Positions 1 through 64,000 of a DNA stretch of 64,000 nt are shown piece after piece. The stretch spans positions 62,001-126,000 of the forward strand of contig JABYQR010000028.1 in the NCBI GenBank assembly GCA_022592445.1, written 5' to 3'. Under the pieces are notes generated by a model. The model ran no database searches. It had not been told where the DNA came from and saw only the letters and a list, made by a program, of their open reading frames with translations. The DNA comes from Cytidiella melzeri. Lineage: Eukaryota; Basidiomycota; Agaricomycetes; Polyporales; Irpicaceae. Within the stretch, counting starts at the first letter, position 1. The number at the start of each line of letters is the position of its first letter. A program made the position numbers and the translations under genes.

Positions 1-225
1 CGACTCAAGCTCATCTGCCGGAACAACGCTCTATACAAGCAGACAAGCAGGTATTTAACATCCAAATGACACCACATAGCAGCATTACTACATGAGATGA
101 ACGTGGTCTCTTCATCAACCACATGCGGGATCTGGTTATGCCTATCAAGGGACTACAGTGAGCTTATCGCTCCGGATCGCTCGTGGTAGAGTAATAGTAT
201 CCCACGCACCTCAAAGTTTGTCGAC

Positions 226-3200
226 TTAAAACCCTCCTAGTCTTTTCTTCACCGGCTTCTTCTTCAAAAGAGGTCTGCCACCAAAAGGACCTGGTAGAAC
301 CTGAGTACTAGGCATGGGAGTGTCCTGCGACTGAGATCCGTCTGGAGGATGGTGTTGAAGGCCAGCTTGACTGCCCATGCGAGGAGTATCTCTGCTAGTC
401 ATTGAGTATCCCTGTGATTGCCAGTGAGTGTCTGGCACAACACGAGATGGCTGGCTGGAGACAACCGAGGGTGGGGCCATGGTTGTTGTAGCTGCAATGA
501 CAGGCGGCGCCCTCTGTGATTGCGATTGCTGAGAAGGACGAAAGACTGCATGATCGATAGGAGTGTGGCGTACAGGCCTCGGTGCAGCTACACCAGCGAG
601 TCCGTACGGATCGTAATGAACGTAGTTTTGAGGATCCGCGCCGACGTCCCAATCCTTGAGTAAAAGCCGCACACCTAACGGATGATCGAGTTTAGTCTCG
701 TATCCGTCTTTGTCTTCGGCGTAATGGTCATTGCCTTTGTCCAAGCCTGGTCGTAAGAACCCAAAATGTACTGGCGGAGGCTCTGGCACGCCGATAGACA
801 TAGCTTCGGTAGCACGAGACATGGTCTCAAAGGCCTCGTCTTCTGCATTACCACAGAACTCTGGAGTGGGCTTGATAGGATGGGGAGAGTAAACATCCAT
901 ACACAGCGACAAGTCCAATGTGAGTTGTTCGCGTGCTTCAATCTCTCTCCGAATCGAGCTTCCAGTGCGGTAATCATCCAATTGGAGATCATGCGACTTG
1001 AGCCGCTCAAACGTAACCTCTGGGGAGCTGGATAACTCAGGGAGAACGCCGTGGACAGTTGACAGGATGTTGTTGTGCCAAGCTGACTGCGTTGCGAGCT
1101 GGGCTAGAGGTATCCGCTGCTGGATCAGAGCACGGAACCCACGACCAGAATTTAGCTCGCTCCCTGCAAAAAAAACCGTCCTATCTGGATCGTCAGGTTC
1201 ACTACCAGAGCGAATTACGACATCTAATCTGTGTAATGATTCACACCAGGAACGTCAGGAAGAGGTCGATCTTCGTGACAATGAAGCTCACATAGTCAGC
1301 ATGTTGTTAACTGGCTCGTCTAAGGTGTTCCAGAAAAATTGCATGCCTTCCAGCGTATTGTACAAAGCTTCTCCGCTGCCAGTTGAGCTCTCATGATCGA
1401 GCGCGAAAATCCCTGCAATTTTGATGAGCCAACGAACCAGCCAGCGACGCTAGAAGCTCACGTTGTGAAACCGGCTCTAAATCAAGTTCATTGAACATTC
1501 TGCCACTAAGCTGTCCGTATTCCGTTCCAAGATTCGCAGTTTTTGAATCCAATTGCTGTACTTCATGAGACCAGATGTGCGTCCTGCCGGTATATTCTTG
1601 TGCGTCAGCCAGGCTCAAATCGAGCCGATGAATACTGCCACGGTCAGATAACTGTATGAGCAATACACTTTCGTCACCCGTGTCTGAGGGGTGACGGACG
1701 AATGCACTATCGATGCATTGCTCCCTGCCAAGGGTAAAAGGCGAAAGAGAGTAAGCTGGTGTTGCTATGCGAGGTAACCCAGATTCCTCGCGAGCCACGT
1801 CGTACACGGTGACGAGACTATTTTTTGACGATGTCATAAACGTCAGAGGACCTAATGAGCAGTCAGCATTGCGTGGTGCAAAACGAAGGAGTTTGTACCA
1901 TTTTGGAAACGCATGGTATGCAACTGCAAAGTACGATCCTTTTGACGACGGTGCTTCCAGCCGAACATTGGCTTGCGAGGGAACCTTTCGTCGATCCAGA
2001 CAAGTTCGTTGGTTGTGACTACCCGGACCATATGGTCGGCACCGGGAGCTTCCACAGATGTCAAAGGCGCATGTGTGGAGGTAAATAGCTTGAGGCTCTC
2101 GGATTTACTCTATTGTGACATCTCATGTGAGTCAATAACCTTCTGAAGTAGAATCCACGTACTCGGAAGTCAACTAGACTTAGTGTCGAGCTCGATAACA
2201 AAAGTAACGAGTAAGCCTCGGCCGTGGACATGATACGCCAGAAAGCATCGTTCGGTGCATGTGGAGGAGCACTATACATGAGATGCCTATACTACTCGTG
2301 AGTTCAATCGAAACAAAGCTTCCGTTAGGTGAGTACTCACGCCGAACGCTGTGGGTCCGCGGAGCATTGGTAGATACGTCCATGGTCTGTGACTGCTAAG
2401 ATAGACACGTATTTTGCGCTGAGGGAGGGAGGAAATGCTAGATCAACGATATGTCTTGAATCGGTGTGCAAACGTGTCCAATTCGCGAGTGTGCGCAGTG
2501 AGAGGTCTTCTGACCCACTGGCTTCACACTCTAACTTCGCAACATGGGTAGAACCTGCCGTCCTTATCGCCATATACGTACCTGCAAAGCAAAGTCAAGT
2601 TTCTGATAGCGCAATCTAATTGTACAGCCTACCCTGAAAGGCTTCATGAATGTCGCCACCATAGCCAATGATCTGGTCAATTGGGGTGTCAAATGTTTTC
2701 ACTGCCTTCGCAGAGGGCTTGAAAGTGACATGGTCGCGTCTGCTGAAGGGTAGCGGTGACACATCTATACGCGAATGAGGCGCCGTAGAAGTATGATGCG
2801 ACCAGAAAGAGCGAAGCGACATACTCAGATCGCATCCAGTTGGGCCAACTGGGAATGCAAGATAGGCCGACTTTCTTCTCGTCCTCTCGGAACATGTAAT
2901 GAGGGCGAGCTTGTTTCCGCAGTATGGATGCAGTGTTAACAGTTCAGATGTACGGTGGGCATCTTCCGCTAGTTCTCCGCGTATAAGCTCAGAGGCAATG
3001 TCTACATCGGGATAATGGGTGCGTAGGAAATGTGCCTGAGGAGGATATCAGCCTCGACGAAGCTTTGCAGTTACATATGACATACACCTTGCTCAGCCTT
3101 CTGCTTGTTACTAAGTCTGGGGGTGGCGAGTGCCTTGAGAAACGTAGCAGGGAATATCTTTACAGGAGAACCTTTGGCATAAAGCCTTCTACCTGAAGAC

Positions 3201-3446
3201 AAGTTAAGCGAAGGTCTGGAAAACGAGTCACGAGAAAATACCTGAGTCGTTCATACCAAGAAATGCCCACTCTGTCTTCCTTCCATCGCGGATTAAACTG
3301 GCAGCAGCGACGGACCCCTGTTCGACTAACGGGTAGGCACGAGAGTCAGACTCGTCCTCTGTTGTTGGGCCCTTCGCATCAGTTCTCCTCTTGCCCTTCT
3401 TGTTGGTTCTTGCTTTCTCGCCGTATTCCGTAGGCCAATATTCCAT
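226..3446 (-). CDS. RRN6: RNA polymerase I initiation factor, Rrn6-like
   Basis: Nine exons, complement(join(226..1228, 1292..1412, 1462..1851, 1899..2109, 2163..2286, 2341..2581, 2633..3035, 3086..3192, 3242..3446)), give an uninterrupted 934-aa protein; every GT-AG junction keeps phase. Rrn6 (TAF1C class) is part of the core factor that loads Pol I on the rDNA promoter in the nucleolus. Supporting features: length near the yeast protein, propeller-like repeats, the motif FDTPIDQI near residue 225, FGWKHRR near 405, QLSDRGS near 487, a Gln/Ser/Pro-rich tail, and a basic end (KKKPVKKRLGGF) of the type I recall from fungal Rrn6. The start ATG at 3446 opens MEYWPTEYGE; a transposon end begins 13 bp upstream, so the native promoter has been displaced. 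Splicing and frame are seen; the family name is recognition without a search. Confidence 0.75.
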
Positions 3447-3459
3447 TCGGAGCTGCTTA

Positions 3460-3567
3460 GGGCCTGATCGGCTGCGCATTATGTAGTCGCATTATGGAAT
3501 AATCCCCCGCCAAATAAAATAATCCAGCGCTTAATTCGACTTATTTCCACAGCGACTTATTTCCTTA
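3460..3567 (+). repeat. Left 108-bp terminal inverted repeat
   Basis: It matches the reverse complement of 12515-12622 at 107 of 108 positions; the single difference is T/C in the AAATAAA/AAACAAA stretch. Such close identity suggests a recent insertion or gene conversion. Confidence 0.93.
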
Positions 3568-3860
3568 GGGCCTGATCCCCAGTGAAAACTGCATATACCC
3601 GGACCGACTGAGATCTGCGTTTCGCGTTTTGTATATATCAGTAGATCTCAGTGGGCGGACCCGGTAAATATTGCGTGATAAAACATCTATATCTGTCGCT
3701 ATCGACTGTTATATACTAAGTGCTACTAAACCATATTTGCGTAATCTACTGACATCGGTCGTCTCCACCGCGAACCCAAGCACCACAGAATCAGTTGCTG
3801 ACACTGGCCACGCCCGCGTGCTGCATGGCCTTCTTTTGTACACGTTGCTACGACAGAACA

Positions 3861-6217
3861 TCAGTATAATGGTTCCTGCCAAGTTGTTATGTGTACACGC
3901 ACCTGCTTCGAAGCGCGGCTCTGCCAAGTCTAGACGTGAAGAGTACGAAAGACAGTCAATGTCATAGCCGCAGCTGCCTTCATGATAGGTACACACCTTC
4001 TTAAAGTCAATATCATTTGCGGTGCCATCTTTCCAGTATACCTCGAAGTCTTTCTCTAGGCCGCTAGGGTTCTTGTTATACCACTCTTGGCGGCAAAGAG
4101 TCCTGAGATCATAGGTATCAGTTTCATACGTCACTAGACTTATACTGAAAACGTACTTAGCAGTTATGCGGTCAGGATTCTTCCTACCGTTCGAGTTTGT
4201 GGTTTGATCAGTCGTATCAAGGCCTTGCTTCGGGCTACAAAAGAAGGATTAGAGCAAGCATTGCGTGGTACGCAGCATTAAGACATACTCTGCGCTGACC
4301 CTCTCGTCCTCACGCATCTCACCGCGCATGTCGGGCGTAGTAAGTGTCGTGCCATGGAGTTGAGTCGTTGTCGTGTCATGGGAGTCTTCGCTGGTCACGC
4401 CAATGCTGTTGCAGTTCACATGAGCAGTGTCTCGCCGTGACGTAGAGCAGGTGCAGTATTCATACGTACTCTGCGCTAGCCCTCTCGTCCTCACGGCTCA
4501 CGTCGGCTGTAGTAGGTGTTTCGCTGTGGGAGGTTTGGTCGGTTGCACCGATGCTGTCATGATTCACGTTAGCAGGTGTCTCGCTGTCGAGTAGAGTAGG
4601 TACGGCATTGGTACTTACTCTGATCTAACCCTCCCGTCATCCTCACCGCTCACACCAGCTGTCGTAGGCATCACATCGTGGGAGTCTTGGTTCGTGTTAG
4701 CAGGTGTCGAGCCATGGGGTATAGGAGGCATTGCGTTGCGGGGTAGAGCAGGCGCCACGTCGTGGGATTCTTGGTTGGTGGGAGCAGTACCAGCTGCGCT
4801 ACTACGGTGCAGTACGGGCGTAAAGCGTACCCCAGATCTGTAGCACAATGATTAGTACACAGCACCACAAAAGCACCGTACTCACAGTGCACTGATAACT
4901 CTAGGTTTCTTGCTTGCGGCAGCCAATGGCGCCTCGTGAGCCGGCACAGAGCGTTTCTGTGAGGTCACCGTCCCGACACTATTACCAGTAGCCTGTGGAT
5001 AGGCACTATGAGTGCGTGATCGGTCGAGGTCTTGCTTTCGAGTGGCGCATTCTTCTTTGCGATTCTTGTACCAAGTCGGATAGTGCTGGACAAGGTAAGC
5101 TTGCAGTTTCCAGTCAGCGTCACATAACCTCAACTCGGGGAACCGAGGGTACAGATTTATTGCAACGAAGTTGAACGTCTTCGTTGTGCTATCGCGAGAC
5201 CAGTGCTCGATGACAACCCCGAACTCATGTGGGCGTCTCAACATGTCACTGTAGCATAGCTCAGCGAACTCGTTGAGCTCATTGCGCTTTGCAGTAGAAA
5301 GCGTAACGCCATCTTCGTCTTCCAAGAAATCGAAGGTCTTCGGTTTTGCCCCCCCGAGGTTGACCCTATCTGGCCCATTGAGCGCGTTTAGCCAAACGTG
5401 CTTGTCCCAGTAGACGACATTCTCGTTCCTTGGCAGCTGCGGATACAGCAAATAGATGCTGTTGGGAATCGAGCCTGAGCACGGCAGGTGCTGTGAAGGC
5501 TCTCCTGTAGTGTTCCTGTGCGCCATCAGTTAATATACCACTATACTCCACACATGCTCACTTTGGTCCTGCTCCATCAGAATGAGCGTGCTTGAGATGC
5601 GCTTGCACTTTTGCGATTTCCTTTTCTACGCGTGCTAGGGCATTAGTCACGTCGGTGCTTGTGCTTCTATGCAATGAGGATGTGATCAGACAATTGTACG
5701 TCCGAAAGGAAACTCGTACGTACGTATTCTCACGCTCCTGTTGCAACCTCCGTAGTTCCTCGAACATCTTTCTGTATGTTACGTTGGCGCCGAGCAACAT
5801 GTGATGTGTCGCGCCTGCGAGAATGTGGTGGACTTGAGGCCGCGAGGTCTTGTTGCATGCCATAGACGGGACAAACTCCAGATGAGAGCTGAGGATAACA
5901 TTGACAACAACTACGCGCACCTGGCCGCTAAAACGCGTGAAGCTGCCGTGGTTGAGTTGGTCAGGCGAGAAATTCACGTCGGAGGCTTGTGAAAAAGTGT
6001 TCAACGACTCGGTTAGGACACCTGGTGTGGACACATCGAACGGCGACATGTCGAGAAAATCGTCGTTGTATGAGGTGTCGTGCAGAGGAGTCCGCGAAGG
6101 GGTTGGCGTGGCTAACGCCGCAGCTTCGAGTTCAGACATGTTTGCGTACATGCCAGTTGGCGGACAGGCTGGCGGAGACCTCTCGCGACGTGGTGGTGGA
6201 CAAGAGACAAAACCCAA
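3861..6217 (-). CDS. Transposon companion protein with tandem repeat exons
   Basis: Nine exons, complement(join(3861..3929, 3997..4102, 4157..4234, 4289..4405, 4470..4553, 4619..4837, 4886..5515, 5562..5666, 5724..6217)), give 633 aa without a stop. Seven of eight introns fall in phase 2. The N-terminal third ends in a coiled-coil-like stretch (KMFEELRRLQQEREN and following). The middle has the conserved-looking block RLCDADWKLQAY, seen as I recall in unassigned basidiomycete proteins. Then come degenerate repeats rich in Thr/Ser/Asp, one per exon, and a C-terminal helical piece (CRQEWYNKNPSGLEK). It is divergent from the 6370 gene inside the Tnp2 element, so it is probably an accessory transposition or DNA-binding protein. 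Function unknown; the last splice (3997 to 3929) is the least certain. Confidence 0.65.
4289..4640 (-). repeat. Tandem exon-plus-intron duplications
   Basis: Three imperfect units of about 150-180 bp, marked on the plus strand by near-identical blocks at about 4285, 4465 and 4613 (ACTCTGCGCTGACCCTC and variants). Each unit contains the 3' end of an exon ending GAGGACGAGAGGGT.AGC-like sequence followed by a GTA(C/T/A)GT donor, so coding exons and introns were duplicated together. Equal phase (2/2) keeps every copy in frame. Confidence 0.7.
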
Positions 6218-6369
6218 CGTTCGGAGAGTGTCGGCGTCGGGTAAGCTGGGGCGATCACGTTACGAGGCAGCGGAAGTATATCAGAGTCGATCTCAGTAGG
6301 TTTTTCATATGCTGACTTCGACACTTACCTCGACTGCTTCACACTGCTTGGACAGGTGTACGCATCACA
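6218..6369. promoter_or_regulatory. Divergent promoter interval in the Tnp2 element
   Basis: This 152-bp gap separates the start codons of the minus-strand companion gene (6217) and the plus-strand small gene (6370), so it should hold both promoters. I see no convincing TATA box. Confidence 0.35.
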
Positions 6370-7037
6370 ATGCCGCCATCCAACTCAAGCCTGTCGGACG
6401 AGCACAAAGCCGACATGACAGTCCGCATCGCACATGACAGGGGCAGCGTGGGCGCTCCGATGGCGATTGTGCTCATAGCACCCCAAGGAAGAGCAACTGT
6501 GAGTTTGTACATGATTTATTAGTATCTATCTCAATCATTGAGAATGCGCAGACGTACCTGATAGAGGTGTCAAGCAACGGAACACCGCGCGCCTCTAGTA
6601 TTGCGGTCGAGCAACCACCGAGTCAATCTCCCGTTAAGGAGATTGATGCGCAGGTGCCTGCGCTAGGTGGAGGAGACTATAAGCTACATGGTCCGTCTTT
6701 GAGTCCATCTCTGCCAGTGGCAGAAGCCGCAGGAGGTGGTGTCGATCGCACTACGAGAGCCAAACGACGGCGCTCCGAGTCACCAGTATCAGTATCTACC
6801 AACGAAGAATATGATGGCAGCTCACCAAAGCGAGCTAGACAAGCCTCACGCGTTCACGGTGGTACCTCCAATTTACGCAATGCAGGTCCTAGTAGGCCTT
6901 TGATGGTTATGGAGTCAGACACCAACAGCGCCGCCGTGGCTGGCTCACGCAGCGATCTTCTGACCAGCCATCCTCGCGCCGTCCAGCCGTGGACATTCAG
7001 CCTCGTTCAAGGTGAATGGAAGAGAGATATGAAGTAG
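6370..7037 (+). CDS. Small transposon-borne protein, unknown function
   Basis: Two exons, join(6370..6495, 6551..7037) give or take a base at each edge, about 204 aa: donor GTGAGTTTG after ...GGAAGAGCAACT, acceptor GCGCAG before ACGTACCTGATAG, frame kept. The N-terminus is MPPSNSSLSDEHK. The rest is low complexity, Pro/Ser-rich, with a nuclear-localisation-like cluster (AKRRRSESP, then SPKRARQ). It lies inside the Tnp2 element, divergent from the companion gene. It might be a nuclear accessory factor, but no domain was recognised. A further intron could begin at GGTGAATGG near 7011, giving a longer protein. Confidence 0.5.
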
Positions 7038-7556
7038 TGTGCACGAGAGGTGAGTTTCCTTGAAATAACGTGCAAGCGATTCATGCTCACCCGTGAGATC
7101 GAACTAATAGTTTGCCGAACGCGAGGGTCTGGCTCACGAGAACGGACGAGAGGAAGAATCACCAGTAACATGTTAGGAATATGTTCTCCTTGCATGTACT
7201 GATAAGTTTCGTGTGCTTTGTAGCAGAAAATGGCAGTCGTCCTGTGCGAATCGCTTCTTCGGTGGTGAGAGTATGCGTGACGTGACTGTCACAACATGTA
7301 TGTAAGTTCGACATCACAGCCGTCGTCACTACCACCACTACTATCGCTTCAGCCCAACAGTTCACCGCTGCTTGAGTAGGTTTGAGGATGCTGAGTCTGA
7401 GTTACATAGCACGGCCTCATCCTCAACTCCGAACTAGCACGCGGAGAGCTTGTCGCTTGAAGCTTCCACATCACACGCTCTCTCCCGCCTGTTCGAACCT
7501 TTCGATAGCAGTTGCCACGCACAACCAAGCTTGTGCACTTGCTCTCCGCGCACAGT

Positions 7557-8100
7557 ATGTCTGCTCAGTACGAGGTCAATACTAATGTTGTGGTACGTCA
7601 ATTCCTCGTACCGTTCGAATTCTTTCATTCATGTTTACTGTGGTACTTCGATCTAGGTGCTGGTAGATGACCACGATAGCGACAGTCACGACAACGACTG
7701 CAACGTCACCCAGAGCATCCGCGCCAATTCTCAGCAACTTCCTCGTAACCAGCACGCGTTGCAAACAGCCTGGCTCCGCGCTCTTCAAGCACGTATCCTC
7801 CCTCGCCAATGCCGTTGTCCACCGTCATCGACCGCACCACGCCTCTCGCCAAGGCTGATCAAGTCAGCGCGACAAAGCTTGTCGCTCAGCCATGGGAAAC
7901 TTAGTGAGACGTGTACGGTACGTACGGAGATTTGTGCTATGGCTGCCCATCTCACGCTGCACTACAAGGGGAGTATCACACCAGACGAGGACGCTGAACT
8001 GCCTGCACGAACGGGCGCAAGAAGAACAAGATCCTCCGTGTCTGCGCTGTACTTGGCCGATTTCTTTTACCTGTGCAGACGATTACCCCGGCGACCGTGA
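7557..8100 (+). CDS. Possible two-exon gene, unrecognised
   Basis: A candidate ATG at 7557 gives MSAQYEVNTNVV, then an intron 7593-7656 with good GTACGT and CTAG borders, then an open frame to the TGA ending at 8100, about 159 aa. The first 18 residues read like real protein; the remainder is Arg/Leu/Gln-rich and could be the wrong frame, since other frames are open locally (for example 7667-7858). Stretches 7038-7556 and 8101-8286 show no supported gene. Treat as a placeholder for the third or fourth gene of the Tnp2 element. Confidence 0.25.
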
Positions 8101-8286
8101 CCACACCACCCTCGTTATGATGACCACGACCTAGCTTATTTGCAGACCACAGCAGCGACGACATCGACAAGCGGGAATGACGACATCGAACGCGCTTGCA
8201 CGGTCTTTTGTGTGGTGCACTTTGAAACGAGGGTATTCTTAATACAAGTCCGCCACATGTTGTAAAGTAGTATATACAACATACAA

Positions 8287-11200
8287 CTATCCATCATCAT
8301 TGCCACCGTCATCAGCACCATTGTTGCCCTCGTCTCCGTTAGGAGCACCCGCCATACTGCTCAGTTTCTGACCCAAGTGAGGAACCATATACCACCGCCC
8401 TCGCAGCCGGTTTCTGAGCTCAGGATCTTCAATTATATCAACTGAATGAGGCACCATACCAACAGCAGCAATGATATTCTTCGCACTGATAATCCGAAGC
8501 AGCCTATCATCTTCCTTTGGCAGTGGTAAACAAGACCAAAGGCACTTGGATGACCACTCGAGAAGCTGCGGATCGGGAGGTGACCACATTGAGACCATGG
8601 CGAAACCATGCTGACGGTCATCCTCGTCTTGTCCTGCTTTCAATAAGAAGTAAAATTGCACCTCAGCAATCTCGATACGGTCATCGCAGACCACCTAGTT
8701 CAGGAGAAGTATACATCAGCAGTGATTCACTTATGGGAGCTTTGGAGTAGTAAGCACCTTAACCATCCGAGAATACCGGCTCATATCCAGCGGTTTCTCT
8801 AGCTCTTTCCATGCGCGAGCAATCTGGCCGTTCGGGAGCTGGATCCTTGCCCACCGGCGAACTGTTGGCTGAGCAAGCCAATCAGGATGTACATCAAGCC
8901 CGCGAGTCCGTACAAAATCCCGCAGCACACCTGCTTCACGATTTGCCAAGCGGATGTCATTCCTGTCCGCATAACGCAGTAATGCGTAGCCGTCACCAAT
9001 GTCATATGCTCCTCGTGGTAACAGAGGACGGTCAATGTCGGGATCGATGTCAGGGAACATATGCTTCAGAGCGTTGACTTGACAGCGACGAATAGCTCGC
9101 TGCGCCATGTTCGCGAACGGTTTAGATGGCTGCCGTATCTGGCTGCCGAGTATTCCAATGGTTCGTTCAATGGGCCACTGCGATTTTATAGGATACGGGC
9201 CTGTGTTCTCTGTCTCCGGCCCAAGGTGAACATGAGCATGAACACTCTGGCGGCAGAAATGAAGTCTTGACGCTTTCCCCTGGTAGTACAGGTCCTCAAA
9301 CTCCACCACAAACTCCACCAGTAGCTGATGCGCCTCAGCGAGATCTGCGGCAGAAACCCCTTCACTTTCGTACTGGTTCATGAGCCGTATGCCTTGTATC
9401 AGCTTACAGATATTGCGCCAGAATCGGAATGGAAGAACCCCAAGAAGAATAGCAGGCCCAAGGCCGTACAGATATGTCATGAACTCAACAGCTTTATAGC
9501 CGCTGGTGAGTTTCTCTGCAATATTGCGTGGAGGGCGGTCAAATGAGCCAGGAAGATACGGCCGGGTCGCTGCCACAATATCGCCATGTGCTTGCCAGAC
9601 CCGTGGTGATCGGAACACAGCCCAGTCCCAAGTGGCGATATTGTCTGAGGGAGAGCACTGCAGAGTACTGCGCCATAACGCCACGTAAAGATCTGGATTT
9701 TGAATACCCGCGAGATGCATGATGTCGGCAGGAAAACACAGCGGAATGGGGTAGATACGGCTAGGAGGAAAACCGCTGACAAGAGTAGGCTTTGCAATTC
9801 CCGTTTCGCGGCGCATCCTCTCATATGTGACCTGGTTTGCAGCGTACAGAACCTTAGGCAAGTTCTGGCTATAGCGGGTGACGACTTGTTCTGCATCGTA
9901 GTAGAGAGGTAACGTTATATCGACATCGGGATGTTGTGATGCGTGATGGACACCTGGCCCATCTGTTGGCTTTCTGAGTGCGGCGTAATAGTGTCCACCT
10001 GCTCCAGGCTTATGTCGACCGGCGAGAGGACAGTACAGTCGACAGCCATACTTGCCAGAATGACCGACAAGGCCGTTGAGGATGGTGATACCCGGTCCGT
10101 CACCAAGGAAGAAAGGAATGAAGATATTCGAGTCGAAGACCTCGCCAGTGGCTGCATTCCAGATGCGGAAACCCTCCTTCATGAGAGCTGCGACGTGATG
10201 GAAGCCAGGAAACAAGAACGACTCGATGTTCTTCGGCTTACGGGGACCAGGGATAACTCCACCAATGAAGATATGCTTGTTCTTGTATCGGTTCTCCGGA
10301 GCGCGGTCCAGCACAACCCAGATATAAATCCAGCAGTCAGACTCTTTCATGCGATACAGCTGGGCTCCGTCCATTGAGAACATGAGAACGACGTCGTGAT
10401 CCGCGATGTCCCCGCGCATACATGCTTGAATGTACTGGCTGCTGTGAATGAAATCCGAGTACGAAGGAAGCGAGATATTCTCCAAGTCTCCACCAATGAC
10501 TTCAAACATCTGCTGCGTGCACCGTGCACGATAGCCCATCTCATTCGCACTCTCAAGTGATCGGTAAGCAGCCTGGATCTGTGGACCAACAGGGATGGTG
10601 ACGGATTGCTTGCGCGGCACATTCTTGCCTTGTTTGACATCGTACCGTGGCTCCCGACACATCGGACACTTGTCAAGGGGCGCGAATGGACCTGTGAAGG
10701 CGAGACAGGTGTTGATACACATCTCTGTGTATATAGGAACAACACCGCTGATTTCCTCGGCCTTTCGCTTGACCTGGTCTAGCGAAAGCATCTCGATCTG
10801 GAAATGCTTCTTCACGAGAGTTCGCACGCTGTCGTACATGACGTTGGCAGCATTGTCCAGCCGTAGGTAGTACTCAAGGGAGAATGCAAGGGCGGGATTG
10901 TTGTCGAGCTTGATTACCTCAGTCAAAGGCTCCCTGAGCCTTCGAATGACATGGTCTGGGAGGTTATCGGCGTCGAGTGTAGCGTCTTGAAGAGCTTCGA
11001 TGAATGCCTGTCCGATCCGCATGTCGTCAAGTTTAACCCTTCTCAGCGGGTCAGCGTCTTCACGTCCCTGTGCTGAAGTCGAAGAGTTGCCCATAGGAGC
11101 ACTATCGTCCGGGGCTGCGTGGTCTTCGCCCAGGCTCAAGGCAGCAAGCCGCGCGATCTCCTCGTCTGCAGCATTGTCTTCATCGTCCAGTTCTGCGTCA

Positions 11201-11826
11201 CGCTCAGAAGGAGTGTCCTCTTCCTCATCGGGCTGAAGTTCGTCTAGGCAAAGGTAAGAAGCTGGAATGCGGAATATACAACACATATCTGCTTACCTTG
11301 TGCGTGGCCGACCGACACTGGTGAATCGGACCGGAGACTGTCATCCCGGAAGAAATCCTCATATTCATCGCGTGGCGGTGAGCGCGACGAAGGACGGTTT
11401 AGTCCGTCGCTGTCGTTAGCTGGCAGACTCGGTGGCCCGGGTGGGGCAACGTCCTATGATGTTTCCGGTAAGCCGACTATCACTCCAAAGTAGCAGGGCA
11501 CTTACTACATCCATGCCATGCCTAGCAGCGCTTTGACCGTCACCTGTAGCAGCCTCCGCATGCTGCCGTCTGCTGCTACTACCCGCCAGTGCATTGCGGA
11601 TATAAGCCGCCCGTTGGTCTACCTCCTGCTGAAGACCGCGCCCATATAACTTGACTGGGCGGTTTTCGGCAATAGCTTGCAGCTGCGCTCTGACGAGTTT
11701 CCGGTGGTCATAGTAGGTTGAGATCGGGACCCACTTGGATGGCTTGCATCGGATGCCACATTCACACAGTCTGTGGCCAACTGGTGTACCGGGAGGCCGC
11801 TGATTGTGTTCACTTGGTGGCTGCAT
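8287..11826 (-). CDS. Tnp2-family transposase, intact
   Basis: Four exons, complement(join(8287..8694, 8758..11243, 11297..11453, 11506..11826)), give 1123 aa with no stop; introns are 52, 53 and 63 bp. Exon 1 carries CECGIRCKPSKW and an acidic linker follows. CX2C pairs (CINTC, CPMC) lie near residues 335-357. The core has SMDGAQLYRMKESDCW near 450 and FLGDGPG near 540, candidate sites of the DDE acidic residues, then a SGFPPSR..CFPADIMHL block. The C-terminal exon (EIAEVQFYF, SMWSPPDPQLLEWS) matches the tail I know from basidiomycete Tnp2 proteins. It should cut and rejoin element ends in the nucleus. It is in opposite orientation to 6370-7037. The donor of intron 3 is GTGCTT, weaker than the rest. 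The element could still be mobile. Confidence 0.9.
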
Positions 11827-12514
11827 GTGGGGAGAACTGTATGGATTGACTCAATGGTATGTACAAGGATTCGAGAGCACGCGATAACAGGCGTCAACAC
11901 AGGCTGAGTGCAGAATCGAAAGATACAAGTTGCGGTAGAGGAATGAAATCGACGAGGCGCCGGGGAAATGTCAAACACACAGAGCGTCTACTCGCATCAT
12001 AATGCTTACTGCAGATGGCAGTAGACTGGGGTAGACGAGCTCGACCGCAGTAGGTCTCAGTCGGTCTGAGTAGATCCGATTCTCACTGGGCCTGATCGGC
12101 GGCGCATTATGTAGGCGCATTATTCCGTAGCTACCAGCCAAACAAAATAATGCGACTTATTCCCACGGCGCTCGGCGCTCAGCCGTGACATTGTGTGACT
12201 TTCTGTGACTTGAATTGTCATACGCCGTCGCGCCGTGAGCTGGCAGGCCGCAGACGACTTCCCTCGCGCTTTTCTCACTCCTGCTATGGCAAAAGCTCCG
12301 GCAACTGTTCCTGCAGCCTCTCGGGCCAAGTGGAAACCTTCTGCTCAGGCTGCTAGGGAAGGACGAAGGGGAGAAGCAAAGACTGCAGGTGCGACCGCTC
12401 GCGGCGGACGTCACAGCCAGACTGATCCTATTTCCTTTTCGGGGCCAACCAGTCACATCAATTAATACGCGCCCGTCTACATAATGCGCATTCGTCTACA
12501 TAATCCCCCGCCAA

Positions 12515-12622
12515 TAAGGAAATAAGTCGCTGTGGAAATAAGTCGAATTAAGCGCTGGATTATTTTGTTTGGCGGGGGATTATTCCATAATGCGACTACA
12601 TAATGCGCAGCCGATCAGGCCC
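12515..12622 (-). repeat. Right 108-bp terminal inverted repeat
   Basis: Partner of 3460-3567. It begins TAAGGAAATAAG and ends CCGATCAGGCCC, followed by the TTA duplication at 12623-12625. Confidence 0.93.
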
Positions 12623-12868
12623 TTAAAAGATAGTATTATTACAGAAGATGATGCATAGTCTCGTACCCAGACTAGTCTCAGATTTGAAGTGACAATGTTT
12701 GGCACAGTCCCCCCGTGGGAACGATTGAGCATGAAAATTTCGCGGCCAGCCTCGGCAAACGCGCCCACGTGATGAGACGCTTCGCATATCGCTCCGTCGA
12801 CGACGTTAATGACGAGTTGAGAGAACGTAGTCACTTAGGCAAGGGTGGATGCGCTGTCATAAACCCAC
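12623..12868. other. Short interval with a TTAAAAGATAG terminus, otherwise empty
   Basis: The first about 35 bp (TTAAAAGATAGTATTATTAC and on) match the right end of the 2.2-kb element at 28176-30397 read on its minus strand. The remaining 200 bp show a minus-strand open frame (to 12834) but no recognisable protein. It may be what is left of the original Rrn6 upstream region. Confidence 0.4.
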
Positions 12869-13087
12869 TGCAGACTGTAGGGACCTAGTACACACGGAGA
12901 CGAGTTAATCCAGGTGCAAAGATGAGAGCACAATGATGAATATAGAATGTACCTAGTACACACGGAGACGAGTTAACTAGGTAACAGGCATATGAGCATA
13001 CAACATAACGCAAGAGCAGTGGGGGGAATACTCACTCCAGGTGCGAAGATGAGAGCACAATGGAGGAGTAGAGAACCAGGGTGAAAG
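12869..13087 (-). repeat. Copia 3' LTR, left part (plus coordinates)
   Basis: Begins TGCAGACTGTAGG on plus; a related copy is at 30522-30869. The last 8 bp, GGTGAAAG, are the target duplicated by the hAT elements. Confidence 0.75.
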
Positions 13088-13275
13088 TAGTGAATAGCAA
13101 GGGTAAACCCCTCATTACATTATAATGACCCTTACCCTTACCCTTCAATACCCTTATCCTTGGCAAGGGTGAAGGGTTTATGAAGGGTGAGGAGGGTTGA
13201 CAACCCTTGAAGGGTCAACCCTTAGGGTCTCAAGGGGTTGCAGCATGAACATTTATATGTAAAATCTTTTATACA

Positions 13276-15126
13276 ATGACAATGCGGTCCCAACCACTTT
13301 TCAGCTCCTCCACAGTTTCCTCAGCATCTTTATCAGGCTGTGCAGTTACAGCAAGGACATCCTTGTGGTCTACAAGGCCCTGCTCACTCCAGTCACCTAG
13401 ACAAAGCAGAGCTCAAATAGACTCAGCAGACAGCCGGTTTCGGACATGGCTCAGTAGAAGACGGCCTTGGCTGAACACTCCCTCAACAGAGACAGAAGTA
13501 GCTATACCAGTAGTCAGCACAACGTGATGCCTGAAAACCCAAACAACATACCCGGGATAGTCAGATAGTCCAAAGCCATTCTTGAGAGGCGGGGATAGAT
13601 CTGCTTATTTAAATACCACCATTCAATGATGTCCTCAACAACCTCAGTTGATGAGCTTAGATATTGGTGCAATTCATCTGTCTTGTGAGATATTCCTGAC
13701 TGGCGAGCACGTCGCTTCAGTTGGATTTTGTCAAACATGTTTACGGATTGTAGTATTTATCCGTAGGATATATGCAGTCTATAAGTACATATTGCCAGCA
13801 ACAATGAAAAAGAGACGTACCAATGGTACCGTATCCAAAGCTACTCAGTGTTAGCTGGCTTGCCATCTGCTTGATTGGTATCATTTGTGTCAACAACAAT
13901 GCTGGCATATGTGCGATCAAATTCCTCCTGCGCAATAGTCTTCACGGTTTCAATCCACTCAGCTGATCAGCCGGCTTCCTGAAAGTAAGCCAATTTATGA
14001 TTTGGATCGAGGACTATCATATTGTTATCGGTTAGTCAATAGAAACAAGAAACAAATGAGACGTACTCATGGCAATACGGTAGCATTCTGAGGCGTCAGT
14101 TTTGTTGTAGTAGCAGTTCATTGTCTTCTTTGCAAGATTGACTGCAGCGCAAATGGACGGCTTGAGCTTGATATCAGGGGAGCTTGTTGTCAGTGCCTCG
14201 TCAATGACGTCCATTGCAGGAATGACTTCGGAAAGGTACGGCTTGTTACGAGAGAAGAATTGAGTGCCGTTGTAGAAAACCTATTAGAGAGCACATCAAT
14301 GTGATATAATCTACGAAGTCCATTACAGTAAAGCGCACCTTGAGAACATCACACAGCTGTTTTACTATTTCCCACTTGTTGTCATCTAATTCATACTTTT
14401 GCATGTTTGTTCGAAGGCTGCTCGTGAACTCAGCAATTGCTTTTCAATCTTTGACGGCAAAGTCAAGCATGCTAAAGGTAGAGCTCCATCGGGTGCAGAC
14501 ATCGCGGGGCATTTGACGTTTAGCAAGCTTAAGACGCTTCAAGAGGTTATGCCACGCAGGCAGCAGTATAGTTGATGAGTGTATGACGGAGAAGGATAGC
14601 TTACTTAGCTATGTAATATTGATAGATCCTTGGTCAGCGATGGGTATCCAGATAACGCGAGATCGTCTTTGAACATCTGCTTCCTGCACAATAGAAAACA
14701 TGTGCACGGTGATTACCCAAATGTATGATCTCAACCTCAGGAAAGAAAAACGCGTACACCACTGTGTTCCATTTGCGCTGTAGGCGTGCTTTACAGCATG
14801 TAAGTACATAAGCTGTATCACTATGGGACAGCTACTCACCAAGTTCGTCTTCTGGACTTTCAGGCTCTTCTTTGCTTGCAGTGCTACTTTTGCCGCCAGC
14901 ATCATCATTCTCGGTGTTGTTGTTGTCATCTACTTCAATGACAGTGGCAGCATGACCTTGTGCTTTATTCACTGCAGTGGCTGACTGGAAATGACCTGCA
15001 GTACCGCTTGCAGTAATCGACGTTGATTGAGAGGATGTAGTGTCAACTGTGGACTTAGTTCTTGCCACTTTGGCTTGAGGTGCAGATGTACGTTTGGTGG
15101 CTGGATGTTTGCGCTTAGATGACATT
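13276..15126 (-). pseudogene. hAT transposase relic, catalytic core deleted
   Basis: The N-terminal exon starts at 15126 (MSSKRKHPATKR, Ser/Thr-rich, acidic end). Next comes a BED-like start (KWNTVVYAFFFPEVEI, then CxxxxC), soon cut by stops. The frame resumes with LLPAWHNLLKRLKL and RDVCTRWSSTFSMLD. Family members have the BED finger and the catalytic region between these two parts, so several hundred bases were lost. Later blocks (CAAVNLAKKTMNCYY, then IEWWYLNKQIYPRLSRMALD) lead to the dimerisation domain ATSVSVEGVFSQGRLLLSHVR near 13300-13500, with further stops. Inactive; could be mobilised only in trans. Confidence 0.8.
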
Positions 15127-15604
15127 GATGAGAGACTTAGAGGCAAGATGTGGGTTTTTGGAGGAACAGATGCAACAGTACGCAAGTTGTGTATATTTTA
15201 TTGTAGCCTGGCCTCACGGGTGCTTCGATCAAAATTTTTGTCAGCCTCTACCATGTTCAAAGCGTCAGTTGTACAGTTATAGATGTACTATCAATATGCA
15301 ACAAGATATATCCTACTGAGTGTAGATTTTAGATATAAGTTAAAGCGCAACATGAGAGGAATCACTGCTAATTGGAAAAAATGTGATTTAAAAAATGTCA
15401 CTAGAGAAAGTCAAACCCGCACACATACACATAAGAAAGCCAATGCATTACTACTACACTACACAGCAATATCAATATAGCAACATTCAAAGGTTATAGC
15501 AGCTTTATTCTTATTTTGAATTTTGTCATAAAAAGTTGTAACTGGTAGATCTCCAAATACGGTTTTTTATGACATCATTGATTTTACCTTTTGTTTTAAA
15601 AAAT

Positions 15605-15685
15605 TACGTACTAAGGGGATTGAACCCAGAATCTCTAAAATATGACTGTACCTTGAGGTTATCACCACTATACTATCAAGCAGTT
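15605..15685 (-). repeat. tRNA-derived, SINE-like fragment
   Basis: On the minus strand it has an A box TAGTATAGTGG (15665-15675) and a B box GGGTTCAATCCC (15616-15627) about 37 bp apart, as in tRNA-derived Pol III promoters. No full cloverleaf is evident and it lies inside hAT element 1, so it reads as a SINE head rather than a tRNA gene. Confidence 0.5.
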
Positions 15686-15809
15686 TTTGAAGAAGGGTTG
15701 ATAAGGGTTATGAAGGGTCATCTATGGCTAACCCTTACCCTTACCCTTACATACCCTTACCCTTCACCCTCAAGGGTTACCCTTACCCCTGCTCATCACT
15801 AGGTGAAAG

Positions 15810-18800
15810 TAGTGATGTGCACGGCTCGGCCTGAGGCCAAAAAGCCAGCCAAGCCAGGCCATTTAAAGCCAGGCCAAGCCAGGCCGTAATGAACGGCTTG
15901 GTTGGCTTTTTGGCCTGGCTTGATGACGAAGCCGGCCAGATGAGCCAAAAAAGCCCTGGCCTACTGGCAGTGCGACCTACTATGTACATGTGCAATTGAA
16001 CAATAGAGAGGAGTTTACGGCCAGGTCAACGTTATTGTGCATGCTAGCCGTCATGGTAAGAATGAGGCGCCGGTGCACAGCTGCGCTTATCGCTTGAAGT
16101 TCCGCCACACAACGATAACGATGACCGCCACAACGACATCGACGACCGCCACAATAAGAACAACCACCACCACATTGCACGATGGCAATGATACCACCCT
16201 TCTACCTCATGCCAGCGGACGATCATCTGTGTAGAGCTCACCAATTGGTTTCGAGCTCAGGCCCTCATCCCACCGCCCACCAGGACACTACGAACGCCTT
16301 TTGCCTCCAGGACCGTGGCCTTTGTCTTGGCCATTGGCTACATCACCGCCAGGAATGTGACGGCCGGGACTCTGAGGGTATTTATAAGCAACATTCCTTG
16401 TGAGTAATCTGCCGGCTGTACACCATGTCCTCTCACTCTGCTAAGGACAGTTCAGCATCCGCCCCTACTACTGCTGCTCGCCCGACACGTTCCGCCAAAG
16501 CAACAACTAGGCTTACTGATGCGGATAATACTGCAAAGCTGTCATTGCCCTTTCAAGCGCAGGCTATAGCAAATTCCAAGAAAGCCGACGAAGACAATGC
16601 GAGACGCGCTGAGGAAGACCGAGCAAGAACTGCTGAGGAACTGCGCATAAGAAGGACTGCAAAGGAGGTTTCCGCGCAGTCTTCCTCGTCCTTTGCACAG
16701 CTCAATGCAGCTACGGAGAGCGCCGAGACTTCTGGATTACGCAGCGCTGGTAAACGTGCGTGATGTGTTCTGTTCGCTGTATCTTTACTGACTTACTTTA
16801 TGCAGGGAAAGCAGTAGCAATAGATGAGGCATACAGCAAGAACTCCGGCAGTGGCTCTGAGTCCAATTCCGATGTGGAGGAAGTCACAGAAATCGAAGCT
16901 ACGAAGCAGAAAGGTCAAAGAAAAAAAGGTGAGTGACATCGGTAGCAGAGCAAGATAGTATACTCATCTCTTCACAGCTCGTTGTGCCAAGGAGCCTGAG
17001 CCCGTTGATGTGCAGGGTATCCTTGCCGACATCGAAGTCCAGCCGACTTGGCCGTCGAGACCAGAGTTTACGGAGCGCTCGAAGGATATCGCTCAATTCT
17101 TTGGTGCCCCGGAGACTCTACAAGGTTTGAAAGCACGTCACAAGTGTAAGCTGTGTAGGTCTGTGTTGCTTCAGTCTACCATGATGTTCAAGCTGGCACT
17201 AACAGTACATATCACAACAGAGAGCAGAAACTCATTGTCAATGAGTTCACTACCCTGCGACGCCATCTCGAGGCTATGCATAAGGTGAGGCAACACTACA
17301 TTTCGCTTTGCTATTGCATTGAGCTGACTGACAACTCGGAAAACAGGCTCAATATCACGAATGGGCTCTCGCAAATTCATTCCAGTCAAAACTCCCACGC
17401 GACGTCAAGAAGAGTAAGGAGGAAGAGAGAAACATCAGAGAACAGCAGCAGACTTTGGATGCTCATCTTTGCGAGCTCCCGAAGCCTGAGCGAGTTGTCT
17501 CATACTCAGATGCTGCATATCGGCGTGCCGCTATTCAGTGGATCGCTGCAACAGACCAGGTGTAAATCTCGCTATTTTTGTTTTGTCGGAGTACAGGCTA
17601 ACGCTCACTCACAGCCTATCTCTGCGCTCGAGCACCCAGAGTATCAAAAGATGATCCAGATCGTTGCAAGAGCCAACAAAACTGTTCCAATTGCGGATCG
17701 CAAGGCATCAAGAGCAGAGATCATTGCGCAGTTTCATGAGCAGATGAACGCTCTCAAAGAGAGACTCAAGGTACGTACACTGAGATCATTGCCCGCTGTC
17801 ACCATGCTTATTTCTGTAACACTAGGCTGCAAAGGACTTGTCAGTATGACTGCCGACGCGTGGCAAGCCGATAACATCGACGCATACTTTGGTGTCACTG
17901 GGCACTGGATTGACAAAGATATTGCCGGGATGTGGGAACTCAAGAACGCTCTTCTTGGGTTTGTGTGTTTGAATAACGCCCACCACGGTGTACGCCTGGA
18001 CAAACTCTATTCAAGGTCACCGAACAGCTTGAAATTACCGAGAAGGTCAGTTCCCTCAATTCTTTGTGACTTCTGCTTTGAACCCTACAACAATACTCAG
18101 ACCGGATGGATGACTACCGACAACGCGGGCAACAACGGCACTATGCTACGCGAGTTTGCGCAGCAATTTTGCGTCAAGTTGGGACAATTATGGGACTATG
18201 ATGAGCGTCATCTTGGGTACGCTTTTCTAACTGGTACATACAGTTTTGTACTCACTCGTGACATTGCTAGCTGCCTTGGTCATGTCGTTAACCTTGCAAC
18301 GCAGGACTTCATCACGGAGTATAGTAAAACTCCGCATGTCGACCCTGCACACCCAGAGACGCATCTCAATGTTGCACGAACTGGTGGTGCCGCTGGAGCT
18401 CGTGACATAATTGGCGTAATCCGTGCCATCGTAGTGAAGGTGGATTCATATCGTGGTTCTTGTCTCAGACGCTAACATCTCATCGGGTACCTATAGGAAC
18501 AATCCTCAGCAAAACGGAAGGAGCTTTTCCGTGCTATTCAAACCCAGGCAGGCGCAACACGTTCTCTTCAATTACTGCTGGATATGAAGGTTCGCTGGTC
18601 CTCGACGTATACAATGCTCATCCGCGCGCATTCATTACAGAAGGTACGTCTCATCAGGTGTTTATAAGCATGACATAGTACTCAACGCTCACGGTGAACA
18701 TTTGAAGCACGTCAATACCTTTGTATATGAAATCGCGCAAGAGGAAGAGAATCTTGACAAACGAGCCAAGATTGACAGCCTTCGACTTTCTGATAGCGAG

Positions 18801-20207
18801 TGAAGCCGCGCGAGAGATCTCCTCGCGCTCATGACTGTAAGTGTCCTTCGCATCTTCCACTATCATGTGTGCTCACTAACTTCCATTTTGTAGTATGCTG
18901 ACTCTGCACAACAAGCCTTCTCATCCGACACCACGCCGTCTCTCTACCTTGCTATTCCCGCGCTTGAGGCCCTTCATAAAGCATGGCATTCACGCATTGT
19001 GCGTCCCAAATACACTGGTTTTGCTGCAGCCCTCGAGTCTGGTGCAGCGAAAATAGAGAAGTACTATAACAAAACAGAGAAGTTGGACGCTTATATTGTC
19101 TGCATGTGTAAGTCTCTGTCTTTCTCCGAGTCATCGGTGCCATCGCTGATGCTCCTGCTTATTACCATTGAATGTACAGACCTCAATCCAAATGAGAAGG
19201 GTGCTCATTTTCAAAAGCACTGGGACTCGGATCTCCGCCAGGAAGCAGAGGACCTCATGGGAAAAGTCGTACGTGCATTTTTCAAGACTAATGAATACGG
19301 CGCATTGAGAAATCACGTAGTTCGAACAACGTCACAAGAAACTCTTTGGCGAAGGGCCACCACCAAAGCGCACAAACCAGTCAAGTTCGCATTCTCAAAA
19401 GCTTCTCTTTAGCTTGTCCAACAGCGAAGACGAAGATGAACCAAACTCTCAAGGCTCGCTGACTTCAGAGCGGGATCAGCCAATATCCTGCCCGTGGAAG
19501 GCTGAATTCCATGAGTACCTCAACTCGACGGAGGTTGTTCCGGAGGGCATGACCGTGGTATGGTTCTGGGGAGTAAGTACTTCAATCTTTTCGTCTTTTC
19601 GCGTCATACTAATTGACTTGCATTTCTGCAGCTTCAGATGTCACGCTGGCCTGTATGGACTTCCCTTGCACGGGACTATCTCGCCATCCAAGCAACATCT
19701 GTCTCAAGCGAGCGGGCATTCTCGCAAGGAGGCCTCACCATTACTGATAGGCGGGCGCAACTGAAGGGTGATGTCGTCGAAGCATTACAGTTCCTCAAGT
19801 GTGCTATCCGTCAAGATCTCATCCACAAGGCTCCCGGGCCAAGTAGCCGCACAGAACAGGAGATTGAAGATGCTCAGATTACGAACAAGGATGGTGAGGA
19901 TGTGACAGCATGGAATATCATTTTTGACGACGACGACAGTGATCTTTACGAAACTACCTGTACAGTTTGATAGAGTAGTACACCGACAGTTATTATACAC
20001 GATGAGCGCTAAAACAACCATTATGGTGTTCGAAGGCTTTGTGGCGTGGGAATACTGCGTGAGAGGCCCCGGCTCAAGCCAAAGCCAAGACCTGGCCTCT
20101 TGGCTTCAATGGCTTTTGGCCTGGCTCATACCTTTGGTAAGCCAGAGCCCTCCTGAGCCGGGACAAAGACGGGGCTTTCAGGCCAAGCCGGGCCAAGCAC
20201 ATCACTA
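15810..20207. mobile_element. hAT element 2, nearly complete
   Basis: The ends share TAGTGATGTGC exactly and then GGCYCGG. They are flanked by GGTGAAAG at 15802-15809 and 20208-20215, the former shared with element 1. Subterminal GGCCAAGCC/GGCTTGGCC words are abundant at both ends. The plus-strand transposase gene lies at 16425-19970. Confidence 0.92.
16425..19970 (+). pseudogene. hAT transposase with one clear nonsense codon
   Basis: Multi-exon plus-strand gene. MSSHSAKDSSAS start; Ala/Glu-rich coiled segment; BED zinc finger (CKLC ... RRHLEAMH) near 17140-17285; catalytic region with SMTADAWQADNIDAYF and VTGHWID near 17845-17920 and MTTDNAGNNGTM near 18110; CLGHVVNLATQDF near 18275; dimerisation domain LARDYLAIQATSVSSERAFS near 19660-19720; stop at 19970. 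In the exon ending at 18836 the expected Trp of SDSEW is TGA (18801-18803). One junction near 17770-17830 keeps frame only with a secondary donor, so a 1-bp deletion is possible there. Otherwise exons join well. Recently inactivated, or read through at low level. Confidence 0.85.
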
Positions 20208-20215
20208 GGTGAAAG

Positions 20216-20361
20216 GGTTATATACTACAAGGAAGATGGCAACGAGGCAGTGTCCGCGTGATGAAACAAAAGATGCGATCATACTATAAAGGAGTCATGA
20301 GACAGGAGACAAAAGAATGTCCAATAGGGGTGAAGTCCATGAGTAGCGCCGCAAAAGTCCA
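20216..20361 (-). repeat. Copia 3' LTR, right part
   Basis: Continues the LTR after the third GGTGAAAG (20208-20215) and ends GCAAAAGTCCA next to the pol stop codon and purine tract. The order matches the uninterrupted copy at 30522-30869. Confidence 0.8.
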
Positions 20362-22985
20362 TTACTCCCCCTCAGCGTGACAATACTGGACGAGTCCAAG
20401 AGCCTTGCAATGTCGAGAGTGAACATCATGAGGAAGTGGCTTTGTAAAGATGTCAGCAGGATTATCAGTTCCAGGGATTTGAACCAGTTCGACGAGGCCT
20501 TCGTTGAAGCATTCGTGTACTGCGTGCACCTTGACTCAGGTATGTTTTGAGCGGTGTTTGACATTTGGAGATTTTGAAGCATCAACAGCATTCTTGTTGC
20601 CGCAATAAAGCGTGATAGGAAGGTTGAGAGGGATGTCGATTTGGTCTGCCAAGTCATTCAGCCATTTGAGTTGTTCGCAGGCTTCGTGTGCTGCGTAGTA
20701 CTCAGAGTCAAAGGTGGATTTGGCAACGGACTGCTGCTTGCAAGATGAGCAGCATACAGCTCCATTGCTGAGGAAGAAGGCCCAGCCTGAGGTGGAGAGA
20801 GAGTTGTCGGTATCACTGGCAAAGTCAGCGTCGGTGTATCCAACAAGTTGATCTTCTCGAGTGTCACTGTGGCCTAGACAGAGTCGGAGGGAGGATGTGC
20901 CACGGAGGTAGCGAAGGACGTGTCTTGCAGCCTTGAGATGAGACTGCGTGGGGTTTGACTGATATTGACAAAGCTGAACAACTGCAAAGGCAATATCAGG
21001 GCAAGTACCGAGCATGGCATACATAAGGGAGCCAAGAAGACTGCGGTATTCATGAATGAGTTTTGGATCGCATTGTGAAGGATCCTCTTCGTTCTTCTCC
21101 AACTTGATACCTGTTGGGAGAGGTGTTAATGCAGGATTTGTGTCCTCGTGTCCGAAGCGCTTGAGAACATTGTTGATGTATACCTCCTGGTCCAGGTATA
21201 TGCGGCGGCCCCCCCTATCCCTAGTGACGCGGATAGCAAGATAGTGCTTGAGTTCCCCCAAGTCTTTGAGTTCGAAGTGCGAGCGGAGTGCAGTCTTCGT
21301 TTCCTTCAGCAGAGCGATGCTGTTGCCCATCATGGTAAGATCATCGACGTAAACAACGAGAATTTTGAGGTCTCCCCCTTGTTGACGAACAAAAATAGAG
21401 ACGTCACCAGTGTCATGACAGGTGAATCCAAGTTTTTCGAGGCATGCCTTTAGCGTGAGGAACCATTGGCGTCCTGCTTGCTTGAGGCCATAGATTGCTT
21501 TCCGAAGGCGACATACTTTGCCTTTGGCCACCACGAAGCCTTCAGGTTGCTCCATATAAACCTCCTCGTCCAAAGATCCGTTCAAATACGCCTGATGGAA
21601 GTCGATTTGGTGGATTTCCCAGTCTAGAGTAGCTGCCAGGGTGATGAGATATCGCCAAGATTCCAGACGGGCGACGGGAGCAAAGGTGTCTTCGTAGTCG
21701 ATGACTTGAATTTGCTCAAATCCTTTAGCTACCAGCCGTGCCTTGTAACGGTCAACATTGCCATCCTTGTCGAGTTTGAGCTTGTATGCCCATTTACTCT
21801 TGAGTGCCTTGCGACCTTGAGGTAAATCGACGAGGTCCCACATTCCTGAGTCCTGGAGACCTTTGAATTCAGTCTCCATTGCCGCGTACCAGTCATCCTT
21901 GTCCTCAGAACCCATAGCCTGTCTGTATGAGCGAGGCTCCCCCTGAGGTGTTACAGCTGCCGCTAGGACCAAGTCAGCTTCATCTGCAAGGACTGCTGCT
22001 GCTCGGTTTTTGCGGTTGTAAGGGAGCTTGTTGCCTCAAGATTGTGTAGCCCGTTGAACATCATCCTCACTTGCTGCCTGCCAGATGGAATCCAGTCACT
22101 TCTGTTTGCGTGTAGTGCGGCAGGGAAGCTGATGAGCAGGATTTGATATGGGCAGATAGTTGTGTGCTGAGGATCGATTGGGATTTGGTTCAATTTTGGG
22201 TGATTCTACAACTCGAGACGACAAAGGGGTTGGTCTGGACGGTGAGGATGAGAATTCAGTCTTCGGCGTGAAGAACTGATCTGGTGCCTTTCCTTTGCCC
22301 TGCGAGATGCTAGGGTATGGTGAAGGTGTGGCTGGTGTGGATGGTTGAGGAGTGGAAGAGGGGCGCGGTATCTGTGACGGCATCTGCGAGGATGGTGTCC
22401 GTTCCATACAAACGTCTGTAAATGGTGCGCTGAGAGGAGGCAGTTGCTGAGTGGTAGGCACATGTGGCGTGATAGTAGTTGGCTGCGGAGAGGGCGTGTG
22501 AAAGGATGGAGTTTCAAGTTTGAAGTAAGTGGGTGGTGTAGGTTGAGGTGCGCTCAAACGCGGGGGTGTAGGGTTAGGACAGTTAGGAAAGACTGTCTCG
22601 TCGAATACTACGTCTGTACTCGCAACAATCTTATGGGTATGTTTGTCCCAGAGGCGGTAACCTTTAGAACCCGCTTCATACCCAACAAAGACAAGAGGTT
22701 AAGCGTTAGGCTCCAACTTCCGTCGATGATCCTTGTGGATGAGGCGATAGGCAAGGCAGCCAAACACACGGAAGTAGGATACATCCGGTGGTGCGCCTGT
22801 GAGTCTCTCGTATGGTGTCCTCCAGTTCAAGGACTTCTTAGGAGCCCAATTACGAACGTGCACAGCTGTCTTCACAGCTTCCTCCCAAAATCCCTTGGAC
22901 AACCCTGCAGCATGGAGCATGGCTTTCACAGATTCGACAATCGTACGGTTGTAGTGCTCAGCTTTGCCATTCTGTTGTGACTTAG
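20362..22985 (-). pseudogene. Copia pol: integrase C-terminus, reverse transcriptase, RNase H
   Basis: On the minus strand: integrase tail QQNGKAEHYNRT (near 22970), a Pro/Ser-rich linker, RT with KARLVAKGFEQI, IHQIDFHQAYLNG, YGLKQAGRQW and the catalytic YVDDL, then RNase H YTDADFASD and SEYYAAHEACEQLKWL, and the tail LVQIPGTDNPADIFTK. Stops occur after the integrase block (about 22698), in the linker (near 22095 and 22040) and at KHT-stop-VKV (near 20535). The catalytic RT aspartates are intact, but the copy is truncated and dead. Confidence 0.9.
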
Positions 22986-25581
22986 CCCTGTCTAAGCGCA
23001 TTGTCACTACTACGCAGAAAGAGCAAATAACCCCCCCTCTGTTTAAGAAACAAAACGTTAACCAATGTGCCAGGTCATGGCACTCAAATGCCCTTTCACT
23101 CTCCGAGATTAAGGGTTTCTTCGCCAGATGCAGGGTAGAGGACACCCCACCCCTCATCTGTGAGTTCCCCCCATGTCAAACATCCTGTCTGACTGGAGTT
23201 CACCCGCCACCGCGTAGATTCCAACAACGAGGGGTTGACCTCGCCATCTTCCTCATGATGACCATAGCATCTCGAATTGGAATCACAGTTTGCCACAGGA
23301 AGGCAAAATTCATCCTCTCCAAAATCCAGCGCATCTGCTGGCCTTCCATTAGCAAGGTATTGCTGCTCCCTCTGCGGCCCCCACCAACTGGAGTATGGAG
23401 ATTTGAACTCCAAATTGTCCGTAAGATTGTTGAAAATCCACTCGACAAACTTTGCCCGGTCTTCCTCCGACCTAGCTTTGGCCTCAGCTTCCGCCTTGGC
23501 ATGGTGATCATCCGCTGGAATATGTTTCTCCTTTGGCTTCTTCACCTTCAATATTGGGTCACACCTCTGCTCCTCAGAAGCCTCCCCTTTGTGTATGAGC
23601 GTCCTTATAGTCCACTCATGGCCTGATCTCCACACCTCACGCATAAACTGCCAGTGGGACTTGGGGCTGTAATCGATTGGTTTCCACTTGGTATGGGCAC
23701 CAAACACGGTTTGTTTAAGAATTGTCTCAACCCACACTCGTGTTACCGCGTAGGAGTTGAAACAATTTGCAGCTAAATCTGAGGTTCTTGTTTCCACCAG
23801 ATTAGCCCATTCAAAAGTTCCTGCCATGGAGTTCATGATCAGGAACACAAGGAGTTTGTTTTGTTCAAACGACTGTGTGCAGTTTTGGAAATCTGCAGAA
23901 TCCATATCCGCAAGAGCTGCTAGTTCCTCTTGGTTGTATGGGTCAGGTGGTCTCCAAGCACAGTACCACAGTAGGCACTCTTCCAGCAAATGCTTTCAAG
24001 TTTCAATAACACCACACGGGCATTCTGCGGGGCCCTCCAGGTGAAATCTTTCACGGAACTTGCCAATAGGCATGTGTCCTGAAACGAGCCATGTAGCAGC
24101 AGCATATTCTGCCACACCCACTGTATTATCTGGCTTATCAACGTTATACAACGCTGACTGAGCTCCACCAAGGTTTTTCAACTACCAGTGTCGTTTGGCC
24201 ACTGGTGTCACTCCCTTGAATTCAGACGTTCTAATAATGTTACTGTGCTCTTTGTAATCAAAGTCTTTCATAAGACGATGCCACCATTTAATAGCTAGTG
24301 CATCTTTGTCTTGACCTGCCACACTCCACAGCTTATATCTCGGTTGTGGTTTTTCTGTAGCCTCTTTGGCAGATTTGTCCATGTCCTCGTTGAGAGCGAG
24401 GCCAATGTGACTTGGTACCCAATGCAGCCCCATATAGCGTGCAGGGTTTGCGCTCAAGAAGTCTCGCACCCTTCGGCACGCTACCAGACGCATCATCTGT
24501 CCCGGACCAACATTTGGCCTCAGGATGAATTGTAATGCAGCTTTGTTGTCAGCAAAGAGGTGGATTTCAGTGATACTATCAGGAATGTTCGTGACAGCAT
24601 CGCTAATACCCATAGCAAGAGCGCAAATTTCAGCGTCATATACGCCAGAATTGCCCATAGGGGTGTGTTTCTGCAGACCCATCCCTTATAAGAGATCCGT
24701 CAGTCCAAACTGAACGAATGTCTTCATTATGTTCTGTGAGCTCAATTCGAGGTTTCAGATCTCCATCTACCCACGACTTGAAGTCATTGGATGACTTGGT
24801 TGGTGCATCCACAAAGAACTTAATTCTGTCCTGGAACTCATCAAGAATGCATTTACCAGGCCAATTCTCAACATCAACAGGGTCAAAGGCTTTGTCTGAA
24901 GTTATCCCTATTCTATGAATGTGCGCCAAAGGCGAATCCACTTTGTAGTGTTGTGCCCCCAAAGGAAAAGGCATACGACAATTTGCATCGTTTGTCTCCC
25001 ACTCTGCCGGGAGATTAGCCCGGAGAGGGTGACCTCGATGCACTGTTCTCACTCTAAGAGCGGCTTTTGACATAAACTTGTCGACTTGGTGTCGGATGGA
25101 AATGAGCCCAGCCATGATTCCAAGAGCACCAATTGGAGTGGTCTTAAAGCCACCTGTGATCCACCTCGCAGCTTGCGACTGAGCAAGTTGAAGCTCTTTC
25201 GCAATCCATTTCTGTCGCTTCCAATTGGGATCCCACCACAGTTGTGCACCGTAGAGTAGGACTGGAAGCACATCAGAGATGTATAACCGTCTCTTATGAT
25301 AAGGATTGAATCCTCGTTGTGAATTACCAAGTAATTGCAACGCATTGACAGTACTACACGCCTTGTTAGCATACCGTCTTATGTGTTCCCTCCATGTAAG
25401 TCTAGGAGTGAAAAAGAAGCCCAGGTAGTGTACAACCTCCTTAGGCTTAATAATTATCACCGTCCCGTTAGGGCCTGGCAAATTTACACTTGGGCCAAAA
25501 GGTTCGTCTGGGCTCCAAGCTTTGGTACTATTTCTGAAGTGGATGAGTTCAGTCTTATCCCCTTCCACTTCTAACCCTGCC

Positions 25582-26283
25582 TGTCACAGATTTTCAATGT
25601 TTCTACAAGACTTGCCTTACCAGGCAACGGTATTATTGGAATATTTAAGCGCTTGTCAAGTGCTTATCCAGCGCTTATCCGGTGTTTATTTAGGCGCTTA
25701 TCAGGCACCTATTCCGGCGCTTATTCTCAGTGCCTATCAATTGATGCGCTGATGCGCCTCCTGTCTCTGATGCGCTGATGCGCTCCTTTCCTTATCTGTG
25801 TATCACATGATAGAACTCTCTGGAACATTGTGGAACATGCTGGAACTATGATGTCATAGTATAGAACATTCCATTAGATGATATCATAGTTCTTAGAACC
25901 TTCTGGAAAAGTCTAGCCTTGTCTTAGAACAAGCTAGAACAAGTCTAGCCTTGGAGCTGGGTCATGGGGTCAGGTCATGGGGACAATTGCTATTGGTTGA
26001 TTGTTGAAGTGGCACCACTAGGGCATAGGGCATGCTTAGTAAGGTAGATTACTTTGCTTACTCATGTAGGTATTAGGGGTCTTAGGGTAGTACCTGGGGT
26101 CCTTCCCTTCATGTATATATAGAGGCACTCCTGAGGGCATATCCCCTCAGTCTTATCCACTCTGTTGAACCAGGACTACTCAGTACCCACCAGTACTTCG
26201 CTCACCACCACTCTTATTCTCTATCTCACCACATCCCCCTCAAGTTGACCAACTTATCTGATGAGTGTAGCATTACTGTTACA
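25582..26283 (+). repeat. Solo LTR, family A (702 bp)
   Basis: TGTCACAG...CTGTTACA, flanked by the exact 5-bp duplication CTGCC (25577-25581, 26284-26288). It contains a TATA-like GTATATATAGAGG near 26115. Nearly identical to 37769-38472. Inserted in the LINE reverse transcriptase. Confidence 0.93.
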
Positions 26284-26921
26284 CTGCCATTCTCATGGCA
26301 TCGGTCATTTTTACACATATGCGTTCCAGCAACCTAGCATTTGCTATAAGTTGTTGGCTAATGCATGCTTTTGCCATTGGAGGGCCAAATACATGTATCC
26401 ACCCATCATTGACAAAGAATTGCAGGGCTTGATCCCCCTCAAGCACCTGGTTCGTGGGCGCCACATGATGTAGAGCTGGAGCTAGGTATAGAGCTGTTAA
26501 CGGTGGAGATAGGACAGCACCCTGTCCTGCTCCTACCGAGCAGTCTTTCGGGTCTGTCTCAGACCCCTGGAAGCAGAATTTGGTCATACGGCTCCTGAAG
26601 TAATTTTTGAGGAAGTCGCACATCTTTGAATTAAAGCCCTGATGTCGAAACACGCCAGTGGCTATAGTGTGGTTGACAGACGGGAAAAACTGCGCCATGT
26701 CCACCAGGAGAGCAGAGGACAATCTATTCCTCGCCCATCCTTCTCGCACATTGTGAACAACTTGCACTCCTGCATCTGTAGTTGAAAGCTGCATTGTTCC
26801 GCCAAACTGGCATGGATGAGTAATGCCAAACTTCTGCGATTCAAATTGTAATCACTTCGCTCTGACCTTTTCTAACAACTTGCCAATGCAATTTAGCAAG
26901 ACTATCGGACGATATGCTTTG

Positions 26922-27420
26922 TGTCACGAGCATGCACACTTTTTCCTTTCTTTTCCTTTTTTTAATTTCCTTATCTTATCTTATCGATGGTACATGGCTA
27001 CTACATGTGATCAAGTGCATGTGACAGACTGGTCACATGATCATAGAAGGTGCTGGAACATTGTGGAACATTGTAGAACATCGCACCATAGCACACCATA
27101 TGTTCCCACAGCAGTGTTAGGAGTACAGACCCGGTACCAGGGGTCCTTGTCTGAGATGTATATAAACCCACCCTGTAGCTCCCTAAAGACCTCAGATTCT
27201 ACCTCCTGGTCTTTAGGTGATGTTCACCTTGTACTAGTTTCATCACTGTGCTAATATAACCTGGTCTTTAGCTCATCGTTAGTTACTCCCTCGTTGTTGT
27301 CTCTCTCTCTCTCCATCATCATCTTCCCTGTCGTCATTGTCCACGCGAGTTCGCTCGTCGTTCCTCCACTTCCCGTTGTCACTTCCTCGCTCTTCATAGA
27401 GTTTGGTTGTGTTCCTGACA
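26922..27420 (+). repeat. Solo LTR, family C (499 bp)
   Basis: TGTCACGAG...TTCCTGACA with exact 5-bp duplication CTTTG (26917-26921, 27421-27425). Removing it rejoins the LINE frame as TEPK-AYRPIV. A TATA-like GTATATAAACC lies near 27160. Confidence 0.92.
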
Positions 27421-27690
27421 CTTTGGGTTCCGTGTAATCCGGTTTATTTGGTTTGGGTATGATTACGGTCTTCGACTCTTTGAGCGAAGACGGGAACACA
27501 CCAAACTGAATGCATCCGTTAAACAAATGCTGAACTCTAAATGCTGCTGTAGCCTCCCCTTTATCCTCAAAGTCCTTGCAACTAAAGTCATAAGGGCCTT
27601 GAATGATAACGTGTTTTAGCCAGAACCATGACAGGTGATCTGGGCCTGGTGCAGACATGTTTGATGTCTTCTTCAACTCCAAGAATGAAG

Positions 27691-28175
27691 GGCTTGAGGG
27701 TGTCTCATTAGATCAATTACTAGAACATGTCACATGTGTCCTGTTGATGTCTGAACTGCCTCACCCCCAATGGAATTGCTACAGGCCATGTTCTGATTGT
27801 AATTCATGCCTAGAGAGCAACTAGTGGTTGTGATAATTTGTGGAACAATCAGATGCAGTGCTTGCTGCTGATGCAACTATGTCCTGTTGATGTCTGAACT
27901 GCCACAGGCTGGGTTCTGATTGTAACTCCTCCTTAGAGAACAAATAGTGGTTGTGAAACTTTGTGGAACAATCCAATGCAGTGCCTGCTGCCGATGCAAC
28001 CATGTCCTGTTGATTTCTGAGCTGCATCATCCCTATTGCAGACTGTGTTCTGACTGTAAATCCTGCGCAGAGAGTAGTGGTTGTGGCACCTTGCGGACCA
28101 TTTAAATGCAGTGTTTGCTGCCAATGCAACCATGTGTTGTTGATGTCTGAACTGCTTCACCCCCATTGCTATATA
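27691..28175. repeat. Degenerate tandem repeat, about 120-150 bp units
   Basis: Four imperfect copies marked by (T)GTTGATGTCTGAACTGC at about 27739, 27886, 28005 and 28136. Each is followed by a CCCCATTG-like word, TTCTGATTGTAATTCCTGC and AGTGGTTGTGGAACTTTGTGG. Further units lie at 30398-30490 and 34196-34400. No coding sense found. Confidence 0.75.
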
Positions 28176-28740
28176 TTACAAATAAAAGATAGTATTATTA
28201 CTACTATTATCGCCCACAACAATATTAGTGCCCAATATGGTAATCCCCTGCCACTTCCTATTTTTCCCCTCTTGCTGTGTCCGCTCCAACGCACTTCTTG
28301 CCATCACCTCCAACTCGTCCTCGCCCTTGTTGCCCTCCTCCTCGCCACTCATTGTTTAGTACACGCTTGTGGTGTGGTACCGACTCGACACGCCTGTGGC
28401 GTAGTCAAAAACCGCATCGAGCAGTCTGACGACACTCGTTCGCTGACCGGACGCAAAGGAGGTCTTGTGGGGTAGGATTGGGATAGGATTGTGCAGGTTT
28501 TCGACCGCAGGTATGTCGCCTTCTCATCTTCAGCCCTTGCCACGCTTTACCTAGCCACGCAGCTGAGCCCCAGTTGCACCCACTTGAACAATAAGTTGCG
28601 TCAGTCATCTTTCTCATCTCCCTTTCTCCGTACAACATGTCTGTGGGAAGGTGCGAGAACGAGCGGCCGCAGAGTTACACAACACTTAAGCCGCCTCACT
28701 CAATCCAACTGCAGATGTGTCTGTCATCATTGGTTACAAC

Positions 28741-29090
28741 AGTGAGTTGTTGTTGCCCTCACCCTCGCCCTTGTTGTTGCCCTTGCCCTTGCCCTCGTTG
28801 CCCTCTTGCCCTTGCCTGTTGTTGCCCTCTTGCCCTTGCCTGTTGTTGCCCTCTTGCCCTTGCCTGTTGTTGCCCTTGCCCTTGCCCTTGTTGCCCTCTT
28901 GCCCTTGTTGCCCTTGTTGCCCTTGTTGCCCTCTTGCCCTTGCCCTCACCCTCACCCTCTCCCTCTCCCTTGTTGCCCTCTCCCTTGTTGCCCTCGTTGT
29001 TGCCCTTGCCCTTTCCCTTGTTGTTGCCCTTGCCCTCTCCCTTGTTGTTGCCCTTGCCCTCTCCCTTGTTGTTGCCCTTGCCCTTGACTG
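28741..29090 (+). repeat. TTGCCC hexamer-rich low-complexity array
   Basis: Imperfect run of TTGCCC with TTGTTGCCC, CTCTTGCCC and CTCGCCC variants. All frames give Leu/Pro/Cys-rich or, on the other strand, Gly/Lys/Gln-rich strings that should not be taken as proteins. Confidence 0.9.
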
Positions 29091-29447
29091 CTCTCACTCT
29101 TGCTTTCGCCTTTTCTCTCGCCCTCTCCCTTCCATGTCCTCGCCCTCAGCGTTTCTTGTCCTTGCCCTCTCCCTTTCGCACCTTCGCCCTTGCTGTTGCT
29201 CTCGGCCTCACCCTCACTGCTGGTTTCACTCCTGCTTTTGCTATCTCAGTTGTTGTAGACACCTGTGTTGTTCTGGGACTGCCTGTGGCGTCCAATTGCT
29301 CCCGCATCTTGTGCGACTGTGTCGCCAGAGCTGCTGTGTAAACCTGTGCAACTGTGTTGCCCAGCTGCATAAGTTGGATTGGACAGACTCTGAGGTGAGT
29401 TCCGTCACAAGCTGCATACATCCTTACCGATGTCCATCTCCATCTAG

Positions 29448-29630
29448 ATGGTGCACCACAGGCTCAATGAACGGGAGGCCAACCCCAATCCATACGTCAA
29501 CTTCATTGTCCCTCTGCCAGTCTGAGATGCAGCTGCCCAGGAGGATGCCAGACAGCTGCTCCGAGCCTTGATGGCGCAGGTCAAGCCTGTCATGAAGGCT
29601 CATCAACTTCAGGTGAACAGCATCGAGGAG
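29448..29630 (+). pseudogene. Captured exon of a WLM-domain (Wss1-like) metalloprotease
   Basis: After an acceptor (CATCTAG) the exon reads MVHHRLNEREANPNPYVNF, then an in-frame TGA (29523-29525), DAAAQEDARQLLRALMAQ and VKPVMKAHQLQVNSIEE, ending at a GTATGT donor. This matches the start of the WLM domain of fungal Wss1/SPRTN-like DNA-protein crosslink proteases as I recall it. An upstream donor (CTGAGGTGAGT, near 29395) is also retained. The zinc-binding HExxH part is absent, so this is only a fragment inside the inverted-repeat element. Confidence 0.65.
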
Positions 29631-30397
29631 GTATGTCCATGTCAGTTCAAAGCGACTACATGTATGGGGATTCTGACCATGTTATGTTCATTACCATGGT
29701 GTGCACACTGTATGTGCTAATCTATTATACAAAGATTGCATATTGATGGCTAACACCTCTTCAGAACGAACAAATCAGACCATCTGGCATGTTCCGTCTG
29801 TGGTACACCTAGAGGTGAAAGTGACTGGGAAGGGGTCTCCGGATAACATGGCTTTTGTATTGTACTATGAGCGTTGAATTCACAATTTGTTTGTTTATGT
29901 AAATTGCTACTGAGAACCTGAAGTTCATGCCTCAAGAAAGAAGTGGCATCCTTACCTGGTAAGCACAGCAAATTGACATAGACTTTGAAAATGAACAGGT
30001 GCTCACACCCTTTGCATACTGGAGTAGCACCTTTATCTATGCGGTGATCGGCGTGTTTGATCTTTCAACAGTCAATGTCAACAGTTAATCAGTAAAGTAC
30101 TACTCCCCACCCCCCCTCCCCCTCCTCCTCTCCACTTCTCTCGCTCTTTCTATGCCTATTTCACCCTTGCCCATCCAGCCCCTTCTCCCACATTTCCTGT
30201 CCCTATCCTGTTGTAGCCCTTGCGCCATCCCTGTCTTTTCTACCTCGCGTGCCTGATGTGCCTGACTGTCTCACATTTCTATCTATTCTTGTTGCCGTCT
30301 CAACCCAAAACATTTTTCTTCGCTGGGGATTTCCTTTTTGGTAACTATTATTCTTCTCTGCATGATCATCTGTAATAATACTATCTTTTAATTGTAA

Positions 30398-30521
30398 GCA
30401 GCTCCCCATTGGAACTGCTACAGTTGTAATTCCTGCTTAGAAAGCAGTGGTTGTGGAACTTTGTGGACCAATCGAACACAGTATCACTATGCAGGGGTAG
30501 ATGTGCTTTTTTTGACCCTAC
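30398..30521. repeat. Single unit of the 27691 tandem-repeat family
   Basis: Contains CCCCATTGGAACTGCTACAG, TTGTAATTCCTGCTTAG and GTGGTTGTGGAACTTTGTGG as in 27691-28175, continuing that array on the far side of the inverted-repeat element. Confidence 0.6.
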
Positions 30522-30869
30522 TGCAGACTGTAGGAACCTAGTGCTTACAGAGATACAGAGATGAGTTGATCCAGGTTAAAAAAAAGAGAGCATGATGATG
30601 ACAAAGAATGTGCCTAGTACATATTAAAACAAGTCAACTAGGCAAAATGACATATGGGCATATAACATAATGCAAGAGCAATGGGAAGCCACTCACTCCA
30701 GGTGCAAAAAAAGCACAACATACGTAGAGAGTAGAGACCCAGGGTGGAGGATTGGATATTACTATAAAATAGCAACAAGGCTGAAACAAAAGATGCAATT
30801 ATTATACAAACAATGGAAAAGCCTCCAATAGTAGAGGTGAAGTCCATGAGTAGAGCTGCAAAGGTCCCA
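30522..30869 (-). repeat. Solo-type Copia LTR, diverged copy
   Basis: Collinear with 12869-13087 plus 20216-20361 but uninterrupted at the hAT target (CCAGGGTGGAGGATTGG here, CCAGGGTGAAAGGGTTA there). It therefore shows the empty site. No clean 5-bp duplication is visible and no Copia interior follows. Confidence 0.75.
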
Positions 30870-31148
30870 AGGCAAACAGCTAGCTTGTAATGGGTGTAAA
30901 CAATTGCTAATCTGCAAAACAGAGCAGAGGTCAAGGTGCTTACATGTGCCGGAAAAGCTCTTTCTTCTTCATTCATTCTTCATTAATTGAATGGTTGAAA
31001 CCTGTTCAATCCCATCTGTTAAAGTTGCTTTGCTCTCCTCACAATTGCGGCTTCTCTGGGCACTCAGATCCTGCTCAACAACATGGCATAATATGCATAT
31101 GTCAACTCAAACAGCTAGCACCGCCCTTGCTGTAACTCTAATATCTTC

Positions 31149-31538
31149 TTATGTAATGCCTTTCCAGCCCCATGAAAACTTTTTCCATGTGATAATGTCC
31201 CACATGTACCCAAAATCAGAGCCTCTCTCTGCTACCTCCTTGCGAGTTTTACCTATAGCAATCTGGCCGTAAACCCAATTCCATAATGCGTCATATTCCC
31301 CAGGATATGTGATTTCCAGGTTGTGCAGGATGGCAGTTGCAGTTTTGACCTCTTCTGGTACTTGTGGGTCACCAAATCTGTCCACAACTAAGTTCCATCT
31401 TTTGGATTTGTTTGTGTTGCTGGATGAAGCTGGCTGGAGGAATTCTGTACTGCCACATGGGGCAGCAGTCACAGTCATCATATGGACAGCACAAATGACG
31501 ATGGTGGCAAACAAAGTGAAAGAGATGGAGAACCTCAT
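31149..31538 (-). CDS. Small secreted protein, unknown
   Basis: 129-aa open frame. Residues 1-26 (MRFSISFTLFATIVICAVHM onward to TAAP) form a good signal peptide with a hydrophobic core and small-residue cleavage site. The mature part has one Cys and is Trp/Lys-rich at the C-terminus (MWDIITWKKFSWGWKG). Upstream on the minus strand a likely 5'-UTR intron (donor CGGTAAGT near 31650, acceptor CTCACAG near 31590) supports a real transcript. No family recognised; effector-like by size and signal only. It is the only ordinary gene seen inside the transposon nest. Confidence 0.55.
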   Translation of the reverse strand: MRFSISFTLFATIVICAVHMMTVTAAPCGSTEFLQPASSSNTNKSKRWNLVVDRFGDPQVPEEVKTATAILHNLEITYPGEYDALWNWVYGQIAIGKTRKEVAERGSDFGYMWDIITWKKFSWGWKGIT

Positions 31539-31699
31539 GCCAGTATAAGAAGCTGAAGGTTGATAGAATGAGTTGAGAGGAATGTGATAGCTGTGAGAAT
31601 GATATCAGTACAATTACACAAGGCAAGCTCCACACAAACAATGTGTACTTACCGGCCAGCGCTCAACTGAAGCAATGGAAAGACTTGGGGCAATGGTTA

Positions 31700-34600
31700 T
31701 CAAGGTACAAGGATGGTGGAAAGGGGCATTATATCTCTTGGGGTCTGTGCTGATGTATGGTGTGAAAACCAGTTATAAGTGTCAGGGATATAGGGGTGTA
31801 GAGAGCTATAATCAAGTTTTGCATCAGGCTTGTGGCATAAAGCACTGCTGTTTGAAACTTCAACCTCAAACTTCATCAAGGGGTTCATCAAGGGGGTGGG
31901 GATGTTTTGTTGAAACTAATCTCCAAAACATGTTGCAAATGTCCTGCCAACATGGGGCTGTGCAGTACGGTCCATGCATGCATCCATGTTGATGTGAGGA
32001 GCCTCAAACCAGAACCTGGGAATTGGAGGAAGCAAAACAAATGGATAAGGGGATGCAGTAGGCAAAGCCAAGTATAAGTCCACAGTAGAATCCATAACCC
32101 AGTAAATGATTCATTGTGATAGTAGATTTTAAAACCAAAGTTGACTTCAAGCAAGTAAGAATGAGGGTGTAGGCAATGAATGGCCACCACAGGCTCTCTA
32201 CCACAGCTACAAGCAGAGCAGAGCATATTTTGAGAAGCAGACTTTAGGAAAACCCCACATATCACAAAAATAAACAAATGATTAGCTACCATATTAAATC
32301 CCAGCATGTAATATACAGTCAGCCTTACCTTATTACACTTTATCTTGGACCTGCCAGGTTTATAATACCCAACACTCATTATATTGGTCTGCAGATGATA
32401 TTATGATGATTCACTGTATACATTATAGTGGTATGCGTAGGTGAGGGTATTAGGACAGTCAATAAAACATTTTCTACCGCAACTGTTGACATTATTCATT
32501 TCTGAGTTGCTCAGTAATCAAACCCGTGCACATCATGTGAGAGGCTCAGCACTGCAACCACTGCACTACATCGCCCTATCACCAATTATACAGCTAAGTT
32601 ATATGTACAGCACCACAGAATTAATCACATATCTATCTTAGCATTCAAGTGAATGACGTGCATCATATCTCAGCTACTGCATATTTTCTTAGCATACAAT
32701 GCAATATATTGCTGCCACTCCACATTGTCAGGCATTTCAAATTACAGGTCATGTTAGCTGCCGTTGTGTAGCATTGTAATCTCTAGCTAATTTCTGAGTT
32801 GCGCGGTAAACTCTCGCTGTGCAATATAAAGTATAATATTTTTTTGACTATTGACTATTTACCTAATGCAGCAGTGCTATGAAAAAAACCAGGCCCAAGC
32901 AGGAAATGCTGAGAGTCGGAAGCCTACGGTAGAGAGGATTCTATAAACCAAAGCACAAGGTCAGGAAGAGATGGTCTGGATAATTTAATGATGAGTAGAA
33001 CTGGTTGTTGAAGGTAACATTCCTGACAATGATTACGGCAGCAAAGAATGCAACAGCTTGAAGGAGCTAAATGACTTCCCAGACAAGTAATGTTGGGTCA
33101 GCTGAGAAAAGCAAGTGAGTGTGGGAATTTTTTTACCTTGGAAGAACACTTGAATCTGACCTGTTACAATTTCAGAAGAGTGAAGAATTTTTCGAGTGCA
33201 TGCCAGCGCTTTAAGCTCTTACAACATGTTACTGTGGGAGTAAGGCAAGCAAGTGGCAAGATACAATTTCTGAAGCCCCAAATATAATTTACAGTATCAA
33301 TATATTGCACATTTTGGATCCAAAATAGTTGTTAAGTTGGTAGTAAAGCATGTATATATTCCAACTGAACATTTGCATTGTTATCAAACTGTCATTATCA
33401 GTATGTATCTCATTCTGGATCCATATATGAGCATTTTTGTCAACATGCAGGAGATGGGCCAACAAGTGGCAAGTTGATAGCATTAGCAAGGCCAGCAAGT
33501 GGCAAGTACAATTCTGGAAGATAATGAAATATTACTTTTTGAGCCAGATTTGTAAGTAAACTTGCTGCTGGTAACAGCTTTATCAAGTAATTTTGTTGTG
33601 AATAGCTTCTTTGATGTATAGTAAGCTGGCAGTTTGTCCTCACTGGAGCACGCAATGAAAGTGGAAAGAAAAAGGACTGTGCTGTATTTTTTGAAGTGCA
33701 ATAATAAGTGTGAGTACAGAATTAATACAAGTTTGTGGAGTAGAGCGTAGAGATAAAAAGTGTTTGACACGTGTCTTCTTTGTAACAGTTTTGAACTATG
33801 TTAAATAATCTAGATACAATTTGGGTAAACTGCAGGAGCAGGGTTACAAGTGATTTTGTTACTGATAGCAAATTGAATAAGTCATATAGCCCAAAATAGT
33901 TGAACAAGAGACTTTGTTACCAAAATGAACCTCAGTAAACTCTTTTGTTCCTGGTAAGAACCTTGCCAAGTAATCTCGCCATGGATATTGACAGTATTAA
34001 GGGCATTTGCTATTGGTGACACCTTTTAAAAGCAACTTGATCTGGGATAAAGTGACTGTACTACAATTGATAAGTTTGTTTGCGAGAAAAGGAGCCATAC
34101 ATTGATAAAGGTAGTCACTAATGGTAGCAAGGGACTTCACATATCTTATCATTGATCTTGTGCAGTGGTCAATGCTGATGTCATAGAATTACTTTCTTCA
34201 ATAATGAAGGGTGTGAGGGTGTCTCATTAGATAAACTCCCAGAACATGTTACATGTGTCATGTTGATGTCTGAACTGCCTCATCCCCATTGGTATTACCA
34301 CAGGCTGTGTTCTGATTATAACTCCTGCTTGGATAGAAACTAGTAGTTGAGAAACTTTGTGGAACAATAAGATGCAGTGCTCACTGCTGATGCAACCACA
34401 AATTCACATGATCCAAGAATGTAGGGGTTGAGGATGTTCTGTTAGCTTCCAAAGTACTGGTAACTCTTCCTTAAGTGACTTTTCTCCAGTGGACTGGTCA
34501 TAACTTGCTAAATTCCACTTCATTTGACAGGATTTTGGTACCAGGATGTTGCTACAATATGGGGCTATCCAATGGTGTAAACATGTGCAGATTTGTACCC

Positions 34601-34939
34601 ATATGCAGTCTATAAAAGTCAAAAAGTGCATTTTGATTGCAGAACAAAGTTATAAAGGGCTGGTAGCAAAGTCAGTGTGATGCTACCAACTGTATTTATT
34701 GTTTTGGTATTGAAACTGTGACTGTCTATATTCTTCTATCAAATCCCTACACTTTGGGGGACAAAAAGGTCACATCTGAAAAAGCATCAATGTGCTGGAG
34801 CACACTGGAACAATTCTTCTTCATTCTGTAAGCAATCTGAACTCCGACGTCATAACCGTTACGCCAAAAGGCAGTTTAACTGAGATGTTATTATCTCAGT
34901 CTTATCGGAGTATATATGCTGTTCCGAGCACTGTGCTAA
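31700..34939. other. AT-rich non-coding interval
   Basis: No supported gene over about 3.2 kb. It contains a SINE-like fragment (32500-32578), a related scrap near 32795, short repeated words (GCAAGTGGCAAGT near 33245, 33470 and 33500) and a unit of the 27691 repeat family at 34196-34400. Confidence 0.6.
32500..32578 (-). repeat. tRNA-derived, SINE-like fragment
   Basis: Minus strand: A box TAGTGCAGTGG (32558-32568) and B box GGTTTGATTAC (32514-32524), about 34 bp apart, followed by an A/T-rich tail. The B box is degenerate, so this is a relic. Confidence 0.5.
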
Positions 34940-37477
34940 CCCGCGCCAGGGTTACACATTCTTCAGGAATCGCAATGGAACCCCAAATCAAGATGGGGTG
35001 ATAGATATAGTTGTGATTCTCAACATGAAGATAGGCAACCACAAAGAGAGAACCATCTTCATGGTAACCAATATTGGACCTGAGGATGTTATCATAGGAA
35101 TCATTTGGTTGTGGTACCACAACCCCATCATTAATTGGTATGAATAGATTATCAGGATGGATGGATGTCCTGATGCGTGTAAACCCAGTGAACAGGTTGA
35201 GGAAGCAAAGAGGCTTCAGCTAGGAGAACAGCTGAATCTTAACAGCAGAAGAAGACGCCAGGACTGCAGAAGGCTGTGGAACAGCTTCTGTATTCTCATG
35301 TGGAGACAGAGGAAGCTGAAGAAGAAGTTGAGAAAACCACAGAAGGTTCAAAAAGTTTGAACACAGCTGAGTTGCTGAGATTACAGGCACAAGCAACCAC
35401 TCAGCTTGGGGGAAAATGTTGTTTTTAGCAGGGTTTTGATGCGCGCACAGGAAGGGGGCTCGAAGGGATGAACACACTGTTATTAGATAGCTACAAAATA
35501 CAGGGTTTTATATTATTTTAGTAAAGCGGATAGGACAAAAAGAGAATATCGAAATGAGTTATCCGCGCGGAATGATGAAAGGCGGGCGGCGGGAACAAGC
35601 GGATGCAATCAAAAATGAGGCGGAAAACCTAAAATAACAACAGAAAAGAAACTCCACAACATATTGTACACTTGTGTCCTATACTGTTAATACATCAAGG
35701 TGAAAATCTGCTTACATTGGAAGGGTACACATACTCCAATGAGCTGGCAACAGCTGAAAACCGTGCAAAACTAGTTAAGACTTTAGAGAGATGGTACCCG
35801 AGAAACACTGCCAACATGCTCACATCTCTTTAGAAACAGAGTATCATTGACTCCCAGAATAAAAGTTGTACAATCATACAATGAGGTTAGTTTCTGAAGC
35901 AGAGATATTCTGCTCAAAGGTTTATTTGTTATCACAACCTGAGCAAGCACCACTTGATAAGTTCATAAGAGAGAGCTTGAAGAAAGGGTATATTTGACTG
36001 TCAAAGTCCCCAATGGCATCACCCTTCTTCTTTGTCAAAAGGAAAGATGGGAAGCTAGGTCCAGTACAGGATTACCAAAAGCTGAAAAATGTCACAATTA
36101 AGAATTGTTACCCCCTATCGCTGATATGCAAGCTTCTGCACCAACTCAAGGATGCTTGGTCCTTCCCCAAACTAGATGTCAGATGGGGATACAACAATTT
36201 TTGTACCAAACAGAGAGATGAGCACAAGGTGGCATTTGTCAACAATTGTGTACTCTTTGAACCCATGGTCATGTTCTCTGGTTTTATCAACTCTCTGGCC
36301 ACATTCTAGAACATGATGAACAACATCTTTGTTGACCTCATAGCCAAGTGCAATATCACTGTGTATGTAGATGAAATTCTCAAAGGAGATAGCAGAACAT
36401 TGTGAAGTAGTGCATGAAGTCCTGAGGCAACTGAGATAACATGATTTGTTCCTAGAACCTGAGAAATGCAAATTCAAACACTCTGAAACAGAATATCTTG
36501 GTGTGATCATTGGTCACAATCAGTTACACATGAATCTGGTCAAAGTAAAGGCAGCTGCTGAGTGGTCCATGGTGCAAATGTCAAACATCCACCAATTCCG
36601 TGGGTTTGCAAAATTCCATCAAAGGTTCATCAAAGACTTTGGCAAGATATGCAAACTGTTAGACCATCCCACAGGTAAAGTTACCTGGACATGGGGAGTA
36701 GAAGAACAGTCAGCTATTGATGAGCTCCAACAACACTTTGTCGAAGCTCTGGTGTTAGCAATGTGGGGTTTTGAAAGACCCACGCATTTGGAAATGGATG
36801 CATCAGGGTTTGCCATAGGCGGCATACCTAAAAAACAAGCTGAAGACAGCACGTGGCACCCAGTAGCTTACCAGTCTGAAGGAATGACCAAAACAGAACA
36901 GAACTACAAGATAAATTGTGAGCTCATGGTGATTGTGCGCAATCTTGAAGACTGTGCCATGATTTATAAGGATTGCCAGAGAAGTTTCCTATATATTCTC
37001 TGATCACAATAACATCAAATATTGGAAGACGGCACGTAACTTGACACATTGTCAAGCACAATGATTGATACTCTTCTCACGCTTCCAATTCAATATCATC
37101 TCAAACCTAGGCAAGTGTATGGGAAAGTCATATCCAATGTCACGATTTGGCCAACACAAGGTCAAAGACAAAGAAGGCAATCTGTCATGCATAGTCTTAG
37201 CCCCCAAAAGATTCCCAGCTGCTAATTCTCAATGAGGACAAGTAAGTGTACCACCTGACCGTGATCTTCTCAAACAAATGTTCTCTGAAAGAGACCAAAG
37301 TGGCAGAAGCGCTTGCCAAGATCAAGGACCTCAGACCTTGACTCCTTAGCCAAGAACTTGAAGAGTGGAATATAAAACCCAGACTTCTACTATTCCGGGG
37401 AGAGGTTTACGTTCCCAAGAACAACAAGATTTGAAAGGAACTAGTCAGCAGAGACATTGACTTACCTGCAGCCCGTC
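34940..37477 (+). pseudogene. Gypsy-3: decayed protease, RT, RNase H and integrase start
   Basis: Plus strand, many stops and shifts. Protease tail IGPEDVIIGIIWLW and NPIINW (35080-35140); RT with FFFVK-KDGK, VQDYQKLKNVTIKNCYPL and LDVRWGYNNF (36020-36210), catalytic box decayed to VYVDEIL; FLEPEKCKFKHSETEYLGVI (36446-36505); RNase H start MDASGFAIGG (36795) and TKTEQNYKINCELM; then RGEVYVPKNN (37400) and the beginning of the integrase zinc region, cut at 37478 by an LTR. Confidence 0.85.
35417..35642. repeat. Short insertion (226 bp), mini solo LTR-like
   Basis: TGTTGTTTTTAG...AAATAACAACA with exact 5-bp duplication GAAAA (35412-35416, 35643-35647), placed between the protease and RT remnants of Gypsy-3. 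TG...CA ends plus a 5-bp duplication suggest a very short LTR (TRIM/SMART-like); the inverted TGTTGTT ends would also suit a miniature DNA element. Confidence 0.6.
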
Positions 37478-37768
37478 ACAGATTTTCAATGTTTCAACAA
37501 GATTTGCCTTAACAGGCAACGGTATCAATGGAAATATTCAGGCGCTTATCCAGTGCTTATCCAGAGTGTATTTAGGTGCTTGTTCCAGCGCCTATCAATT
37601 GATGTGCACTCCATCATTGATGTGCTGATGTGCTCCTTTCCTTATCTGTGTATCACATGATGGAACTCTCTGGAACCTTGTTGAACATGCTGGAACTATG
37701 ATGTCATAGTTCTGAAAACCTTCTGAAAAAGTCTTAGAACAAGCTAGAGCAAGTCTAGCCCTGGAACT
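37478..37768 (+). repeat. Partial LTR, family A
   Basis: Matches the first about 290 bp of the family A LTR with internal losses and a changed start (CGTCACAG for TGTCACAG). It is followed immediately by a complete family A LTR. Confidence 0.8.
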
Positions 37769-38472
37769 TGTCACAGATTTTCAATGTTTCTACAAGACTT
37801 GCCTTACCAGGCAACGGTATTATTGGGAATATTTAAGTGCTTATCCAGCGCTTATCTAGCGCTTATCTGGCATCTATTGAGGTGCTTATCTGGTGCTTAT
37901 TTATGTGCTTACTCTCAGTGCCTATCAATTGATGCGCTGATGCGCCATCTGTCTCTGATGCGCTGATGCACTCCTTTCCTTATCTGTGTATCACATGATA
38001 GAACTCTCTGGAACCTTGTGGAACATGCTGGAACTATGATGTCATAGTATAGAACATTCCATTAGATGATGTCATAGTTCTTAGAACCTTCTGGAAAAGT
38101 CTAGCCTTGTCTTAGAACAAGCTAGAACAAGTCTAGCCTTGGGACTGGATCATGGGGTCAGGTCATGGGGACAATTGCTATTGGTTGATTGTTGAAGTGG
38201 CACCACTAGGGCATAGGGCATGCTTAGTAAGGTAGATTACTTTGCTTACTCATGTAGGTATTAGGGGTCTTAGGGTAGTACCTGGGGTCCTCCCCTTCAT
38301 GTATATATAGAGGCACTCCTGAGGGCATATCCCCTCAGTCTTATCCACTCTGTTGATAAAGGACTACTCAGTACCCACCAGTACTTCGCTCACCACACCT
38401 CTCACACTCTATCTCACTCTATCTTTTCAAGTTTACCAACTTATCTGGTGAGTAGTAACCTTAACTGTTACA
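37769..38472 (+). repeat. LTR, family A (704 bp), probable 5' LTR of Gypsy-1
   Basis: TGTCACAG...CTGTTACA, nearly identical to the solo copy 25582-26283. It is followed by leader sequence and gag-type genes on the same strand. TATA-like GTATATATAGAGG near 38305. Confidence 0.85.
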
Positions 38473-39045
38473 TTTGGATAAGACTGCCCTACTCCCTCAT
38501 GTCTCTGGACGTGCTGGAGGTTTTCTTCCCCTTTCTTCTAGGTCTTGTGCCTGTGCATGGGCCCCTTACAAATCCTCTAGACATAGAGGTAGCCGGACCA
38601 TAGGCTCTAAGTGGTAGTTGTGTCTAGGCTTTGCCTTGATGCGCACAACTTGAATCACCCTCTCGCCCGACGCTCCTAGAGCTGATCAGAGCAGGGGTTG
38701 GCATTATGCCAACATGATGAAAGTGTGCCTCCCCACAGGTGATAGTGGAGTCTGGTGTCAGATGCTCATTATAAGAGCTAGACAACAGGACTAGAAGCCC
38801 ATGAGTGCCTAGGCACAAAGATGGGTAACTTGTTCTGGCCGGACTTAGGGTCAGTGTAATACTGATCCACCAACCATTTGCCACACTGGTGGAACCGTGA
38901 CAGAGATCCTTTTCACCACCGGACCTGGAGAGAGAGTCCAGGCCGACGCCGGCACTACCCCACGCACACACAGGACCTCTCCTTTATGGATTGTTTTGCA
39001 CGCCACTGAGCTGACAAGCTCATCACACATTGTCACACAGTCACC
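38473..39045 (+). other. Leader of Gypsy-1
   Basis: Untranslated stretch between the LTR and the first open frame. I see no clear primer-binding site (the sequence after the LTR is TTTGGATAAGACTG). Confidence 0.5.
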
Positions 39046-39726
39046 ATGCCTCTTTCCTGCTACGTCGCTGTCAGGTCTGGTTGCAAGACCCCTTACTCCA
39101 TCCCCGTCCACAACAAAGTCACTGGACTTCAAGAACGCCTCACAGTCTCCAAGGAGACTCTTGACAGGTTCAAAGACGCTGGCAAACCTCACTGGCTCAA
39201 GTACCCCGATAACAAGCCCCTCATCAAGAGGATTGACCTCGAGGAGCAGGCTAGAACAACTATTGAGCACGAAGAGAATCAAGCCCGCATGAGCAAGGTC
39301 TCTAGTCTCATGTCCTAGCTTAGCCTTCTCGATTGTATCAAGAAGCAAGAGAAGAAGGAAGCTGAAAAGCTTTCTCTTCTCCAGCGTATCAAGGAGCACA
39401 ACCAATGCGCTTACATTCCCACTCCCTCTCCACTCCCCACCAATCTCCACTTCCAAAAGACAAAGCTCATGCTTTGTCAACAGGAGTTTGAACCAATGGT
39501 CACAGCAGCCTGTCAAAGGCTTGAGCCTGTGCTCAAGAAGCTGGACGTATCATTCTTGAGTGGTGGGCAATTGTCTAATCACCAGCTCAGCACTTGTCGA
39601 GAAAAAGCCCAGCTACTGATTGGTCATGTCTTCATGATTGAGCAGTGGTTTAAGGAGAATCACATGGACAAGATTTTACTCGTAAAATTGAAGGAGGAGC
39701 AACTAATGCCATTGTTCACAACATGA
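39046..39726 (+). pseudogene. Gypsy-1 ORF upstream of gag
   Basis: Helical, Lys/Glu-rich protein of about 226 aa starting MPLSCYVAVRSGCK, with one TAG (39316-39318). After the stop it resumes in frame as LSLLDCIKKQEKKEAEKLS and ends KEEQLMPLFTT. No domain recognised. A protein of similar size and position precedes gag in Gypsy-2 (42696-43424), so an extra first ORF may be characteristic of these elements. Confidence 0.55.
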
Positions 39727-40979
39727 TGAATCAGGTGGTTCTTATCTGGAACAACCAGCTGTCACTGCTGGAGGATAGCCTCCAGCAATACATGGATAAG
39801 GTTGCTCAAGACCTTTACTCACAATCCGCTGCAGACACACAAGTCCAGTGGATGGACACTGACCTGGATATGGTCAAAACGACAATCATCAATGTGGTGA
39901 ACCAAATCAATCAGCTTCCCTTGTCTCAAGGACAAGGAGGATCCTCGCGCCAGCCTAAGATTGGCAAACCCCCGGAGTTCAACGGAACCGACAGCAAGGT
40001 CAAGTTCAACGAGTGGTTGAACAAGATTTCTCTGTGGCTTGTCCGCGAGAACATTGCTACAGATAGGCAATGTATTGCCGTTTCAATGAACCGGCTCTCA
40101 GGCGTGGCGGCTCAATACATGGAGCTATGGATCAAGAAGCTCACAAAGGGTCAGACAATCAAAACATGGGAAGAGTTCAAGAACGAGCTCAAGGTACAAT
40201 ACAGGCAACAGGATGACAAGGAGGGCCCTTGAAAGGAGCTCAACGCCTTGTTCAACAATACAGATCTGGCACACAAGAACTTCATCAAGTACGCGGAACA
40301 CTTCTGTACGCTTGGCAGGCTTTCTGGATACGAGGACAACTTGCTTATTCACAAGCTCAAGCACGTCATTGAGAAGGACATGCGGCTTGTCATGATTGGG
40401 AAATATGAAAATCAAATTCCAATGACTTGGCCTCAGTTCCTTGACCTCTTGCTCGACATTCACAAGAAGGTCTATCCGGAAAAAGCGCAAGGCCAGATCT
40501 TTGCAAAAGAGAAGGATACGTCCACTCCTATGGAGGTGGACGCTGCAGACAAAAAGAAGAACAAGAACAAGAAGCGGAACAAGGGCAAGGGCAAAGAGGT
40601 GAACTCGACTGAAAAGTCTGAAACATCTTGCCACATCCACAAGTCAAAAGGACACAATACGAATGAGTGCAACCTCAACGGCCTGAAGAAGAAGCCCCAT
40701 GAGAAGAAGAAGGAAGGGAAGAAGGATGGAAAGTCTTCGGCGCCAAAGACAACTTGGGCAGCAGATGTCAAGGACTCTGGAACAGACAGCGAGGCCGAAG
40801 CCCCTAAGGATTCGTTGTCCAAGACAAAAAACGTACATACTGCGCGCCTAGAATTGGCGGCTCACATTGAGGAGGTTCCAACTGAAGATGATGAACCTTC
40901 AACTCCTCACCTGTCCCCTGATAAGGGTAAAGGGAAAAAGCTGTCCAAGGGCAAGGATTTTTTCCCAAGCCTCATGTGA
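39723..40979 (+). pseudogene. Gypsy-1 Gag
   Basis: Starts MMNQVVLIWNNQLSLLEDS. The capsid-like region has PPEFNGTDSKVKFNEWLNKI and WEEFKNELKVQY; a TGA (40230-40232) stands where GPWKEL would be expected. Then come PEKAQGQIFAKEKD, a Lys-rich stretch, and a variant zinc knuckle CHIHKSKGHNTNEC (His for the second Cys). Ends SKGKDFFPSLM. Overlaps the protease ORF start by 4 bases. Confidence 0.8.
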
Positions 40980-41495
40980 CTCCCTGCGAACATGCATGCT
41001 TAAGCACAGATGCCCTCAATCTTCGTACCGTAGATATTGTTGAAAATGTAGTGCGTTCAAAAAATTCATTTTTTCTACCGGTTACAATTTGGGTTTACGG
41101 AAAGAAAGTGCAGGTTGAAGCTCTGGTAGATTCAGGAGCCACAACCACGTTCATCAGTATGTCAGTGGTTGAAAGTAGCAATCTGGTAACAAATCAACTG
41201 GCATCACTGTTTAACGTCATCAACGTTGACGGTACTCCCAATAAAGATGGTCAAATCACTCACTCAGTATGTGCATACCTAGAAATAGGTTTGCAGAGAG
41301 CAAGACAACACATGCTCATTACTGATTTTGATAGTGAACAAATGATTATTGGGATGACCTTCTTACGCTGTCACAATCTGGAGATAGACTGGGCAAATGG
41401 CAAGTGGAGATTTACTAGATGTCCTGAGCTCTGTGCCCCAAGAGCTCGTAAAAACATCACTGTAACTCAAAAAGAGATTGATGACCTTGAGTTAC
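40976..41495 (+). pseudogene. Gypsy-1 protease, cut by the Gypsy-2 LTR
   Basis: Aspartic protease with an intact active-site motif ALVDSGATTTFIS near residue 51 and a second conserved part MIIGMTFLRCHNLEIDW. The native frame ends at 41495, where the Gypsy-2 5' LTR begins; the open frame runs on into LTR sequence to 41638. RT and later domains of Gypsy-1 are not found on the far side of Gypsy-2. Confidence 0.85.
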
Positions 41496-42549
41496 TGTTG
41501 TGGATGGCCCAACTAGCCCTTATTTTTCGCAATTTACCTCTTGTTTTTATCTGTAAAACTCCGGGCTGCAACCTAGTTGCAACCTCCTCTGAACAAACTC
41601 CTTGCACGTCTATTCAGCGCCCGTATCACGTGGCTTAGACGCTCTACATGGTCACATTACTTGCTACTGTACTGGCACAACCCAAGGTTTGGGTCACGGT
41701 CACAAGGCCTCCAAACATTGTCATTTTGAACATCGGTCACAGGTCACAGACCCTCGCGAACTTCCGGCTGGGTGTGTGACCTCAGGCGCTTATAATATTA
41801 CCCCATATTTTTTTGAGGGGAGCACTCTGCGCACACACAGGTGCCTATTGATACTTTCAGATGTTTGTTGGTCACAGGTCACTGCGTGTTTTGAACTTCC
41901 GAATCTTCAAACATCTGAGGGTCACAGTCACAAGCCGCAAACCTTAGGTCGTGCCAGTACAGTACTACATCACACTGGCATGTGACTTAGCTTAAGTAAG
42001 ACCACATGGCTACAACCACATGGCTTAGCCCATAGCTAGGGTTTGACGTCATAGATACTGTTCACATGGACTCCTTTTGTTCTTTCCCTATTGTTCTCTT
42101 TATGGAAGGATGCTCTCACAGGTGTGGGGATGGAATACAATACTTGGTCCCCTTTTAGGTAGATTCTCTCACGAGTAGAGTTCTTGGCAAGGTCTAGACA
42201 ATAGCTGTTGTTCTCCTTTAGGTAGTTCTTTTGTTCTTCGTTCACATGGCTTCTTGCAAAGCCTGCCCTTAACATGGTCTGTGCGCAGGTCCCTGAAGTC
42301 TATATAAGATGCTGCATGTACGCTCCTAGCCCCCCATCTCGACCTCTTGGTCTTTACTGGGCTAGGTAAGCAACTCCCTCCTGTACTACATAGCTAGTAG
42401 TACTCAATGCTAACTTGGTCTTTACTGGGCTAGCTTTCTGAATAAGTTTGATAGCTGGTGAGCGCATTGTGCTTCACACCTGCCACCACCTCCTTGTCAT
42501 CATCCACATTGTGTCCCTGTTTGTCACGTCGAGCCCCGTCTCCGTGTCA
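41496..42549 (+). repeat. Gypsy-2 5' LTR (family B)
   Basis: TGTTGTGGATGG...CGTGTCA. It is 1054 bp including a 296-bp insertion plus its TA; 756 bp without, against 757 bp for the 3' LTR. TATA-like CTATATAAGATGC near 42300. Confidence 0.9.
41667..41962. mobile_element. Miniature element with TA duplication (Tc1/mariner-like)
   Basis: Ends CTGTACTGGCACAACC and, inverted, CTGTACTGGCACGACC, with about 26 bp of terminal similarity. TA at 41665-41666 and 41963-41964. The 3' LTR has the uninterrupted site TTGCTACTACGTC at 57922-57934. It is 296 bp long, without coding sequence. Confidence 0.88.
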
Positions 42550-42695
42550 TTAGGTCAAGATCGTTGTGAAAACCCTGGGTCCCCCATTCTCACCGTTTTA
42601 AAAAGTTTATTCCTGTTTGACGAGTACGTCTCCAGTCTCTCCATACCGTTGAGCTACACTTATGTCGTCCGTTTCTACCCCATGCGCGTTGTTTA

Positions 42696-43424
42696 GTGCC
42701 TAAAGACACGCGCCCCCGTTTTTCTAAGAACCTCCCTGCAACTGAGCCTCAGCTCAAGAGGTCTCTTCCACCATCTTTCCTTGACGCTCTCGCTGAAAAG
42801 CGTAAGAGCGGTCAACCTCATCGCTGGTCTGACAAAGACCTGGTCACCGTCGCAAAGTATGTGTCCAAGAAGCCGCCTGTCAAAGGCATCACCCTCACCG
42901 TCCCCTCTTACGAGGAAAACCAACAACTTTGCGCTTCTGCATGAGCATACGGAGAACGAGCTGCTGAGAAGCGTAACCGTACCTTAGCTGAACAACATAT
43001 CCACAAGCTCACTCTTGCAGAGCGACTAGCAAAGCTCCCTGCGCCAACTCCCGCCCATGCGGCACCCAAGCCAGTACTCAGCAACTTTAAAAAGTTGTCA
43101 CCGGTAGATCTTGTTGGTATCTTCAGGCCAAAACTCACCGCCGTCTGCACTCACCTGCAAGCTCTCACAGAGCTTGAAGAACTCCTGAACCGCGCCAACC
43201 CCGACTATTGTTGCGTGCTGCTTCACCTTGTCAACAAGGTTAATTGTTTCCTCAACCGAGTCAACAATCTCGCACCCGTCACAGCAGACCGCAAGTGGCA
43301 GCTCCTAGACTGGGCTTGCAAAGCAATTGAGAAAGTTTCATTTAAGCAGCTTCGCAAAAACTACGACAAAGTCCTCACACAACTTAACGTAGTAAATAGT
43401 GATCGCTATTTTGAGTGGATCTAG
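42696..43424 (+). pseudogene. Gypsy-2 ORF upstream of gag
   Basis: About 242 aa, with one TGA at 42942-42944. The start is uncertain (reading begins KDTRPRFSKNLPATEP). The helical C-terminal part has LSNFKKLSPVDLVGIF and ELEELLNRANPDY. It parallels the ORF at 39046-39726 in position and character. Function unknown. Confidence 0.5.
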
Positions 43425-43657
43425 CAAATCCATAGTTTTTGCCCACCACGTCTTGCAATAATTGTATACACTTCTTCGATTTGAGCATGGTCACAGACGA
43501 CCACTTCTACGGAGGAATATTCTACAAGTGTGACGACCAGCCATGTCCAAATTGATACACTCAGGCAGACTCATCTGAAGCTGTCAACGGTGAGTATCAC
43601 TCTGAACATCACCAGACGCCCACCAAAGAAAATCTACATCTCATCACGCAAAAAGAC

Positions 43658-45643
43658 ATGGATCCTAACCAGCCCACCACCACTGCTGCTCCCGCTGCTC
43701 CCGCTGCCCCCAACCCCACACCCAACCTGAGTGGCCAGGACGTCTTAAACATGTTTGGCATTTTAACACAAAGGATGGTTGAGCTCACCGACCAAGTCAC
43801 CGCACTAGCCGCTGCACAACCAACGGCCGTCGCCGCCGCCACTCACGGCTCCAGGGAACAGAGCATTGTGGAGAAGCCGGTTTCATTCAAAGGAAAGACA
43901 TCGTCGGAAGCAAGGTTCTTCTGGCACGCCTTCATAGTCTGGGCCCAGAATCAGGGCAAGGCCTTCTTCCAGCAAGATGCACAGGGACAAGTCCGGCTGG
44001 ACAACAACGGCGCGAGGATCTTTGATCCTCATAAACTCATGACCAGTGCCTTTTCTTTCATGCAGGAGGACACCGCTGATTGGGCTCGCCCTCACATCGA
44101 GGAGCTGGCCAATAGCAAACCAGCATTTGGAAATAGCTGGGACACATTTATCGAGGCTTTCAAAGCCAAATTTGAGCCTATAGATGCTGTCATGGATGAC
44201 ATGGATAGTCCAACAGACCAGATTTTTCCAACAGTTGTCACAAGTTTACAGCCTTAAGCGCCTATCTAGAGCGCTTATTTTCCGGCTAGAAGTGTTACCA
44301 GACCTAACCCTAACCCGGGTCACGTGACATCCTGCCTTATTTATCAATAGTCCAGACCCAAACCCTAGACTCAGTCTGGAGCGGTTCCAGATCAACCTAG
44401 GCTATTGTTCTATTGTTCCTCTTCCATTGATGGGGATTTCCCAGGGATTCCCCCAGGTCTTATTGTTCTATTGTTCTTATCCTATTGTTCTATTGTTTTA
44501 TTGTTCTAGCTCTATTGTTCTACGTACTCAGGTCCTTGACAGTTACTCAGGTCCTTGACAGTTACCCTGGTTCCTTATTGTTCTATTGTTACTCCAGTCC
44601 CACAGTTACTCCAGTCCCTAGTGTGGGAACTGGTGCACAGACCACACAGACACAGTATATATAGTACCCCTTACCCTCCCTGGTTCTGCATCTTGACCTC
44701 TTTGTCATTTGCACTGCCAGGTGAGTTACTCAATGTAACCTAGTATAAGCATGATATTAACTTCGTCATTTGCACTGCCAGTATCCGGCCCTAGTGCCTG
44801 CTTGCCTGCTCATCATCGACTTTGACCTCGTTGTCGTCGTTGGAGATCCACCCCTTCCTCTCTACTTCACTCCCTTTTTAGGGTTATCAGCATAGCAGCA
44901 GTCGCTCCGCGACAATGGAGGCCAAAAGAAAAATCGCCAACATGAAGCAAGGCAATAAGACCTTTGCCGCCCACATCTCTGAGTTCGAGACATAGGCCCC
45001 TCGCACTGGCTGGAGCCAGCAGGATCTCTTTGACCGTCTCAAGTCGAGCTTGAGCACAGAGTACTTGCAACGCGTCTCGTACTTCCAAACCTGCGCTGCT
45101 ACCTACAACGCTCTCAAGGACCAGTGCAAGGCAGTTGATGCTCAGCTCGCCGATCTGTGTAACAGCACGGGAAAAGTCATGGTGGACAGCTCGTCGGGAC
45201 ACGGCAAGTCCCACCAACAAGCGTTCCGCAATCCCAACGCCATGGAGATCGACACCTCTCGCTTTTCCACCTTGTTTGACGTACTCTTTGCAGGACTAGG
45301 AAAGCAGGAGATCTTCCAGAAATGGAAGAAAGAGATGAGCAAGCACTGCTCGGTTTGTGGTTCTGAGAATCACAAGAAGAGGGATTCGAAGCACCCCAAT
45401 GACCCGGTGTGCAACCACTGCGGTGGTACTGGTCATTGGGAGGCGGTTTGCCTGAAACAACTTCAAGGTGTCCCTAAGGGACAAAAAGTTGCTGCTACCT
45501 CGTCGACCTCGTTGACTACTACTACACCGAAGCAAGACGCATCCACTGACAAGGATGCTAAGATTGCTGTGCTCAAGGACATGTTGGACATCCAGAAGAA
45601 GCAAATGGATGAAATGGCTGCTAAGATCAACGCGGTTTTTTGA
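43658..45643 (+). pseudogene. Gypsy-2 Gag, interrupted by a solo LTR
   Basis: MDPNQPTTTAAPAAPAAP start; capsid-like PVSFKGKTSSEARFFWHAF and FIEAFKAKFEPIDAV. Here LTR D is inserted; after it the frame resumes as MEAKRKIANMKQGNKTF. A TAG lies at 44993-44995. Two zinc-knuckle-type motifs near the end: CSVCGSENHKKRD (last ligand Asp, not Cys) and CNHCGGTGHWEAVC (canonical CCHC). Ends KINAVF. Confidence 0.85.
44197..44914 (+). repeat. Solo LTR, family D (718 bp)
   Basis: TGACATGG...TCCGCGACA flanked by the exact 5-bp duplication ATGGA (44192-44196, 44915-44919). Removing it with one copy restores the Gag frame GTC-ATG-GAG-GCC. Contains several CTATTGTTCTATTGTT runs and a TATA-like AGTATATATAG near 44655. 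Confidence 0.9.
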
Positions 45644-45803
45644 AAAGGACTCGTGACATAGCCGCAGCTGTGAGTCCCCCCGATACCCCGTCCTTGTTTT
45701 CCTCGTCTTCTGCCTCGTCGTCTTCGTGTACAAAGTCTATCCCCTGTCTCTCGTCTACTATCTCCTCGTGTACTATATTGTCGCTAGATCGGTTGTCATC
45801 TCA

Positions 45804-45830
45804 CTAGCGTAAACCCGTGCGCCGCACGGG
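45804..45830 (-). other. Helitron 3' terminal hairpin and CTAG end
   Basis: Seven-bp stem with a 3-nt loop, six bases before the terminal CTAG: the transposition-terminator structure of Helitrons. Confidence 0.93.
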
Positions 45831-46146
45831 GAGTCCAATTTTGGTAGAGGTAGAAGTTGTAGTATGGCTCCCCATTGGTCAAAATCCACATTTGCTTCAA
45901 GTCAGATTTCCTACCAGTAGACAGCATGTACAGCTACACTGTGACACAATTTTGTGTGCACACAATGAATACTGAGCAAAGTGTTAATGGTTCTATCTTG
46001 CGCCTCTAAGGCGCCTAATCAGATGCGGCATAGAGAAATGAGATTGTTCAAGTCTACAATTCGGATGAAGCCACAATCTATGTAGATGCCAATATATGGA
46101 ATGTAAAGTAAATAGCGTCATTTGAGGCAATGGGACAGTGGAAAGA

Positions 46147-47183
46147 CTATGATGAGTTGCTCTCTGGAGCGGCTGTGCTTACGGTGCTGCGGCATTTTGA
46201 CAACAGCTCATCAGAATGATCTCCGTCGTCGTCGTCGTGCTTTTGTTGCTTGCCCAAGGCTACAGGAGATGGAGAGCACATATTGGTAGCCTTCTTCCCG
46301 TAGCGTGACTTTGCAAGTAGATTGTTGCTTCCGGTCTCTGTACAAATGGTCGTGATCATGAGAAGGACAAAGAGGAAATATATCAGCGGAACAACAGACT
46401 CACTTTGAGGTGTGGAAGTGGCAGTGCGCTCCGTTGGAGGCTTAGCCAGATACTCAATCACATCGACGATAACAACCAAACGTGCAAACGTTTGCCCGTT
46501 CCGGGATTCCTTCTCATAGTGGCTGAGAACGCCCGCACAGGAGACAATGCTGCGAGGAAAAGGGAGAAGTGACGCGGGATCCTTCCACTTCTTGCTCTTG
46601 GGTAGAACACATTTGAGTGGCAGAACCGGGCGGGAGTCTTTGCCTGTCATAGATAGATACTGAGGGATATTGAGGGTGAATGATGAATTGTCTGGGTCTT
46701 GATGGATTGTGTCGACCGTGCCGGACATTGTAAACCGCGCACAGTGCTTTCCTGGGTTGACATCCATGTCTTTGATAGGGACAAACTCGTGCCAGCTCTA
46801 AGTACAGGACAGATGTCATGAGAAAGTAATTACTCACTGAGTTTGCGTCACCCATGCTATGGTATTCGTCTTCACTAAAGGTAGGGCTCGGACTCTCGAT
46901 GTTCTTGTCATAGGCTGCAATCTATGCGGAAATCAGAAGGAACGCTATAAAACATTCAAGTGTGACTCACCCTTGCGGTCAATAACCCCGTGGTTCCTTC
47001 AGGTTCAAACTCGTAGTTACTGCCGTTGAAGAGATGGAGGCGTGTAAGGACAGTCGAGTTTTCTTCCCCTTGTCCGAGGAGCAGGGCATCAAAACAAAGA
47101 CCTTTGGGTCACTTTGAATCGGGAGCACTCGGGCTCTCAAGGATAGCAATACAATGAACTTCAGCATAGCCTGATTCAGGCAT
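46147..47183 (-). pseudogene. Helitron accessory protein, possibly OB-fold/RPA-like
   Basis: Four exons, complement(join(46147..46337, 46404..46797, 46838..46921, 46971..47183)), about 293 aa, all phases consistent, with one TGA (47109-47111, codon 25). It opens MPESGYAEVHCIAILESPS; the middle has YDKNIESPSPTFSEDEYHS and HCARFTMSGTVDTIHQ; then VLPLKCVLPKSKKWKDP and LVVIVDVIEYLAKPP; the tail is Lys/Asp-rich. The alternating beta-like pattern and the position beside a Helitron helicase suggest a single-strand DNA-binding accessory such as the RPA-like proteins of plant and animal Helitrons, but this is inference. Confidence 0.5.
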
Positions 47184-47994
47184 AGCAGGAGTATAGAGGA
47201 ATGTTACGGCCTTGAAGGGGAGGACCATGAGTTTTATACCTAACCGTCATCCTGTGCTGTGCGTGATGTTGTTGAAAGTTCGAGCACCTTCTTGGCTAGC
47301 TGATGAAACTGGCAGAACATTGGCGAATGTCATGGGCAGAGTTAAAAGAGATACGCGTTGACGTGTCACAAAGTTGTGAGATTAGCTGCTAAATCTGTAC
47401 AAAAAATAAAAATCCGCGCGCAACTATTTGAATAGCGTGCGCAGATCAAAAACGCAACTTGCGCGCGAAGACGCCACGTGCTCCGGCGCATGGCGAAATG
47501 TTGCGCGCGGTTTGCAGTTGAAAGTCACAAACATAGTTTCAAAACACCCTTCCCGCTGTCCTATGGCTTGCATATGTGTGTCATCGTATACCTAGTCATG
47601 TCAGCTACTCTGTAAAACATGTCAGTTAGGTATATCCTCCTGTGATTGTTTTCAAAGTTTCAGCCCTTCTTCGGTCTACTGCTTTTGACTCTCCTCCATA
47701 GTTCTGTCACTTCAGCTTGTATTCTACTGCTACTATGCTTATTGAATTCAATTTTTTTACTCTAACTATCAGACCTTGTGGAATTCTTGTTGTTTCTACT
47801 ACTGCTAATGCGTAAAACGGTGCACAGTCTCAATTGGTCGTATTGACACATGGTCTATCATTATATTGGCCTGTACAACTACGTGAATAGGATCTGAGAA
47901 GGCATGAATAGAAATAGCAATTAGTTGAGTGTTCTGTATATAACACGAAAGAATCAGTTTAGCTGTGGTTAAAATTTTTCTAGTAAGGACATAC
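47184..47994. other. Spacer between Helitron genes
   Basis: No gene seen. It contains an alternating GC-rich patch (CCGCGCGCAAC, TTGCGCGCGAAG; 47410-47510) and AT-rich sequence downstream of the helicase stop. Confidence 0.5.
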
Positions 47995-50900
47995 TTAGTC
48001 TAGTAACACCTCAGGGTACACAACGTTAGGTGTTGCGTTTATAGCAGAATTGTCTGGGAGTAGTATCTTGATCCGGTGAGAAGAGGTTGCTCGTGACAGT
48101 GCAACATAGAGTGGACCATGACCGAAAACAGAGGTTCGCAAGTCAATGCCAACATGCTTTACAGACTGACCTTGTGACTTGTTGACTGTAAGCACATAAG
48201 CCAACTGAACAGGAAATTGGCGACGTTTCAGCTTGAATGCAAAGTCAATGCTGCTATTGGATGGTGAGAGTGTGATGCGAGGAATGAATGCAATGTCACC
48301 GTTGTGATCTCCGCCCATCAACCGAACTTCAAGTACACGGTTAGACATGCGAAGAACTGTAGCACGTGAGCCATTACAAAGTCCACTGTCTGATGCTAGG
48401 TTCCGCAGGAGAATGAGAGGAGAACCGTGCTTCAGTCGGAGATGTGCAACTGGAAGACCAGATGCGTTAAGCGGCTGGAGGTATTCAAGGGGAATATTAA
48501 GAGAAGCTGCATCATTGGATTCAGCTTCTTGCACAAAGGAATCGGCGCTGGTATAGATGTGCTCATCTCCAGGGTGGCGGTCAAGAATTTGCGCATTCAG
48601 GGCATGTACTTCATCATTCTGCGGAGCAAGAATGGCACGATGTAGAAAGTAGTCGGGAGGGGGAGACTCGTGAGGATTGGAACTGATGTCGCCATAAATG
48701 CTGTTGATGAGCTCTTGCTCTCCAGTGGTCAGCATGTGCTCTGGAAGTAGAACCACATTTAGTAAGCCATTGGCTGCATCTGGAGGAAGAAAATTGCGGC
48801 CATGTCCAACGTCAAGAAGCCATTGAGCAAACTGAGACGCTTCTGCGTTATGATCCAGGCGCATGTTCTGCCGCAAATGAAGCACTTTGATATTTGTCCA
48901 TAGCGGAGATCGCTGAAGAGTGGCAAGAACAATCTCCTTGCGTGTACCATGTACAATGATGGGAAGAGTTTGCTGGTAGTCACCGCCAAAAACTACCGTA
49001 ATGCCACCAAATGGGCTGGTATTCTGAAGTATGTCCTGGAGAGTTCGGTCCACAGCTTCAAGGCCATACCTATACAAATATCAGATTGTGTTACAAAAGC
49101 TTTCCAACCATCTTAAGACTTACCAATGTTGCATGACTGCCTCGTCCCAGATAATGAGCCAAACATGCCGAAGCATCTCAGCACGAAGTGACCGGAAATC
49201 TATGTTACACATAGAGTCATGTGAAAGGGGATCAATGGGAATTTGAAAGGTAGAGTGTGAAGTGCGTCCACCTGGGAGCAGCAGTGCAGCTATACCGGAT
49301 GATGCAACACAGAGAGCAATCCAGCCTTCACTGCGTACACGATGACAGAGTGTCTTGTATAGAAATGTTTTTCCTGTTCTGCCGGGTCCGTGAACAAAGA
49401 ACGTCTTTCCTGCTTGATCTGATACTGATTGAAATATTTCTTCAAAAGCATGTCGCTGCTCAGCGTTAAGTTGTGGTATTTGAGTGTCAGCCAATTCGCG
49501 CTCGTGCTGCCGAAGATATCGGAGCTGCTCGGTAAGGTAGGGATTTTCTTCACATATACCCCAATCCTTCTGCGGAAGTGGCATGGATGGAAACAATGAT
49601 AAGGATTTCCCGTGGTTGAGAAGGATGCGTTCAAGCAGAAATAGACCAAAGTCATATATATCATCTGCGGAGACATCCTCAATTCCACGTTGTTGGAGAC
49701 GCCATCGTAAATCATCACAGAGATGTTCACAGAACTCAAGCCATAGTTGATCAGGCTGAGATGGCTCGCACTGTTCAAGAATAATAGCAAACAGGCAACG
49801 TAAACTTTGGCCGGTACGCATTGCGGAGGCTTCATGAAGACATTGTCGCCACTCGTCATCACTTTCGAGAAGCCCACGTGCCAGGCATGCATCGTAGAAT
49901 GTGGGATGGATAATGTTATTGAATGTTTGCAGGTCATCCCAGGAAGTAGGGCCTTTGACAACTGAGAGAAGGGTGCAAAGATAGAAGCGTTCACCAGCGG
50001 TGGGAGGAACAAAGTACATGCGACCAAGAGCAAAGTTCTTTTGTCGAAGACTCCACTGCTTTGTAGTTGACTTCCAGACGAAATGCTGAGGGAATTGCTG
50101 ATAGGTGCATTGGCGTGCAGCAGCGCCTATGGGTCCAGATGCTCGGTTGGCAGCAAAGAACTCGGTCAACATGGTACGTTCGTGAGAGGCACGTTCCATC
50201 ACCACTTCAAGCAGGTCGTCGGGATTGAACACCACCATGTGTTGTCCAGGCAAGTGCACCTGCAAGCGCACCACGTTTGGAACCTGCTTGTGGATAGGAA
50301 ACTCAAAAAGTCGCCATATAGCCTCAGAGGCAGCAATATAGCGTCCTTCTCGGAATTCGTTGATTTCATCCTGCCTAGTGATCTCCATGGTTGCACGATC
50401 CGGGCCTTTATGAGTGTACTTTGTGATATACTTGGCAGCAGCAAAAGAAACAACGCACTCAACATTGATGTGGCAGTTGTACGTAGAGGACAGATACAGA
50501 TTGTAAGGAACAATCCAGCGGTTGTCAAGCTCAACACCGCGGACGTTATACACCCGGCCATCATTTGGACGTGCATATAATGGGTATCCCTCCTGTGTCA
50601 TGATTGTTTCTTCCTGGAAGGCCTTAGGAAAACCCTTTGTGCACTTGCCGTGATCCATGCAAGGAGCGTTAGGGTTAGCAGGCCCGCACGGACCATGCAC
50701 CATGCACCGCTTGACAATTTCAAACAGCACAGGCTCGGTATTGGGGTCAGGCCAGCGTGAGCGAACGATGGAGTCAACATGTTCAGGTCGTGTGATGCAA
50801 GATGACGCCTCTAGTATGAGAAGGAGATGCATATGGGGAAGGCCGCGCTTCTGAAATTCAATTGTGTAGACATAGGCAACCGCGCAACCAAAGGTACCAT

Positions 50901-53291
50901 TTTTGTATAGGTCTTGGATTATTGCATTCTTGTATAGCATGAAGACACGCGCAACCAAGTCCGGACGATCGGCAGCTGTCTGGCAAGGAAGTAATTCGTT
51001 GACAATTTCGGGCCAATTTGGATTGCAGGTGACGGTGATGAAGAGATCGAACTTGTGGTAATAGCGTGCCAGTGCCATTGCGTCCTGAAAAAGCTGATGC
51101 ATATAACAGGGACCACCAATATATGAGGATGGAAGGATTGTTCGCCGGCCAACTTGATGCAAATCAAGGTTGTCATCTGAATGTGCAACGGCGTCCTCGA
51201 GGCCACTATAGAGAGCAGCGCAAAGATCAGCCTGGTTGTTTTCTAGCCATCGAAGCCAGTTCTGATCTGTTGAGACCCAAACATCACAAATGTATTGCTG
51301 AAAGAGCCTTCCACCTCGGTGAAGCAGTGCAAAGCCATCATTGCGTATGTGGAGTTGATAGGAGTAAAATTGAACCTGAGTCATTCGTGTATGTGTTCTC
51401 TCAGACCCTTCAGTTGAACACAGGCAAAGAGTATATGTCCATCCACGTGAACCCCAAGGAAAGAGCAAGACATAGTGGAGTGGTGCGTAAGCGGGATGTG
51501 TGTCGTTTATGCGTTGCAGCAGCCCCGAAAAACAACGTAGAATGATGTCGCGAGAGTCGACAACTTGGTTTTTGTCACCAGGAACGATGACAGCCACCTC
51601 GTCTGTTGTTGGCAGATTATACCGAGGTTGATCATAAATGGGGTCAGCTATAAGCCGAACGGAAATGTCTTCCACATCATGATCTTCAAGGACCTGAAGA
51701 GCGTGCTGATAAACACGTGTGTAACGGTGAGACTCGAATAAAATGCTCTGAAGTAGCTCCATAGTATCCCGCCGGAGGTTAAAATTCCGGCCCATGCGCT
51801 TGTCGAGAGCCTCTCGTGAAACGTAGAAGATAAGTTGAGCATACGTAGGCCGACATCCTTCAAGTGGAAGAAGACTGCCTGTTTGATGATAGAGTTGATA
51901 GCCCATCTTCCAGATCCACGGTCCGCGTCCACCAGTATTGACGTTCTGCATATTGACGTTGAATGACGTAAACGCAAGTGCAGCATTGTATTGACGAATG
52001 TGCTCGCGGAAATCCATGGATTGGGGGTCGGTGCCGGTAAATAGTGCGCGAAGACGATGAGGAGGCTCTTCAATGGATGGCAGCTGGACCTGATTATGAT
52101 GACAACATCGCCCAAACTCAGGATGAGTTTTACTGCTTGCCTGTATTCTTTCATCCATCCAATGCTTTGCGCCACAGTGCAAACACAGAACATCCATACG
52201 CCCGAGGGAAAAGGATGTGACAGGCTCTGAGTATGGACGGCGACCTGCAGGTAGTGTAGCAGAGTGGCGGCGCTGTGATGCAGACAATCGTTGTTGAACG
52301 TTGTGTTCTGTGCAAACAATGAGTGCGCATATACACTATGATGCTGTCTGTTACCTACCGCGTGGGATTCGACGGACAGTGTTGGCTCTTAATGCAGGTG
52401 CAGGTGAGGAGCTGCCCCCGTTACCAACGTCGGCTGACTCGCCGCGCTGAGAAGCTAACTCGCTGGAGCGTACCACTCTTCGACCATTGCCCTGGGGATC
52501 TTGCGTAGCCGGTGGTGTTAATGGTTGTTGTGCGTTCGCCCTGTGAGTAGACAATAGTTGGAGTGAGGTGGGTTGGTGAGATGCTGTGTCCCGCGAATCT
52601 GAAGCCTCAGCTGTTTGCTGTCTTTGCTCTCGCTCTCGACGCTGCCGCTCTCGCTGAGCAATCTGTCGCCTTGTTAGAGGCTGCGACTGTGGAGGTGTGG
52701 GAAGCAGCTGATTATCTGACTGAAGATGGTTGTTGTTCTCCTGAGCTTGTCGCCGTCTTTTGTCCTGTCTCCGAAGGCGCTGAGCAACTTGTCGAGAATT
52801 TGGGGGGCAGTCATCAGCATCAACCTGGGAAGACACCCTGTGATGTGACACAGTAGCCACGAATGGATCTGAAAGCTGTAATTACAACGGCGAACTGTGT
52901 TTCACTCAAAATACAGACGTACCATTTGAATTGATCACAGTTCCGTGAGGTGCTAAGCGGGAAGGAGCCAGCATGAACGGTACCGGCAGATCAAGTCCGG
53001 GTGGACAGCAAGGAGTTCGCCGACGCTGAGGACTTGTCACTGACAAACGACGTCGAGCGCGAATAACACGTCGTTGAGATTCTAGAGATCCATAGGTGTA
53101 ACTCTGGCAAAATATGTAATTGCTCAACCAAATGTGCGAGTTATTGAGCACCAATGTGTCATACGGCGTACCTCATTCGATACAGCTGTGGTACGGCCGT
53201 GATGACTTGCACTTGGGTGATCATCGAGACCGTGCTCCTGACTGTTGCTACCTGGTGGGCTCGGAGGATGGCCAGTAATACCGGTGGCCAT
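47995..53291 (-). CDS. Helitron Rep/helicase, intact
   Basis: Five exons, complement(join(47995..49069, 49124..52307, 52359..52868, 52923..53103, 53172..53291)), give 1689 aa with no stop; phases agree at all four introns. N-terminus MATGITGHPPSPPGSNS, Arg/Gln-rich stretch, CxxC motif (CLHCGAKHW) near 313. Rep region: LFITVTCNPNWPEI, the HUH motif in FQKRGLPHMHLLLIL near 763, and KYITKYTHKG near 900 for the Rep tyrosine motif. Pif1-like helicase: Walker A HGPGRTGKTFLY near 1240, DEAVMQHWYG, VFGGDYQQTLPI, and VLTVNKSQGQS with YVALSRATS near the C-terminus. This enzyme nicks and peels one strand for rolling-circle transposition. The copy could be active. Confidence 0.95.
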
Positions 53292-53996
53292 TTGGTATGT
53301 CTATGACAGTTGTGTAGTGAGCAGTAGACCTTGCACATACATAGCCTTTGCTTGCGCACCTGTAACTGTGAGAGTCCTACCCACAAACTACAGTATGTCA
53401 ACTCGGAGTTGCGCAACACAAATGCTGTTCTATAATAATGAGTTTGAGAAGAAATAAGAACTTTGCGCACCATGTACACATTCCCTGAAGTGGCGGCGTA
53501 TACAGTGTACCGATCACTGGACACTCCATTAGTTTGCCAGCGGCGTAAACTGCGTAAGTCGCACCGACAATGCATAGCCAACGTCGAATCATGGAGAACA
53601 CACATAGTGAAACACTCTGAAGTGAACTGTGTATTCATGAGTACCAAAGTATATGTACAACACGTGGGCGGCAAAAGAAGAGCGCATTAAGCAGGGCGGT
53701 GAGCGGGAAGCCTTTAGGTAGTGAGAGCATGGTCGTGGAAGAAGTTGGGGGTGCGCGGCCGACAGATTACGCATCAGCGCTGGTCTCCTTATTCGGATAG
53801 AGCGGCTGTTGCTGTGACGCAGGTGGCGTCCACAAACTGGTGAATCAGTAGCTTGTGCTTTTTTCCTACGTCATAGCGCTTGTCACTGTGTCACGTGGGC
53901 TGCGATGCAGCCAATCAGAACACATTTTTATGGTGGCGCGTTTATGTTGCGGTGGGGCTCACGCGTTCGACCGCGTTTTGCTTTATTAAAAGAGGA

Positions 53997-56900
53997 TTTC
54001 CGTGTACATGTACTAGTTAAAGGTCTGAATAGAAGCATTCGCATTCCTGCTATGATCAATTCAGGAGCTACGGCTTTATTCATCAGTTACCAGTTCGTCA
54101 AGAAGCTTAAGATTATTCAGCACCCGCTTGAAAGGGTTATCTCATTGCATAATATCGACGGAACTAAGAATAAAGCTGGCGGAACACACTTCGTTTGCCT
54201 TACACTCACAGTCGGAGATCACACAGAAAAGGCGGAGTTTCTTGTCACGGACTCAGGTCCAGAAGACGTCATTCTTGGGCTACCATGGCTCAAGCCCGTA
54301 AACCCTACCGTTAACTGGGAAAAAGGAGAAATGACAATTCCAAGCGGCTCGGAAGAATCTCCTGACAGACCTTTCCAGAAGGTTGACAGTAATTGCAAAG
54401 AACGTAGACAGTGGGTCAAAGCCGGTATTATCCAAGACACCACTGACAAAGTCTGGTGTATGGCCGGCTTCACCTACTCTACTAAGCTTGCTGCCAAAGC
54501 AAACAAAGCTAAAGCTCAGCACTCCTTCGAAGACATTGTTCCATCAGAGTACCATAGACACGCTAAAGTCTTCTCTGAGGAAGAGTCTAATCGGCTACCC
54601 CAGCATCAGCCCTGGGACCATTTGATTGATCTCAAACCAGACACTCCTGAGACCATCAAATTGAAAGTTTACCCTATGCCCCTGAATGAACAAGCTGAGC
54701 TTGACAAGTTCATCCAGGAGAACCTATCCAAAGGTTACATCATGCCTTCCAAGTCTCTGATGGCTTCTTCAGTTTTCTTCATCAAAAAGAAGGATAAAAA
54801 ACTCCGACTTATTCAGGACTATCACAAACTCAATGACATCACTGTGAAGAACTGCTACCCTCTACCGCTTGCCACTGACATTATCAACAAGCTCAAGGGT
54901 GCAAAGATCTTCACAAAATTCAATGTTCATTGGGGATATCACAACGTCTGAATTAAAGAAGGAGATGAGTACAAAGCGGCTTTTGTTACCAACCAAGGAC
55001 TCTTCGAACCTAAGGTCATGTTCTTTGGTCTCACAAACTCACCTGCTACCTTCCAAGCTCTGATGGACAACATCTTTGCCAACCTCGTCGCTGAGGGCAA
55101 GGTGGCTGTCTATCTAGATGACATCTTGATCTGGAGCAACAACCTGACAGAGCACCGCAAGGTTGTACATGAAGTCCTCGAGCAACTTCAACAGCATGAT
55201 CTCTACCTTTGGCCGGAAAAGTGCGAGTTTGAAAAATCTGAGATTGAGTACCTCGGGTTGATCATTCGCGCCGGCGAAGTAGCTATGGACCCTGTCAAAG
55301 TCCAAGCAGTTTCTACGTGGTCTACACCCAAGAACCTCAAAGAAGTTAGAGGATTCATCGGGTTTGCCAACTTTTACCAACACTTCATTCAGGATTTCTC
55401 AAAGCACGCACGGCCTCTACACGACCTGACTAAGAAGGACATACCGTTTGTCTGGGGTCCAGCACAACAGACTGCCTTCACGTTGCTGAAGAAGGCCTTT
55501 ACCACTAAGCCTATCTTGGCAGTCTGGGACCCTGAGCTTCCTACATGTCTAGAAGTCGATGCCTCGGGCTATGCAACCAGTGGAATCATCTCCCAGAAAT
55601 CGAAGGAGGATTGATTCTACCACCCCATCGCCTACCGGTCTGCATCCATGACTGAAGCAGAGCGTAACTACAAAATCTTTGATCAGGAGATGTTAGCCAT
55701 CACCGAAGCTCTCAAAGATTAGCGCCACTACCTTGAAGGGCTCAAGGAACCGTTTGAGATCTAGACAGATCATGCAAACCTGCAGTACTGGAAAACTGCG
55801 CAACACCTCACTCGAGGTCAAGCACGTTGGTCATTACTCTTGGCTGACTTCGACTTTGTGTTAGTTCACAAGCCTGGCAGTACCATGATACACACTGATC
55901 CTCTTTCTCGTCTTCACTCACATGCTGTCACGGACAAAGAAGACAACAAGGATCAGGTGGTACTGAAACCAGAACACTTCCGGATCCTTGCTACCAGTGC
56001 ACTTGCCACTGCTTCTCCACTCAAATCAAAGATCCGAGAATGCACGGAACAAGAAGCAGAAGTCGCACAAGCTCTCGCTACCCTTTGAAAGAAGGGTCCT
56101 CGCAAACTTGTCGGCGGTTTACTTGAATGGGAAGAGAGTGACGGACTCATCTATTACAAGGGAAAACTCTACATCCCTAATAACAAAGAGCTCCGTTACG
56201 AAATTGTCAAATCTTGCCATGACACTCCTGCGGCTGGTCATCTGGGCAAACACGGCACCATGGAACTAGTCTCACGACACTATTGGTGGCCAAAGATGAA
56301 TGCCTACATACAGACTTACGTACTAGGCTGCAATCGCTGTCAACGCTATAAGTCAGCTCCACACCCTAAAGCAGTACTACAGCCTCAGGAAACTCCGGCC
56401 GGACCTTGGGAACACGTCGGAGTAGATCTCATCACTCAGCTACCACCCTCTAAGGGATTTGATTCAATCGCAGTCTATGTCGCCCATTGCTCCGGTCAAA
56501 CGCACATCATCCCTACCACCACTAAGGTTAACGCTGAGGGGATTGCCGATCTACACTACAAAGAAGTATTCCAACTTCATGGCATTCCCAAGAAGGTGTT
56601 CTCTGACCGAGGACCCCAGTTTGCAGCGCGCTTCATGCGTGCGCTCTATCACTGCCTAGGCATAGAGACTGGTTTTACAACCGCCTATCATCCGCAAGGA
56701 AATGGCAAAGTTGAACACAAAAACCACAATATTGAACAGTACCTGCGTCTATTCTGTCAGCAACAACAAGACGACTGGGTTGATCATCTGCCGGCGGCTG
56801 AGTTTGCACTCAACTCGCGAGTACATGCAGGTAACTCTTAAACACTGTTTGAAGTCATCTACAGATATCACCCCGGCTTTACCATACCAGTCGGCAAGTG

Positions 56901-57618
56901 AAGCAATATCCCGTCGCTCGATGAGCGCCTTGACAACATGGCTCGAGTACGCAAAGAGACTGAAGCAGCTCTTTGTCTAAGCAAAGAAAAGATAAAGCAA
57001 CTCTACAAATCTGAGAAGCAATCTCCACGCATCTTCCAGGTTGGCGACATGGTCTAGCTGAATGCTAAGAACATCCAAATCCACCAGGCTACCCCTAAAC
57101 TCGGCCCGTACAAAGTCATCAAGCACATCAGCGATCTTGACTACAAGCTCGATCTACCTAACTATCTCCGAATCTACCCCGTCTTCCACATCAATTGTCT
57201 AAGTCCCTGACATGACAACAGCAAAGACATACCTCCACCTCCTGATCCTATTGTCATAGAAGGAGAAGAACAGTACGTCGTCAAAAAGGTGCTAGACAGC
57301 AGGCTACACGGACGATGGAAGAAACTGCAATTCCTTGTCAAATGGGAAGGGTATTCAGAGGGACACAATAGCTGGGAACCAGTAGAAAACCTCGAGAATA
57401 GTCAAGAAGCGATTGACAACTTCTACAAGCAAACCCCGGAGCGCCCCAGGTCATTAAAGCTTTACTCTTTGCAGATCTCCACTCGCACTTTCGGGAATTC
57501 AAAACCCCGACCGACCCCGCTTTCCTTTGCACAATCTATCCATCTACATACGATCTTAGCTGGGATGAAGGCAAACACATCAGTCTGGATATCTCAAAAA
57601 CATCACAATGACGGGTAA
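53997..57618 (+). pseudogene. Gypsy-2 Pol: protease, RT, RNase H, integrase, chromodomain
   Basis: Continues the frame that ends at 45803. Protease MINSGATALFIS: the active-site Asp is Asn (AAT at 54058-54060). RT: LIQDYHKLNDITVKN, FTKFNVHWGY, YLDDIL. RNase H: DASGYATSG. Integrase: HHCC zinc region (HDTPAAGHLGKHG, CNRCQ), then VDLITQLPP, FSDRGPQF and the Glu in GNGKVEHK. Chromodomain YVVKKVLDSRLHGRWKKL, FLVKWEGYSEGHNSWEP near 57270-57430. Stops at 54949, 55612, 55720, 55762, 56086, 56839, 56899, 57055 and 57208. The chromodomain would steer integration to modified histones. Confidence 0.92.
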
Positions 57619-57755
57619 TGTCGAGTCAACAACACTAGAAGGGGAGAAACTTCCTAGCATCCTTCTGACTAGACAATCAGGCAATTCTGCTGAATCCCTG
57701 TAGATGGGTAGAAGACCTCTATCACCACAGCACAGTGATACTTCGCGAGGGGTAA

Positions 57756-58512
57756 TGTTGTGGATGGCCCGACTAGCCCTTATTTTTCGCAATTTACCTC
57801 TTGTTTTTATCTGTAAAACTCCGGGCTGCAACCTAGTTGCAACCTCCTCTGCACAAACTCCTTGCACGTCTATTAAGCACCCGTATCATGTGGCTTAGAT
57901 GCTCTACATGGTCACGTTACTTGCTACTACGTCACACTGGCATGTGACTTAGCTTATGTAAGACCACATGGCTACAACCACATGGCTCAGCCCATAGCTA
58001 GGGTTTGATGTCATAGATACTGTTCACATGGACTCCTTTTGTTCTTTCCCTATTGTTCTCTTTATGGAAGGATGTTCTCACAGATGTGGGAATGGAATAC
58101 AATAGTTGGTCTCCTTTTAGATAGATTCTCTCACGAGTAGAGTTCTTGGCAAGGTCTAGACAATAGCTGTTGTTCTCCTTTAGGTAGTTCTTTTGTTCTT
58201 CGTTCACACGGCTTCTTGCAAAGCCTGCCCTCAACATGGTCTGTGTGCAGGTCCCTGAAGTCTTTATAAGATGCTGCATGTATGCTCCTAGCCCCCCATC
58301 TCGACCTCTTGGTCTTTACTGGGCTAGGTAAGCAACCCCCTCCTGTACTACATAGCTAGTAGTACCCAATACTAACTTGGTCTTGACTGGGCTAGCAACT
58401 TGAACAAAGTCTGATAGCTGGTGAAAGCATTGTGCTCTACGCCTGCCACCACCTCCTCGTCGTTTTCCACTTCATGCCCCTGTTTGTCACGTCGAGCCCC
58501 GTCTCGGTGTCA
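57756..58512 (+). repeat. Gypsy-2 3' LTR
   Basis: 757 bp, preceded by a purine tract. Collinear with the 5' LTR apart from the miniature element present only there. Confidence 0.9.
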
Positions 58513-59319
58513 GCATGTACTGTGCATTCTTTCATATTCATATGTTTTCTCGTCTTTTGTTATCACTCTTGTTTCAGTGGGCACATTGCACTTTTGACTT
58601 TGTTCTTTCTGTTCTTCTGTTTGTAAACCACTCGTAGCTATTTTTCGAGTGGGCGTATTGTTGGGTGAGCACCTCGCCGGTGCGACTCACGCTACGCAGA
58701 GTTTCCCGAACTATACAGTTGATCGGGAATCTAATCTTGAAGTACCTACATCATGTATCTACAACTTGTCTTCTCTTTTATTAAGTAGTTTACCTTGTCT
58801 TGCCTGCCCCCGCTCCTCACTTTCATAACATGTATATAACATGTAGCCACGCAGCAACAAGTAGACAGATAGAAATATGTAGCAGTTTTGTGCATAAAAA
58901 TCTATGTATATATGCAGGATTGATTCAAGATTGCTTCGAAAGATCAAGTTGATATATATATTGTAGTGATTCACTTGTAATGTTTTTATGGCAAGCCATT
59001 GACATAAATGTACCAATTTTCCACTGAAGAAATTCACTATCAATTCAGAGGGGAAAATGACGAAACAGACCATTCCTTTGACTGTAATGGCAGCAAAAAA
59101 AGTTCACTCAAAATCATCGCATTAGCTAGCATTCTTCAGATCTAGAGATAATCATATAAAAGGTTACACATATGCATGGGGCAAAATGTATGGAAGAATG
59201 TGCACTAATTCAGTGCCTTTTTCAAGGGCTCATGCCATTTCATTTGACCCAGTGTCACTTCTGTGACTGTCACCCTCCATGACACGGACTCCCAACTTGA
59301 ATATTCTTGGTTGTCTACG
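58513..59319. other. Intergenic, AT-rich
   Basis: From the Gypsy-2 end to the uL3m start no gene or recognised repeat was seen. It should hold the uL3m promoter; TATA-like strings are too common here to choose one. Confidence 0.5.
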
Positions 59320-60489
59320 ATGCTCAGACTGTGGACATTGCGGCCGCAGCAAGGCGTCGCTACAGCGAGCAGGTTCATCTCCTCTACCGCTGCGACGAAC
59401 GCTACTGCCTCGTCGAGTACAGTCGCGGAAAAGTCGGACTCGAAATGGACACCAGAGTCTTTGAGAACAGGGCTCATTGCACGCAAGCGTGGCATGACGG
59501 CAATGTATGATGACCACGGTACACGAGTTCCAGTGACAGTGCTTCAGGTGTGTATTGGTAGGACATTGTTGTTGTCGCCAGCGAGCTAAGTACTCGGTTC
59601 ATGTAGCTGGAGGATTGCCAAGTCACCGCGAACATCAAGTCCGTGCGGGCAGACAAGACTGAATACCATGCAGTCCAAGTTGCCGCCAGCGACAAGCCAG
59701 AGAAGACAACCACAAACCAGATGCTCGGACACTTCAGAAAAGCTGGCGTTGCCCCGAAACGCATAGTGAAGGAGTTTCCCGTCACACCCGACGCTCATGT
59801 CCCAGTCGGTAAGGGTTCAGTGCACTACTTCTCCTCGATCATCCTGAACCGAGGCGCCATACAGGAAGCACTTTCTCTGCCATCCATTTCGTGCCCGGAC
59901 AATATGTTGACGTTGCGGCGAATTCGTACGTTTACTTACCCTGGCATGGCGCTGCAAACGTTGAGAGGCTTTGCACAGGATTGGCAAAGGTTTCCAGGGT
60001 ACCATGAAGAGGTGGAATTTCAAAGGTCTACGAGCGAGTCATGGTGTTTCGGTGTCGCACCGTGCTGCAGGAGCTATTGGTGCCCATCAGGTCAGTCCGT
60101 GCCATCTGTGTACATCAGTCCAGCTCTTCACGCGTTTGCAGGATCCTGGACGTGTCTGGCCAGGCAAGAAGATGGCGGGCCGTATGGGTGGCAAACGCAT
60201 AACGACACAAAACCTGACAGTCGTGAAGATTGATTCCAACCTCGATCTCATCTATGTCAAAGGCTGTGTGCCAGGTGTAGATGATGCACAGGTGCTAATT
60301 AAGGATGCGAAAAAGAAAGTCATTCATGCCGCGAAAGTCGCTCACGCAGATAGCAAATTCGACGCTCTCCTGCCGAAATACGTTTCCGACCTGCCCTTCC
60401 CCGCTGGCACGAAAGAAATGGCCAAGAGCTTGCCTCCTATAATAGAAGCGATTTCCAAGCGCACAAGCCCTTTCATTCCTCGAGAATAG
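59320..60489 (+). CDS. MRPL9: Mitochondrial large-subunit ribosomal protein uL3m
   Basis: Five exons, join(59320..59547, 59607..59808, 59865..59925, 59979..60090, 60142..60489), give 316 aa, phases consistent. The start [19 protein letters not shown] is a basic, acid-free mitochondrial presequence, which decides this ATG over upstream ones. uL3 landmarks: [29 protein letters not shown], the central signature [15 protein letters not shown] and [10 protein letters not shown], and [15 protein letters not shown]. It is a structural protein of the mitoribosome near the peptidyl-transferase centre. It is the first host gene to the right of the transposon nest. The symbol follows the yeast name for mitochondrial uL3. 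Confidence 0.93.
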
Positions 60490-61050
60490 ATGTGACTCAG
60501 TATATCATAATACATCACCCGTGAACTCTGGTTGTTTAACTTTTTCTGGCGTTGGTCAGATGCAATTGCTCTGCGTTCCGCGCATGACGGACTTGAACCA
60601 ATACCATTGGTCTAGCGGATGAGTACAGTGACGTGTAGTCACACGTCAACGCCTGCAAGTCACCCGTACAACTGATGAAGGTAGGCTTTTATTTCAAGCT
60701 CTGCTGAGCGGCAGGCTTGCCGAGTCCGCACAGTGTCTTTGACAGTCCACTCATGTCCTGAATCCGCAGGTGAGCCTCTCCATCCGTCGATCTGTCTTGC
60801 TACTCACTGACGTCCATGCAGATCGGACCATTCGCCATGTAGCAACCATTCTCTGTATCCACCGCGCCCAACGTCCTTGTATGTTATGCTGTGGATGGCG
60901 TGTCATGGTGCTCTAGTATATATGAGCCATGCTCTTCACGTCGGACTCCAGGCTGCCTCCTATCCTTCATTCTTCGAGCCCGGCGCTCTTCACATCGCTG
61001 TGACATTTTCTTCCTTCGCGTTCATTCTAGCACGGCTCACGTATTTCACC
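60490..61050. other. Intergenic
   Basis: About 560 bp between uL3m and the next plus-strand gene. Nothing firm; an open frame from 60891 runs through the true start of the next gene and is not supported. Confidence 0.5.
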
Positions 61051-62622
61051 ATGCAACTTTTCACGATCCTTTCTTCCGTTATCCTTCTGGCCGGAGCCCG
61101 ACCCCTTCCTCAGACGTGAGTTCCCAATGTCCAATTAGGCAAGCATGGCTGACTGGTGCTCATAGCGCAATCCCTGCCGACTCTGTGAGTCTCAACAGCA
61201 CTACCACTATAAGCGTGCAGGACGCGTTGAGCCTCCTATCAGCTGGTGCATCCGCTTCTGCCACGTCCCTCCTTGCTTTGACCTCCAGTCCACCAGCCTC
61301 TGGTTCAGCTTCGGCGTCGATTACCTCTGCCGCTTCCGCTGCATCGGTGTCGGCTTCAGCAAGTGGCTCCGCCATAGCAAGCGACTCTGTTCTTGCCTCT
61401 GCATTGCTCAATAGCACAGACTCAGCCACCCCAGTATTCTCAAGCGACTCTTCAGTTCCCACTTCGTTGACAGACGGCTCCGACAGTAACTCTACTGACT
61501 CAGCCTCAACGGTCTTGTCTAGCGACTCTACCCTTCCCACGGTATCAAGCGACAATGGCACCGACACCGCTTCGGCCGCGGCGTCCTCTGCCACTGCCAC
61601 AAACGCAGGTGTCAGTTACATCATACCCACTGCTATCCCTCAGGCTTGCATGGTGCTGACTGTGCCCAACGTGTCGGCCTCAAGTGTCATCACTGCCAGC
61701 ATCGCAGATAGCACCGGTGTCTCGTCTGACAGTCTGAGCTCCGTGCTCTCTGCCACTGATGCAGACACACTGAGCTCTGTGCTCTCTTCCGTCGATACAA
61801 ACACGCTGAGCGCCAGCGCCACTCTGTCTGCTCTCAACGTCTCAGCAACGGATTCGCTGGTGTCGAATTCATTAGCCGGTAGTGTCGCCGCTACCGCCTC
61901 CGTGTCAGTTGGCAGCGCAGCGTCGTCTGCAGTTGCCTCCATTCTCGCTAGCAGCGATGCATCCCTTTCGGCCTCTGCTGCCAGTGCAACTGCTGCTGCA
62001 ACAGACTCTATCGTGGCGCCTTTGACGCTTGCGAAGCGTATTGCTCAGGCGGACCTCCCCTCTGTCGCTCAAAGCTGGCAAGATCTTTGCGTAAGTCTCA
62101 CTTGTACTGCTGTCTTCGAATACTTTACTCAACATATATGTTCTATAGCTTATAAGTGGAGGTGACATATTCACAAACGAACCATGCGTGCAGCTCGCGG
62201 GTGTGAATGGGATCAACGCCCTCCTCGCCGATGCGGACCCTTGCGATCAACAAGACAACGCTGACGCGATGATCGACTTTGCCAAATCCGCTGGAGTGAC
62301 CAACTCGGACGCACTCATCGCAAACGCCATCGCGTACAGGCAGCATCCTCGTAACGCCTTCAGTATTAACGGCATCACTCCTTCGACTCCCTATTGCCAA
62401 ACCGCACCGCGAAACTCGGAATTGCAGGGGCTTGTGAATGCTCAGCTGCCGGACGTGAACCCTGGTGTATTTGGTGGACCTACCTTTGGGCTTGTGGCAT
62501 TTGGCGATCGTGAGTTGAATCCCTATATCTACAATAGCCGCGGTATCTCATGCTGTCCTTGATTAGCTTCCTCGTGTCCGTTTGGAACCTCTCCTGATGT
62601 TGATAGCTGTGGTTGCTCTTGA
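61051..62622 (+). CDS. Ser/Ala-rich secreted protein with conserved Cys-containing C-terminal region
   Basis: Four exons, join(61051..61115, 61166..62090, 62149..62509, 62567..62622), give 468 aa. Signal peptide MQLFTILSSVILLAGARP. About 300 residues of Ser/Ala/Thr-rich, probably O-glycosylated, sequence with NST/NGT/NVS sites follow. The C-terminal 150 residues have SWQDLC, GGDIFTNEPCVQLAG, ALLADADPCDQQDNADAM, TPSTPYCQTAPRNSELQG and the end CPFGTSPDVDSCGCS. I recall such tails from other basidiomycete secreted proteins of unknown function. The last intron (62510-62566) is chosen because it yields this Cys-rich end; reading through would end at 62562. Likely cell wall or extracellular. Confidence 0.75.
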
Positions 62623-62945
62623 GCTGAGACGATAGATTACTAGACTAGCAATTGGTGATGATAAACGGACAATGTTACTCGCATTGGTAGTACAAGTGTT
62701 ACACGAATCATATGATACCTGAACTTACAAAGACCTACATTTGAGCTACATGTCCCTGGGCTCTGTGACTGTCAGCCCACCTCGTTGAACGAGGTTGGGT
62801 GTTGACCGAATGAGCCCAGTCGAACGGTGTGGCGGTGCTCAACCCCATATCCAGTATGGCGGAACTTCTCTCTCGCAGCACAGTCGTAGCACCGTAATCG
62901 CAGCCAACGACTCGGGCCCAAAGTAGTCGCTTCAGAGATAAAGGC
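62623..62945. other. Convergent intergenic spacer
   Basis: Between the stop codons of the plus-strand secreted protein and the minus-strand gene to the right; contains their 3' ends and nothing else recognised. Confidence 0.5.
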
Positions 62946-64000
62946 TCACTCCTCTTGCGGCTCGTCAGCTTGAATGCAAACCTCTACGTCTTCGGGTAGA
63001 ACCAGATGATACTCTCGCAGCCGCATCTCAGACTTGTCAACCACCCTAGAACTGGTCCACCGCCAAATCTCGTCGACGAAAGTGACCTGACGCAAGGCTT
63101 TGGAAGCACTTAGTGCTTGGCGCAAGGGTGCCCACTCGCTCATATCCTGAATCTCCATGAGCAAAGATCCAAAGTAGCCAGAGATGGTAAACGTCTCCAG
63201 AGTGCCGTGGGCGGCAACAGCAGCGACCATGTTGCATATTCTCTCCCAAGACTCGTCGCTGAAACCCACGTCCGACCGCGTGCGGAGCGAAAAGTGTCTC
63301 AGCCCTGTACAGGACGATAAACAGAGGCGTTCACAAATCCACGAGCCAGAAGCTTCGGGAAGAGAATATGTATACCGTAAGATTTAGTATGCTCCTTATT
63401 CTCTCAGTTACTTCCAGTCTTACCGTTTGGCTGAGACAAGATACCTGTCACGTCTAGCTTGAGCGAGCGGACATTCGAACCAACTGCAGCCAACAAGAGG
63501 CCCGCTGGCTCGGGATCCCATGAGAAGGAAGTCAGAATGTTGATACTGGACAACGTTTGCACGGATGCTGATCTGCGCAAAGCTTCTAGCCAGAATTTAG
63601 TCCCGAAGGTGGTGTCCTCAATAACGATTTTCTTCACGCGAAGCTCCTTCGGAATCACGTCGACGAACGACGCATCGAACTGACCCGCGATGTCGGGCAC
63701 AATCATCATCGTATGCTCGAATCGAGGGTATAGCATAGATAGATTGTTGATTTCGGAGAACATGCGGACGATGTCCAAGGATTGCTGAGGTTGATGTGGA
63801 ACTCCGCCTCCGTATGCGAAGGTGAGCTGTTTCAGCTTGAACTGAGGATTTATAGCTGGTAGGGCTGCGCGATTGTTGGGATATTCAATTCTAGTGAGGT
63901 GGACGTGGACGAGGGTCAAGTGTGCGAGGAATGGAAGGGAATTGAAGATGGTAGAGAGGAGATCGACTGTGACCACTGGCCGAAGCTTGGAATATTGACC
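62946..64000 (-). CDS. Leucine-rich/F-box-like protein, 5' part outside the window
   Basis: Two exons visible, complement(join(62946..63352, 63424..>64000)); the start lies beyond the right edge. The sequence has the irregular hydrophobic repeat rhythm of fungal F-box/LRR proteins (LSTIFNSLPFLAHLTLVHVH, LKLDVTGILSQP, LETFTISGYFGSL) with strand-loop-helix spacing, ending CIQADEPQEE. No F-box is seen because the N-terminus is missing. The acceptor CCCGAAG at 63353 gives a continuous frame through ICERLCLSSCTGLRHFSL. If the class is right it would be a ubiquitin-ligase substrate receptor; this is inferred from pattern only. Confidence 0.55.

What the first reader, a model, noticed from the sequence alone, without database searches (positions are those of the whole stretch)
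45803..53997. Helitron with base-exact ends and a complete 1689-aa Rep/helicase
All hallmarks agree: A/T insertion, TC start, hairpin and CTAG end, and exact repair of the Gypsy-2 frame on excision. The gene has no stop over five exons. Few fungal Helitrons can be delimited so firmly; it looks recent and perhaps active.
Basis: partly seen in the sequence, partly recalled or inferred. Interest (0 to 1): 0.75.

Follow-up and report, generated by a model that had tools for sequence, protein, structure and literature searches.

The report
Canonical fungal Helitron with second gene
This is a rolling-circle transposon of a known kind in a wood-rotting fungus, cleanly delimited inside another mobile element; its replication gene is still open but changed at a key motif, and it carries a second, interrupted gene that may make a single-stranded-DNA-binding protein.

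Summary
The Helitron proper is window 45804-53996 (8193 bp, minus strand); the given ends include one flanking base each. Termini (TC ... hairpin ... CTAG), A|T target and lack of duplication are borne out by other copies in the same genome and by 29 of 29 examined Gypsy copies with an empty site. The 1689-aa, five-exon Rep/helicase is as described. The host is Cytidiella melzeri (Polyporales).

'Recent and perhaps active' is not supported. The one other long copy found is 96.5% identical and broken; the two differ almost neutrally (dN/dS 0.82); the window copy has a private glycine-to-arginine change in Walker A.

Its core is tentatively modelled as an SSB-like OB-fold. If real, it would be a fungal counterpart of the RPA-like genes of plant Helitrons. 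Overall: a new member of a known kind.

The parts
45804..53996 (-). Helitron, 8193 bp
   Evidence: Termini shared with other copies; empty sites
53980..53996 (-). 5' terminus TCCTCTTTTAATAAAGC
   Evidence: Exact A+23-base pattern also at C528 and C652, with 2 mismatches at C188; preceded by A each time
45804..45807 (-). 3' terminal CTAG
   Evidence: Shared end followed by T at C725, C109, C620 and (as ATAG) C721
45814..45830 (-). 3' hairpin, 7-bp stem, 3-nt loop, 6 nt before CTAG
45803..45803 (+). left target base A (T on the element strand)
   Evidence: empty sites read A|T
53997..53997 (+). right target base T (A on the element strand)
   Evidence: empty sites read A|T
47995..53291 (-). Rep/helicase gene, 1689 aa; exons 53291-53172, 53103-52923, 52868-52359, 52307-49124, 49069-47995
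   Evidence: Pfam PF14214, PF05970, PF21530
50812..50844 (-). HUH motif GLPHMHLLLIL
   Evidence: motif name recalled
50407..50433 (-). two-tyrosine motif KYITKYTHK
   Evidence: motif name recalled
49366..49389 (-). helicase motif I (Walker A) GPGRTGKT; the R is a private change
46147..47228 (-). second gene; exons 47228-46971 (in-frame TGA at 47111-47109), 46921-46838, 46797-46404, 46337-46147
   Evidence: public protein BC835DRAFT_1412472
41493..58512 (+). Gypsy-type retrotransposon into which the Helitron inserted, between direct repeats read as LTRs (41493-42549, 57753-58512)
   Evidence: LTR reading inferred from the repeats

Best explanation
A canonical Helitron (Helitron1 type) of Cytidiella melzeri that inserted between A and T in the protease region of a Gypsy-type retrotransposon. 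Shown: ends, target, empty site, protein domains and motifs. Inferred from work on Helraiser: the HUH nuclease/helicase cuts one strand at the 5' TC end, unwinds it, stops at the 3' hairpin and CTAG, forms a circle and inserts at AT without target duplication. Inferred: the copy was once autonomous and now decays largely by CpG changes; its helicase is probably impaired (my estimate 65%). It also carries a second gene, which I think made an OB-fold single-stranded-DNA-binding helper for transposition (estimate 50%), interrupted by a stop in this copy.
For: Shared ends in independent flanks; 29 of 29 empty sites; open frame across the junction; 1689-aa RepHel with PF14214 and PF05970; best solved relative Helraiser 7lcc, E 1.4e-200; decay; second gene; OB-like models.
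Confidence: 0.9

Rival explanations
1. The element inserted recently and is still autonomous; G1247R is tolerated.
For: No stop in 1689 codons; both ends intact; fewer CpG-type changes than the sister copy (27 against 53) and CpG ratio 0.83 against 0.75.
Against: No copy closer than 96.5% found; dN/dS 0.82; private change in Walker A; stop in the second gene; the surrounding retrotransposon has repeats only 93-95% identical, which does not date the Helitron.
Confidence: 0.2
2. The second gene is a chance capture of a host gene by read-through and has no part in transposition.
For: No Pfam family; not found in other copies in this genome; interrupted here; capture of flanking DNA is known for Helraiser (PMC4778049, passages).
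Against: No progenitor elsewhere in this genome; only four relatives in the two searches, from two fungal orders and metagenomes, and 67% identity across orders, close to the 68% of the nearest Rep; it lies inside ends that short derivatives share.
Confidence: 0.35
3. The ends were chosen by eye and only resemble a Helitron; the Rep gene is an immobile remnant.
For: TC and CTAG are short motifs; CTAG occurs 164 times in the window.
Against: 29 of 29 empty sites join at these bases and independent copies share both ends.
Confidence: 0.01

Closest known systems
HELPO1.1 / HELPO1.2 Helitrons of Pleurotus ostreatus (Castanera et al. 2014, PMC4289320; Results and first part of the Discussion read)
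   Same: AT target, 5' TC, CTAG-type 3' end with hairpin, RepHel with introns, a gene of unknown function downstream of RepHel, patchy distribution of that gene.
   Different: Sequences of capA/capB were not available to me, so homology of the second gene was not tested; RepHel there is about 1400 aa, here 1689.
Helraiser/Helibat (bat; PMC4778049 and PMC5876387, passages)
   Same: TC/CTAG ends, 3' hairpin, AT target, RepHel; best PDB match 7lcc.
   Different: No second gene is mentioned in the passages seen; the hairpin is longer there (19-bp palindrome, 11 nt from the end).
RPA-carrying plant Helitrons (PMC4683698, passages)
   Same: Helitron with an added gene for a (here only putative) single-stranded-DNA-binding protein.
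   Different: No Pfam or PDB sequence match of the fungal protein to RPA; its model resembles a single SSB-type OB-fold, at low confidence.
FoHeli elements of Fusarium (PMC5148889, passages)
   Same: Fungal Helitrons with empty sites and, in some, an additional ORF without known domain.
   Different: Those have Helitron2-type ends with asymmetric inverted repeats and do not end in CTAG.

Membership tests
Helitron (Helitron1) | 5' TC and 3' CTRR ends | tested here: met
   TC...CTAG, shared by other copies
Helitron (Helitron1) | hairpin about 10-12 nt from the 3' end | tested here: met
   stem ends 10 nt from the 3' end
Helitron (Helitron1) | insertion between A and T without duplication | tested here: met
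   29 of 29 empty sites
Helitron (Helitron1) | Rep (HUH, two tyrosines) fused to a PIF1-type helicase | tested here: met
   PF14214, PF05970, PF21530; motifs present
Autonomous active Helitron | near-identical copies elsewhere in the genome | tested here: not met
   closest long copy 96.5% identical and broken
Autonomous active Helitron | intact catalytic residues | tested here: inconclusive
   frame open and lysine of Walker A present, but G1247R and R633C are private changes at near-invariant sites
Autonomous active Helitron | transposition or circles observed | not testable with these tools
   needs strains
HELPO1-type Helitron | RepHel followed by a downstream gene in one element | tested here: met
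   architecture
HELPO1-type Helitron | homology of the downstream gene to capA/capB | not testable with these tools
   cap sequences not held; no supplement look-ups
OB-fold ssDNA-binding protein (SSB/RPA-like) | OB fold (strand order b-b-b-a-b-b, recalled) | tested here: inconclusive
OB-fold ssDNA-binding protein (SSB/RPA-like) | sequence match to an SSB or RPA family | tested here: not met
   no Pfam match but one chance hit, no PDB match
OB-fold ssDNA-binding protein (SSB/RPA-like) | binds ssDNA | not testable with these tools
   needs protein

The most novel reading that the evidence does not exclude
Some agaricomycete Helitrons encode their own SSB-like single-OB-fold protein beside RepHel, acquired separately from the RPA-like genes of plant Helitrons: convergent recruitment of an ssDNA-binding helper in rolling-circle transposition.
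Probability: 0.4. Interest if true: 0.6.

Novelty: new member of a known kind. Interest (0 to 1): 0.35.

Why it matters
As a Helitron it is ordinary but very well delimited: precise ends, a named host and many empty sites. It shows that an open transposase frame is weak evidence of activity, since the open copy shows as many amino-acid changes per CpG change as its broken sister. If the second gene is an ssDNA-binding helper, rolling-circle transposons would have recruited such proteins more than once, and one of the 'captured genes of unknown function' of mushroom Helitrons would get a testable role.

Tried and rejected
A loose TCT...CTAG pattern was uninformative: 4506 hits, fewer than its reversed control. 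A host progenitor of the second gene was sought by DNA (besides itself one 41-bp match at C673) and by protein (besides itself C55, E 0.003). The C55 stretch has a frame that I recognise as trpE-like (recalled, no family search) and no stretch like the second gene by tblastn beyond scattered chance matches; rejected. No relative in viral contigs. Horizontal transfer between Russulales and Polyporales was considered, because the nearest Rep among the 120 listed (Dentipellis, 68%) and the nearest relative of the second gene (Gloeopeniophorella, 67%) are both Russulales; not claimed, as such identities also fit old vertical descent and patchy sampling. C188 cannot show whether its copy had the second gene: its contig ends inside Rep. 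Linkage of the relatives to RepHel could not be tested; their DNA is not held here. Papers naming Cytidiella melzeri: 0. No paper describing an SSB-like gene in a fungal Helitron was seen in the listings of searches; the listings are capped, the library is partial and most listed papers were not opened.

Full report
What was checked. The window is G000:C201:62001-126000 of a 49.7-Mb genome. The public name came from the second gene: the protein database holds it as BC835DRAFT_1412472 of Cytidiella melzeri on a contig of 234,756 bases, the length of C201. The species is in Polyporales, Irpicaceae.

Ends. On the minus strand the element starts TCCTCTTTTAATAAAGC (53996 downward) and ends with a hairpin of 7 bp, then TTTACG and CTAG (45807-45804). 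Searches with the terminal regions gave 9 further places for the 5' region and 3 for the 3' region; a repeat of the 5' search at a looser cut-off gave 10 further loci. Read out, the 5' terminus follows an A at C188, C528, C652 and, in a shortened form, C620; C300 shares the flank of C528 and is not independent. The 3' terminus is followed by T at C725, C721, C109 and C620; at C721 it reads ATAG, and at C620 there are two possible ends, CTAA and CTAG. The other 5'-region places (C183, C481, C141) do not show a clean terminus. Pattern searches gave 4 and 5 places, with 0 in the reversed controls. C725, C721 and C620 join 5'-side and 3'-side parts within a few hundred bases and so look like short non-autonomous derivatives; C725 lacks the first 165 bases of the 5' side, and C721 has only traces of them.

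Target. A search with the left flank scored 40 places, of 275 candidates; 30 were cut out, one being the window itself. In 29 of the 29 others the flanks lie side by side: 25 without any gap, 4 (L027, L028, L039, L046) with one to four mismatched bases or one missing base at the junction; at L038 the right flank matches over 47 bases only. The joined flanks read through in one frame, which stops just inside the element when occupied. The frame is that of a retroviral-type aspartyl protease.

RepHel. The five-exon model has 1689 codons and no internal stop. Pfam finds Helitron_like_N, PIF1 and Pif1_2B. Bat Helraiser (7lcc) is the best solved relative. The protein search listed 120 of 2848 hits; the best is from Dentipellis fragilis, 68% identical over 92% of the main exon. 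In a tree of 23 chosen proteins the window Rep groups with Dentipellis and one metagenomic protein, support 100/100. The genome has 12 matches to PF14214, some of them pieces of one gene; a search with this Rep matched only the window and C188.

Age and activity. C188 is 96.5% identical over 4.4 kb, with seven stop codons in the exons compared, an insertion of about 0.8 kb at the start of exon 2 and one of about 8.5 kb in exon 5, and it runs off its contig. Pairwise dS is 0.037, dN 0.031, ratio 0.82. Of 96 amino-acid differences, with Dentipellis as outgroup 38 fall on C188, 20 on the window copy and 38 cannot be placed; with Phanerochaete 37, 11 and 48; with Antrodiella 34, 12 and 50. CpG-type transitions, taken as CpG losses, divide 53 to 27. 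With Dentipellis as outgroup, amino-acid changes per CpG change are thus alike on both branches (Fisher p = 1.0); with the other two outgroups the window copy has relatively fewer. The lack of stops in the window copy hints at some selection (p = 0.09). At 222 near-invariant sites (at least 95% in the 120 homologues) the window copy departs at 12, more than 115 of the 121 proteins; Dentipellis departs at 13 of 216, so much of this is a trait of the lineage. At nine of the twelve C188 has the window's residue, at one a stop, and at two (633 and 1247) the consensus; so those two changes are private to the window copy. Residue 1247 lies in Walker A. In Helraiser, mutating the Walker A lysine abolished ATP hydrolysis and transposition (PMC4778049, passages); the lysine is present here, so loss of function is likely but not shown. 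The repeats that I read as LTRs of the surrounding retrotransposon are 93.2% (588 bp) and 95.5% (176 bp) identical; this gives only an old upper bound for the Helitron insertion.

Comparison. Castanera et al. 2014 describe the same architecture in Pleurotus: RepHel, with introns in HELPO1.1 and HELPO1.2, followed by a gene of unknown function, with patchy relatives of capB beside RepHel in other species. They report no RPA domain in the RepHel ORF. Chellapan et al. [quoted passage not shown] Many plant Helitrons carry an RPA-like gene (PMC4683698, passages).

Verdict. Observation confirmed; identity confirmed; 'recent, perhaps active' not supported; a second gene added. New member of a known kind.

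Noticed in passing
8731-11292 (-): 853-aa open frame with a match to Transposase_21 (28.5 bits, just under the Pfam cut-off of 28.6): a further DNA transposon.
   Followed up: no
20536-22035 (-): Copia-type reverse transcriptase (RVT_2, E 9.8e-73).
   Followed up: no
36001-36511 and 54748-55266 (+): Two stretches 65% identical, so a second, distant relative of the Gypsy-type element lies upstream.
   Followed up: no
L054, L055, L059, L060: Several loci share part of the Helitron 5' region up to element position 247 and then a common different sequence (CTCAGACRACCACCATCC...), as if one short derivative family arose from a single deletion or template switch.
   Followed up: partly
L049/L051 (C188): The sister Helitron copy contains an insertion of about 8.5 kb within exon 5 and about 0.8 kb at the start of exon 2; their nature was not studied.
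   Followed up: no
60843-62165 (+): Ser/Ala-rich 440-aa open frame without a Pfam match.
   Followed up: no
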